Below are positions 1 through 38,889 of a DNA stretch of 38,889 nt, piece after piece. Both the position numbers and the translations under genes were made by a program. The stretch lies in the NCBI GenBank assembly GCA_009692425.1, contig SHZF01000042.1, positions 1-38,889 on the forward strand. Reading direction: 5' to 3'. The stretch comes from Myxococcales bacterium (GTDB taxonomy: Bacteria > Myxococcota_A > UBA9042). The notes beneath the pieces were generated by a model. That model was given only the letters and a program-made list of their open reading frames with translations. It was not told where the DNA came from and did no database searches. How positions within the stretch are numbered: position 1 is the first letter of the stretch; the number at the start of each line of letters is the position of its first letter.

Positions 1-83
1 TGTAGCGCGCAGGGTGGCTGCAACGGCCAGTCTGGGTGGCGCGTGGCGACGGGCCGCCGGGTGTCGCCCGGGTGCCCAGTCCG

Positions 84-2357
84 TCAACCGAGTTGCTTCG
101 CCTCGCCGGAAGGACGCCGCCGCAGCCACACGGCGAGGCCCGCGAGAGCCACGCACGCAAGCCCGGTCAGTCCGCTCCTCCCGGGCGTGGCGCGGCAACT
201 CGATGACTGCACGGGAGGCGGCGGCACCACTTGGGCGACGGGCGGAGGCGTCGAACCTGCATCCACCGCAACGCTGACCTGTACATCGGCCGGCGGCGGC
301 GCGGTGTCGGCCAGCACGCAAGCGCCCACGCCGCCCGCGCCCTCTTTGCAGACGAGGCCGGGGCCGCAGGCTGCGGGGGCGGCCGGCGCGCACGGCGTTT
401 GGCAGCGCGGCGCGGTGGGGGAGTCCGCGGTGGCCGCGCAGAACAGCGACTCACACTCCGCAGCGCTGGCGCACGCGCCGTCGTTGGGCGTGTTGCCGCT
501 TGCCGTGCAGACGCCTGCCGCCTTGTCAGCCGCCAGGCGCAAGCAGCCCTGCCCCGCAGCGCAGGCCGCAGACGCTGCCGCTGCTCCCGCCGCCGTGGCG
601 CCAACGGAGCACCCTGGTTTGCAGGTGCCGCCGTGGCAGACCGCACACGTCCCACCCTGGCACGGGCCAGGCGCGCACTCGCCGGAGTCCGCACACGCAG
701 CGCCCGCCGGCAGGCACGCGACCGACTTGCCCGCGATGCACAGGTCGCCGTTCGAGGTCTTCTGGCACGCCATCCCGCACGGGCAGCTCGTGGCCTGGTC
801 CAGCACGCACGGCTTCGAGCAGAAGCTCTTGCCGTTTGCCGCGATGCACAGCCCGCTGTCGCAATGCTTCGACTCGATGCAGTCGCCGCCGACGGTCGAA
901 ATGTCGCTGCCGGGCAGGCACCCCTGTTTGCCGTCGGGCTGCGTCGTGCAGGCCTGGCCATCGGGGCACGTGCCCTTGCCGGTGCACGCAAGCCGGCAAC
1001 TGCCCGCCGTCGCGTCCGCCTTGACCTTCATGCACACTTCGGACGCGCACTCCTCATGCGCCTGGCACTCGGCGCCGATGGGCTGCTTTGTCGGCGCGGT
1101 CGTTTTCGACGACTGCACGCAGGCACCGACCGAACTGCCCGGCAGGGGCTCGCAAGCCTCCTCTGGCGTGCACTCCGTGGGCGCGGCGACCGTGCACTTG
1201 ACCCGGCAGATGTCTTGCACGCACATCAACGTCTGGCACTCGGTCGAGTGCTTGCATGCCTCGCCGATCTTCTTCGTCGCCTGGGGCTGGTTCTGGTCCG
1301 GCAGGCACGCGCCCTTGCCGCCGCCGTTGACGAACTCGAAGCACTTGAACTTCGCCGGGCAGTCCGCCTTGCTGACGGTGCAGTATTGCGCACAGTACGA
1401 CAGCGCGCCCACCGGCTGGCAGTACAGGCCCGGCTTGCAGTCGGGTGCGGAGCCGCACGTGCCGCCCAACTCGACCGCGCCGCCGATCACCGCGCCCCAT
1501 ACGCAACCGCCCGATTTGCAGACCAGCTTCGCGGTGTAGAATTCCTTGCCCGACTTGTCCTTGTCGTGCACGTGCGGGCAGTCGCTGTCGTTGCTGCAGG
1601 TGTAGGTGCCCGACTTCGGGTGCAGGAAGCAGGGCGCCTTCTTGTCGTCGGTGTTGAGTTGCGCCGACTTGCCAAATGCGAACACGTTGGGCGCCATCGT
1701 CGGCGGGTCCGCCTCGGAATAGCCGCCGAGCACATGGTTGACGCCGAAAAAATGCCCCTCCTCGTGGACCGCCACCGACAGCACGTGCTGCATCGAGGCA
1801 CCGGCGGTCATCGCGTCGAGCGTCCACTTGTGGTGGTAGCCGTTGAACGCGATGTCGGCCTCGTAGATGTAGCCGTTGTAGGGCACCGGACTGGTGACGC
1901 CGAGCACGAACTTGCCGAACGTCCAGTCCGCGGTCTCGACCCACACGAGTTGGTTGCGGCCGTCGGGGTTGTAGCCGAGCGGCATCACCTTGAGCGACAT
2001 CGCGCTCGGGCAGTCCAGGTCGGAGTTGCAGGTCTTCGCAGCGCCGTTCACTTTGTCGTTCAGGCACTTCTTCAGCGCGACGTTGCAGTCGTAGGCCAGC
2101 GCGAACTGGATACCGGAGCAAGGCACATCGGCCCACTGCGCGAAGCCCTGCTTGAGCTGTTCGTGCACCGGCGCCACCGGCAAGTCGTCGGAGCCCTTCG
2201 GGTGCATGTAGTAGGTTACCTTGTTCGACGCCCAGCGCAGAAAGACCTTGCTGTTCGACGAGATGGTGCCGAGCGAAAATGCCGCGGCCGACGCCGGCGC
2301 CAACAAGGCCAGCGCGGCGATGGTCAACGGCAGGAGCGAACGGAGCGGGGTCCGCAT
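84..2357 (-). CDS. Secreted matrixin-type zinc metalloprotease with Cys-rich stalk and MYXO-CTERM tail
   Basis: This 757-residue exported protein probably cleaves extracellular or surface proteins. Residues 1-26 form a signal peptide. A matrixin/metzincin catalytic domain spans about 30-230 and shows the zinc motif HEEGHFFGVNH (His198, Glu199, His202, His208), with a plausible Met-turn at Met221 (PPTMAPN). Residues 250-680 are a long stalk of Cys-rich segments of about 40-60 residues, probably disulfide-bonded. The C-terminus has a Cys, a hydrophobic helix (GLACVALAGLAVWL) and an Arg cluster, as in MYXO-CTERM sorting tails handled by myxosortase; surface anchoring is inferred from that family. 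It is the second gene of a unit with the exported protein at 2430-3260, 72 bases upstream, a pairing that suggests joint export. The family call is firm; the substrate is unknown. Confidence 0.9.
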   Translation of the reverse strand: MRTPLRSLLPLTIAALALLAPASAAAFSLGTISSNSKVFLRWASNKVTYYMHPKGSDDLPVAPVHEQLKQGFAQWADVPCSGIQFALAYDCNVALKKCLNDKVNGAAKTCNSDLDCPSAMSLKVMPLGYNPDGRNQLVWVETADWTFGKFVLGVTSPVPYNGYIYEADIAFNGYHHKWTLDAMTAGASMQHVLSVAVHEEGHFFGVNHVLGGYSEADPPTMAPNVFAFGKSAQLNTDDKKAPCFLHPKSGTYTCSNDSDCPHVHDKDKSGKEFYTAKLVCKSGGCVWGAVIGGAVELGGTCGSAPDCKPGLYCQPVGALSYCAQYCTVSKADCPAKFKCFEFVNGGGKGACLPDQNQPQATKKIGEACKHSTECQTLMCVQDICRVKCTVAAPTECTPEEACEPLPGSSVGACVQSSKTTAPTKQPIGAECQAHEECASEVCMKVKADATAGSCRLACTGKGTCPDGQACTTQPDGKQGCLPGSDISTVGGDCIESKHCDSGLCIAANGKSFCSKPCVLDQATSCPCGMACQKTSNGDLCIAGKSVACLPAGAACADSGECAPGPCQGGTCAVCHGGTCKPGCSVGATAAGAAAASAACAAGQGCLRLAADKAAGVCTASGNTPNDGACASAAECESLFCAATADSPTAPRCQTPCAPAAPAACGPGLVCKEGAGGVGACVLADTAPPPADVQVSVAVDAGSTPPPVAQVVPPPPVQSSSCRATPGRSGLTGLACVALAGLAVWLRRRPSGEAKQLG

Positions 2358-2429
2358 GGACGGGCCTCGGGGCGGCAGAAGGGCGGGGGTCCAAGCGCGC
2401 TGCGACGCCGGAACATGCTTACAGAACTT

Positions 2430-3260
2430 CTATTTCTGGCCAGCGGCGCGAGTGCCAGGCGGCCTTGTGAGAGGGGCCTGTCCGGTGACGCCGGCCGGCG
2501 CGACGCGAGTTCCCGGTGGCGCGGACGTTCCGGCGAGCGCGGGCGTGCCGGTGGGGTTGGGGGCGAGCGTGCGTACGCCTTTGGCCGCGTCGGCGACATA
2601 GCCCAGGACTTCACTGCGGAAGTCTTCGAGGAACTTCGACACCGCCACCGGCGTCGGCGCCTCGCGCAGGCGGCCTGTCGCTGCGTCACGCTGCAGGCCG
2701 GCCACGTCGTGAATCTCGCGCGTGACGACGCGGCGCCCGAGCTTGTCTTTGGCGACGCCGAACTTGCCCTGGGGACCGCCGGAGACGACCCAACTCTCCG
2801 ACGTCTTCTCGAGCACGACTACGACCTCTTCGCCGACGGCGAACCCGGGCATGCCGGGGACAGCGACGGTCATGCCGTCCGCAGCCGTGCCGCCGACGTG
2901 GCGCCACGCGAACGCGGTGCTCTTGAGGCGGGTGTCGCCTTTCCACACGTCGGCGACGCGCAAGGTGAACTCGGTCCAGATGCCGCGCCCTTCCTTGCGC
3001 CGGTCGACGGGTGTCACCTTCTCGATGCCGCCATGCAGCACGAGCGCCGATTCGGTCACAAGCGTCTTCAGGTCGACGATCAGCACCGTCATCGCCGCAG
3101 CCGGCCGGACGTGGGCGGTGGCCAGCCCGAGCGCGACGGCGCCCGCCAGCAGCCAGGGCCGCACGCAGGCCAGCGAATCCAGCCGCGCGCACGTCGGGGA
3201 ATCCAGCCGTCGCAAGGACTGCGCGTCCACCCCAGCACTCAGTTCGTTCTTGGCGTTCAT
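2430..3260 (-). CDS. Exported protein of unknown function paired with the metalloprotease
   Basis: The protein has 276 residues. I chose the ATG at 3260 because GGAG lies 5 bases upstream and the hydrophobic segment LLAGAVALGLATAHVRPAAA then sits at about 37-56 as a late signal peptide. The mature part begins MTVLIVDLKTLVTESALVLHGGI and continues with a beta-rich domain of about 150 residues (WTEFTLRVADVWKG, GEEVVVVLE). The C-terminal 50 residues are Thr/Pro/Gly-rich and look disordered. Similar proteins, with a stretch like 'ESALVLHG...V.DVWKG', are common in Myxococcota next to matrixin-type proteases, as here; that association is recalled, not searched. No catalytic motif is evident. It may be an accessory or structural partner of the downstream protease. 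Confidence 0.75.
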   Translation of the reverse strand: MNAKNELSAGVDAQSLRRLDSPTCARLDSLACVRPWLLAGAVALGLATAHVRPAAAMTVLIVDLKTLVTESALVLHGGIEKVTPVDRRKEGRGIWTEFTLRVADVWKGDTRLKSTAFAWRHVGGTAADGMTVAVPGMPGFAVGEEVVVVLEKTSESWVVSGGPQGKFGVAKDKLGRRVVTREIHDVAGLQRDAATGRLREAPTPVAVSKFLEDFRSEVLGYVADAAKGVRTLAPNPTGTPALAGTSAPPGTRVAPAGVTGQAPLTRPPGTRAAGQK

Positions 3261-3303
3261 GTCGCTCCGGGCAGCCCACGCGGGCGGCGCGGGCAGTGGC
3301 AAG

Positions 3304-3332
3304 AAGGTACAGGCCTGCTGCGGCACGTTCAA
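3304..3332 (-). promoter_or_regulatory. Putative sigma70-type promoter for the exported protein/metalloprotease unit
   Basis: On the minus strand TTGAAC (3332-3327) is followed by exactly 17 bases and TACCTT (3309-3304). Transcription would start near 3297, giving a leader of about 37 bases before the ATG at 3260. It is a sequence match only, and the -10 element is weak. Confidence 0.4.
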
Positions 3333-3413
3333 GCGCAAACGGCGCTCCCGCACACACCTTCAACGCTGCGGGCGCTGCGAGCCTTCAGCGCGGCCCAACC
3401 CGCATCGAGACGG

Positions 3414-5234
3414 CTACCTCGGCGTGCCCGCGCGCCGCTCGCGCCGCCATTTATGCGCGAGTTCTCGCTGGACCTGCAGGCGTTTCATCGCCTCGTCGAG
3501 CACCCGCTTCGAGCGCTCCATCTCAGAACCGTCGAGGTCGCGCGCCACGGCCTGAGCCGCCGCTTCGACGGCCTTGTCGTACTCGCCGCGCCGCAGCCAG
3601 CAGTCGGCGAGGTTCAGGTAGCCACGGTAGTACTCCGGGTTGGCGTGCACCGCTTTTTCATACGCCTCGCGCGCCCGTTCGTGCTCGCCGGTGTGCCAGA
3701 ACAGGTCGCCGAGGTTGTTCCACGTCCTCGTGTTGTACCAGGGGTTGATGCGCAGCGCCTCCGTCAAAAGCATGTGCGCCAGATCGGGCGACCGCGTCTT
3801 GCGCAGCGCCACCTCGCCCGCCTCGCCGAGCAAGGCCCAGTTGTCACGCGCGATGAGCAGCGCCTTGCGGTAGGCATCCATCGCTTCGCCGGCGCGCTGG
3901 ACCTCCTGGCGCGCGAACTGGACCGCGGCCTCCAGGTCGTCGAAGGCCCTCGGGTGGTACGCCTGCTCGAACGCCGCGCGCGAGGTCGGCAAGGGCGCGG
4001 CGCTGACGAAGCGGTTCTTGATCGACGCTTCGCCCTCGCCCGGCGGCGCAGTCACCGCAGCCAGGCCCGGCCCGCCGTCGCGCGACCGCTGCATGTGGCC
4101 GTCGATTGCGAAGTGGTTGATGCCGACCGCCGTCGTCGAGCCGTAGTGCTGGTAGAGGTGGTTGCCGTTGGCGCGCCCCGCCGTCGCCGGTCCGTAGTCA
4201 CGGTACAGGATGAAGCCGTCCTTGCGCAGCACCCCCAGCGTCATTTCGAGGCTGTGGACTGCGCCGGCCGAGTGGAGCACCCAGGTTTCTTCCGTCCTGA
4301 CGCCGTTGGCATCGGTCGACACGCCGTTCGCGATGTTGCGCTGCTCTTCGGGCAGCAGCGCCACACCTTGCTGGATGTCTTCGGCAATCTGCGCGATCGC
4401 GTCACCACCATCGATGTTCGCGAGTTCTACGGGAGCCAGCGCGAGGTCCAGGTCGATCAGGGCATAGAGCGGCGCGAGCGGCAGTTTGTCCGATGCAGAG
4501 TCGCTGCGTGCCAAGGCCTGCAGGTGGGACACGGTAAGGGCCGTGAATTTCGAGAGCTCGTCGTGGTGGCGCAGCACCGTGCGCGCCATGATGACCGACC
4601 ACTGGTCACGCAAGCCGCCGTCGCCGAACGTTCGCACCCGGCGGAAGATGTTCGCCGGCAGCACGCACAGCAGGTACGTATGGAAGACGCCGCGCAAGCG
4701 CCCGGTCAGGTCGACATGGCTGCCGTCGTCGAGGCGCTGCACCGTCGCGGGCGCCAGCGCATTGCACACCCCGAGCGCGACGTGGCCGGCGTGGCGGTCG
4801 AACACACCGTGGTCGCGCGCGTCCTGCACGATGCGTGGGGTGCCGTCGGTGGCCCAGAAGGTGAGGCGGTCGTACCAGTCCTTGCCGCCCTCGGCGCACA
4901 GCAGCTTGAACCGATCGAGCAACTGCACGGCGTGCACGCCCATGCCAATCGCGAGTTCCATGCACTGGATGTCGGGCTCGAGCCCGCCAGCGGCCTCAAG
5001 TTCGCCGCAGTGGGCAAACAGCACCTCAGCGGCGCGGTACGCCGACAGGCCGCCCTGATTGATGAGGTTGGGCACCTCTTGGGTCGTGAACGCTTGGACG
5101 CCGCGGTGCTGAAAGGCGATCTGGCCGATCTGCCAGTCGAGGCACGAGGTGAGCGGGGTCCAGTCCTGCAGTACGGGCGGCTCGGGCGGCTCGGGCGGCT
5201 CGGGCGGAGTCAAACCGGAGGTGTCGGCGGCCAT
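3414..5234 (-). CDS. SAM-methyltransferase-like protein fused to C-terminal TPR repeats
   Basis: The protein has 606 residues from the ATG at 5234; the open frame extends further upstream but that part looks non-coding. The N-terminus holds a short Pro-Glu-Pro repeat (PPEPPEPPEPP). Residues near 70-90 read IQCMELAIGMGVHAVQLL, close to motif I of class I SAM methyltransferases of the MidA/COG1565 type (E-L-x-x-G-x-G). The following 200 residues resemble the same fold, including a long segment that could place the target. Residues of about 440-600 form TPR-like helical pairs (NTRTWNNLGDLFWHTGEHERA; YRGYLNLADCWLRRGEYDKA). The TPR part suggests a protein substrate or docking partner. Activity is inferred; the first Gly of motif I is Ala here, so loss of catalysis is possible. 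It may be the last gene of the redox unit upstream (gap of 149 bases). Confidence 0.65.
   Translation of the reverse strand: MAADTSGLTPPEPPEPPEPPVLQDWTPLTSCLDWQIGQIAFQHRGVQAFTTQEVPNLINQGGLSAYRAAEVLFAHCGELEAAGGLEPDIQCMELAIGMGVHAVQLLDRFKLLCAEGGKDWYDRLTFWATDGTPRIVQDARDHGVFDRHAGHVALGVCNALAPATVQRLDDGSHVDLTGRLRGVFHTYLLCVLPANIFRRVRTFGDGGLRDQWSVIMARTVLRHHDELSKFTALTVSHLQALARSDSASDKLPLAPLYALIDLDLALAPVELANIDGGDAIAQIAEDIQQGVALLPEEQRNIANGVSTDANGVRTEETWVLHSAGAVHSLEMTLGVLRKDGFILYRDYGPATAGRANGNHLYQHYGSTTAVGINHFAIDGHMQRSRDGGPGLAAVTAPPGEGEASIKNRFVSAAPLPTSRAAFEQAYHPRAFDDLEAAVQFARQEVQRAGEAMDAYRKALLIARDNWALLGEAGEVALRKTRSPDLAHMLLTEALRINPWYNTRTWNNLGDLFWHTGEHERAREAYEKAVHANPEYYRGYLNLADCWLRRGEYDKAVEAAAQAVARDLDGSEMERSKRVLDEAMKRLQVQRELAHKWRRERRAGTPR
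5174..5207. repeat. 9-bp tandem repeat in the methyltransferase-like gene
   Basis: CGGGCGGCT occurs three times without change, followed by a 7-base partial copy. In the minus-strand gene it encodes the Pro-Glu-Pro repeat near the N-terminus. The perfect copies suggest recent slippage. Confidence 0.85.
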
Positions 5235-5383
5235 GTCGTCACTTGGTCGGGCCACGCCGGGCCACGGAGGGCGGGTTTCTAGCAGATGCGGGGTGGGAAC
5301 CCAACAGGCACAGTGTGGCGGCAACGGTTGGGCTGGGCGCGTGCTGTAGGCAGCGCAAGCGGCTCCCGCTGACGCCGCCGCGT

Positions 5384-6733
5384 TCAATCCCGCACCGTCG
5401 CCCCCACCAGCCCGACCGCGTCCGCCGGCCAGTGCCGTGCGTCCCGTCCCGCGCTCACCGCCTCGACCGCCCGGCGTGCTGTCGCCATCGCATGGTCCAG
5501 GTTGCAGTGCAGCCACAGCCCCTGGCGGCCGACCGGCCACGTTCGCCCATCGGCCGTCACCGTGGTCAGCGCTGCCCTCCACGTCGCGTGCCAGCCGCGC
5601 CGCTGCAGCGGGTACACTGCCGACTCGAAGTGTTGCGTGTGCTCGAGGATTGTTGCGGGTCGCGCCAGCACGCCGGCTTCAACCAACTGGTCCATCAACG
5701 CCGGCAGGTGCGCGCCAAAATCGACCCCGCGGCCCCAGCGGCCCTCGGGAATTTCGAGGCACAGCGCCGTCTCGCCCGCCCGACCCTGCTGCGGCGAGTA
5801 GTTGCCAACCACCCCGACGCGGCCAAACCAGAAGCGGCGCTCGGGCACGTAGAAAGTTTCGGTTTCGCCACACGGAGAGCCGGCGAGCGCGAGGAACACG
5901 AGATACACGCCACGGTGCCCGAGCCCCGGCTCCGGAAGTCCGGCTGGCGTTGCTGCGAGCACGCCGAGGGGGCCCGTATGAAGGATGGCGTCGGCATCGA
6001 CGTCGCGCCCCGCGGGCCGTCCCCACTCCAGGCCGACTCGCGCTGCGTGCACGCGGGCCACCAGCGCAGCGAGCAAGCCCGCCATGCCGCGGCGCGGGTA
6101 CAGGTACGTCGCCGCCCGCGACGGGACAAGGGCGCACGCCAATTGGCACAGCGGTTGCCGCGACGACACCCGCGCCTTGGCGACCGACTGGCTGAGGTCG
6201 GCCGGGTCGATACCCCACACCTTTTCGGCGTAGGGCCGGTAGAAAGCTTCGTACGCCGCCCTGCCGACGCGGGCGGTGACGAATGCGGCGAACCCGACGT
6301 CGGGTGCGAATGCGGCGGAGCCTGGCGTGAGTCGGCGGTCCCGTTCCCACGCCGCCCACGCGCACGGACGACGCAGCAGCGAGCCCGCAAACGAGAATGC
6401 GCGCCGCGGCCCCAGCCCGGTCAGGAGCGACGGCAGCGACAGCGGGTACGGCAGCAGGCGGCCGCCCAGCACGATGCGGCCGTGGCGGGGACGCTCGACG
6501 AGTTCCGCTGCGGCGGCCAATTCGGCCAGCACGGGCTCACCCAGCGCGGCGGGGTGAATGCGGTGCGAGCCGAGGTCGCAGTCGACGCCGCGAAACCGCA
6601 CCGGACGCAACAGGCCGCCGATTCCGTCCGTGGCTTCCTGCAACTGGACTTCGAAACCCTGGCGGCGCAACAGCAGGGCCGCCGTCAGCCCCGCCACGCC
6701 GGCCCCGGCGACCAGCGCCCGGCGCCGCCTCAC
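5384..6733 (-). CDS. FAD-dependent oxidoreductase (protoporphyrinogen oxidase/amine oxidase-like)
   Basis: This 449-residue flavoprotein starts at a GTG codon, 18 bases after the stop of the membrane protein gene. Residues 5-35 carry the dinucleotide-binding fingerprint (VAGAGVAGLTAALLLRRQGF, then the acidic end of strand 2 in QLQEA). A second FAD contact region follows (GIGGLLRPVRFRGVDCDLGSHRIHP), as in the COG1232/protoporphyrinogen oxidase and UDP-galactopyranose mutase group. The C-terminal part, GLWLHCNLDHAMATARRAVEAV, resembles the last FAD-binding segment of that superfamily. There is no signal peptide, so it is cytoplasmic. The substrate cannot be read from sequence. It sits behind genes for an FMN-binding protein and a His-containing membrane protein, which points to an electron-transfer or lipid/sugar-modifying role. 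Confidence 0.75.
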   Translation of the reverse strand: MRRRRALVAGAGVAGLTAALLLRRQGFEVQLQEATDGIGGLLRPVRFRGVDCDLGSHRIHPAALGEPVLAELAAAAELVERPRHGRIVLGGRLLPYPLSLPSLLTGLGPRRAFSFAGSLLRRPCAWAAWERDRRLTPGSAAFAPDVGFAAFVTARVGRAAYEAFYRPYAEKVWGIDPADLSQSVAKARVSSRQPLCQLACALVPSRAATYLYPRRGMAGLLAALVARVHAARVGLEWGRPAGRDVDADAILHTGPLGVLAATPAGLPEPGLGHRGVYLVFLALAGSPCGETETFYVPERRFWFGRVGVVGNYSPQQGRAGETALCLEIPEGRWGRGVDFGAHLPALMDQLVEAGVLARPATILEHTQHFESAVYPLQRRGWHATWRAALTTVTADGRTWPVGRQGLWLHCNLDHAMATARRAVEAVSAGRDARHWPADAVGLVGATVRD

Positions 6734-6751
6734 GTTCGACTCATGGCGGGC

Positions 6752-7405
6752 TCACGGCTCGCTGGTCCGCGCGGGCCGACCGAACCACATGGCGCCGAGG
6801 CTCCACCCCACCATCGCCGTCCACGTCAGGCCCATCGCGGCACCCGACACCGGCATGAGCCACTGCCAGCCGCCCGTGCGCCAGATGATGACCGGCGCCA
6901 GCACGTGGGCGAGCGCGGCCAGCCCACCGCCCAGGATCGTGGTGCCGGCCAGCGCGGGATGCAGCCGCGTCAGCATGAACAGGTGCGCGAGGATCAGATA
7001 AACGACGCTGATGCTGAACACGTGCTGGTGGAACACGTCGAGCACCCACGGCCCCTTTGTGTCTTCTGCCAGTGCCGGTGTGACTTCCGCCAGTGCCGGT
7101 GCCGCGGCGGGTTCGTCGCCCAGAACCAGCACGGGTCCAGACGCCGCAGCGGCGGACCCCGGCGCGGGCCCAGCCGAGCCTGCGGGTGCAAGCGCCGATG
7201 CCGACGGGCTCGCACGGTTCACGTAGCGCTCCGTCACGCTTGGGCGGCCAGCCGGACCATCGAGATTGGGACCGATGCGAGCCGCGTAGATCGCCCATGA
7301 GGTCCACAGCCCGATGGCGACGAACGCGAGGAACATGGTGTAGACGAGCTTGGCAGGCACCGCGAGCAAGCCGAGGTGAAAGCCGCGCTGGATGAACAGC
7401 TTCAC
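6752..7405 (-). CDS. Four-helix membrane protein with histidines, partner of the FMN-binding protein
   Basis: The protein has 217 residues. I chose the GTG at 7405 (VKLFIQRGF), 10 bases after the stop of the FMN-binding gene, because the frame upstream of it is unlike protein. It has a first hydrophobic helix at about 12-42 (LLAVPAKLVYTMFLAFVAIGLW), an Ala/Pro-rich extracellular-type loop at about 55-115, and three more helices at about 120-210. The second helix carries several histidines (DVFHQHVFSISVVYLILAHLFML), which could ligate haem or sit in a redox membrane module. Proteins of this shape, often misnamed 'elongation factor-1 alpha', occur beside FMN-binding proteins in proteobacteria; that link is recalled. 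Haem binding is inference. Confidence 0.6.
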   Translation of the reverse strand: MKLFIQRGFHLGLLAVPAKLVYTMFLAFVAIGLWTSWAIYAARIGPNLDGPAGRPSVTERYVNRASPSASALAPAGSAGPAPGSAAAASGPVLVLGDEPAAAPALAEVTPALAEDTKGPWVLDVFHQHVFSISVVYLILAHLFMLTRLHPALAGTTILGGGLAALAHVLAPVIIWRTGGWQWLMPVSGAAMGLTWTAMVGWSLGAMWFGRPARTSEP

Positions 7406-7415
7406 GGCGCGGGCG

Positions 7416-8147
7416 TCACGGGGTTGCGGTCGAGGGCCGCCCCGTGTCGGCGGCGGCGACCTTGCGCGCCACGCCCAGTGAACGCGCAACCCCGGGCTTC
7501 AACACGAGTTCATCGACAAGGTGCAGGGCACGCCGGGCCCCCGTCGCAAGCGCCCGCGACGAGATGGTGGCGCCCGCCACGGCGACGATGTCTTCGCCGT
7601 GCCGCACCGGGTCCGCCGTCGTCTTGCCCACGAACTGGCGCCGAAAGCGGGCCTCCCGCACAGCATCGCCGTAGGCCTCGCGGTACACCATGACTTCGAC
7701 CCGGCGCAGCGCGCCATCGGGACCCACCAACGCCGCGAACGTGATCGGCTCGTGCTGCCCGCGCTCGTCGTCGATAACGGCGACGCCATCGACCTGATCG
7801 TGGGTCACGCCGAAGTACACGGTGACGGAGTCGCCGGGCGCCCGGCCAGTCCGTTTCAACAGAGCGGCGGCCTGCTCCGGCGTCGGCTGCAGGTGCTTGT
7901 AGGTGACCCGTTGGCTCGTCGCGAAGAACGACTTGAGGACCGAAGGCTTGTCCCAGAACACGTCGGCATTGGCGACGACGGGCACGAGGAACGCGCCTGC
8001 GGCGAGGGCCACGCACGCAACCCGGCGCAGGGCTATTGTCGCCACCGGGCGCAGGGCTATTGTCGCCACCGGGCGCAGGGCCACGCCACGGAACGGCAGT
8101 TCAGCAGCGGCGGCGGGCGTGGCAGGCGCGGTGGATGCAGCAGACAT
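7416..8147 (-). CDS. Exported FMN-binding domain protein (covalent flavin type)
   Basis: The protein has 243 residues from the ATG at 8147. A hydrophobic export segment near 40-60 ends in VPVVANA, a likely signal peptidase site. The mature domain is of the FMN_bind family (NqrC/RnfG/PceC type), which carries FMN on a threonine added by ApbE. The attachment motif is seen as AVAGATISSRAL, with the expected Thr at residue 194; the usual SGAT reads AGAT here. The domain should act outside the cytoplasmic membrane as a one-electron carrier. It is the first gene of a tight unit with the membrane protein (10 bases) and the FAD oxidoreductase. No apbE gene is visible in the window. An 8-residue repeat (LRPVATIA twice) lies just before the hydrophobic segment. 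Confidence 0.8.
   Translation of the reverse strand: MSAASTAPATPAAAAELPFRGVALRPVATIALRPVATIALRRVACVALAAGAFLVPVVANADVFWDKPSVLKSFFATSQRVTYKHLQPTPEQAAALLKRTGRAPGDSVTVYFGVTHDQVDGVAVIDDERGQHEPITFAALVGPDGALRRVEVMVYREAYGDAVREARFRRQFVGKTTADPVRHGEDIVAVAGATISSRALATGARRALHLVDELVLKPGVARSLGVARKVAAADTGRPSTATP
8024..8081. repeat. 24-bp tandem repeat in the signal-peptide region of the FMN-binding protein
   Basis: Two identical 24-base units (8024-8047 and 8048-8071) are followed by a 10-base partial copy. On the minus strand each unit encodes LRPVATIA, so the repeat lengthens the export signal region without breaking the frame. Confidence 0.85.
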
Positions 8148-8198
8148 GGCGGGCGGCGCGAACCTCAGCGACGCGATCGGGGCGTCCCTAGGGGAGTA

Positions 8199-8227
8199 TT
8201 GATAGCGACTTTCACTTTCATGTTCAA
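8199..8227 (-). promoter_or_regulatory. Putative promoter of the FMN-binding protein operon
   Basis: On the minus strand TTGAAC (8227-8222), a 17-base spacer and TATCAA (8204-8199) form a good sigma70-type pair. The expected start is near 8192, about 45 bases before the ATG at 8147. The spacer is unusually A-rich for this genome (repeated GAAAGT), which marks a genuine intergenic control region. Confidence 0.5.
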
Positions 8228-8278
8228 GTCCCCTGCGCAAGTCTTCGTCACGAGAACGTCAGGCATTGCCGTAGTCGA

Positions 8279-8307
8279 TTGTTTTTATGCCAGAACAGTG
8301 CTATGCT
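8279..8307 (+). promoter_or_regulatory. Weak candidate promoter for the small acidic protein
   Basis: TTGTTT (8279-8284), 17 bases and TATGCT (8302-8307) precede the ATG at 8324. The predicted start near 8314 would fall inside the GAGGAG ribosome-binding site (8312-8317), so either the start site is a few bases earlier or the match is chance. Confidence 0.25.
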
Positions 8308-8323
8308 GTGCGAGGAGTCCGCG

Positions 8324-8749
8324 ATGCCCCGCACCCTGACCGACACCGACCTCACGACCGCGCTGGCGGCCCGCTACGACCATGCGTCGGCCCGCATCGT
8401 GCTCGCCGAGGCCGTTGCCGCTTGCGAATTGCCCGCCGCCGCCGCGCGCTCGCCTGCTGACGTCAGCCGGCTGGCGTGGTGGTTGCAGCAACAAGGCGAT
8501 CGCGCCCAGCCCGCAGCGTCGGCCCTGCTCGAAGTCGCCGCAAGCGCAGCGGGAGAAGAACCGAGCGCGTTCAGCGACGGCGAAGACGGCGAGGCCGACG
8601 ACCCCGACTGCCAGCGCCTGGAACCGGCCGAGGCTGCGGCGTTTTTCCGCTCCGTGGCCGAGGCGGCAGTGGCCACGGCGTTGCGCGAGCCCGGGCGGGT
8701 CCGGCCCCGCCAGTCTGCTAGCTTTGTGAAGTGCATCATCGCCGACTGA
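8324..8749 (+). CDS. Small acidic protein of unknown function
   Basis: The protein has 141 residues. The ATG at 8324 is favoured by GAGGAG at 8312-8317. It is Ala-rich with two predicted helical halves (LTTALAARYDHASARIVLAEAVAAC; DVSRLAWWLQQQGDRAQPAASALLEVAASA), then an acidic linker (FSDGEDGEADDPDCQ) and a third helix (EAAAFFRSVAEAAVATAL). It has no signal peptide or membrane segment. I recognise no family. It is a single gene, divergent from the FMN-binding operon and convergent with the EEP gene. It could be a small regulatory or partner protein; nothing in the sequence decides this. Confidence 0.6.
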   Translation: MPRTLTDTDLTTALAARYDHASARIVLAEAVAACELPAAAARSPADVSRLAWWLQQQGDRAQPAASALLEVAASAAGEEPSAFSDGEDGEADDPDCQRLEPAEAAAFFRSVAEAAVATALREPGRVRPRQSASFVKCIIAD

Positions 8750-8871
8750 ATAGTAAGAGGATTTTGAGCCTGAACGCCGCCGCCGCACACGTCGGGCGTG
8801 CACGCCTGCCCATCGGCGTCACGGCGCTCCGATCGAGGTGGGCCAACGGGAAACCTTTGCGTGACACGCCG

Positions 8872-10023
8872 CTACGGGCTGCCGTCGCTCCACGTCACGC
8901 GCACGCCAAAATGGTCGCTCACATACGACTGCGTGGGCCCGCTCGGCAGGTCGATCTGCACCCTGGCGTCGTAGGCGCGCGCGCCCGCTGAACCGCCCAC
9001 GCCGCCGCTCCAGCCCAGCAGCAGCGCGTGGTCGATGATGCGGCTCGTCGTCTTGCCGGCCAGTTCGTTGCCGTCGCACCACGTACACGTCGGCGAGGCC
9101 TGCTCCAGCCAGCGCGAACGAAACCCGGCCGTCGTGAACTTCATGAAATTATCCGGAAACTCGCCATCGATGCCCGCGCCCTTTAGCTCCGGCCCGCAGT
9201 TGAGGTCGCCGAGCAGGAGCGCGCGCTGGCCCGCCGACTTCTGCTTGACGAACGCGATCGTGGCGTCGATCTCGGCCGCCTGCTCTTCCTTCCAGCCGCC
9301 GGCCTTGCCGTTGTACTTCACCGACCCGAGGCCGGCCTGGAGGTGAGTACAGAACACGTGGGCGGCGCCGCTGCCGACCTTGGTCTTGGCGTACAACACC
9401 ACGCGCTGCAACAGGAAGCTGTCGAACTTGAGCACGTCCTTCTCAGCCAGCGCGCTGCGGCTCAGCAACAGCACACCGTTGCGGCCGCCGAACGACAGCG
9501 AGCCCGAGCCCTCTGCACAGGCTTGGAAGATGGCGCCGATGTTGTTCAGCGAGATGTTCGCGCCGAGGCAGTCCTGGCACTTTGCCGCCGTCGCGAGGTA
9601 CTGCGCGCCACAATTCGTCAGCGCACAGTCGGCAAGGCTGCCCGCACCCTGGCAGTTCTTTTCGGCGCAGGCCTTGAGCGGGGCGACCTCAGTCACATTG
9701 CAGGCCGGTGGGCCGCCCACGGTGGAGTCCACGGTCTTGACGAAGTGCGCGTGGGGATACTTGGGCTTGGCGGCCTCGACCACCCGCGTCACGTCGTCGT
9801 CGAGCCAGACCTCCTGCAGGCAGAGGACCTCGCTGTCGGCCTGCTTGATCGCGTCGAGCACGGGCTTGCGGCGCTGCGCGGTCCACGGCACGAAGTTGTC
9901 GGCGAGGCCGGCATTCCACGTGATGGCGCTGGCCGTCACCGCGCTGGCCGCAGGGTCGGAAGTGCACGCTGTTGCGCCCACCAAGGTCGCAACGGCAGCC
10001 ATGGACCAGGACGTCGTACGCAT
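8872..10023 (-). CDS. Endonuclease/exonuclease/phosphatase (EEP) family lipoprotein
   Basis: The protein has 383 residues; the ATG at 10023 has GGAGG 6 bases upstream. Residues 1-20 form a lipoprotein signal ending in GATAC, with Cys20 as the probable lipid anchor. The rest is an EEP fold: Asn37 (ITWNAG), Glu71 (LQEVW), the GDLN motif in mid-protein and the terminal SDH (Asp370, His371), which are the catalytic metal and general-base residues of this superfamily. A Cys-rich insertion of about 50 residues at roughly 105-155 (eight Cys, as in CAEKNCQGAGSLADCALTNCG) interrupts the core. Sphingomyelinase-C-like phosphodiesterase or nuclease activity outside the cell is possible; the substrate is open. 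It follows the EF-G-like gene by 67 bases and may be read through from it. Confidence 0.8.
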   Translation of the reverse strand: MRTTSWSMAAVATLVGATACTSDPAASAVTASAITWNAGLADNFVPWTAQRRKPVLDAIKQADSEVLCLQEVWLDDDVTRVVEAAKPKYPHAHFVKTVDSTVGGPPACNVTEVAPLKACAEKNCQGAGSLADCALTNCGAQYLATAAKCQDCLGANISLNNIGAIFQACAEGSGSLSFGGRNGVLLLSRSALAEKDVLKFDSFLLQRVVLYAKTKVGSGAAHVFCTHLQAGLGSVKYNGKAGGWKEEQAAEIDATIAFVKQKSAGQRALLLGDLNCGPELKGAGIDGEFPDNFMKFTTAGFRSRWLEQASPTCTWCDGNELAGKTTSRIIDHALLLGWSGGVGGSAGARAYDARVQIDLPSGPTQSYVSDHFGVRVTWSDGSP

Positions 10024-10090
10024 CAAGACCTCCGAACCTGTCGGCGCGATGTCGGGCGCGACAACTTGCGTTGCGGTTGGACGAAACGCT

Positions 10091-12154
10091 CTACCGCGCC
10101 CCAGAGCCTTGCCCAGGGCCATGCCCGTGGCCGTGCGCAGCGTGAGCCGCCTCGACCACCTTGTCGGCCAGGCGCCCGGTCAGTTCCTGCAAGTGGTCGA
10201 AATCCCAGGTGAACGTGCCGATACCGGCAGTAATCGAGCGAAGTTCTACAATGAAGTCATGTAGTTCTGACTGTGGCAGCCACGCCGTCACCGTGTCCCA
10301 CCCCGGCCATGCGTCGCGCGGCTCCATGCCCACGATCTGGCCGCGCCGCCCCGACACGAGCCGCTGGATGCCCGACAGCGCCTCCGACGGCGTCTGCACC
10401 ATCAGCTTGCCGACCGGTTCGAGCAGGATCGGCTGGCACTTCGGCATCGCCTCGGCCATGGCGCCCCGCCCTGCGATCTTGAACGCCATGTCGGAACTGT
10501 CGACGGCGTGATACTGCCCGTCGAGCAGCGTCACCTCGACATCGACGACGGGGAAGCCGAGCGGCCCCTTGCCGAACGACTCCATCACGCCTTCACCGAC
10601 CGACGGGATGTAGTTGCGCGGCACCGAGCCGCCGAAGACCTTCTCGACGAAGTGGACGCCGCCCCCGCGCGGCAACGGCTTGACGTCGATCTCGATCTCG
10701 CCGAACTGGCCGGCACCGCCTGTCTGCTTCTTGTGGCGGTAGCGCTGGCGAATCGACCCCTTGAGCGTCTCGCGATACGGCACCGGCGGCACGTGCGACA
10801 CGATCTGCAGACCGTAGCGGTTGCGCAACCGGTCGAGCGCGACCTTGAGGTGGATTTCGCCCTGCCCTTCGAGCAGCAATTCGTGCGACTCGTGGTCAAC
10901 GTGGCTCCGCAGCGAGTGGTCCTCTTCGCACAGCCGCGCGATGGCAGGCGCGAGTTTGACGTCGTCGGTGCGCTTCTCGGCCGCGAGCGTCAACGCATAC
11001 ACGGGCCGCGGGGGCTGCGGCCAGGGCCGGCCGATGCCGGTGAGCGGTCCACCGCCGGCCAACAACTGGCCCGTCGCGATGCCTTCGAGGCGCTGCAGGC
11101 CGACGACTTCGCCCGGGCTCACGTTGGGCACCCGCGTCGTCTGGGCCCCGAGCACGCGCACGATGCCGGGCAGGCGCTGGCCGCCCAACGCGCCGCCTTC
11201 CGCCAAGGTACCGGTCCACAGCCGAACCAGGGAGAGCCGGCCGATGTGCTGCTGGTTCCACGTCTTGACGACCGTCGCCAGCGGCCCGCTGCCGTCGGCA
11301 ATGCCCAGCCGCTGCGCCGTCTCCGCCACTTCAGGGGCCTCGTGGCGCAGCGCCTTCCACAGCCGCCGCACGCCCCACTCGACCTCGGCCGAGCCAAAGA
11401 ACACGGGGACCACGAGGTCCTGGTGCACGTCCTTGGTGAGCGTCTTGTACACGTCGGCCGGCGGCGGCACGTTGCCCTCGAGCAGCGCCTCAAGCAGCGT
11501 GTCGTCGAAGTCGGCGAGATGCTCCAAGAAGTCGTTGCGCTCAGTCTGCTCCTCGGGCAGCACGCCCTCGGGCAGGCGTGTCATCTCCGACGGCTGGCCC
11601 GGCCGCACCTTCCACGCGCGCTCGCTGACGAGATCGACGTAGCCGCTGATCTTGTCGCCCTCGCGGATCGGAATCTCACGAAGCAACAGCGGCCGCTGGC
11701 TGACGGACTGCAGGGCGTGCAGCACGTCCTTGATCGACTGGCTGGCGACGTCCATCCGGTTGACGAAGATGTAGTGCGGCACCTTCAACTCGTCGAGCAA
11801 CCGGAGCAGGGGCCCGACCAGCGGCGCCTTCTCCGCGAGCGGGTCGACGACGACGACGGCCGCATCGACCACTTGCAGCGCGTGCACGGCGTCCTGACCG
11901 AATTCGATGGACCCCGGACAGTCGAGCACCGTCCACGTGTCGCCCAGGTAGGTGCAAGTCGCGGCGTTCATCTCGACGCCCATCTGGCGCGCGCGGGCCT
12001 CGGGCGACGCGTCGCCGACCGTGGTGCCGGCCTTGATCGTGCCCTTGCGCTTGAGCGCGCCGGCAGCGGACAGCAAGGCTTCGAGCAGCGTGGTCTTGCC
12101 GGTCTGGTATGGGCCGACCAGGGCCACGCAACGGGGCGAACTCGCTTCGGTCAT
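10091..12154 (-). CDS. Elongation factor G-like translational GTPase (second-type EF-G paralogue)
   Basis: The protein has 687 residues from the ATG at 12154 (GGAGG at -8). The GTPase motifs are G1 GPYQTGKTTL, G3 DCPG and G4 NRMD (usually NKxD). The switch region around GTTVGDASPEARARQMGVEMN differs from canonical EF-G (DYMEQEKERGITI). Domains II to V follow, including PVPYRETLKGSIRQRYRHKKQTGG and GVMESFGKGPLGFPVVDVEVTLLDG, as in EF-G domain IV. The alphaproteobacterial EF-G-like group (GPYxxGKTTLLEA, DCPGSxEF) is the best match known to me. The absence of rpsL, rpsG or tuf neighbours supports a paralogue rather than the housekeeping fusA. It ends in a His/Gly-rich tail (HAAHGHGHGPGQG). Its role is likely ribosome translocation or recycling in special conditions. 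Confidence 0.85.
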   Translation of the reverse strand: MTEASSPRCVALVGPYQTGKTTLLEALLSAAGALKRKGTIKAGTTVGDASPEARARQMGVEMNAATCTYLGDTWTVLDCPGSIEFGQDAVHALQVVDAAVVVVDPLAEKAPLVGPLLRLLDELKVPHYIFVNRMDVASQSIKDVLHALQSVSQRPLLLREIPIREGDKISGYVDLVSERAWKVRPGQPSEMTRLPEGVLPEEQTERNDFLEHLADFDDTLLEALLEGNVPPPADVYKTLTKDVHQDLVVPVFFGSAEVEWGVRRLWKALRHEAPEVAETAQRLGIADGSGPLATVVKTWNQQHIGRLSLVRLWTGTLAEGGALGGQRLPGIVRVLGAQTTRVPNVSPGEVVGLQRLEGIATGQLLAGGGPLTGIGRPWPQPPRPVYALTLAAEKRTDDVKLAPAIARLCEEDHSLRSHVDHESHELLLEGQGEIHLKVALDRLRNRYGLQIVSHVPPVPYRETLKGSIRQRYRHKKQTGGAGQFGEIEIDVKPLPRGGGVHFVEKVFGGSVPRNYIPSVGEGVMESFGKGPLGFPVVDVEVTLLDGQYHAVDSSDMAFKIAGRGAMAEAMPKCQPILLEPVGKLMVQTPSEALSGIQRLVSGRRGQIVGMEPRDAWPGWDTVTAWLPQSELHDFIVELRSITAGIGTFTWDFDHLQELTGRLADKVVEAAHAAHGHGHGPGQGSGAR

Positions 12155-12355
12155 CGGAGCCTCCGAGCCATCCGCGGTAGCGCTGCGCCGGGTTCGAAGA
12201 TCGGGGCCCCGGCGCACCTGGCGGACTGGCCGATCGAGCGCGACTCTACGCCCGTCGGCAGTGCGCCGAAAGGGGCCGTGTGTCTGGGCGCGTCACTGCA
12301 TTGGCGTCGCCGGCGGGTGCGAGGAACTGCGGACGGTGGCGTGCCTGCTCCTCGA

Positions 12356-13030
12356 TCACGGCTTGCGCAACCGGTACGCGACCTTGCTGCCGTCGGCCCG
12401 CACCTCGACGACCACGTCGGGGCCGGCGTCGTCGTAGGTGACTTCGTTCGTGGCGATGGCCTGCGCGCGGCTCGCTTCCAGGGGCAGGCCGGCGGGGCCT
12501 TCGAACGGCGCCACGACCTGAAACCGCACTTGGCCGCGCGGCCCGACCCGGAACGCCACGCCCCCACGAACCTGCACCTGCTCCGTGCCTCCCAGATTCG
12601 GACCGAACTCGCTCCACTTCACCGCGCCGTCTGCGGCGGTTTCGAAGCGGAACCCTTCGGCGGCGGCGTACAGCACGGCGGCCTTCATACAGTCTGCGTA
12701 CGGGTCCGCACCGACCGTCGCACTGCCACTGTTGCGGCATTGGCTGGCGGCCGCTGCGTGGGCCTGGGGCGATCGGGCGAGATCGACTACCCAGGCCGTC
12801 CCGGGCACCGTCAGCCGATCGCGCAGGGAGGGCGCGGCGCGCTCGGCGGCGGCCCCAGCGGGCGACGGGTCGCTTGGCGCTTCGGCCGCAACGCCGAACT
12901 GGTTGATCACGGTCGTGGGCCGGTCCAATTCTGGCGGCGCGCTCGGCCCGGGTCGACTGCAACCGACGCTGCCGGCCAGCGTCAGCGCGGCGACGAAGCT
13001 CAGCCTCAGGACGCGTGGCACCTTGTCCAT
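12356..13030 (-). CDS. Lipoprotein of unknown function
   Basis: The protein has 224 residues; the ATG at 13030 has GGAGAG 5 bases upstream. The signal ends in a lipobox (AGSVGC), so it is probably lipid-anchored. Next comes an Ala/Pro-rich linker of about 50 residues, then a domain with two Cys (SQCRNSGSATVGADPYADC) that may form a disulfide, and a beta-rich C-terminal half (VQVRGGVAFRVGPRGQVRFQVVAPF). No family is recognised. It lies 29 bases downstream of the thioredoxin-fold gene, and the two probably form one transcript, so thiol oxidation or reduction of its Cys pair by that protein is conceivable. Confidence 0.7.
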   Translation of the reverse strand: MDKVPRVLRLSFVAALTLAGSVGCSRPGPSAPPELDRPTTVINQFGVAAEAPSDPSPAGAAAERAAPSLRDRLTVPGTAWVVDLARSPQAHAAAASQCRNSGSATVGADPYADCMKAAVLYAAAEGFRFETAADGAVKWSEFGPNLGGTEQVQVRGGVAFRVGPRGQVRFQVVAPFEGPAGLPLEASRAQAIATNEVTYDDAGPDVVVEVRADGSKVAYRLRKP

Positions 13031-13059
13031 CGGTCTCTCCTCCGCCCCCCCTGTACGCG

Positions 13060-14157
13060 TCAGCGCGGAGCAGGCACGACGTGCTTTGCCTTGACCGTCA
13101 TCGTGACCTGCGCCGTGCCGCCCTGGCTGTGCACCGCGATCAGGTCGGGTCGAAGAATCTTTAGCTCGTACGGCAACTTCATCTGAAAAGTTTGCTCGTT
13201 GCCGGCCACGACGAGCCGGTCCAGTTCCCACACGGCAAGCTTGCCGTCGCGTGCCTTGCCCGGCAATGGCCAGTCGTTCAATTCGACGCCGCCGTAGCCA
13301 GCGACGGGCACCGCGATAAACTCGGGCACGCCCCAGAAGCGCAGAAAGTCCGCGCGCACATGTTCCGTCCAGCGCACCTGCTGCCACCCCGTGACCTTGG
13401 GCGCTTCGCGCAACGGCTGATCCAGGCGGGCCGGCACCAGATACCAGCGCCGAGGCGCCTCGTGGTTGCGGATCACGAGCTTGACGAGGCGCCCGCCCGC
13501 GTTGCCTCCGGTCGTCGTCACTTCGAGCGTGGGCACGCGGCGCGTCCGCGCATCCTGCGCCTCGGATTGCTGCAGGATCAGCTTGCGCTCCTGTTCGGGG
13601 TTGTCGGCATAGGGGGCCTTTTCGGGCGCGAGGCCGTGCATCAGGCGACCGAGGTTGTGGGCTACGGTGTCTTCGCTCAGCAGGCCGAGATCGGTGCCGT
13701 AGCACTGGCGCACCGGCTTCATGGCAAAGTCGACGTTGACGAGCGTCGGCAGTTTCGTCGGGTCGACGCCGGGCAGCAGTTGGTGGGCCGGACCGCGCCA
13801 CTCGTCGACATCGATGTAGAGCAGGCGCCCTTTTTGTAGCAGCTTGCGCATTGCCGCAGAAGCGCCCGCGAATTGCTTGATCACCTTGCACGGCGAGCAC
13901 CAATCCGCCGTAAACATGAGCACGACGCCTTGGTCGGCCCGCCTGGCGCTGGCGAGTTCGGCTTGGACGAGGTCGGCCAGCGTGCGGCCGGGTTGGCGGT
14001 GCAGGGCGTGGGCGTTGCTCGACACCGTGGCACCCCGCGCGAGGCCCGGCGTGAAGAGCAAGCCGCAAAACAGCGCGCAGGACACGAGGGGACGAATCCG
14101 CCAGAGAAGCGCATGCGGGCTGCCGCACTCAGATTGAACGATAGATCTTGACCGCAT
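13060..14157 (-). CDS. Exported thioredoxin-fold protein with extra C-terminal domain
   Basis: The protein has 365 residues from the ATG at 14157; an ATG at 14163 is also possible. A hydrophobic signal segment (LVSCALFCGLLFTPGLARGA) lies at about 24-43. The thioredoxin-like domain spans about 60-190, with the active site ADWCSPCK (Cys87, Cys90) in the normal strand-turn-helix setting (GVVLMFTADWCSPC) and a later LPTLVNV that supplies the cis-Pro. Residues of about 200-365 form a second, beta-rich region (VPTLEVTTTGGNAGGRLVKLVIRNH; KLAVWELDRLVVAGNEQTFQMKLPYELK) that I do not recognise. It should act in the periplasm as a thiol-disulfide enzyme or sensor. The lipoprotein gene follows on the same strand. 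Confidence 0.8.
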   Translation of the reverse strand: MRSRSIVQSECGSPHALLWRIRPLVSCALFCGLLFTPGLARGATVSSNAHALHRQPGRTLADLVQAELASARRADQGVVLMFTADWCSPCKVIKQFAGASAAMRKLLQKGRLLYIDVDEWRGPAHQLLPGVDPTKLPTLVNVDFAMKPVRQCYGTDLGLLSEDTVAHNLGRLMHGLAPEKAPYADNPEQERKLILQQSEAQDARTRRVPTLEVTTTGGNAGGRLVKLVIRNHEAPRRWYLVPARLDQPLREAPKVTGWQQVRWTEHVRADFLRFWGVPEFIAVPVAGYGGVELNDWPLPGKARDGKLAVWELDRLVVAGNEQTFQMKLPYELKILRPDLIAVHSQGGTAQVTMTVKAKHVVPAPR

Positions 14158-14281
14158 GGGCATCTCGTACAGGCCGCGACTGCGGACCGCCGCAGGGGGC
14201 AAAGGGCGGGCGGCGCCCCCGAGGAGACTTTCTGCCTGGTGTAATGGGATGTGCCCTGTCGATGCGGGCCGCGCTGGCAGC

Positions 14282-15604
14282 CTACTCGTTCCAGGCCTCG
14301 GCCGGGTCGAGCGGGTCGCGCCCCGCGTAGTAGGCGCGCGTGGGCCGGTTGAACAGGGCCTTCGTCGTCAAGACGAGCAGGCCGAACGCGACGAAAAGCA
14401 CGCGAACCGCCCACTTCGTCGTCTCGAAGATGGGGTCTTCCTTTTCGAGGTCATTCATCAACTTCCAGCGCCGGGCGAAGCCGTCCGCGACACGAAAGTC
14501 GCGCTTCGTCGCAAGCTTGAGGTCATCGTCGGTCATGCGGTCGACGTCGCGCAGCTTCTTCTCGATCTCGCGGCGGCGGGCTTCGTAGCGCGCGGAAATC
14601 CGCGAGAGTTCCTCGAAGTGCGTTTCGGTGGCCGCGCCGTGTGCCTTGCGGTTGGCGTCGGTGCGCCGTTCGATCTCCTCCAAGCGCAGCGCCTTGGTGT
14701 CGACGATCTGACGCTCGAAGCTCTCCTTCTGGTCCTTGAGACGCAACCAGCGCCGACCCTCGCCGGGCACGCCGGACCGCCACCCCTTCGCCTCTTCGCG
14801 CAGGTCGGTCGCAGTTGTATCGAGCTGGGTGGTCAAGTCCTTGAGCTTCTTGTCGAGTTCGGGCGTCGCGAGCGCCTCGACGGAAACCGCAGGCGCCTCC
14901 TCTTTGACACGCTTGCGCGACTCGCCCTCTTCCTTCGCGACGTCTTCAAGGTCCTTCTTGTAGTCGCCGCGCAGTTGCTGGCGGGCGGCCTCGCGCACGC
15001 CTTGCACTTCTCCACTCAGCCGACCCTGGATCACGTCGTGGAATGTGAGCATCTCGACCGGAATCGCGGTCACGCTGGCAAACAGCACGACGACCAGGAT
15101 CCGCATCATGATCGCCGGATTGAAGATCAGCGGCAGCTTCTGCGCCTTGACGTCGGCCGTGATCACAAAGCGCTCGAAAATCAAGATGATCATCGACACC
15201 AGGCCCGCGAAAAGCACGGCGAGGATCCAGCCCGGTGGGCCCATCGCGTTCACGAACACCCAGCGGAACCCCAGGACCCACGCCAGCATGTCGAGACAGA
15301 ACTGGACAAACATCAACATCGCCGCGAAGCCGACCTGGGCCTGCACGGTGCGCGGCATCGGCCCGTGCTCGTCGAGCAGGAGCAGGCGGATCACCGGCTG
15401 CAGCCACGTCGGGCCATAGAGGTCGCGCCATGGCGCCGGCTGCCAGCGCGCGTGCGGCCGTACCGTGCCTGGTGCGTCCTCGCGGACAAAGTCGCCGCCA
15501 GGAACGTGGTCGCCGGCGATGTCGGCCTCGGGCAGGTTGCCGACCACTTCGAGGGTGCGGTGGGGTTCGGCGGCGGGGTGCCGCGCTGTAATCGGGGGCG
15601 ACAT
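14282..15604 (-). CDS. DUF4407-like membrane protein with long coiled coil
   Basis: The protein has 440 residues from the ATG at 15604. The N-terminal 75 residues are Pro/His-rich. Three or four membrane helices at about 90-200 follow (VGFAAMLMFVQFCLDMLAWVLGF; WILAVLFAGLVSMIILIFERFVI; IMMRILVVVLFASVTAIPVEMLTF), with ERFVI and PVEM.TFHDVI like the LDRF and PLEL.IFE signatures of DUF4407. Residues of about 205-385 are a highly charged coiled coil, and a last helix (TTKWAVRVLFVAFGLLVLTTKALF) precedes a short tail. This layout, helices, periplasmic or cytoplasmic coil, then a helix, is the DUF4407 pattern. The function of that family is not established to my knowledge. It stands alone and is divergent from the MORN-repeat gene. 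Confidence 0.65.
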   Translation of the reverse strand: MSPPITARHPAAEPHRTLEVVGNLPEADIAGDHVPGGDFVREDAPGTVRPHARWQPAPWRDLYGPTWLQPVIRLLLLDEHGPMPRTVQAQVGFAAMLMFVQFCLDMLAWVLGFRWVFVNAMGPPGWILAVLFAGLVSMIILIFERFVITADVKAQKLPLIFNPAIMMRILVVVLFASVTAIPVEMLTFHDVIQGRLSGEVQGVREAARQQLRGDYKKDLEDVAKEEGESRKRVKEEAPAVSVEALATPELDKKLKDLTTQLDTTATDLREEAKGWRSGVPGEGRRWLRLKDQKESFERQIVDTKALRLEEIERRTDANRKAHGAATETHFEELSRISARYEARRREIEKKLRDVDRMTDDDLKLATKRDFRVADGFARRWKLMNDLEKEDPIFETTKWAVRVLFVAFGLLVLTTKALFNRPTRAYYAGRDPLDPAEAWNE

Positions 15605-15644
15605 GCAAGGGTCCGGGCGCCGAGGGCGGTGCCGAGGGGGCGAC

Positions 15645-15673
15645 AATCTAGGGGTTTTCCGTGCGCGTGTCCA
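15645..15673 (-). promoter_or_regulatory. Putative promoter of the DUF4407-like gene
   Basis: On the minus strand TGGACA (15673-15668), 17 bases and TAGATT (15650-15645) give a convincing sigma70-type pair. The start would be near 15638, with a leader of about 34 bases to the ATG at 15604. Confidence 0.45.
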
Positions 15674-15798
15674 GCGTTTTCAGATAGCCGCCGGCTCGCG
15701 GTCTACCGGGCCTGAACGCGCACGCGAAGTCCGCCCCACCGCCCACGAAGTTGACATCCCGCTGCCGAAACCGAAAGTGTAGGCCTGCTGAGGAGCCC

Positions 15799-18213
15799 AT
15801 GGTCGGCAAACCCACGACGCGTCCGACCGATTCCCACTCGCCTGGCCGGCGCTTTTCGCGCAGGCTGGGTTGGTCGTCGGTCCATGGCCGGGCCTGGTCC
15901 AACACGTTTGTGCTGCTTGCTTGGTGCGTCCCGTGCGCCGGCCGAGCCCAACCAGTCGCATTGCCCGCCGAAGTCACCCCCGCCGCTCCCGTCGACGCCC
16001 CACTCGATGTCACCCCTGTCGGCCAGACCGCCGCCCCGGCCGATGCCCCTGCGGCCGCCGCACCGGCTGGGCCCGCACGCACCCCGCTCGTCGTTTCTAC
16101 CCATGCGAACGGCCGGCCCCGCATCGTGGCATGGTGGGTCGGCGACCGCCGCGAGCGGGACGAGCAATTCGGGGAGTCCGGCGAGCGCCAGGCCGAAGTC
16201 GTCTACGGCGAACAGATGAAGCGCGGGGTGTGGACCACGTTTTTCGCCGATGGCTCGCGCCGTGCGAGTTGGATCGCCATCGACGCCAAGAAGGAGGGCA
16301 ACGAGTTTCGCTATGGCCCCGAAGGGCGCAAGATCATGCTGGTGCCGTGGCAGGCGGGCCTGCGCCACGGCGTGCAGACGGAGTACCACCCGACGGGCGA
16401 AGTGCGCAGCGAGATGGTGTTCGAGCGCGGCGCGGTGAAGGGCGCGCTCGTCACCTTCCATCCGGGCGGCCAACGCGAGTCGGTCGTGCCGATCGTCCAG
16501 GAACGCAAGCATGGCGTGGAAACCCAGTTCTGGCCGAACGGTCAGAAGCGCGCCGAAATCCCCTATCACTTTGGCGTCGTTCAGGGGCTCGCGCGCCACT
16601 TCGACGAAGCCGGTCTGCTCACGGCGACGGTGCCCCACGCGCACGGGAGGCCGGAAGGCATCGAGACGTGGTACTGGCCGAGCGGCGCGCGGCGCATGGC
16701 CATCCCGCTGGTCGACGGCGCGCGGCATGGCGTGGGGACGCTGTACAACGAAGACGGCTTGAAGGTCACCGAAATTCCGTGGCAGTCCGGCAAGAATTCC
16801 GGCGTGGAGCGCCGCTTCGACGGCGAGGGCCGCGTCACCGTGGAAACCGAGTACCGCGACGGTGTGGCGTGCTGTCGACAGAGCACGTGGTACCCGTCCG
16901 GGGCGCGCGCGGCCGAGCGCACGTACAGCAACGATCGCTTGAACGGCAAGGAGTCGCGTTGGTCGGATCTGAAAGATGGCGCGGGCGGCGAACTCCAGAT
17001 GGAGGTGCCGCTCGTGGCCGACAAGAAGCATGGGTTGGCGATCGTGTACAACACAAATGGCACAAAGTTCGCAGAGTTGTGGTTTTCCGAAGACGTGCGG
17101 CACGGACCCGAAGTCCGCTACGACGACATGGGGTTCATCGCCGGCGAGTTCCGCTATAGTGCTGGGCAACCGGTCGGAATGGCACGCACTTACTGGCACA
17201 ACGGCCAGAAACAGTCAGAGTTTCCGTTTGCGGAAGGCGGTGGCACGGGCCTGGAAACCCGCTGGACCGAGAACGGCGTGCCCAACATGACCGTGCCGTT
17301 GGTGCGCGGCAAGAAGCACGGCACGATGCGCATCTTCGACAAGCACGGCCAGCCCCAGGCGACGCTGCAGTGGGTCGACAACGTGCAGCACGGCCCAGAG
17401 GTCCAGTTCCACCCTCGCAAGAACGTCGTGCACCAGTGGGACCAGGGGCGTCTGGTCACGGCCGGCATCACGGGGGTCTTGGAACCGCTTTTGGCGGCGC
17501 CGCAGGGCACGGCCCTCGAGGCGAACAAGACGGCCGCGGCGCAGGGCAAGCAGACGCGGGCCCGCTGCCAGCCCGAGTTGCGCGGCATGGTCAAGACGCA
17601 CTTCGACAGTGGCGGCCTGCAAAGCCAGTACCCGGCGGGCGGTACGGGCATGGAGACGCAGTACCACGCCAACGGCAAGGAGCGCTTCGTCGTGCCCTTG
17701 ACCGACTGTCGGCGCAACGGCGTCGCCCGCGTGTTCGACGAGACTGGCGCGCTGTTCGCGACGCTGCCCTACGTGAACGGGCTGCGCACGGGCGTGGAAG
17801 TGCGCTACGCCCGCACCGGCGAGAAAATCGGCACTTACCCATGGACGGACGATCTGCCGACCGGAATTGCCCGGACGTGGTTCGAACAGGGGGGCAAGTC
17901 GAGCGAATTCAATCACGACACGTCGTTGGCAGTGGGCACGGAGATCCAGTTCCACCCGAACGGCGAGGTGCGCATGCAGGCGGCCGTGGTGCGCGGCGTG
18001 CGGCACGGCAAGGCGACGATCTGGAACGAAGTCGGTGTAAAGTGGGCAGACTTGCAGTTCGTGGCCGGCCGTCGGCACGGGGACGAGACCCGTTTCGACG
18101 CCGACGGGAAAAAAATCCGCGTCATGGTCTGGGAGAATGACCGCATCGTGGGCGATACTCTGCTCCGCCCGAGCGCACTCAAAACTCCCGCTGGGCAGGA
18201 GGTGCCGCGATGA
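15799..18213 (+). CDS. Large exported MORN/YwqK-type repeat protein
   Basis: The protein has 804 residues; the ATG at 15799 has AGGAG at 15791-15795. A long N-terminal region holds the export segment (NTFVLLAWCVPCAGRAQ) and a Pro/Ala linker to about residue 105. The remaining 700 residues are roughly 23-residue repeats of the form x-G-x-E-T-x-[FY]-x-x-[ND/S]-G-x-x-[KR]-x-x-x-x-[FY/V]-x-x-G-x-x-[HN]-G (examples: HGVETQFWPNGQKRAEIPY; HGTMRIFDKHGQPQATLQW). These are MORN_2 repeats, known from YwqK-family antitoxins and myxobacterial surface proteins. One spacer at about 565-600 breaks the array. The repeats would form a long beta-solenoid in the periplasm or on the surface. Its stop overlaps the start of the porin gene (ATGA), so the two are co-translated. 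Confidence 0.8.
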   Translation: MVGKPTTRPTDSHSPGRRFSRRLGWSSVHGRAWSNTFVLLAWCVPCAGRAQPVALPAEVTPAAPVDAPLDVTPVGQTAAPADAPAAAAPAGPARTPLVVSTHANGRPRIVAWWVGDRRERDEQFGESGERQAEVVYGEQMKRGVWTTFFADGSRRASWIAIDAKKEGNEFRYGPEGRKIMLVPWQAGLRHGVQTEYHPTGEVRSEMVFERGAVKGALVTFHPGGQRESVVPIVQERKHGVETQFWPNGQKRAEIPYHFGVVQGLARHFDEAGLLTATVPHAHGRPEGIETWYWPSGARRMAIPLVDGARHGVGTLYNEDGLKVTEIPWQSGKNSGVERRFDGEGRVTVETEYRDGVACCRQSTWYPSGARAAERTYSNDRLNGKESRWSDLKDGAGGELQMEVPLVADKKHGLAIVYNTNGTKFAELWFSEDVRHGPEVRYDDMGFIAGEFRYSAGQPVGMARTYWHNGQKQSEFPFAEGGGTGLETRWTENGVPNMTVPLVRGKKHGTMRIFDKHGQPQATLQWVDNVQHGPEVQFHPRKNVVHQWDQGRLVTAGITGVLEPLLAAPQGTALEANKTAAAQGKQTRARCQPELRGMVKTHFDSGGLQSQYPAGGTGMETQYHANGKERFVVPLTDCRRNGVARVFDETGALFATLPYVNGLRTGVEVRYARTGEKIGTYPWTDDLPTGIARTWFEQGGKSSEFNHDTSLAVGTEIQFHPNGEVRMQAAVVRGVRHGKATIWNEVGVKWADLQFVAGRRHGDETRFDADGKKIRVMVWENDRIVGDTLLRPSALKTPAGQEVPR

Positions 18214-19121
18214 CTGAGAATTCCAACACGGTTTTGGGTGGTTGCTGGGCCCGCTTGCCGGACCGACCCTGCTTGGCGTGGGGCGCAGCGCTCGCGGCCG
18301 GGCTGCTGTGCGCCAGCGCATCGGCGTGGGCCCAGGAAGACAAGCCAGCCGACGCCAAGGCTTCGGACGCCAAAGCCGCCGACGCGGCCGAGCCCGGCAA
18401 CGCAGCCGGAGAGGAGAGCGCCGCACAGGCCGATGCGGACCCGCTCGCCGATCGGTTCACGGCCGGAGTCGAAATCCATTCGAAGTACATCCAGCGCGGC
18501 ATGAGCGCGGACCCGGACAACAAGTACCCCGCCATCCAGCCGTCGGTCGAACTCCTGTTGCCGTACGGTTTCGCGTTCAACTATTGGGGCTCGTCCGTCT
18601 CGTACACCGGCAGTGACCCCGACACCGACCCGAACCACGGCGTGGAAAACGATCTCGGACTGAGTTGGGGCACCGAATTCGGCAGTTTCTCGGCGCGGCT
18701 CGGCGCGTACTACTACTACTTCAACCGGGCGAACGCCTCCAATACCGTGGAAGCCTTCCTGAACTTGGGGTGGTCTGGCAAGCTGATGGGCCGCGATCAC
18801 AGCGTCAGCATCGCGCCTTATGTCGTGGCCGTAGAGAGCGACTGGGGCAAGCCGGGCGAGACCTACATCAACGCGCTTGCGGAGATGGAGCTGCCGTGGA
18901 AGTTCAATGGATACATTGACTTTGGCTGGCAGATCGCGATGTGGGACGAGGCACTGACGACGAAGCGGTCCTCGTCGGATTTCCGCAACCTGAACTTGAT
19001 CCTGGGCCGCGAGGTGGCGCCCGGCATCGAGTTGAAGCTCGACTTCCTGTTCGCCGGCAAGGACCGCGATGGCAACCAGCAGCCGAACACGCTGATGTGG
19101 GCTGTCGCATTCGGCGGCTGA
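18210..19121 (+). CDS. TorF family putative outer-membrane porin
   Basis: The protein has 303 residues with a signal peptide ending SASAWAQ and an Ala/Asp/Lys-rich linker to about 85. The barrel region begins TAGVEIHSKYIQRGMSADPDNKYPAIQPSVELLLPYG and continues FAFNYWGSSVSY, the typical opening of the TorF/Gcw_chp (TIGR02001) family ('...SDYRFRGISQS...PAIQ...YAGVWGSSVD'). Alternating beta strands follow to the C-terminal GG. Its ATG overlaps the stop of the MORN-repeat gene, which suggests translational coupling and a joint envelope role. The transported solute is unknown. Confidence 0.75.
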   Translation: MTENSNTVLGGCWARLPDRPCLAWGAALAAGLLCASASAWAQEDKPADAKASDAKAADAAEPGNAAGEESAAQADADPLADRFTAGVEIHSKYIQRGMSADPDNKYPAIQPSVELLLPYGFAFNYWGSSVSYTGSDPDTDPNHGVENDLGLSWGTEFGSFSARLGAYYYYFNRANASNTVEAFLNLGWSGKLMGRDHSVSIAPYVVAVESDWGKPGETYINALAEMELPWKFNGYIDFGWQIAMWDEALTTKRSSSDFRNLNLILGREVAPGIELKLDFLFAGKDRDGNQQPNTLMWAVAFGG

Positions 19122-19169
19122 TCCCCGATCTGCCAGCGCCGGCGGCAGACAGACCGCGGGGAGCAAGAG

Positions 19170-20483
19170 ATGGCCGCCGCCGATTCCCTGCGCATGGTGG
19201 GCGCCGCCCTGCGCGACCGCAACCTGTTGCTCTTGTTGGCGCTGGGGTTCGCCTCGGGCCTGCCGTATGCACTGCGCGGCGAGACGCTGCAGGCGTGGTT
19301 GAAGGGTTCGGGTGTCGACGTCGCCACGATCGGCATGCTGACGTGGGTGGGGCTGCCGTACTCGTTCAAGTTCGTGTGGGCACCGCTTTTCGACCGCTTC
19401 CAGCTGCCGTGGCTGGGCCGCCGCCGCGGGTGGATCGCCGCCTCGCAGGTCGCCGCGGGGCTGGCGATTGCGGGCATGGGCCTGGCCAGCCCCTCGCAAG
19501 CGTTGGCCGCGCTCACTGGGCTCGCCGTCCTCGTCGCATTCGCGTCCGCCAGCCAGGACATCGTTAGCGACGGCTACCGCGCGGACCTGCTGCATGGCAA
19601 ATCGCTCGCCACGGGCACGGCGACGTTTCTGCTCGGCTATCGTATCGCGATGCTCGTGGCCTCGTCAGGTGCGCTGCTGCTCGCTGACGCCCTGATGAAA
19701 GGGGGCGGCCTCGAGCGCGACGCGGCGTGGCGCTGGGTTTACCTGGCGATGGCGGGGCTGCTCGTGGTCGGCCTCGTCGCCGCCGTGCTGGCGCCAGAAC
19801 CGGAACAGGAGCGGCCGCCGCCGACGTCGCTCGCCGCCGCCGTGGTCCAGCCATTCGTGGCGTTTGCGCGGCGCTGGGGCTGGCGCGAGGCCATGATGGC
19901 GCTGGCGTTCGTGTCGATCTTCCGCCTGTCGGATCGGCTCCTGTTGACCACGCCGTTCTACTTGGAACTGGGCTTCTCGAACACGGACCTCGCCACGTTC
20001 CGCAAGATCATCGGCACCGTGGCGACCATCATCGGTTTCGGGGTCGGCGGCACGCTCGTGGCCAAGGCCGGCATCCGGCGCGGCCTGTGGGTCGGCACGG
20101 TCGCCATCGCCGTGTCGAACCTCGGCTTCGCGGCATTGGCGATGGTGGGCAAGTCCTACCTCGTGTTTGGCCTCGCCGTCGGGCTCGACAGCCTATGCAA
20201 CGGCATCGCCGACACCGCATTCATCGCTTTCCTGCTCGGCCTGTGCGAGCAGCGCTACAGCGCCACCCAGTACGCCCTGCTGTCGAGCGCGGCGGCGTCG
20301 GTCGGCACGGTCGTGGGCGGGTTTTCGGGCTTCCTCATCCAGTCGCTGGGCTGGACGCAGTTCTTCGTGGCGACCGTGCTGGCCGGCATCCCAGCGGTGC
20401 TCTTGCTGTGGCGCCTGCCGCGCAGTCTGTTCACGGCGGTCGATGGTCCACCCGAGACTACGCCTACCGCATCACATCTTTGA
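19170..20483 (+). CDS. ampG: AmpG-type MFS permease for muropeptides
   Basis: The protein has 437 residues and about 12 membrane helices. A GGGGAG ribosome-binding site lies at about -12. The opening GFASGLPYALRGETLQAWLKGSGVDVATIGMLTWVGLPYSFKFVWAPLFDR is the AmpG signature, and FASASQDIVSDGYRADLL matches the conserved 'QDIVIDAYRVE' segment of the family. AmpG brings anhydromuropeptides from the periplasm into the cytoplasm for cell-wall recycling. It follows the porin gene by 48 bases and probably belongs to the same transcript. Its 3' end overlaps the convergent small-subunit gene by 20 bases. Confidence 0.85.
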   Translation: MAAADSLRMVGAALRDRNLLLLLALGFASGLPYALRGETLQAWLKGSGVDVATIGMLTWVGLPYSFKFVWAPLFDRFQLPWLGRRRGWIAASQVAAGLAIAGMGLASPSQALAALTGLAVLVAFASASQDIVSDGYRADLLHGKSLATGTATFLLGYRIAMLVASSGALLLADALMKGGGLERDAAWRWVYLAMAGLLVVGLVAAVLAPEPEQERPPPTSLAAAVVQPFVAFARRWGWREAMMALAFVSIFRLSDRLLLTTPFYLELGFSNTDLATFRKIIGTVATIIGFGVGGTLVAKAGIRRGLWVGTVAIAVSNLGFAALAMVGKSYLVFGLAVGLDSLCNGIADTAFIAFLLGLCEQRYSATQYALLSSAAASVGTVVGGFSGFLIQSLGWTQFFVATVLAGIPAVLLLWRLPRSLFTAVDGPPETTPTASHL

Positions 20484-21264
20484 GCCGTGCGGCGGGCAAC
20501 CGGTCGAGCATCCGCAGCAGTCCGTCGAGCACGGTCAACGGGTGGGGCGGGCAGCCCGGCAGCCACAGGTCGACCGGCACCACCGACTCCGCGCCGCCAT
20601 GCACTTCGGGATGGCCCGCGTAGGGACCGCCCGAGATCGCACACGCGCCCATGGCAATGACGATCTTGGGCGCGGGCACTGCGTCCCACGTCTTTTGCAG
20701 CGCCAGCTTCATGTTCTCGGTGACCGGCCCCGTGACGAGCAAGCCGTCGGCGTGGCGTGGCGACGCGACGAAGTCGATGCCGAAGCGCTGGATGTCGAAG
20801 CCGATCGTCGTGAGCACGCTGGCATCCCCCTCACACGCATTGCAGCCGCCCGCCGACACCTGGCGCAGCTTGAGCGAGCGGCCGAACAATTTGCGCAGTT
20901 TTTCGTCGAGCGCACCTGCCAATTGCAGCGGTTGGCCGGTCAGGTGCAGCGCGGCGCGGTCCGACGCTGCCATACGCCAGTCGCGCGTGTGGTGCAGGGC
21001 GCCCGTCGGGCAGGCCGCTTCGCACGCGCCACAGAACAGGCACGCCCCGAGATCGAGTTGGAATCCCTGTCCCTGCGGGCCCGTCGGCGGGCGAATCGCG
21101 TCGGTCGGGCAGGCGTCTGCACACAAGCGGCACGCGTCGCTGCACTTGTCTGGGTGGAACGCGAGCAGGCCGCGGTAGCGCTCGGGCATGACCGGGGCCG
21201 GCACATCGGGCCACTGCAACGTGCGGTGACCCTGATGCAGGCGCGCGCGCAGGGCATTCAACAT
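20464..21264 (-). CDS. Ferredoxin-fused small subunit of the Ehr/group-4 hydrogenase-like complex
   Basis: The protein has 266 residues; the ATG at 21264 has GAGGGG upstream. Residues 35-90 form a 2[4Fe-4S] ferredoxin with Cys41/45/48/52 (first spacing C-x3-C, unusual) and Cys75/78/81/85. Residues 135-255 are a NuoB/HyfI-like domain with the proximal-cluster ligands Cys141, Cys144, Cys208 and Cys238 (GGCNACEGD, MGACAISGG, PGCPP). In E. coli these are two proteins, HyfH (HycF) and HyfI (HycG); here they are one chain. It would pass electrons from a soluble donor to the membrane part. It is the last gene of the operon, after a 98-base gap that holds a strong hairpin. Confidence 0.85.
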   Translation of the reverse strand: MLNALRARLHQGHRTLQWPDVPAPVMPERYRGLLAFHPDKCSDACRLCADACPTDAIRPPTGPQGQGFQLDLGACLFCGACEAACPTGALHHTRDWRMAASDRAALHLTGQPLQLAGALDEKLRKLFGRSLKLRQVSAGGCNACEGDASVLTTIGFDIQRFGIDFVASPRHADGLLVTGPVTENMKLALQKTWDAVPAPKIVIAMGACAISGGPYAGHPEVHGGAESVVPVDLWLPGCPPHPLTVLDGLLRMLDRLPAARLKDVMR

Positions 21265-21306
21265 CGGATCCCCTCGCGCGCCATGACATCTCTCCTACGA
21301 TTCACA

Positions 21307-21363
21307 ATACCAAAGCCCACCGAATCGGAACGAGCGCCGAGCCGAATTCAAGGGATTTGGTAT
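21307..21363. other. Long inverted repeat between large- and small-subunit genes
   Basis: ATACCAAAGCCC (21307-21318) pairs with GGGATTTGGTAT (21352-21363) with one mismatch, and an inner arm (GAATCGG with CCGAATTC, one bulge) extends the stem. The element begins at the stop codon of the large-subunit gene and is AT-richer than its surroundings. It could stabilise or attenuate the message before the last gene. Confidence 0.65.
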
Positions 21364-22967
21364 CACAGGTCGAAGCCACAATACGACAAGTTGAAGCTCT
21401 TGTTGCACAGGGGAAAGTCGGAAATCGCCTGGCCCCGCATCGCCAGCGCCAGGCCGCTCCAACCGTGGAAGCTGGGATCGACGATCTTGTAGCGACAGAA
21501 GCCGCCGCCGGCGGGCGCCGTGATGCCGACGTGCACGATCTCGCCGCGCCACCCCTCGACGATGCCGACCGCGATGTGGTCCGGCGGCAGCGTTCCGCAT
21601 GGCACGGCGGCGGGACCCTGCCAGGCGTCGTCCTGGGCGACCAGCCAACGAATCGTGGCGGCCGACTGCTCGACCTCGCGCGCACGCTGGTGGGTGCGGG
21701 CGGCGACGTCGCCGGCCCGTTCGGTGACGGGCTCCCAATGGGCACGCCAGGCAAACGCGGTGCCGGCCGGAAACGCATCGCGGGCGTCGCGCTCCAGGCC
21801 GCTCGCACGGGCAGCCGGACCCACCACGCCGAGTTCGCGCGCTTGCAACTTCGTTAGCACGCCGGTCCCGTCGAAGCGCGCCATGACGCTGGCAGATTCC
21901 CACAGAAGGTTCACGGCTTCGTCGACGTCGGCCACGGCGGCATCGAGCTTGGCCAGCAGTTCGCGGCGCAGCGACGGCTCGGCTCCGACGCGAACGCCGC
22001 CGGGCACGACGAGCCCGCGGCCGAAGCGGCTGCCACACAACTGTTGAGAGAGGTTCAGGAAGTCTCCGCGCAGCCGCCCGCAGAAGGATTGCGTCGGCAG
22101 GTAGCCCACGTCGCCGGCGAGGGCACCGAGGTCGCCGACGTGGTTGGCCATGCGCTCCAGTTCGAGGGCGAGCGCGCGCACTCCTTCGGCGTGGCCCGAC
22201 GTCACCGTGCCGGCCACGGCCTCGCAGACCCGCGCGTAGGCCGTGGCGTGACCGATGGTCGTATCGCCCGCGACGGTTTCGACGAGGTGCACCCGACGCT
22301 GCGCCGGGCCGCTTTCGAGGGCGCGCTCGACGCCACGGTGCTGGTAGCCCAGCGCGATCTCGAGGTGATGGACATGCTCGCCCCAACACTGGAAGCGAAA
22401 GTGCCCGGACTCGATGACGCCGGCGTGAACCGGCCCGACGGCCACCTCGTGCACGCCGGGACCCTCGATCTCGTAGAACGCGCCGCTGCCGACCCCGCCA
22501 GCCGCAACTGCGCCCACGACGGGACGCGGCTGCGGCGGATACCTGACGGGCTTCAACCAGGGGTGATGCAGGACATCGATGGAGAATTGCTCAGCGATCT
22601 CGCGCTCGAACAGGTGTGCCTGGGCGAGCTCTGGCGTCATGGAATCAAAGCGCGGGGCGGTGAGCCGGGCGCGACCAACGCACACCTGGTCCCGGGCGCC
22701 CAGGTGTACGACCGCCCAGAGGTCGGGCCACGCCGACCCTGCCGGGCTGTCCGAGCCGGCAGCCCTGTGGCCGAAAAGCGCCATCAGTTTGCCGCCGTAG
22801 GCCACGGCGGCGACGATGGCGCTGCGCAGTTCGCGCCACGGCATGGGCTCCACGGCGGCAAGGGGCAGTGCGCTGGCGATCGGCAGCGGCACGAGCGCCG
22901 AGCGGTGCGGACCGGTCAGGTCGACAAGGCCGAGCGGCTCCAACTCATCGTGACTCTTGTCGCTCAC
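21363..22967 (-). CDS. NuoCD/HyfG-like large subunit lacking the NiFe cysteine ligands
   Basis: The protein has 534 residues. I chose the GTG at 22967, which overlaps the preceding stop (GTGA). The first 145 residues are NuoC-like and contain the family segment EREIAEQFSIDVLHHPWLKP. The rest is NuoD/HyfG-like: GPVHAGVIESGHFRFQCWGE, HHLEIALGYQHRGVE, LELERMANHVGDLGALAGDVGY. In true hydrogenases the segment near 230-241 reads R-x-C-G-x-C; here it reads VETVAGDTTIGHAT, with neither Cys. The C-terminal D-P-C-x-x-C motif is replaced by DFPLCNKSFNLSYCG (Cys521, Cys530). So no Ni site is expected, as in Ehr complexes and NuoD. Catalysis, if any, differs from H2 formation. Confidence 0.8.
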   Translation of the reverse strand: MSDKSHDELEPLGLVDLTGPHRSALVPLPIASALPLAAVEPMPWRELRSAIVAAVAYGGKLMALFGHRAAGSDSPAGSAWPDLWAVVHLGARDQVCVGRARLTAPRFDSMTPELAQAHLFEREIAEQFSIDVLHHPWLKPVRYPPQPRPVVGAVAAGGVGSGAFYEIEGPGVHEVAVGPVHAGVIESGHFRFQCWGEHVHHLEIALGYQHRGVERALESGPAQRRVHLVETVAGDTTIGHATAYARVCEAVAGTVTSGHAEGVRALALELERMANHVGDLGALAGDVGYLPTQSFCGRLRGDFLNLSQQLCGSRFGRGLVVPGGVRVGAEPSLRRELLAKLDAAVADVDEAVNLLWESASVMARFDGTGVLTKLQARELGVVGPAARASGLERDARDAFPAGTAFAWRAHWEPVTERAGDVAARTHQRAREVEQSAATIRWLVAQDDAWQGPAAVPCGTLPPDHIAVGIVEGWRGEIVHVGITAPAGGGFCRYKIVDPSFHGWSGLALAMRGQAISDFPLCNKSFNLSYCGFDL

Positions 22968-24433
22968 GGGTGGACCTCGAGGACGGCGACGGCCGCGTGC
23001 AGCAGTTCCTCGACGGGCTGCGGCAGCCAGAGGCCGAGCCCGACCATTGCGATCGCGAGCAGGCCGATCGGCAACACGGACCACAACGGCTCGCGCGGGG
23101 CGGGCGCGGCCGTGTCACGCGCCGGGTCGGTGGCGTCGGCGCCGTGGTCAGAATCACGCCCCTGCACGACGCCGAGCACGGTGCCGGCATGCCCAAGAAA
23201 CGCAGCGAACAAGAGCACAAGGAAACACGCCGCGACGACCCAGCGCCCGTCCGTCACGAGGGCGCCGCCGATGACGAGAAGCCCGGCGAACGACAGGAAC
23301 GGCGGCGACCCGGTTGCGGCAAAGAACCCGGCCAGGAACAGGCTCCCCGACACCGGCAGGCGGTGCAATACCCCGCGGATTGCGCTGACCTGCTTGGAGC
23401 CGTACGTGCGGTGGATGTTGGCGGCCGCGAGAAACAACACGCCTTTGGACGCCGCATTGCCGATCATGTAGAGCAGCGCGCCGAGGTGGGCACGCGGGCC
23501 ACCGACGCCGGCCGCCAGCGCGAGCACGCCCATGTGCTCCACGCTCGAGTAGGCGAGCATCCGCTTGAGGTCGCGCTGGCGCAGCATGAACACCGCACCG
23601 ACCGCCATCGACGCCAGCCCGAGCACCACCAGGACGTCGCGCACGTGGGCGCCCTGCCCTCCCGCCTCGGCAATGCGCGCGACGCGCAACACCGCCAGGA
23701 ACGCAACCGACGTCGTTCCGCCCGCCAGCACCATGCCCACCACACCGGGGGCCTCGCCGTACGCATCCGGCTTCCAGGTGTGCACTGGCGCCAAGCCCAT
23801 CTTGCCGGCGTAACCCAGCAGGAGGAACGCCAAGGCTGCGTGCAGCCAGGCCGGTGGCATCGAGGGCGCGGCGGCCATCAGGTCTTCGAACAGCAACGTC
23901 GAAGGATGGCCCGCGAGCACAGAAGCGTGGGCGAGGAAGAACGAGCCCAGCAACGCCAACGCCACGCCGACGGACGAAAGTAGCAGGTACTTCCACGTCG
24001 CCTCCAACGAGCGGGCATTGCGATTGAACAGGAGCAACGGCGCCGTCGCCAGCGCGCTCGCTTCGATGGCCACCCACATCAGGCCGAGGTGGTGGGCGAC
24101 GACGACCAGGGTCAACGCCGCAAGCAGGCCGAGCATCGCGGCGACGAAAAAGCGGTTGCGGCGGTGGTGGAAGTGCCGCACGTAGCCGGGCACGTACAAG
24201 GACGCCACGGCGAACACACACGACACGGTGGCGAGCACCAGCTTGCCAAGCGCGTCGAGCACGAGCCAGCCGCCGGCCGATTGGCGCGCGTCGCCGGGCA
24301 CGACCAGACACATCAGCCCGAAGTGGCCGAGGGCGCCGAGCGGGACGAGCCACGGCCGGATGCGCTCCCACGGCAGCACGAGCGCGACGACCGCGGCGCC
24401 CAGGGGCAGATAGACCAGGGCCTCGATCGTCAA
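22964..24433 (-). CDS. hyfF: Proton-pump-type membrane subunit HyfF
   Basis: The protein has 489 residues and about 13-14 membrane helices, and starts at a TTG that overlaps the stop of the preceding gene (TTGA). It is a Mrp/NuoN-type antiporter-like subunit. Key residues of the family are visible: Glu in WVAIEASALATAPLL, Lys in LLLGYAGKMGLAPVHTWKPDAYGEAP, and Lys/His in RQRDLKRMLAYSSVEHMG. The segment ATWKYLLLSSVGVALALLG is typical of HyfF/HycC-like proteins. It would couple electron flow to ion movement across the cytoplasmic membrane. It is cotranscribed in a tight overlapping array with the large subunit. Confidence 0.85.
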   Translation of the reverse strand: MTIEALVYLPLGAAVVALVLPWERIRPWLVPLGALGHFGLMCLVVPGDARQSAGGWLVLDALGKLVLATVSCVFAVASLYVPGYVRHFHHRRNRFFVAAMLGLLAALTLVVVAHHLGLMWVAIEASALATAPLLLFNRNARSLEATWKYLLLSSVGVALALLGSFFLAHASVLAGHPSTLLFEDLMAAAPSMPPAWLHAALAFLLLGYAGKMGLAPVHTWKPDAYGEAPGVVGMVLAGGTTSVAFLAVLRVARIAEAGGQGAHVRDVLVVLGLASMAVGAVFMLRQRDLKRMLAYSSVEHMGVLALAAGVGGPRAHLGALLYMIGNAASKGVLFLAAANIHRTYGSKQVSAIRGVLHRLPVSGSLFLAGFFAATGSPPFLSFAGLLVIGGALVTDGRWVVAACFLVLLFAAFLGHAGTVLGVVQGRDSDHGADATDPARDTAAPAPREPLWSVLPIGLLAIAMVGLGLWLPQPVEELLHAAVAVLEVHP

Positions 24434-25176
24434 CGCGGCTCCTCGCGGCGCAAGCCCAGTGGATCCGTCTGGCGCACGGCACGAAAGCGGCCCGTCTCGC
24501 GCAAGCTGGTCAACGGTTCCTGTTCCGCATCGTGACCGTCGTGCGCCGCGGCCGCCACGTCGCGATCGATCTGCTCAAGCAGCAGACCCATCGTGAACAC
24601 ACCGGCAAACACGTCGAGCAGCACGCCCGCTTCGACCAGTTCGGGCATCGCATCGAGCAGCAGCAGCCCGAACGCGAACACGCCGTTCTCGATCGTCAGG
24701 AAGCCGAGCACGTGCGAGATCGCCGTGCGACGCGTGACGAGCATCCAGAAGCCGGCGAGCACGCCCGACAGCGCCGCAGGCACGACGAGCCACGATCCGC
24801 CAACCGACGGCGCCCCGTCGCCAGCCAGCGTGCGGGCAAACAACAGTGCTGCCGCCGTGCCCGCCGCGCCGAGCATCAGGGACGCGACGAAGCCGACGTG
24901 GGGGTGCGTCTCGCGCGGCGTCGTGCCGGGCTCCAGGCCTTGATCGAGCATGCGCGGGATCACGATGCCCTTGATGGCCATCGCGCCGACCGACACCGCC
25001 ACGCCGCGCCACGACTGGCCCGGATGCAACGCGAGGGCCGCCACGCCCAGCACGAATCCTTGGACGCCGACGGCCCGGATCGATGCGCGCAGCCGGCTCG
25101 AACCGAGCGTGAAGAAGTTCAGCACGATGACCAGCATCAGCAGCGGCTCGGCGAAGGGGAGGGACGCGTGCGGCAT
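24430..25176 (-). CDS. hyfE: Membrane subunit HyfE (NuoK-like)
   Basis: The protein has 248 residues, the ATG at 25176 lying two bases after the preceding stop. It has about seven helices and carries the family features AIKGIVIPRMLDQ and GFLTIENGVFAFGLLLLDAMPELVEAGVLLDVFAGVFTMGLL (Glu in a helix, as in the NuoK/MrpC proton path). The C-terminal 45 residues are soluble. Homologues in hyf and hyc-like operons form a NuoK-like part of the membrane arm. It stands between hyfC and hyfF, in the same order as in E. coli hyf (where hyfD, absent here, lies before hyfE). Confidence 0.8.
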   Translation of the reverse strand: MPHASLPFAEPLLMLVIVLNFFTLGSSRLRASIRAVGVQGFVLGVAALALHPGQSWRGVAVSVGAMAIKGIVIPRMLDQGLEPGTTPRETHPHVGFVASLMLGAAGTAAALLFARTLAGDGAPSVGGSWLVVPAALSGVLAGFWMLVTRRTAISHVLGFLTIENGVFAFGLLLLDAMPELVEAGVLLDVFAGVFTMGLLLEQIDRDVAAAAHDGHDAEQEPLTSLRETGRFRAVRQTDPLGLRREEPR

Positions 25177-25178
25177 GG

Positions 25179-26183
25179 TCACATCGGCGGCCGGCCCGCC
25201 AGGAGCAGGCCGAATCCGGCGGCAAGGGTGGCAGACACCAGCAGTTTCGGCACGTTCGTCAGGCGCAGGCGCGCCATGGCCGACTCGATGAAGCCGACCA
25301 CCACGGCGACGACGGCGACGCTGGCGACGCTCACGGCGAGGTTGAGGGGCGCGCTGCCAGCATCGAGGGGAAGCGCGACGCGGCCGACGAGCGCGCACCA
25401 GAACGCGAGCTTGACCGCCGCCGCCGCCAGCGCCACCGCCAGCGCCGGGCCGCTGTGATCCAGGATCATGACATCGTGGACCATCGTCAGTTCGAGGTGG
25501 GTGTTGGGGTCATCGAACGGGATGCGACTGTTCTCGGCAAGCAGCACGACGGCCCAGGCACCGGCCACCAGGGCGAGCGGCGCGGCGGCAGCGGGCCATT
25601 GGTCGCGGAGAGGTCCGCCGAGCAGGCCGGCGAGCGAGCGGTGCCCCGTGATCTTCACGAGGATCATGGCGCCCAGCAGAAAGGCGGGTTCGGCCAGCAC
25701 GCCGTACTGCACCTCACGGGCGGCGCCCATGCCCGCGAAGGCGGATCCCGTGTCGAGCGCGGCTGCCGTGGTGAGGAACCGACCGAGCGCCAGCAGGCCG
25801 GCCACAAACACGACGTCGCCGGGGAACGCGAACACGGAGCCGTGATCGGCCAGCGGCACGAACACGACGGCGCCCACGGCGGTGGCGAGCGCGACGACGG
25901 GCCCGGCGAGGAACACGAACGACGTCGTGGTCGACCGCACCATGCCCTTGCGCCACAGCCGCACGAGGTCGAAGTAGCCCTGCAAAAGCGGCGGCCCGCG
26001 CCGCCCGCCGACCACAGCCTTGACGCGCGCGATGATGCCCAGCAGCAGCGGCGCCACAAGCACCAGCAGCACCACATGGAGCAGCGCGGCGCCCGGCGAG
26101 CGCGGGTCCACCCACGGCGGCAGAATGGCCGGCATCGCGCCCGGCGGCGGCATGGGCAGGTGTTCGGGCAAGGGGACAGGCAT
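25179..26183 (-). CDS. hyfC: Membrane subunit HyfC (NuoH-like)
   Basis: The protein has 334 residues from the ATG at 26183. Start choice is uncertain: a TTG at 26219 and ATGs at 26153 and 26135 are also in frame, none with a clear ribosome-binding site, and the N-terminus is a Pro/Leu/Met repeat (MPVPLPEHLPMPPPGAMP). The body is a NuoH/HyfC protein of eight helices: VKAVVGGRRGPPLLQGYFDLVRLWRKG is the family's quinone-side loop signature, and AENSRIPFDDPNTHLELTMVHD carries the conserved acidic residues. It should anchor the soluble subunits to the membrane. Confidence 0.85.
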   Translation of the reverse strand: MPVPLPEHLPMPPPGAMPAILPPWVDPRSPGAALLHVVLLVLVAPLLLGIIARVKAVVGGRRGPPLLQGYFDLVRLWRKGMVRSTTTSFVFLAGPVVALATAVGAVVFVPLADHGSVFAFPGDVVFVAGLLALGRFLTTAAALDTGSAFAGMGAAREVQYGVLAEPAFLLGAMILVKITGHRSLAGLLGGPLRDQWPAAAAPLALVAGAWAVVLLAENSRIPFDDPNTHLELTMVHDVMILDHSGPALAVALAAAAVKLAFWCALVGRVALPLDAGSAPLNLAVSVASVAVVAVVVGFIESAMARLRLTNVPKLLVSATLAAGFGLLLAGRPPM

Positions 26184-26234
26184 GGGGACAAGCAGGCGGA
26201 CAGGCAGGGGGACTGGCAACGACGCTACGGCGAC

Positions 26235-28244
26235 TCAAGGTCTCCACAACAACAGGACGACGAGCAGGACGAGCATGTACAGGAAATACGCTTGCGTGCG
26301 GCCGCTCTGCATCACGCGCACCGCAGCGAGAGCCTGGCCGATCCGCCGCAGTGCGGGCGCCAGCACGCGATCCAGCACGATGTCAGTGACTTGCACAACC
26401 AGCGTTGCGCGCGCTGGGAAGAAGCCTTCGAGCCGCGGTGGACGGTGGTGCGTGGCCAGGGCACGGCCGAACATCTCGACGGTGGCTTGGGAAAAGGAAG
26501 CGGCGGTGTACTGCATGCGCGCGCTCGGGGTCGCGTAGCCGCAGTCCCACGTGTTCGCGTAGGCGACAGGGACTTGGGCAATCCGGCGCCGCAGAACCAG
26601 CGCCACGATGCCGACGAGCACGGCCAGCGCAAGGCAGGCCCCGGCCAGTGCGGGCAGCGGCGCCAGCGTGCGCAACGGACCCGCCGCCGCAACGCCGGCC
26701 CAGTGGGTAAACGCGAGGTCGATCGCGACGGAGAGCGCGGGCGTCGCCAGGCCGAGCCCGATGCACGCCCCAGCCAACACGCCCAGCGGCCAGGCCATCG
26801 GCCCCACCGGATCGTGGGCGTACGCGCCGCTGGCTCCGCGCGGCTGGCCGAGGAATGGGATGCCGTACGCCTTGACGAAGGTGCCGACGCCGAGGGCGCC
26901 CACCAGCGCGAGACCGGCCACGCCGATCGAAGCAGCGACCTGCACGGGATACGCGGGCGCCGTCGACAACAATAAAAGCGACATGAATACGAGCCATTCG
27001 CTGGCGAAACCCGCGAACGGCGGCAGCCCGCTGATCGACAACGCACCGACCAGGAAGGCCAGCGCGGTGCGCGGCATGCGCTGCGACAGGCCACCCAGCG
27101 CGTCGAGGGTCTGCGTCCCCGTCCCCTGCACGGCAGCGCTGGCGGCGAAGAAAAGCAGACCCTTGCCTGCGGCGTGCGTCCAGACGTGGAGCAGCGCGCC
27201 GCCTAGGGCCAGCGCGGCAATGTCGCCGGCACGAAACGAGCGCGCCAGTTCGGCCGTGCCGAGGCCGACCGCGAGGATGCCGACGTTTTTCACGGTGCTG
27301 TACGCGAGCAGGCGCTTGAGGTCGGTCTGGCCCAGCGCCGTGGCGATGCCGAACGTGGCAGCGGCGAGGCCGAGCGCGATCAGCACCGCGCCCCACCACC
27401 ACGACGGCGTGCCGAGCAGCCACGTCACGCGCACGAGACCGTAAAAGCCGACCTTGACGAGCACGCCGGACAGCAGCGCGGACACGTGCCCCGGCGCCTG
27501 CGCGTGGGCGGTCGGCAACCAGAAATGGAGCGGCCACAGCCCGGCCTTCGTGCCAAAACCGACGAGGGCCAGCACGAACAGGACGTTGCGCACGGTGGGG
27601 TCGAGGTCGATGGCGAGATTGGGGTCCAGCGCGAACGAGCCGGTGCTGGCGTGCCAGACGGCGAACAGGGCCAGCAGGGCCAGCGACGACAGGTGGGTGG
27701 CCGCCAGGTAGAGCCACGCCGCCGCGCGCACCTCGGATCGGTGATCTTCGGTGCCGATCAGGAAAAACGCCGACAGGGCCATCGCTTCCCAGCCGACGAG
27801 CAGCACGAAGGCGTCGCGCGCCGCCACCACGGTCAACATGCCGGCGACGAGCGTGCCGAGGAAGAAACGCACGCGCCCGGCAGAGTGCGGATGGCGCACC
27901 GCGGACCAGTAGCGCAGCCCGAACACGGCACTCAGGCCGCCCAGGACGGCGATCGGCACGAGGAACCAGCGCTGCAGCGGATCGGAACCGAAGCGATCGT
28001 CGAGGCCGAGTTCGGTGCGCGGCAGCCACCCCGCCGCCTCGCGAGCCCAGGCGCTGAAACCCTCGAAGGCGCCCAGATCGAGCGCGGTTCCCAGCGCGGC
28101 CAGCGCCACAATGGCACCGCACGCCAGCACGAGCAACGCCGCCGACACACGGCCCGACGAGAAGCCGGGCCCGCGGGACAAGAGGGCGGGCACTCCGCTG
28201 CAGGCCGCCAGAAGGACGGCCAGAGCGAGCAACTCTTGAATCAT
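26235..28244 (-). CDS. hyfB: Proton-pump-type membrane subunit HyfB
   Basis: This 669-residue, 14- to 16-helix protein of the NuoL/HyfB type is the first gene of the operon. Family signs are LLVGWEAMALSAFFLIG (helix Glu), GFGTKAGLWPLHFWLPTAHAQAPGHVSALLSG (Lys and His), GQTDLKRLLAYSTVKNVG, and a soluble C-terminal tail with ANTWDCGY, PSARMQYTAASFSQ and SGRTQAYFLYMLVLLVVLLLW, diagnostic for HyfB/HycC. It would move ions in response to redox-linked changes in the soluble arm. The ATG at 28244 is well separated from the divergent gene at 28430. Confidence 0.9.
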   Translation of the reverse strand: MIQELLALAVLLAACSGVPALLSRGPGFSSGRVSAALLVLACGAIVALAALGTALDLGAFEGFSAWAREAAGWLPRTELGLDDRFGSDPLQRWFLVPIAVLGGLSAVFGLRYWSAVRHPHSAGRVRFFLGTLVAGMLTVVAARDAFVLLVGWEAMALSAFFLIGTEDHRSEVRAAAWLYLAATHLSSLALLALFAVWHASTGSFALDPNLAIDLDPTVRNVLFVLALVGFGTKAGLWPLHFWLPTAHAQAPGHVSALLSGVLVKVGFYGLVRVTWLLGTPSWWWGAVLIALGLAAATFGIATALGQTDLKRLLAYSTVKNVGILAVGLGTAELARSFRAGDIAALALGGALLHVWTHAAGKGLLFFAASAAVQGTGTQTLDALGGLSQRMPRTALAFLVGALSISGLPPFAGFASEWLVFMSLLLLSTAPAYPVQVAASIGVAGLALVGALGVGTFVKAYGIPFLGQPRGASGAYAHDPVGPMAWPLGVLAGACIGLGLATPALSVAIDLAFTHWAGVAAAGPLRTLAPLPALAGACLALAVLVGIVALVLRRRIAQVPVAYANTWDCGYATPSARMQYTAASFSQATVEMFGRALATHHRPPRLEGFFPARATLVVQVTDIVLDRVLAPALRRIGQALAAVRVMQSGRTQAYFLYMLVLLVVLLLWRP

Positions 28245-28293
28245 GACGTTGCGGCAAGGGGCGGCAGGGCCGAAGCTTCCGGCCCGCAGAGCT

Positions 28294-28323
28294 AGAATCG
28301 ACGGCAGGCCGCGACGTTGTCAA
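28294..28323 (-). promoter_or_regulatory. Putative promoter of the Ehr-like operon
   Basis: On the minus strand TTGACA (28323-28318), an 18-base spacer and GATTCT (28299-28294) would start transcription near 28287, about 43 bases before the hyfB ATG. The -35 box is perfect and the -10 box is poor. Confidence 0.4.
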
Positions 28324-28429
28324 GGGCTTGCATGGGGCCGGCGGCCAGTTCAGGGTACGCGGGCGGCGCGCCGAGGTCGAAGTGCTAGGTCGGCGCGCCG
28401 GGCCAACCTCAAGAAGCGGAGTCCGCGCC

Positions 28430-29458
28430 ATGCGCACCGGGCCAACCTGCTGCGTTTACCTGGCCGTAGCAGTATTCGGTTGGCTCGGCGACCCGGCGAC
28501 GGGGCGCACGCAGCCCGCCCACGGCCCGACGGGACCCATGCCCGAACCGATGCGCGACAGCCGGCGCGACGAGGCCGAAACGCTTGCGTTGGCGCCGCTA
28601 CCCGGGCATTTGCTGGTCGAGATCGACTGGCGCGCTGAGACGCGCGGCGACTTCTCCGTGCTCATCGGCAACGCGAAGTACGTCATTCGCGATCCGGCGC
28701 GCCACGCCGAGGCCGCGCTGCAGGTGGCTTTCGCGCGCGCCGCTCGGGCGCCCATGCCGCCGTGGCCGTTGCAGGTGATCGTGCGCTCGTTTGACCTCGC
28801 CAACCTGGGCGACGGTGTGCAAGTGCGCCTGGGACTTTCCGTGCTGGACCGACGCGATGGCTGGGTCCTGTACAAGGGCACGATCGAGTCCACGACCCCG
28901 TTGCCGAAGACTGCGGCTGCGGCGCCGGTTGTGGCAGCCCTCCTGACCCAAGCGCTCGACACGGCCGCAGACGAGAGCATGCGCGCGTTTGCGGGGCGCC
29001 AGCGCCTCCCGCTGGTTGGCGGCAATCGGCGCCCGCCGATGTGGCTCGGTGTCGAGGCCTTGGCACCCGCCGATCTCGCCGGCACACTGCGCCTGCAGAT
29101 GGCGCGCCGGCATGCTGCGGAACTTGCGCTGAACCCGGGCTGGCCGGGGTTGCTAGTGCGGTTCAGTCACGTGTACACGCTGCTGCGGCGTGAAGGCCTG
29201 TCGGCCGACGCCCAATCGGGACTGATTGCGTCACTGCCCCGCCTGTTCGCCAACTGCGCCGCGGGTGCGTGCGACTTGACCGAGCAGTTGTTCGTGGGCG
29301 GCGAGGGCCGCTTCGGACTCGGGTTCTGGCTCGGCGACGACGAACGGCACCTCGTCGGGCTGTCGGCAGGTCTGCGCGTGGGCGTGCGATTGCGCGCAGC
29401 GGGAAGCGGACTCGATGGCACAGGGGTTTTCGCCCTGGCGTATGGCTACGGTTTCTGA
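28430..29458 (+). CDS. Exported protein of unknown function
   Basis: The protein has 342 residues; the ATG at 28430 follows AAGCGGAG by about 8 bases. A signal peptide (CCVYLAVAVFGWLGDPATGRTQ) comes first. Residues of about 55-200 look like a soluble alpha/beta domain (LLVEIDWRAETRGDFSVLIGNAKYVI; LQVIVRSFDLANLGDGVQVRLGLSVLDRRDGWVLYKGTIE), and the last 90 residues have alternating strands ending in ALAYGYGF, an aromatic end as found in outer-membrane proteins. No family is recognised. It lies 39 bases before the serine dehydratase genes on the same strand, but nothing ties their functions. Confidence 0.6.
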   Translation: MRTGPTCCVYLAVAVFGWLGDPATGRTQPAHGPTGPMPEPMRDSRRDEAETLALAPLPGHLLVEIDWRAETRGDFSVLIGNAKYVIRDPARHAEAALQVAFARAARAPMPPWPLQVIVRSFDLANLGDGVQVRLGLSVLDRRDGWVLYKGTIESTTPLPKTAAAAPVVAALLTQALDTAADESMRAFAGRQRLPLVGGNRRPPMWLGVEALAPADLAGTLRLQMARRHAAELALNPGWPGLLVRFSHVYTLLRREGLSADAQSGLIASLPRLFANCAAGACDLTEQLFVGGEGRFGLGFWLGDDERHLVGLSAGLRVGVRLRAAGSGLDGTGVFALAYGYGF

Positions 29459-29497
29459 GCGCGACCGTGTGCTGGCAGGGTCGGGGAGGGGCATCGC

Positions 29498-30163
29498 GTG
29501 GTTTCGTTGCTCGACATCATCGGCCCGGTCATGGTCGGCCCGTCATCGTCGCACACTGCCGGCGCGTGCCGCATCGCGCTGGTCGCCCGCGCGCTTTGCT
29601 GTGGCACGCCGGAGCGCGCCCGCATTGAGCTGCACGGCTCCTTCGCCCGCACCGGCAAGGGGCACGGCACGGACCGCGCACTCGTCGGCGGCCTGTTGGG
29701 GTTTGCTCCCGACGACGCCCGCCTGCGCGCCAGCCTCGAACTCGCCGCAGGGTTGGGCCTGCTGGCGACCATCGAGACCACACGGTTGCGCGGCGCCCAC
29801 CACCCGAATACGGCACGCCTGACCCTGGAACGAGCGGGGCGTTCCGTGCAACTGGTCGGGTCGTCGCTGGGCGGAGGGCGCATCGCCGTGACCGAGATCG
29901 ATGGGTTCGCCCTCGACCTGTCTGGCGCGTACGACACCCTCATCGTCGAAGCGCGCGATGCACCCGGCGTGGTGGCAGCGGTCACGGCGGAACTGGCGGC
30001 GGCCAAGGTTAACGTGGCGGGCATGCGGGTGTCACGCCACCGCAAGGGTGGCGACGCCATCCACGTCTATGAACTGGACGCACCTGCGGACGAAGCGGCG
30101 TTGGCCTCGATTCGCGCGCTGGCGGCCGTCGCCTTCTTGCGCGTGGTTCCGCGGGTGGACTGA
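29498..30163 (+). CDS. sdaAB: L-serine dehydratase, iron-sulfur type, beta subunit
   Basis: The protein has 221 residues and starts at a GTG with GGGGAGG at 29482-29488. The opening VSLLDIIGPVMVGPSSSHTAGACRIA is the beta-subunit signature, and GTDRALVGGLLGF matches the conserved GHGTDxALxxGLxG. Residues 145-215 form an ACT domain (DTLIVEARDAPGVVAAVTAELAAAKVNVAGMRVSR), a likely site for serine sensing. With the alpha subunit it turns L-serine into pyruvate and ammonia. The two-chain form is typical of Firmicutes but also occurs in other phyla. Confidence 0.92.
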   Translation: MVSLLDIIGPVMVGPSSSHTAGACRIALVARALCCGTPERARIELHGSFARTGKGHGTDRALVGGLLGFAPDDARLRASLELAAGLGLLATIETTRLRGAHHPNTARLTLERAGRSVQLVGSSLGGGRIAVTEIDGFALDLSGAYDTLIVEARDAPGVVAAVTAELAAAKVNVAGMRVSRHRKGGDAIHVYELDAPADEAALASIRALAAVAFLRVVPRVD

Positions 30164-30223
30164 GAGCTTTTGAGTCTGCCGATTCTCGGGCTCTGGCGAT
30201 CCAGAACCGCACAGGAGGTCGCC

Positions 30224-31159
30224 TTGTACGATTCTCTCGCCGAAGCCGTGGCCCACGCCGAAGCCGCGCAGTGCTCCCTGGGCGAACTGGCCCTCGAAGC
30301 CGAAACCCGTGACGGACGCCGCACCCGGGCCGAAGTCGAAGAGGCCCTGCTGCGCGCGCTGAACGTGATGCGCGGATCGGTCGCGCGCGGTCTGGTGGGC
30401 GACGTCCGCAGCGTGTCGGGGCTGGTCGGCGGCGATGCGGCCAAGGTCGCCGCGGCAGGCGAGCGGGCCCGCGCAGGGTCAGCCTCGGCAGCACCGCCGA
30501 CGCACGGCCTGCTCGCGGGAACCGTGTTCGGCGACGCCCTGGCGCGGGCCATCGCAGTGCAAGAGATCAATGCGGCCATGGGTGTGATCGTGGCCGCACC
30601 CACCGCAGGTGGCGCCGGCGTGCTGCCCGGCGTGTTGCTCGCGGTGGGTGACCGTGTCGGCGCCGACGACGCACAACTCGTGCGCGGACTCGCTGCGGCG
30701 GGGCTGGTCGGCGCCGTCATCGCCCAGCGCGCATCCCTGTCGGGTGCCGAGGCGGGCTGCCAGGCCGAGACAGGAGCCGCGGCATCGATGGCGGCGGCGG
30801 CAGCGGTCGAAGTGCTCGGCGGCACAGCGCGCCAGCAAGCGACGGCGAGCGCGCTCGCGTTGCAGGGCACGCTCGGTCTCGTGTGCGACCCGCTGGGAGG
30901 TCTGGTCGAGGTCCCGTGCGTCTTTCGCAACGCGACGGGCGCCGCGATCGCGCTCGCGGGCGTCGAGTTGGCGCTCGCCGGCGTCACGTTTGCAATCCCA
31001 GCCGACGAAGTCATCGACGCGATGGGCGAGATCGGGCGCACGATGGACGCCCGCTACCGCGAGACGGCCGGCGGTGGGCTGGCGGCGACGCCGACCGGGC
31101 GGCGGCTCGCTCGCGAGCGGCTGTCGATTGGTATGGGCAAGGGCGGCGGAAACCGCTAG
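30224..31159 (+). CDS. sdaAA: L-serine dehydratase, iron-sulfur type, alpha subunit
   Basis: The protein has 311 residues. I chose the TTG at 30224, five bases after a perfect AGGAGG (30213-30218), over an upstream TTG at 30170 without one. The [4Fe-4S] cluster cysteines are in place: GAEAGCQAETGAA, LGLVCDPLGG and EVPCVFRNA. The segment APTAGGAGVLPGVLLAVGDRVG is the conserved alpha-subunit motif. A small hairpin (TCTGG-CGAT-CCAGA, 30192-30205) precedes the ribosome-binding site. It acts in the cytoplasm with the beta subunit, whose gene ends 60 bases upstream. Confidence 0.92.
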   Translation: MYDSLAEAVAHAEAAQCSLGELALEAETRDGRRTRAEVEEALLRALNVMRGSVARGLVGDVRSVSGLVGGDAAKVAAAGERARAGSASAAPPTHGLLAGTVFGDALARAIAVQEINAAMGVIVAAPTAGGAGVLPGVLLAVGDRVGADDAQLVRGLAAAGLVGAVIAQRASLSGAEAGCQAETGAAASMAAAAAVEVLGGTARQQATASALALQGTLGLVCDPLGGLVEVPCVFRNATGAAIALAGVELALAGVTFAIPADEVIDAMGEIGRTMDARYRETAGGGLAATPTGRRLARERLSIGMGKGGGNR

Positions 31160-31195
31160 CCTGCGGCGGCCCGACTTGGGCAGGAGCCGTGCGTG

Positions 31196-32116
31196 ATGCC
31201 CCCTTCCCGAAACTCCCTGTCGCGAGATGAGATGCCCGCCTCACGCACAGCCCTCGCCGCGCTTGCCGCGCTCGCCGCCCTGGCGGGACTCGTGGGCTGC
31301 GAAGCGAAGCGCGCCAAGGTCGATGGCGACATGCTGGCGTGGTTGCAGTCGCAGCCCGACACGGGCGGCGCCGAAGCAACCCTGACCGCCGCAGCGCCCG
31401 CCGTGGTGACCAGCACGCAGGCCCCGGCAGTTGGCGGTGACGTGGTGACCGCGACCAACGACGTGGTGACCGCGACCAACGACGTGGTGACCGCGACCAA
31501 CGACGTGGTGACCGGCGGCAATGACCTCGCCGTAACCGACGCCGCCGAACTCGACTCCGCCGACGTCACCACCGTGCTCGACGCCGCCGACGCCAGCGCC
31601 CCGCTCGACGCCGCCGTTGCCGCCGCCGACGCGAGTTGTGCGAACTGTCCGGGCGCACCGGCACCGGTCTGGTCTCTTGTCGATTTCCAGCCCAAGTCCG
31701 CGGGGTTCAAGGCGAGCTACGGCCTCTCGAAGTTCGCCGGCAAGGTGACCGTGGTCGCGTTCCTGGCAAGTTGGTGAGGCTTCTGCGTTTCCCAGGCTGG
31801 GAAACTCGACAAGATGCAGAAGGAACTCAAGGCTGCCGGCATCGACGTCCCGTTCGTGGTGGTCAACGTGGTGTCGGGCACCGACAGTCAGGCGAACCTC
31901 ATCGACGTGTGTGACCTGCCGCTGCTGCAAGATACCGACGCGGTCAAGGCGTGGGACGTGCATGGCGCGGCGAAGGACGACGTCGCGATCTACACCGCCC
32001 AAGGCAAGCTCTGGCAGTGGTTCCCGTTCGGCGGGGTGTTCGACACGAACTTCGGTAACGATGCCAACTATTCCGCGTTCAAGGCAAAGGTTGTCGAAGC
32101 GACGCAGGCGAAGTAG
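31196..32116 (+). CDS. Thioredoxin-like lipoprotein with in-frame TGA: probable selenoprotein
   Basis: Read through the TGA at 31775-31777 the protein has 306 residues, with Sec at 194. The ATG at 31196 has AGGAG at 31182-31186; an ATG at 31232 is also possible. A lipobox (LVGC, Cys35) predicts a lipoprotein. A Thr/Asp/Val-rich linker with a DVVTATN repeat follows, then a CxxC (Cys148, Cys151), a beta strand lead-in (PVWSLVDFQPKSAGF; VTVVAFLASW), and U-G-F-C (Sec194, Cys197) at the exact place of the thioredoxin W-C-x-x-C. After the TGA the same frame continues with VSQAGKLDKMQKEL and a complete thioredoxin C-terminal half (FVVVNVVSG; VAIYTAQGKLWQWFPFGG) to a normal TAG. Sequence alone cannot exclude a nonsense change or sequencing error, but the hairpin at 31787-31805 argues for Sec. 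Selenocysteine genes (selA, selB, selC, selD) are not in the window. Confidence 0.85.
31439..31522 (+). repeat. 21-bp tandem repeat encoding DVVTATN
   Basis: Three identical 21-base copies (31439-31501) and a fourth with changes at its end (31502-31522, giving DVVTGGN) lie in the linker between the lipid anchor and the thioredoxin domain. Repeat number could change linker length. Confidence 0.9.
31787..31805 (+). promoter_or_regulatory. Predicted bacterial SECIS hairpin
   Basis: GTTTCCCAGGCTGGGAAAC begins 9 bases after the TGA codon. It forms a perfect 8-bp stem with a GGC apex, or a 7-bp stem with an AGGCU loop. In E. coli fdhF the SECIS apex also lies about 18-22 bases beyond the UGA and contains a G that SelB contacts. 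The coding role of the same bases (VSQAGK) is kept. Confidence 0.75.
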
Positions 32117-32124
32117 CGCCGCGG

Positions 32125-32150
32125 GTGTCGGATTGGCAGATTCGCGACAC
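32125..32150. terminator. Weak hairpin between two convergent genes
   Basis: GTGTCG (32125-32130) and CGACAC (32145-32150) form a 6-bp stem with a 14-base loop in the 51-base gap between the selenoprotein gene and the TauE/SafE gene. No T-run follows, so termination is only a guess. Confidence 0.25.
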
Positions 32151-32167
32151 GTGGCGCGGCCCTGCCG

Positions 32168-32926
32168 TCAGCTTGCGCCATAGCCACGCCAGAACAGCCA
32201 GCCCGTCAAGCCCAGCGCAACCGCGACGATGAAGTTGCGAACCTTGCCCACGTCGACCCGCTGCGCCGTGCGGGCGCCCAGCCAACCGCCCAGCACGCTG
32301 CCGCCAACCATCGCCACCGCCGCCGGCCAATCGACGGCCCCACGCGCGACGAACGTGGCGACGGCGACCCCGTTGATGCAGACGATCTGCAGCGCCTTCA
32401 GCCCGTTCAGCGCGTGCACCGACGGCACGCCGGTCAGGCTGTAGAGCGCGAGCATCACGATGCCCATGCCGCCGCCGAAATAGCCGCCGTAGATGCCCAC
32501 GAGCGCCTGGCCGGCGCCGATCGCAATGCGCACCGACAGCGCAGCCCGTGAGGCGCCGAGCCCGACGCTGGTGGGTGGACGCGCCACCGCACGCGGTCCA
32601 AACGCAAACAGGCCGGTCGCACCGAGCAGCAGCCACGGCATCAACCGCACGAACACGACCTCTGCCGTGCCGAGCAGCAACCACGCCCCCAGCAAGCCGC
32701 CTGCGAGGCTGGGAGCGGCAAGCCACATCCAAGCCCGCACCGCACCGACATGAGGGCGATAGGCGACGAGGCTGCCGATCGCGGCTGGCCACAACACCAC
32801 GGTGCTCGTCGCGTTGGCGGAAATCGGGGCCACGCCCGCGATCAGCAAGGCCGGCAGCACGAAGAACGTCCCACCACCGGCCACGGCATTCAGTGCACCG
32901 CCCACCAGGCCGGCACCGAAAAGCAA
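32168..32926 (-). CDS. TauE/SafE-family membrane permease
   Basis: The protein has 252 residues and about eight helices in two similar halves. LLFGAGLVGGALNAVAGGGTFFVLPALLIAGVAPISANATSTV is the N-terminal signature, and AGQALVGIYGGYFGGGMGIVMLALYSLTG the second-half one. The family exports sulfite, sulfoacetate or other organic anions. The start is unsettled: the annotated TTG at 32926 has no ribosome-binding site, and homologue-like residues (LSPFLIA) continue upstream to a CTG at 32947 before a stop. No neighbour shows which substrate it moves. Confidence 0.85.
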   Translation of the reverse strand: MLFGAGLVGGALNAVAGGGTFFVLPALLIAGVAPISANATSTVVLWPAAIGSLVAYRPHVGAVRAWMWLAAPSLAGGLLGAWLLLGTAEVVFVRLMPWLLLGATGLFAFGPRAVARPPTSVGLGASRAALSVRIAIGAGQALVGIYGGYFGGGMGIVMLALYSLTGVPSVHALNGLKALQIVCINGVAVATFVARGAVDWPAAVAMVGGSVLGGWLGARTAQRVDVGKVRNFIVAVALGLTGWLFWRGYGAS

Positions 32927-32978
32927 CGCGATGAGAAAAGGCGACAGGTTCGGTCAGCACCCAGCAAGAGCCCGCGCG

Positions 32979-33833
32979 TCAGCTAGCGTCGCCACCGGCA
33001 GGCCGCGAGCCATCGTTGCCCCACCACTGCATGGCGGTGTCCTTCTCCGCGGCTTCCTCACCGGCACCCTTCTTCTTGATGCCCTTCTTTTCCTCTTCCT
33101 CTTCCTGCACCGCGGCCAGCGTCTCGGCGGCCAACTGCTCTTCGGCGGTCCCGTCGATGTCGCCCTTCTTCTTGTCTTCCTTGTCGGCCTTGGCACCGTC
33201 CTTGCCCTTGATCTTGGCGTGGGCGTGGTCGTCCTTCTCGCCCGTGGCCTTGTCGATCGCGACGGCGACAATGCCCGCGACCTTCTTGTCCTTGGCGTCG
33301 TCCTGGGCGGGACCGGGGGCGTTGTCCTTGGCCTTCTTCTTGTCGGCGTCCTTGCCCTTCACGGCATCCTTCGCTTTCTGGCCGCCGGCCTGCTCCGCCT
33401 TCTTCTCGTCCTTCTTCGAGGCGACCGTGGGCTTCTTGGCCTCCTCCTTCTGCTTCTTGGGGTCCGCCTTGCCGCGTGCCTGATCCTTGGCCTTCGTCTC
33501 CGCCTGCTTCAGCTTCTGCTTCGCCTTTTCGACGGGCCGTTCGGACTTGCCGCCCGCTGCCGCGCCGGAGCCCTTGGCATCGACGACCGCAGCGTCCACG
33601 TTCTTCGGCTTGTCGGGCTTGCCGGCACCGCCCTTGTGCTTGTCCTTGGGCTTGAGCGCGTCCTTCTGGGCGTCGTAGCCGCTCTTCTTCGCGACCTTGT
33701 CGAGCACGTTGGCCGCCGCGCCAGCCTTCTGGGAGGCCTGCGTCAGGTCCTTCTCGCCCTTCTTGGGCGGCTCCTTGACCCCGTCTTTCTTGAGGTCTTC
33801 CTTCTTCTTCATTTCGGCGGCGGAACTAGACAT
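32979..33833 (-). CDS. Lysine-rich low-complexity protein of unknown function
   Basis: The protein has 284 residues; the ATG at 33833 has AGGAGG 6 bases upstream. It is dominated by Lys, Ala, Asp and Glu (EMKKKEDLKKDG, KGKDADKKKAKDN, QEEEEEKKGIKKKG), with no hydrophobic segment, Cys or signal peptide. One short less biased stretch lies near 185-195 (KVAGIVAVAIDKATG), and the C-terminus is DTAMQWWGNDGSRPAGGDAS, the only aromatic-rich part. Most of the chain should be disordered or charged helix. It could bind nucleic acid, act as a linker, or offer its WW tail as a docking peptide; these are guesses. A strong hairpin separates it from the TonB-receptor gene upstream. Confidence 0.7.
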   Translation of the reverse strand: MSSSAAEMKKKEDLKKDGVKEPPKKGEKDLTQASQKAGAAANVLDKVAKKSGYDAQKDALKPKDKHKGGAGKPDKPKNVDAAVVDAKGSGAAAGGKSERPVEKAKQKLKQAETKAKDQARGKADPKKQKEEAKKPTVASKKDEKKAEQAGGQKAKDAVKGKDADKKKAKDNAPGPAQDDAKDKKVAGIVAVAIDKATGEKDDHAHAKIKGKDGAKADKEDKKKGDIDGTAEEQLAAETLAAVQEEEEEKKGIKKKGAGEEAAEKDTAMQWWGNDGSRPAGGDAS

Positions 33834-33876
33834 GGCGGCCTCCTGAACGTTCGCACGGTGGCAACGGGTGTACCCC

Positions 33877-33909
33877 TCGGCGCCGCCGGATTCAAGCGGG
33901 CGGCGCCGA
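33877..33909. terminator. Perfect 11-bp inverted repeat between receptor gene and Lys-rich gene
   Basis: TCGGCGCCGCC (33877-33887) and GGCGGCGCCGA (33899-33909) are exact inverted copies with an 11-base loop. It lies 38 bases past the receptor stop and ahead of the Lys-rich gene. On the minus strand its loop and right arm overlap a possible promoter (TTGAAT, 17 bases, TACACC), so it may be an operator rather than a terminator; no T-run follows. Confidence 0.5.
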
Positions 33910-33946
33910 ACCTGGGGCTTCGCAGTCCCAGCGCCCACGCCGGCGA

Positions 33947-36352
33947 TCAAAAATCGGCGCGCACGCCCAGACTCGGCAGGGTCGGCAGACCGGACAGCCA
34001 GGTGCGCTGGGAGTAGTCGAAATTCCAGAACTCTGCCTCCGGGTTGGCACGGTTGTACACATTCTGCACGTCGAGGTAGAGGTTGAGCATCCAGCTGTCG
34101 TAGACCCAGCGCTTGTCGATACGCACGTCGAGTTGGTGGAACGCTGGCAATCGGTCGCAGTTCACGCACCGCGACGGTTGCGGCTGCCAACTGTCGTTCG
34201 CCTCGGCCCACACCGCGCCGAGTGTCGCGGTCTGCGGGTTGCCGCTCGCAACGCGAAAACGGGCACCGACCTCCCAGTGGCGCGGCAGGTGGTACGAGGC
34301 GACGGCGGTCAGCACGTGCGTCTGGTCCCATGCGAACCGCCGCTCGGGCTCGCCGGGGTGGTCGGTGCGCGTCGCCTGCTGCAGCGTGTACGCCAACCAG
34401 CCGAACCAATGGGCGGCCAGGCGGTGGCGCGCCAGCACCTCGAGGCCGGTCACCCTGCCCTCGCCCGCGTCCTGATACGGCGTGGCCGGAAACAGGCCGG
34501 GTGTCTGTACGACCAGGCGGCCCAGCCGCTTGTGGAACAACTGGATGTCGAGGTCATCTACCGGCGTAGGCTTCCACTCCAAGCCGCCGGCCACCTCGAA
34601 GCCGCGCGCATTGCCCAACGTCGGCGTACCGAATTTCGTGTGGACCTGGAACAGCGCCGGCGGCTGCGCGCTCGCCCCGACCGCGCCCTTGAGCGTCCAC
34701 TGGGCATCGAGCCGCCAGCGCGCGTTGAGGCGCGGCACCACGACCTCGTCGGTGTCCATGCCCCTGGTCAGGTCCAGCCGCAGGCCTGGCACGAACTGAA
34801 CGCCCGGCCGCGGCTCCAGCACGGCGTCGTACCAGACGCCCGGCGCGATGCGGGTCAGCCGCCCCTTGGCAGTCGCCAGTTCAGGAGGGCTGGCCTCGTC
34901 GCCTCCGGGCCCTTCGCTCGTGGTCCGGCCAAGTGGCGCCAACGCGTCGTACCACGTGGTGCTCGTGAACACGTCGAGACCGGCGCGCAGCCGCACGGGA
35001 CCGCGGCCGATCGTCGCATCGTGGCGCAGCGTGACGTCGATCGTGTCCAGCCCGAACCGGATGAAGTCGAGCAGGTTGAATTCCGCCCCCGACCACACCA
35101 CGCCAAGTGTCGAGGTCGAGTGCCAGGTCGGCGCCTGGTGTCGCAAGACCGCGAGGCCGCCCGCGAACACGGTGCCGTATTCGAACGTGGAACTGCCGCC
35201 ACCGACGCCCTCGGGCGGGTCGGCGAACACCAGCTTCATTGCGTCGTCGCTGCCGAAACCGAGCAAGGTCAGGCTCGTGCGGGCGCCAAACCGATGGTCG
35301 AGCGCAATCTGCCAATCGTAGTAACGCGGCGCCAGCGTGAACGGCAGCACGTCCTTGGGCACCGCAGCGTCGAGCAGCACGTCGAGATACGACCGCCGGG
35401 CGGCGAGCGACAGCGTCGTATCGGGACCAAGCGGACCCTTGGCGAAGAACCCGGTGTGGAAGAAGTTCGACTCCACGTAGCCGCTCCAGCGCTCGACTGC
35501 GCGCGGCACGGCGAGGCGGGCATCGAGCACACCGCCCAGGCTGCGGCCCCAGCGCGCGGGCTGGCCGCCCGGCAAGAAGTCGATGGCTTCGAGCAGGTCC
35601 GTGTTCAGCACCGAATACAGGCCGCCGAAGTGGTACAGGATCGGCACCGGCACGCCCTCGATCGTCACCGACGTGTCGCCGGGCGCCGAACCGCGCACGA
35701 CGATCTCGCCACCCAGCGGGCTCGGGCGCGCCACGCCGGGCAGGTTCTGCACAACCTTGAGCGCATCGCCGTACACTCCCGGAATGCGTTGGATTTCATC
35801 GGCCCCCAGCGCACGCCGCGCCATCTCGCCAGGCGGCGGCGGGCCCTCGGCTGTGGCGCGGTAGACGCCGTAGCGCGTGCGTTCGAGGCGGATGTCATGC
35901 TCCGTGTCGGCATCGCGCACCAAAGTCACCACCACCACCTGCGCGCGGTGCTCGCCGCTCGCGACTTCGAGCTCATGTTGGCCGACCGGCAGGCCATCGA
36001 GGCGGTAGCCGCCCTGGGCGTCCGTTACCGTCTCGGCGCCGAGCCGTGGAATCCGCACGGCGACGTGGCCCAGGGGCTTGCCGGTGCCCTTTTCGCGCAC
36101 CTGGCCGTGCAGCCTGGCCGGGCCTGCGGCGGTGCTCTCCCGTTCGCGGCGGTCGTAGCGACCCATCCTGGGCGCCATGCCGCGGCGCTCCGGCAGAAGG
36201 GCGGGCAAAGTCGGGGCCGGCACCGTCGCGGTCGGCGGGTCGGGCAGCGGCAGGGGCGGCTCAGCCCAAGCGGGCGCGCCCAGCCACACGGGGCCGGCGG
36301 CGAGGCTGACCGCGCAGGAGAGGAGAGCGAAGGTGGCAGAATAGCGCGACAT
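33947..36352 (-). CDS. TonB-dependent outer-membrane receptor with carboxypeptidase-like N-terminal domain
   Basis: The protein has 801 residues from the ATG at 36352 (MSRYSATFALLSCAVSLAAG, signal peptide). A Pro-rich stretch follows to about 60. Residues of about 80-145 form a CarboxypepD_reg-like domain (ARLHGQVREKGTGKPLGHVAVRIP; TDAQGGYRLDGLPVGQHELEV). The plug lies at about 180-290 (IPGVYGDALKVVQNLPGVARPS; IVVRGSAPGDTSVTIEGVPVPILYHFGGLYSVLN), then a beta barrel to the terminal Phe (SLGVRADF), the usual end of outer-membrane proteins. It takes up a solute using the TonB/ExbBD system, none of which is encoded here. The substrate cannot be read. It follows imuB by about 170 bases and appears to be an independent gene. 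Confidence 0.88.
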   Translation of the reverse strand: MSRYSATFALLSCAVSLAAGPVWLGAPAWAEPPLPLPDPPTATVPAPTLPALLPERRGMAPRMGRYDRRERESTAAGPARLHGQVREKGTGKPLGHVAVRIPRLGAETVTDAQGGYRLDGLPVGQHELEVASGEHRAQVVVVTLVRDADTEHDIRLERTRYGVYRATAEGPPPPGEMARRALGADEIQRIPGVYGDALKVVQNLPGVARPSPLGGEIVVRGSAPGDTSVTIEGVPVPILYHFGGLYSVLNTDLLEAIDFLPGGQPARWGRSLGGVLDARLAVPRAVERWSGYVESNFFHTGFFAKGPLGPDTTLSLAARRSYLDVLLDAAVPKDVLPFTLAPRYYDWQIALDHRFGARTSLTLLGFGSDDAMKLVFADPPEGVGGGSSTFEYGTVFAGGLAVLRHQAPTWHSTSTLGVVWSGAEFNLLDFIRFGLDTIDVTLRHDATIGRGPVRLRAGLDVFTSTTWYDALAPLGRTTSEGPGGDEASPPELATAKGRLTRIAPGVWYDAVLEPRPGVQFVPGLRLDLTRGMDTDEVVVPRLNARWRLDAQWTLKGAVGASAQPPALFQVHTKFGTPTLGNARGFEVAGGLEWKPTPVDDLDIQLFHKRLGRLVVQTPGLFPATPYQDAGEGRVTGLEVLARHRLAAHWFGWLAYTLQQATRTDHPGEPERRFAWDQTHVLTAVASYHLPRHWEVGARFRVASGNPQTATLGAVWAEANDSWQPQPSRCVNCDRLPAFHQLDVRIDKRWVYDSWMLNLYLDVQNVYNRANPEAEFWNFDYSQRTWLSGLPTLPSLGVRADF

Positions 36353-36521
36353 CCACCGGGCAGCGCGCCGACCCCGCCCCGTGTGCGGGGGTGACGACCG
36401 CGCGGCGCAACTTGGCAGAACGGCCCCGGCGCAGCAAGGCGGGGTGGCAGTGGCCGCGGGCCAACTCGCTCGCGAAACTCCGCCGCGTCCCATTCTTCGA
36501 GTGTACCGGTTCATACCAGTG

Positions 36522-38138
36522 TCAATCCACCTCCCCATGCAAGAACCACGTCCGCCGCACGTCGTCCCAGTACACGAAAAGCAGGTCCCCGCGCTCGGTC
36601 TCGACGTAGTAGTAGTCGCGCCGCACCTCGCGCACCCACCAGCCGCCGCTGACGCGAAACGGGCCCCACATCCGCACGACGCTGCCCTGGCGCCAATCCG
36701 TCAGCAGCCAGCCGTCGGGCTCGTGTTTCGGCCGCGCCGGCAGGGCCACGGGCCGCGGCAGCAGGCGCCGCACCAGGCGCGGGACGTCGGTGGCGGGCGC
36801 CATTGCCACCGCAAGCGCAGGCGGCGGCATCGCCACCAGCGGCAGCCAGCGAAACTGCACCTCAGGCAGGTGGGCGGCGCGCAACTGCCCGTGGACCACC
36901 GCGTCCTCTCCGTACGCCGCCCGCAGCCGGGCCAGCGCCGCCGTCGCCGCTTCGGGGTCGCGCTGCCCGGCCAGTTGCCACAGCTTCAACTGGGCCGCGC
37001 TCGCCCGCACCGTGTCGGCCTCCAGTTCGACGCGCTCGGCCCGCGCCGGCAGTTGCAGGGTCGAAAGCCGTATGCGGGCGAGGTCCACCAGCAGCGCTTC
37101 TTGCAGCGTCGGGTCGGCCGGCTGCAGGCGCTCGCTCACGACGGGATTGGGCGCTGGTGCGGGCGCTGCGGCGTCGAGCGGGCGCGGCGGCCGCTTGGGC
37201 GCCTCAAGGTGCAGGCGCAGCACGAGCGAGCGCACGGCCTCGCGGCGCACGGCCACGACCGCGAGCAAGGGGTGCAGCAAGCCGCGCACGGCGAAAAGCA
37301 GGCACTCGGCGTTGTCGTCGGGCGGGTCGAGATCGCACCCCGCGCGCGGCGACTCCACCGGTACGACCGGCCGCAGCGGCGGCTCTGCCTCGCCCCGCAG
37401 CGCGCGGTGCAACTGCCAGGCCCGCTCGCCGAAGCGCTCGCGCAGGCCTTCGACGGGCAACTGCAGCAGGCCGCCGACCGTCGCGACGCCGAGCGCATGC
37501 AGGGCGTCGCGGCTGTCGGCATCGAGCCCAAGCCCGGCGCCCAGCACGGCGAGCGGCACCGCGTCGCGCCAGGCGGCCTCCTGTGCCCGCGTCCGCGCCA
37601 CCCGCACACCGCCCCAGTGGCGCGCGATGGCATAGAGCGCCGTCCGCTCCCACCCGACCGCCACGGCCGCGTACCAGCCCATGGCACGCAGCCGCGTCCG
37701 CAGCCCATCCGCCCACGGCTCCGGCCGACCGTACAGGCGCCGCAGCCCCGTCGCGTCGAGCCACAACACCCCGGGCTCGTCCGCCGCCGGTTCGACTGCG
37801 GGCGAACACGTGCGCACGAGCGCCGCCACCTCGTCGACCGCAGCCTGCCGCTCGCGCGCATCGACCACGCCAGCGCGCAGTTCGGCCACCAGCGCCTGCC
37901 CCGCTGCATAGCGTTGGCCCGGCAGCACGCCGGCTGCGCGCGCCTTGCGGTTCGCGTGCAGGATCAGGCCCTCGGGACGGTCCTCGGCGACGACGACGGC
38001 CGGCCGTTCGCGCACCTCGGGCCACCGGCGGGCGAGCACTTGCAGCGGGAGCTCGGGCACGACGACGCAGGCGAGCCAGCGCCGGGCCCGCAGCGCGGGA
38101 GCAGGGCGCGGCAGGAGGGGGTCTGCGGGCGCCGTCAT
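36522..38138 (-). CDS. imuB: ImuB, catalytically dead Y-family polymerase of the SOS mutasome
   Basis: The protein has 538 residues; the ATG at 38138 overlaps the imuA stop (ATGA). It has the Y-family fold in palm-finger and HhH parts (AVVVAEDRPEGLILHANRKARAAGVLPGQR; HALGVATVGGLLQLPVEGLRERFG) but lacks the catalytic acids: the first motif reads VVVPELPL instead of a D-containing strand, and the usual DE pair reads LDATGL (Asp128-Ala129). This is known for ImuB, which links ImuA and DnaE2 to the beta clamp. The C-terminal 70 residues (WGPFRVSGGWWVREVRRDYYYVETERGDLLFVYWDDVRRTWFLHGEVD) are the conserved ImuB end. No dnaE2 follows in the window. Confidence 0.92.
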   Translation of the reverse strand: MTAPADPLLPRPAPALRARRWLACVVVPELPLQVLARRWPEVRERPAVVVAEDRPEGLILHANRKARAAGVLPGQRYAAGQALVAELRAGVVDARERQAAVDEVAALVRTCSPAVEPAADEPGVLWLDATGLRRLYGRPEPWADGLRTRLRAMGWYAAVAVGWERTALYAIARHWGGVRVARTRAQEAAWRDAVPLAVLGAGLGLDADSRDALHALGVATVGGLLQLPVEGLRERFGERAWQLHRALRGEAEPPLRPVVPVESPRAGCDLDPPDDNAECLLFAVRGLLHPLLAVVAVRREAVRSLVLRLHLEAPKRPPRPLDAAAPAPAPNPVVSERLQPADPTLQEALLVDLARIRLSTLQLPARAERVELEADTVRASAAQLKLWQLAGQRDPEAATAALARLRAAYGEDAVVHGQLRAAHLPEVQFRWLPLVAMPPPALAVAMAPATDVPRLVRRLLPRPVALPARPKHEPDGWLLTDWRQGSVVRMWGPFRVSGGWWVREVRRDYYYVETERGDLLFVYWDDVRRTWFLHGEVD

Positions 38139-38800
38139 CGGAGGCCAATGGGGCCCAGCCAGCGCTCCTCGACGGTGCGACCGGGACCCCGGCGCTTGTC
38201 CTTGCGCACCTCGACGCGCAGCGCCGCCAACGCGCCCGCTGGGCGAGCGCGCTTCACTTCCAGGCGCAACGAGACGAGCGAGCCCAGGCCGGCGCCTTCT
38301 GGTTCCGGTTCGCCGCGCAGGAGCACGAGGGCCGCACCGTGCTTCTGGCACAGACCGAGCAGGCGGCCGAGTGCGGCGGCGGGGCTGCGGCGCGCGGCGG
38401 GGTCAGGAGCCCGCACGGACCCCTGTGCCGAGACGCCCGCCTGGGTGAAATCGACCACGCACAATCCGAACCCGCCCGACCGCAGCAGCACGTCGGCCGC
38501 TCGCAGCAGGTCGACCGCCCCCGGCACACGCACGACCGGCAGGCGCGCCAGATCGATGCCGGCCGCCGCGAGGTCGGGCGGATACAAGGAGCCCGCGCGC
38601 ACCTGCACCCACGCCGCGTGCTCGCCCAGCCGCTGCACCCGCGCGACGAGCCCCGCCACCCACGACGTGCGCCCGGCCGCACCGATACCCTGCACTTCGA
38701 CCAGTCGGCCGGTCAGATCGGCGAAGGAGAGCCATTCGGCCGGTGGCGCCGGCGTTGCCCGTCCGGTCGGCAGCAGCAGGAGCGGGGCCGTCATCGTCAT
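38135..38800 (-). CDS. imuA: ImuA, RecA-like SOS mutasome subunit
   Basis: The protein has 221 residues from the ATG at 38800 (a second ATG lies at 38794). The fold is RecA-like: residues 38-46 give a degenerate Walker A, GIGAAGRTS, with Arg in place of Lys. GFGLCVVDFT is the second strand and GLCQKHGAALVLL the third. ImuA helps recruit the error-prone polymerase DnaE2 during SOS-induced mutagenesis. The reading frame ends over the imuB start. The LexA box at 38813-38828 puts the pair under DNA-damage control. Confidence 0.88.
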   Translation of the reverse strand: MTMTAPLLLLPTGRATPAPPAEWLSFADLTGRLVEVQGIGAAGRTSWVAGLVARVQRLGEHAAWVQVRAGSLYPPDLAAAGIDLARLPVVRVPGAVDLLRAADVLLRSGGFGLCVVDFTQAGVSAQGSVRAPDPAARRSPAAALGRLLGLCQKHGAALVLLRGEPEPEGAGLGSLVSLRLEVKRARPAGALAALRVEVRKDKRRGPGRTVEERWLGPIGLR

Positions 38801-38806
38801 GCTGAT

Positions 38807-38835
38807 GGTGTACTGAACATTTGTTCAGGTGTCAA
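38807..38835 (-). promoter_or_regulatory. imuAB promoter
   Basis: On the minus strand a perfect TTGACA (38835-38830) is followed by 17 bases and TACACC (38812-38807). Transcription should start around 38800, at or next to the imuA ATG, giving a leaderless or nearly leaderless message. The spacer is occupied almost wholly by the LexA box. Confidence 0.6.
38813..38828. promoter_or_regulatory. LexA (SOS) operator
   Basis: CTGAACATTTGTTCAG has two perfect 7-base arms and a 2-base centre, and contains GAAC-N4-GTTC. With the following G it fits the Myxococcus xanthus LexA consensus as I recall it (CTRHAMRYBYGTTCAGS). Its place between the -35 and -10 boxes of the imuAB promoter means bound LexA would block RNA polymerase. 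Confidence 0.85.
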
Positions 38836-38889
38836 GATGGTTCTTGAAATTCATCTCCGCCCGTCACATCTTGGTGTCAGGTGATGAAC

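Follow-up and report, generated by a model that had tools for sequence, protein, structure and literature searches.

The Ech- or energy-converting hydrogenase-related (Ehr) complex was named from Geobacter (GSU0739-45) and has also been described from Nitrospira, Methylacidiphilum and others; in one study, roughly every second Nitrospirales genome carries it (according to part of PMC12342949). A coupling of redox chemistry to ion transport by Ehr is suspected in passages of the published accounts. Its closest active counterparts are formate hydrogenlyase and hydrogenase-4 (group 4a, large subunits HycE/HyfG), which share with Ehr the closest fold, a sister-group position, proton-path residues and the type of proximal cluster, but from which Ehr differs in lacking NiFe ligands, a cleaved C-terminal tail, maturation genes and a formate dehydrogenase. 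Complex I has homologous subunits (NuoD/NuoB/NuoI, NuoL/M/N and NuoH) and its NuoD-type Asp is retained in Ehr (D286), whereas the quinone His/Tyr, the tandem Cys of cluster N2 and an NADH module in the operon are missing and Ehr forms a separate clade. MBS (Mbx) of Pyrococcus furiosus is also related to hydrogenases and also has an incomplete NiFe site, but its MbsL falls with NuoD in the tree and has another motif at the first Cys pair.

Here the analysis covers a stretch of 38,889 nucleotides from a Myxococcales bacterium (GCA_009692425.1, contig SHZF01000042.1), referred to as the window. Six of its genes encode an Ehr complex (EhrA-B-C-D-L-S), a nickel-free membrane member of the complex I/group 4 hydrogenase superfamily; the full reading, in which it is a redox-driven ion pump, is given a probability of about 0.7. 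The complex belongs to the known Ehr family and is a fresh member rather than a novel kind. It resembles Geobacter-type Ehr in its subunit set, its missing NiFe ligands and its hydrogenase-like operon, the same operon being present at the Geobacteraceae loci L063, L076 and L077 (G. sulfurreducens itself is absent from the data), but Geobacteraceae Ehr has a second NuoL-like subunit (three antiporter ORFs in L063) where the window has one.

The ehr operon of the window

The six ehr genes are intact, close-packed and all on the minus strand (28244-20464), with overlapping junctions between HyfE and HyfF and between HyfF and the large subunit. Pfam/NCBIfam matches across the operon were to Proton_antipo_M (twice), NADHdh, the hydrogenase 4 membrane subunit, Complex1_49kDa and Fer4 + Oxidored_q6. 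EhrA (26235..28244, minus strand, 669 aa) is a HyfB/NuoL-like antiporter subunit matching Proton_antipo_M at 1.4e-53 and the hydrogenase 4 subunit B model at 1.4e-149, the latter under that model's cut-off. It is followed by the HyfC/NuoH-like membrane subunit EhrB (25179..26219, minus strand; NADHdh, 3.6e-30), whose true start is uncertain as conservation begins only from around residue 50, and by the HyfE-like membrane subunit EhrC (24430..25176, minus strand, 248 aa, ATG at 25176), which had no match in the Pfam search, matched the hydrogenase 4 membrane subunit model at 5.2e-12 and has a homologue in 75 of 80 related loci. EhrD (22964..24433, minus strand, 489 aa) is a HyfF-like antiporter subunit (Proton_antipo_M, 4.3e-44). 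The large subunit EhrL (21363..22967, minus strand, 534 aa, GTG at 22967) combines NuoC-like and NuoD/HycE-like domains without NiFe ligands (Complex1_49kDa, 1.4e-27, and an 81-row alignment), and EhrS (20464..21264, minus strand, 266 aa) fuses a ferredoxin carrying two [4Fe-4S] clusters to a NuoB/HyfI-like proximal-cluster domain (Fer4 + Oxidored_q6). The gene order hyfB-C-E-F-G-I of the initial annotation thus stands for its first five genes, while the last is not HyfI alone but a fusion of HyfH and HyfI. Its statement that hydrogenase maturation and formate dehydrogenase genes are missing nearby agrees with the family search, in which none was matched among the window ORFs scanned (the large ones).

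Relationship to other Ehr loci

A relative is encoded at every one of the 80 best-matching genome loci (49-57% identity in the best segment), mostly in the same gene order, which rules out chance. In a tree of 76 rows, Ehr formed one clade beside HycE/HyfG (100/97) and apart from NuoD, Mbh, Ech and Mbs. Sampling comprised 20 of the 80 loci, NuoD thinned to 23, seven hydrogenase rows and a single, long-branched MbsL row, with L112 dropped and L153 missed by the motif filter. The phylogeny proposed in the initial annotation therefore places the large subunit outside the active group 4 hydrogenases, as represented by these seven rows, and together with the alignment described below it upholds the assignment to an Ehr-type complex without NiFe ligands. 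A NuoD paralogue was rejected by the same tree, two real NuoD genes being located elsewhere in the host genome.

Within Ehr, the EhrA clade (100/99) included the Geobacteraceae locus L077, L063 and L076 being present in the 81-row alignment. The EhrB clade comprises Ehr-like plasmid complexes of Rhizobium, Bradyrhizobium, Azospirillum, Variovorax and Rhodococcus (these clade names and the subunit names EhrA and EhrB are separate usages of the same labels). Both clades have in common the I-E and G-D motifs, D286 and the N-K-S-F-N-x-S-Y signature, but the EhrB clade differs in an Arg at position 231, Ser or Ala at 530, the loss of C194 and, in annotated operons, a small subunit of ~176-181 aa without the ferredoxin fusion.

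A 2026 paper calls the Geobacter Ehr non-functional (in part of PMC13194489), and the loss of the NiFe site, along with the missense changes that the same part of that paper describes for ehr genes during prolonged culture on electrodes, would fit a decayed hydrogenase persisting through drift. Against this stand about 100 invariant EhrL columns among 81 rows, dN/dS values of 0.064-0.242 in eight of nine pairs of relatives (the ninth, L074/L081, gave 0.663 from near-identical sequences and is without power), intact six-gene operons over many phyla and the abundance of Ehr proteins in formate-grown Geobacter (in part of PMC7894505). Decay is thus very improbable and, at the level of the whole family, already in conflict with the data, and long-term purifying selection is, judged from the sequences, acting on the Ehr relatives. 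A pseudogene was also rejected, as the reading frames are intact and dN/dS is low in relatives.

The lost NiFe site of the large subunit

The structure model of EhrL (pLDDT 85) had HycE as its best fold match (Z 41.4, 487 aligned). In the alignment to HycE, the R-x-C-G-x-C of hydrogenases is replaced in EhrL by T-V-A-G-D-T and their C-terminal C-x-x-C by S-Y-C-G. Specifically, the VAGDTT noticed in the initial annotation corresponds to V232-T237, with HycE R239, C241 and C244 aligned to T231, A233 and T236, so that the reported replacement was borne out. The segment replacing the N-terminal C-G-x-C, A233-G234-D235-T236, is encoded at 22260..22271 (minus strand), and its Gly and Asp are invariant in 97/97 EhrA-clade rows (a count that excludes L089, the window itself, the partial L100, and L139, from the same place as L085). 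The missing C-terminal pair was likewise confirmed: within P519-L-C-N-K-S-F-N-L-S-Y-C-G-F-D-L534 (21366..21413, minus strand), S528 and G531 are aligned with HycE C531 and C534. Other residues accordingly stand at all four Ni ligand positions (A233, T236, S528 and G531), and the chain stops at the site of hydrogenase cleavage, without the cleaved tail. Cys521 and Cys530 are present but align with HycE I524 and S533, which are not Ni ligands.

The general fold and an operon similar to that of formate hydrogenlyase could suggest an active NiFe hydrogenase with its ligands at other positions, a finding that the initial annotation named as its refutation. The alignment revealed no Ni ligands elsewhere in the protein and no C-x-x-C pair in register, hidden ligands were therefore rejected, and Ni ligands were missing in all 80 best relatives. 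The separate clade and the lack of the maturation gene HypD in the whole host genome (95.97% complete) argue the same way. With the alignment and the absence of HypD already contradicting it, this possibility has a practically negligible probability. Among related genomes, HypD showed no association with Ehr, occurring in 5 of 16 relatives with Ehr (missing in 11) versus 5 of 18 without, where Ehr-positive was defined by an A1 match at E <1e-90 and two of 36 genomes (G012 and G018, of low completeness and with no match) were excluded. HypD was present in 34 of 50 other Ehr hosts.

Iron-sulfur clusters and pump subunits

The EhrS model (pLDDT 90.1) matched HycG over residues 119-263 (Z 17.1). 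Its 12 cluster cysteines are kept in 72-75 of 75 rows, with a hydrogenase-type C-x-x-C at the proximal cluster in at least 67 of them, and the tandem Cys (G-C-C) of complex I cluster N2 was found in none of the 75; the proximal-cluster Cys is absent at two loci (L005 and L008). The initial annotation held that the pump subunits keep their key Lys/Glu residues, and the subunit alignments agree. E153, K233, K264, H353, H357 and K361 of the EhrA subunit are conserved in 67-68 of 68 rows (the alignment being restricted to HyfB-like proteins of at least 550 aa; where a locus has two such copies, they may be mixed in it), E169, E177, E229 and E243 of the EhrB subunit in 71/71, and, in EhrD, E124 in 78/79 and K148, K211 and K330 in 79/79. 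At the sequence level Ehr thus lacks Ni ligands, has a single fused subunit with three conserved [4Fe-4S] sites, and combines a pair of antiporter-like subunits with HyfC/HyfE-like ones; the conserved pump residues and the intact iron-sulfur wire fit redox-coupled ion transport.

The cavity and its candidate acceptors

The E186 codon (22410..22412, minus strand) encodes the equivalent of HycE Glu193, invariant in 97/97 rows; Glu193 is the proton donor of HycE, as described with the proton-path roles of other HycE residues in part of PMC9474812. E186, H276, E431 and R474 (HycE E193, H284, E437 and R478) are each conserved in 97/97, and R395 is Arg in 92 rows and Lys in five. A family-specific cavity signature (I-E, G-D, D286 and C521-N-K-S-F-N-x-S-Y) is almost invariant. 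This signature, the dN/dS values and the proton path of formate hydrogenlyase (FHL) type that Ehr has kept indicate a functioning complex. With its low dN/dS and its Fe-S cysteines and pump residues also retained, Ehr is not a dead hydrogenase.

In one reading of the cavity, Ehr truly reduces quinone, as a ferredoxin:quinone oxidoreductase resembling complex I, and the quinone would be held by the new residues D235, K523 and Y529. In its favor, D286 is found in 97/97 rows of the EhrA clade although this position is variable in hydrogenases; the equivalent residue in NuoD is the partner of the quinone His. However, the NuoD quinone residues themselves are missing (the His38 equivalent is I185 and the Tyr87 equivalent G234), the proximal cluster is of the hydrogenase type and the closest relatives are HycE/HyfG, not NuoD. 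With the host evidence given below, we regard this reading as a serious candidate, albeit of clearly less than even probability.

The cysteines bear on an MBS-like enzyme reducing polysulfide or disulfides, whose redox-active thiols would be C194/C521 (and C530), close to the proximal cluster. Among the 97 EhrA-clade rows C194 and C521 are at 97/97, C311 at 96/97, C530 at 93/97 (Ala in four rows) and C296 at 89/97 (Trp in one subclade of five rows), which would suit such an enzyme. This is nevertheless distinctly unlikely, as MbsL groups with NuoD and away from Ehr (a single row on a long branch) and the EhrB clade lacks C194 in 6/6 and C521 in 2/6. A Cys-ligated replacement cofactor had been suggested by five EhrL cysteines each at 80-81/81 in an initial set of 81 rows, but it was not adopted, since the 97-row set leaves only C194 and C521 wholly invariant.

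Genomic context and host metabolism

No recurrent redox partner gene was found in the flanks of the 80 Ehr loci; apart from another copy of an antiporter gene, just one additional gene recurred there, encoding an HTH-PTS-EIIA protein. The latter adjoins most Ehr operons (56/80 loci, for example L034 and L022) but is not in the genome of the window host, and no published report of an Ehr-EIIA link was found among the listings of a literature search that covered mainly non-subscription papers. The NADH module NuoEFG is neither in the window operon nor recurrent near the 80 loci.

A formate dehydrogenase encoded elsewhere could supply the electrons, in which case the donor would differ from the one favored below. 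Such a partner is proposed for Margulisbacteria and Saganbacteria in part of PMC6349859, all Ehr subunits are raised on formate in G. sulfurreducens according to part of PMC7894505, and the closest active relatives are formate hydrogenlyases. Yet no formate dehydrogenase gene recurs near the 80 loci or was matched in the scanned window ORFs, the clusters reside in the fused ferredoxin subunit and the operon has no HycB-like partner, making a formate-linked complex unlikely.

Regarding the acceptor, the two NuoD genes and a strong UbiA match make a quinone pool in the host likely, which favors quinone reduction. No Mqn or MenD match in the host genome was over the cut-off. Across the family, 20 of 50 Ehr hosts (completeness not stated) had neither MqnA/D nor MenD over the cut-off, a cultured Ehr carrier without Mqn/MenD being Rectinema subterraneum (L054). 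This would argue against quinone as the acceptor throughout the family, but 21 of 22 Mqn-negative Ehr hosts (again of unstated completeness) still have UbiA-family genes. In the present host, we would place a membrane quinone bound in a new manner and some other small acceptor each at a little under even odds, with the remaining probability going to other acceptors.

Proposed function

In the Ehr complex proposed here, ferredoxin or another soluble donor of low potential would dock on the fused ferredoxin head of EhrS, as suggested by the operon encoding no input module; the host encodes a 2-oxoacid:ferredoxin oxidoreductase domain. Electrons would then pass through the three [4Fe-4S] clusters, the proximal one last, and reach an acceptor bound where NiFe or quinone once sat. 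The FHL-type path (E186, H276, E431 and R474) would supply the protons for its reduction. This reaction would drive cation pumping or, reversed, yield reduced ferredoxin.

More speculatively, Ehr may carry out a third kind of reaction within the complex I superfamily, in which the former NiFe/quinone cavity has become a new proton-coupled site, marked by the signature above, and the acceptor is something other than H+ or quinone. Maintenance by strong selection across many phyla, even in hosts without a recognised menaquinone pathway, and dedicated control by an HTH-PTS-EIIA phospho-sensor in most lineages would belong to this proposal, which we regard as possible but rather doubtful. Ehr is among the commoner respiratory-type complexes that are still unexplained, and the analysis singles out the cavity residues and the HTH-EIIA regulator as first candidates. 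If the acceptor is neither a proton nor a quinone, Ehr would bear on the origin of quinone reduction in complex I.

Operon organization and genomic surroundings

The six genes of the operon (28244-20464, minus strand) encode, in order, a HyfB-like antiporter subunit (EhrA), a HyfC-like (EhrB) and a HyfE-like (EhrC) subunit, a HyfF-like antiporter subunit (EhrD), a HyfG/HycE-like large subunit (EhrL; GTG start at 22967, 534 aa) and a fused HyfH+HyfI subunit (EhrS), with few-base overlaps at the HyfE/HyfF and HyfF/large-subunit junctions. The initial annotation had read this order as HyfB-C-E-F-G-I, which holds apart from the last gene, a fusion rather than HyfI alone. As it had also stated, no maturation or formate dehydrogenase gene was present among the flanking genes scanned in the window (including AmpG, TorF-like, serine dehydratase genes, a phosphatase-like protein and a TonB receptor); a divergent gene beside the operon (28328-29458) had no family match. 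An 820-aa MORN_2-repeat protein is encoded at 15751-18213 (+), upstream of the TorF-like porin gene.

Elsewhere in the window, two in-frame ORFs at 31193-32116 (+) join into a candidate selenoprotein, a 307-aa redoxin-like lipoprotein, if TGA 31775-31777 is decoded as Sec, in which case the redox motif is A-S-W-U-G-F-C; Pfam matched the joined product to SelP_N (2.9e-9) and Redoxin (1e-8). The GTTTCCC/GGGAAAC inverted repeat after this TGA folded no better than shuffles (z -1.0) and gave no Rfam match. The host genome (~2.0 Mb scanned) contains two Rfam-detected tRNA-Sec genes, both on the minus strand (L193:4466-4558, contig C7; L274:6545-6637, contig C68; 74.1 and 71.7 bits), and two copies in one genome would seem unusual.

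Phylogeny of the large subunit

At least 555 relatives were detected across 84,980 scanned species genomes. The best 80 were kept, and the order B-C-E-F-G-HI was common to most sufficiently long contigs among these 80. A phylogeny of the large subunit had been proposed in the initial annotation; in the resulting maximum-likelihood tree of 76 rows, unrooted and with seven hydrogenase rows only, all Ehr sequences formed one clade (100/99) adjoining HycE/HyfG (100/97), with NuoD, Mbs, Ech and Mbh on the opposite side. At least three groups were evident within Ehr – EhrA with 37 rows including the window, EhrB with six weakly grouped plasmid sequences (82/8) and EhrC with two Burkholderiaceae plasmid sequences. 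The window is an additional member of an already known family, described in the available text of several papers as a complex without CxxC whose function is unknown, and left out of HydDB as non-hydrogenase according to the portion available (PMC5037454).

A Variovorax sp. PBL-E5 plasmid (L115) carries two Ehr-like operons a few kb apart (6908-14192 and 17604-25051), belonging to the EhrA and EhrB groups, with a gene for a universal stress protein in the intervening stretch. On a Burkholderia cenocepacia plasmid (L126:2757-10899), a divergent operon of the EhrC group, without the N-K-S-F motif, lies beside a DUF190 gene, and another locus (L125) is similar. One related genome, G004, carries EhrL twice, both copies falling in the main EhrA group (L087 and L136; contigs C93 and C48), and other members of its family have a Variovorax-like EhrA subtype, a distribution that suggests transfer or loss.

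Active site and cavity of EhrL

Alignment with HycE placed A233, T236, S528 and G531 of EhrL at the Ni-ligand positions C241, C244, C531 and C534, and T231 at R239, bearing out the earlier observation that the NiFe ligands are missing. Among 97 EhrA-group rows, position 233 was Cys in one, position 236 was T (83), S (7), A (6) or G (1), and positions 528 and 531 were invariably Ser and Gly; the two Cys pairs were absent from all of the best 80 of at least 555 relatives. By alignment, the active site is gone family-wide. HycE has a tail beyond R537 that is to be cleaved, whereas EhrL ends at the corresponding place, L534. The AlphaFold2 model of EhrL (pLDDT 85, pTM 0.89), weakest in cavity loops 179-188 and 526-534, matched HycE best (Foldseek E 3.8e-25; VIA Z 41.4, rmsd 2.8, 487 aligned).

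The E. coli formate hydrogenlyase structure, in the text available, assigns Glu193 as proton donor, R478/D529/S283 as canopy and H284/E437/R395 as path (PMC9474812). The equivalents in EhrL are E186 (97/97), canopy residues R474 (97/97), N526 (N 85, D 9, S 2, G 1) and N275 (88/97), and path residues H276 and E431 (both 97/97) and R387 (92 R, 5 K), so that the cavity keeps its proton route, Asn usually standing at the place of the canopy Asp. The quinone His and Tyr of NuoD are replaced by I185 and G234, whereas a NuoD Asp is retained as D286 (97/97). The pocket is filled by new family-wide residues, G234-D235 and the C-terminal N522-K523-S524-F525-x-x-S528-Y529, of which D235, N522, K523 and Y529 occurred in 43/43 EhrA+EhrB-group rows and 97/97 EhrA-group rows.

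Iron-sulfur wire, pump residues and selection

The EhrS fusion was found in 75/75 aligned homologues (249-294 aa), with its 12 cluster cysteines kept in 72-75 rows. The proximal site is a hydrogenase-type C-x-x-C, with G-[GA]-C-x-x-C in 67/75 rows and tandem C-C in none; the other eight comprise five with G-D-C-x-x-C, two without Cys there (loci L005 and L008) and L077. In L005:11537-12262 and L008:4621-5340, one or both of the first proximal-cluster cysteines are missing and the remaining operon is present. Residues 119-263 of the EhrS model (pLDDT 90.1) matched E. coli HycG (Z 17.1, rmsd 2.1, 143 aligned), the ferredoxin half being barely covered by the search.

The pump subunits keep their key Lys/Glu residues, as previously claimed: conserved positions were E153, K233, K264, H353, H357 and K361 in the EhrA subunit, E124, K148, K211 and K330 in EhrD, and E169, E177, E229 and E243 in EhrB, the antiporter-type Lys/Glu presumably having the roles ascribed to them in complex I work. 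Two long antiporter ORFs were present in 35/80 loci and three in 33/80.

A 2026 paper (PMC13194489), in its available portion, calls the Ehr of Geobacter already non-functional. For the family as a whole this seems unlikely, because Nei-Gojobori dN/dS of EhrL was low (0.064-0.242) in eight of nine gene pairs and about 100 alignment columns were invariant. All nine pairs were from relatives; the window had no close relative in the set. The ninth pair, L074/L081, was nearly identical (pS 0.003) and uninformative.

Associated putative regulator and NiFe maturation

In 56/80 loci the Ehr locus includes a gene for an HTH_17-PTS_EIIA_2 fusion, a domain assignment made by Pfam for one representative. 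The gene ends <1 kb upstream in 47 of the 64 loci in which >900 bases precede the first antiporter gene, the junction most commonly being an overlap of 3 bases or a gap <50 bases. Its G-I-A-I-P-H motif keeps the phosphorylatable His. A full-length copy was found in G029, an Ehr-bearing genome of the host's class (E 6e-97), and not in the host genome (best match E 1.9e-4, HTH part only) or in other genomes of its family, where matches were partial (EIIA domain or HTH alone). No report of a link between this gene and Ehr was found in the literature searched, nor did the available portions of the Ehr papers discuss the link, the cavity signature, the Cys statistics or the selection values.

HypD was absent from the host genome (95.97% complete) and from 11/16 Ehr-positive genomes of its class, occurring in 5/16 with Ehr vs 5/18 without (Fisher p = 1.0); in other groups, 34 of 50 Ehr hosts had it and 16 did not. 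Ehr is therefore independent of NiFe maturation.

Possible electron donor and acceptor

The lost ligands, kept iron-sulfur sites and pump residues, separate clade and selection are demonstrated here; the further steps of the mechanism are inferred. The donor would be ferredoxin-like, judging from the fused ferredoxin head, the lack of an input module and a 2-oxoacid:ferredoxin oxidoreductase domain in the host genome. The acceptor would be reduced with protons inside the modified cavity, and the reaction may drive ion pumping, or ion flow the reaction.

MqnA/D was detected in 28/50 Ehr hosts and MenD exceeded the cut-off in two of the other 22. Neither was found in the remaining 20, which include a Methylococcaceae, a ubiquinone-using lineage. 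In the host genome, Mqn and MenD were not over the cut-off, and two NuoD genes and a strong UbiA match were present. Riflemargulisbacteria have Ehr without full quinone pathways, according to the available text of PMC6349859. A quinone is a possible acceptor, since UbiA-family genes occurred in 21/22 MqnA/D-negative hosts. Every Ehr subunit of G. sulfurreducens had a higher abundance on formate than under conditions that contained hydrogen, as given in the accessible part of PMC7894505, with which reverse flow making ferredoxin would fit.

Follow-up and report, generated by a model that had tools for sequence, protein, structure and literature searches.

The window analysed here, a 38,889-nt stretch of DNA from a Myxococcales bacterium, carries on its forward strand a gene whose reading frame passes through an internal TGA codon. 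Read with the standard genetic code, the gene falls into two pieces, one at 31193-31777 (194 amino acids) and one at 31814-32116 (100 amino acids), which is the splitting by gene callers that the original prediction had foreseen. The same prediction held that the TGA stands where a W-C-x-x-C site has its first Cys, in a frame that stays open on both sides. The translation of 31196-32116 into 306 residues bears this out, with codon 194 at the first Cys position in the context AFLASWUGFCVSQAGKL. The features of the locus are the following:

31196-32116, forward strand: selenoprotein gene, ATG to TAG (32114-32116), 306 amino acids with Sec at residue 194
31232-31300, forward strand: signal peptide and lipobox (MPASRTALAALAALAALAGLVG-C), by direct reading, with the putative lipid-anchor Cys35 at about 31298-31300
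31439-31627, forward strand: acidic linker rich in Asp, Ala, Thr and Val, formed partly from tandem repeats of 21 nt (31439-31514) and 27 nt (31550-31627)
31640-32113, forward strand: predicted thioredoxin-fold, SelP_N-like domain of the ResA/TlpA type (AlphaFold2 pLDDT about 97)
31775-31777, forward strand: TGA encoding Sec194, with which the UxxC site (WUGFC) begins, by direct reading and from TGA at the same codon in homologues
31784-31786, forward strand: codon of the putative resolving Cys197, second active-site residue of UxxC
31787-31805, forward strand: SECIS hairpin of 8 bp with a GGC loop, from covariation, a codon-redraw test and RNA folding

An alternative GTG start lies at 31193, and an AGGAG is found upstream of the gene at about 31182-31186. 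Read by eye from the translation, the lipobox LAGLVG-C (LVGC, residues 32-35) is that of a bacterial lipoprotein; a lipobox-like stretch was matched by a loose pattern in 51 of 69 homologue rows, the absences falling mostly in rows with a short or truncated sequence stretch. The homologues also have long acidic linkers, but of different sequence. In the window, the 21-nt repeat at 31439-31514 is a perfect tandem of 3.6 copies that encodes the linker unit VVTATND.

A six-frame search of 53 relatives returned homologues with exactly one in-frame TGA. At the codon of Sec194, TGA is present in 46 genes from 32 Myxococcota genomes, and Cys in 19 rows (17 distinct), so that the alignment proposed in the original prediction shows close homologues that mostly carry TGA, not Cys. 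All tested genomes with the TGA form possess a tRNA-Sec, except for two incomplete ones (G031 and G039) in which SelB is present over the cut-off. Five genomes with only the Cys form (G051, G090, G154, G189 and G240) are without tRNA-Sec; further genomes possess it and still use Cys. The family tree implies at least nine switches between Sec and Cys at the site, and since some relatives equipped with tRNA-Sec use Cys, the fold does not depend on Sec. When scanned with the single protein, named genomes gave no match; an alignment-based scan, whose Cys-only patterns could return Cys forms only, found Plesiocystis pacifica and a Myxococcales MAG. Several Sec paralogues per genome (L060, L061, L063, L062 and L064), with the motifs HGYUPTC and GWUTSC/GWUNSC, were also observed, and they show compensatory SECIS changes of their own.

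The 8-bp hairpin with a G-containing apex that had been described 9 bases after the TGA was recovered at 31787-31805, where GTTTCCCA-GGC-TGGGAAAC forms a perfect 8-bp stem closed by a triloop and begins 9 nt past the TGA. With the peptide fixed and the codons redrawn from local usage, a Watson-Crick stem of at least 8 bp arose in 3 of 100,000 draws. The RNA folding suggested at the same time, run on 31775-31825, gave -19.2 kcal/mol (z = -2.4). The window contains a single occurrence of the motif TGA-N6-TGY-N6-CAGGY, against 0.07 expected, and an Rfam search of the window returned no match.

The hairpin is conserved by compensation. In a gap-free alignment of 44 TGA contexts, six of the eight stem pairs change on both sides, with 61 both-side changes in all; paired cells amount to 89.6%, compared with 68.5% after shuffling and 25-49% when the stem is slid, and covariation scores 0.498, compared with 0.106 for shuffled and at most 0.144 for slid alignments. 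Compensated stems in Sec genes include TTTCCCA/TGGGAAA, GCGCCCA/TGGGCGC, GCGCTCA/TGAGCGC, GCTTTCCA/TGGAAAGC and GTAGCCA/TGGCTAC. Stems of at least 5 bp closed by a G-first triloop occur at the SECIS place in 45 of the 46 Sec genes but in none of the 19 Cys rows; the lone exception among the Sec genes (L069) has a 6-bp stem and a 5-nt loop, and in two cases (L024 and L106) the hairpin is displaced by 8-9 nt with a similar loop. The close homologues are thus not the uniformly Cys-bearing, hairpin-free set that would speak against a selenoprotein, given that the Sec genes keep a compensated hairpin which the Cys genes lack. Of 37 Sec genes, 35 use GCT for the Ala encoded in the loop, although GCT makes up only 10 of 269 Ala codons locally; in the Cys rows, GCT is not among the commonest codons at this position. 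One Cys gene (L113, G256), whose genome has tRNA-Sec, retains a 9-bp hairpin where the SECIS would stand, perhaps left over from a former Sec site.

Searched with a covariance model of the hairpin element, the source genome gives a single match, the site itself (E 2.4e-11; next 0.55), and no second copy of the element. In relatives, besides the members of the family, the model retrieves one further selenoprotein, which is AhpC/TSA-like and has the motif HFGUIFC. This protein (L157, G027:C160:5967-6002) carries a SECIS of the same type.

The source genome (G000; 4.94 Mb, 96% complete) has the machinery for Sec insertion, and the search for selA, selB, selC and selD named in the original prediction located all four. 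SelA scores 457 bits, and SelB is full-length and over the cut-off, with its GTPase, SelB-wing_2 and SelB-wing_3 domains. Two tRNA-Sec genes exceed the cut-off, both with anticodon TCA (L001, G000:C68:6545-6637; L002, G000:C7:4466-4558). They are identical at 79 of 93 positions, all other tested genomes have at most one, and the second copy may come from contaminating contigs. There are also two SelD genes, both Cys forms; the second (L125, G000:C84:1-1983) has the Cys form CGGCGAK and is joined to an NAD(P)H-dehydrogenase-like FAD domain that precedes it. No formate dehydrogenase was detected over the cut-off in this genome, and none with a TGA.

That the TGA is a true stop, produced by mutation or sequencing error, and the downstream frame a remnant would account for the two fragments that the standard code does yield, but this has virtually no chance of being right and is ruled out by the conserved TGA and by a protein that is conserved before and after it, with the covarying hairpin and the Sec machinery pointing the same way and recurrence at one codon in 32 genomes excluding a sequencing error. 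It is also very improbable that a different amino acid is inserted at the TGA, be it by near-cognate read-through with Trp or Cys or under a reassigned code. Cys occupies the position in the Cys homologues, and Cys read-through would therefore yield an active protein; however, a place-bound hairpin with a conserved loop and the presence of sel genes fit Sec insertion specifically. Reassignment itself is ruled out, because TGA is also the stop codon of many of the family genes (L013-L038). The gene at 31196-32116 is hence a real selenoprotein gene, in which Sec insertion is indicated by conservation.

The domain behind the linker is predicted to be compact (AlphaFold2 pLDDT 97.3). Its nearest solved structures are DsbE of Chlorobium (VIA-align Z 19.0) and ResA (Z 17.3), and the predicted structure accordingly has the thioredoxin fold of the ResA/TlpA/DsbE type. 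In sequence, the best Pfam match is SelP_N (PF04592), which describes the N-terminal, Sec-bearing domain of the animal selenium carrier selenoprotein P, at 37.1-39.4 bits against a gathering cut-off of 23.2. In the window protein, this match is barely ahead of Redoxin (39.4 versus 38.1 bits); in four relatives, three from the same family and one from another part of the phylum, SelP_N reaches 48-58 bits versus 22-29 for Redoxin. SelP_N occurs in 41 of 379 genomes of the phylum. The NCBIfam model NF053656 (redoxin_TUGYCR) gives 81.2-82.9 bits, below its cut-off of 100, so that the window protein falls outside this family. The two are alike over the whole domain, but the motif differs, with WUGFC here and TUGYCR in what NF053656 describes as a "TUGYCR motif thioredoxin fold (seleno)protein". 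L065 (G029), a paralogue belonging to a different family within the same class, scores 209 bits with NF053656, above the cut-off. The window protein also misses the cut-offs of TIGR00385 (15.8 versus 123 bits), NF002854 (14.5 versus 170) and NF047696 (22.2 versus 230). The closest named domain of the Myxococcota family is Pfam SelP_N, and NCBIfam already models a neighbouring subfamily as NF053656. At a probability of about 0.9, the gene encodes a Sec-containing, exported, lipid-anchored thioredoxin-fold protein of this SelP_N-like Myxococcota family. The original prediction was right about the selenoprotein and missed the kinship with SelP_N, which is the main point.

It is somewhat unlikely that the protein is just an ordinary Sec variant of ResA/TlpA-type redoxins, matching SelP_N through the shared thioredoxin fold only. 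The structural match to ResA and DsbE and the nearly equal Redoxin score of the window protein fit such a view, as does the link between the SelP N domain and TlpA/ResA already made by Lobanov in 2008 (PMC2397514). ResA, TlpA and DsbE (CcmG) have the same fold, are membrane-anchored and bear the catalytic motif at a helix start, but they have Cys where the window protein has Sec, and identity is about 20%; the neighbours that were checked included no cytochrome-c maturation genes. Against this reading, SelP_N is matched by all 27 aligned core homologues at E 0.01 (best 8.2e-16), while 14 control genomes gave no match at E 1e-4. A further point against it is the alignment with a human SELENOP domain sequence, whose identity is confirmed by its 308 bits to SelP_N. 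This sequence aligns with the family over 112 columns (hhalign probability 99.1); the UxxC motifs coincide, and both sides have the KDDxxIYDxxGxL block.

The human SELENOP domain sequence is up to 34% identical to single bacterial members over 127 residues. The N domain of animal SELENOP likewise combines a thioredoxin fold, a single N-terminal UxxC in the same place and export of the protein, and it shares PxWxLxDxxP, VTVVALL, a QASKL-like helix and the KDDxxIYDxxGxL block. In contrast, the window protein is a bacterial lipoprotein with an acidic linker, about 30% identical to SELENOP and devoid of its Cys-rich, His-rich or Sec-rich C-terminal part, and the SECIS of the bacterial family is in-frame, whereas that of SELENOP lies in the 3'-UTR. 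Because it ends after the domain, with one Sec and no Sec-rich C-terminal part, the window protein is not SELENOP; the redox domain is what the two have in common. In a tree with this human domain sequence, SELENOP was first placed inside the bacterial Sec set (92/79), but holding it outside was not rejected (p-AU 0.515). No SELENOP chain appeared among the sequence matches in solved structures. That the animal domain was taken over, complete with its Sec, from the lineage to which the bacterial Sec lipoproteins belong, by a shared Sec-bearing ancestor or by transfer, is at present a rather doubtful proposal. If true, the UxxC redox domain of SELENOP would not be an animal invention.

SELENOP has been counted as unique to multicellular organisms (PMC7539508). 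An inventory from 2026 covers 119 families of prokaryotic selenoproteins; PF04592/SelP_N and NF053656 are both absent from its table, and the examples it gives as common to eukaryotes are SelD, GPX, deiodinase-like proteins, SELENOW-like proteins and MsrA, without SELENOP (PMC13188914). The inventory does contain members of the same superfamily with UxxC chemistry, namely Redoxin PF08534 UxxC, thiol-disulfide isomerase-like cd02966 UxxC and a UGC-containing TlpA (PMC13188914), from which the window family is set apart by the listed identifiers, not by representative sequences (e.g., HEU0032618.1). The family thus seems unlisted as a selenoprotein family, a judgment from the open-access literature alone, which cannot show newness to science. 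As exported selenoproteins and Sec-containing TlpA-like families are already known, describing an exported, lipid-anchored UxxC redoxin as unusual, as was done originally, was an overstatement.

The fold and the motif suggest that the protein is most likely an extracytoplasmic, lipid-anchored thiol/peroxide oxidoreductase of the ResA/TlpA fold. Judging from the machinery and from the conserved TGA and SECIS, SelB and Sec-tRNA would bind the hairpin, which starts 9 nt past the UGA, and insert Sec194. The signal peptide would carry the chain across the inner membrane, Cys35 would be lipidated, as the lipobox suggests, and the flexible acidic linker would keep the catalytic domain off the membrane. 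There, the selenolate of U-G-F-C may attack a disulfide or a hydroperoxide, and Cys197 would resolve the selenenylsulfide. Oxidoreductases of the ResA/TlpA type work in this way, and the same has been proposed for the selenoprotein P N domain. It is conceivable, at less than even odds, that the enzyme is mainly a lipid-hydroperoxide or peroxide reductase of the envelope, not a disulfide reductase. AhpC/TSA and Redoxin are among its Pfam matches, and SelP has been reported to reduce phospholipid hydroperoxides, according to a statement quoted in PMC2397514; yet a UxxC site on a ResA/TlpA fold is typical of disulfide oxidoreductases, and the peroxiredoxin motif PxxxTxxC is absent from the window protein.

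No conserved operon partners were found across the family, and in the window the selenoprotein gene is followed by a TauE/SafE gene on the opposite strand. Four relatives have, directly after the selenoprotein gene, a gene for a dihaem cytochrome c that also carries a rhodanese domain (L166:5842-6897, L171:5673-6971, L165 and L170), and this neighbour may hint at an electron route.

The Sec-containing lipoprotein described here represents a widespread selenoprotein of the Myxococcota that standard gene calling cuts in two. Its small, well-modelled domain lends itself to the study of SELENOP-type UxxC chemistry. With the same domain, Sec position and export found in a bacterial family, the origin of the SELENOP domain becomes testable by phylogeny and biochemistry.
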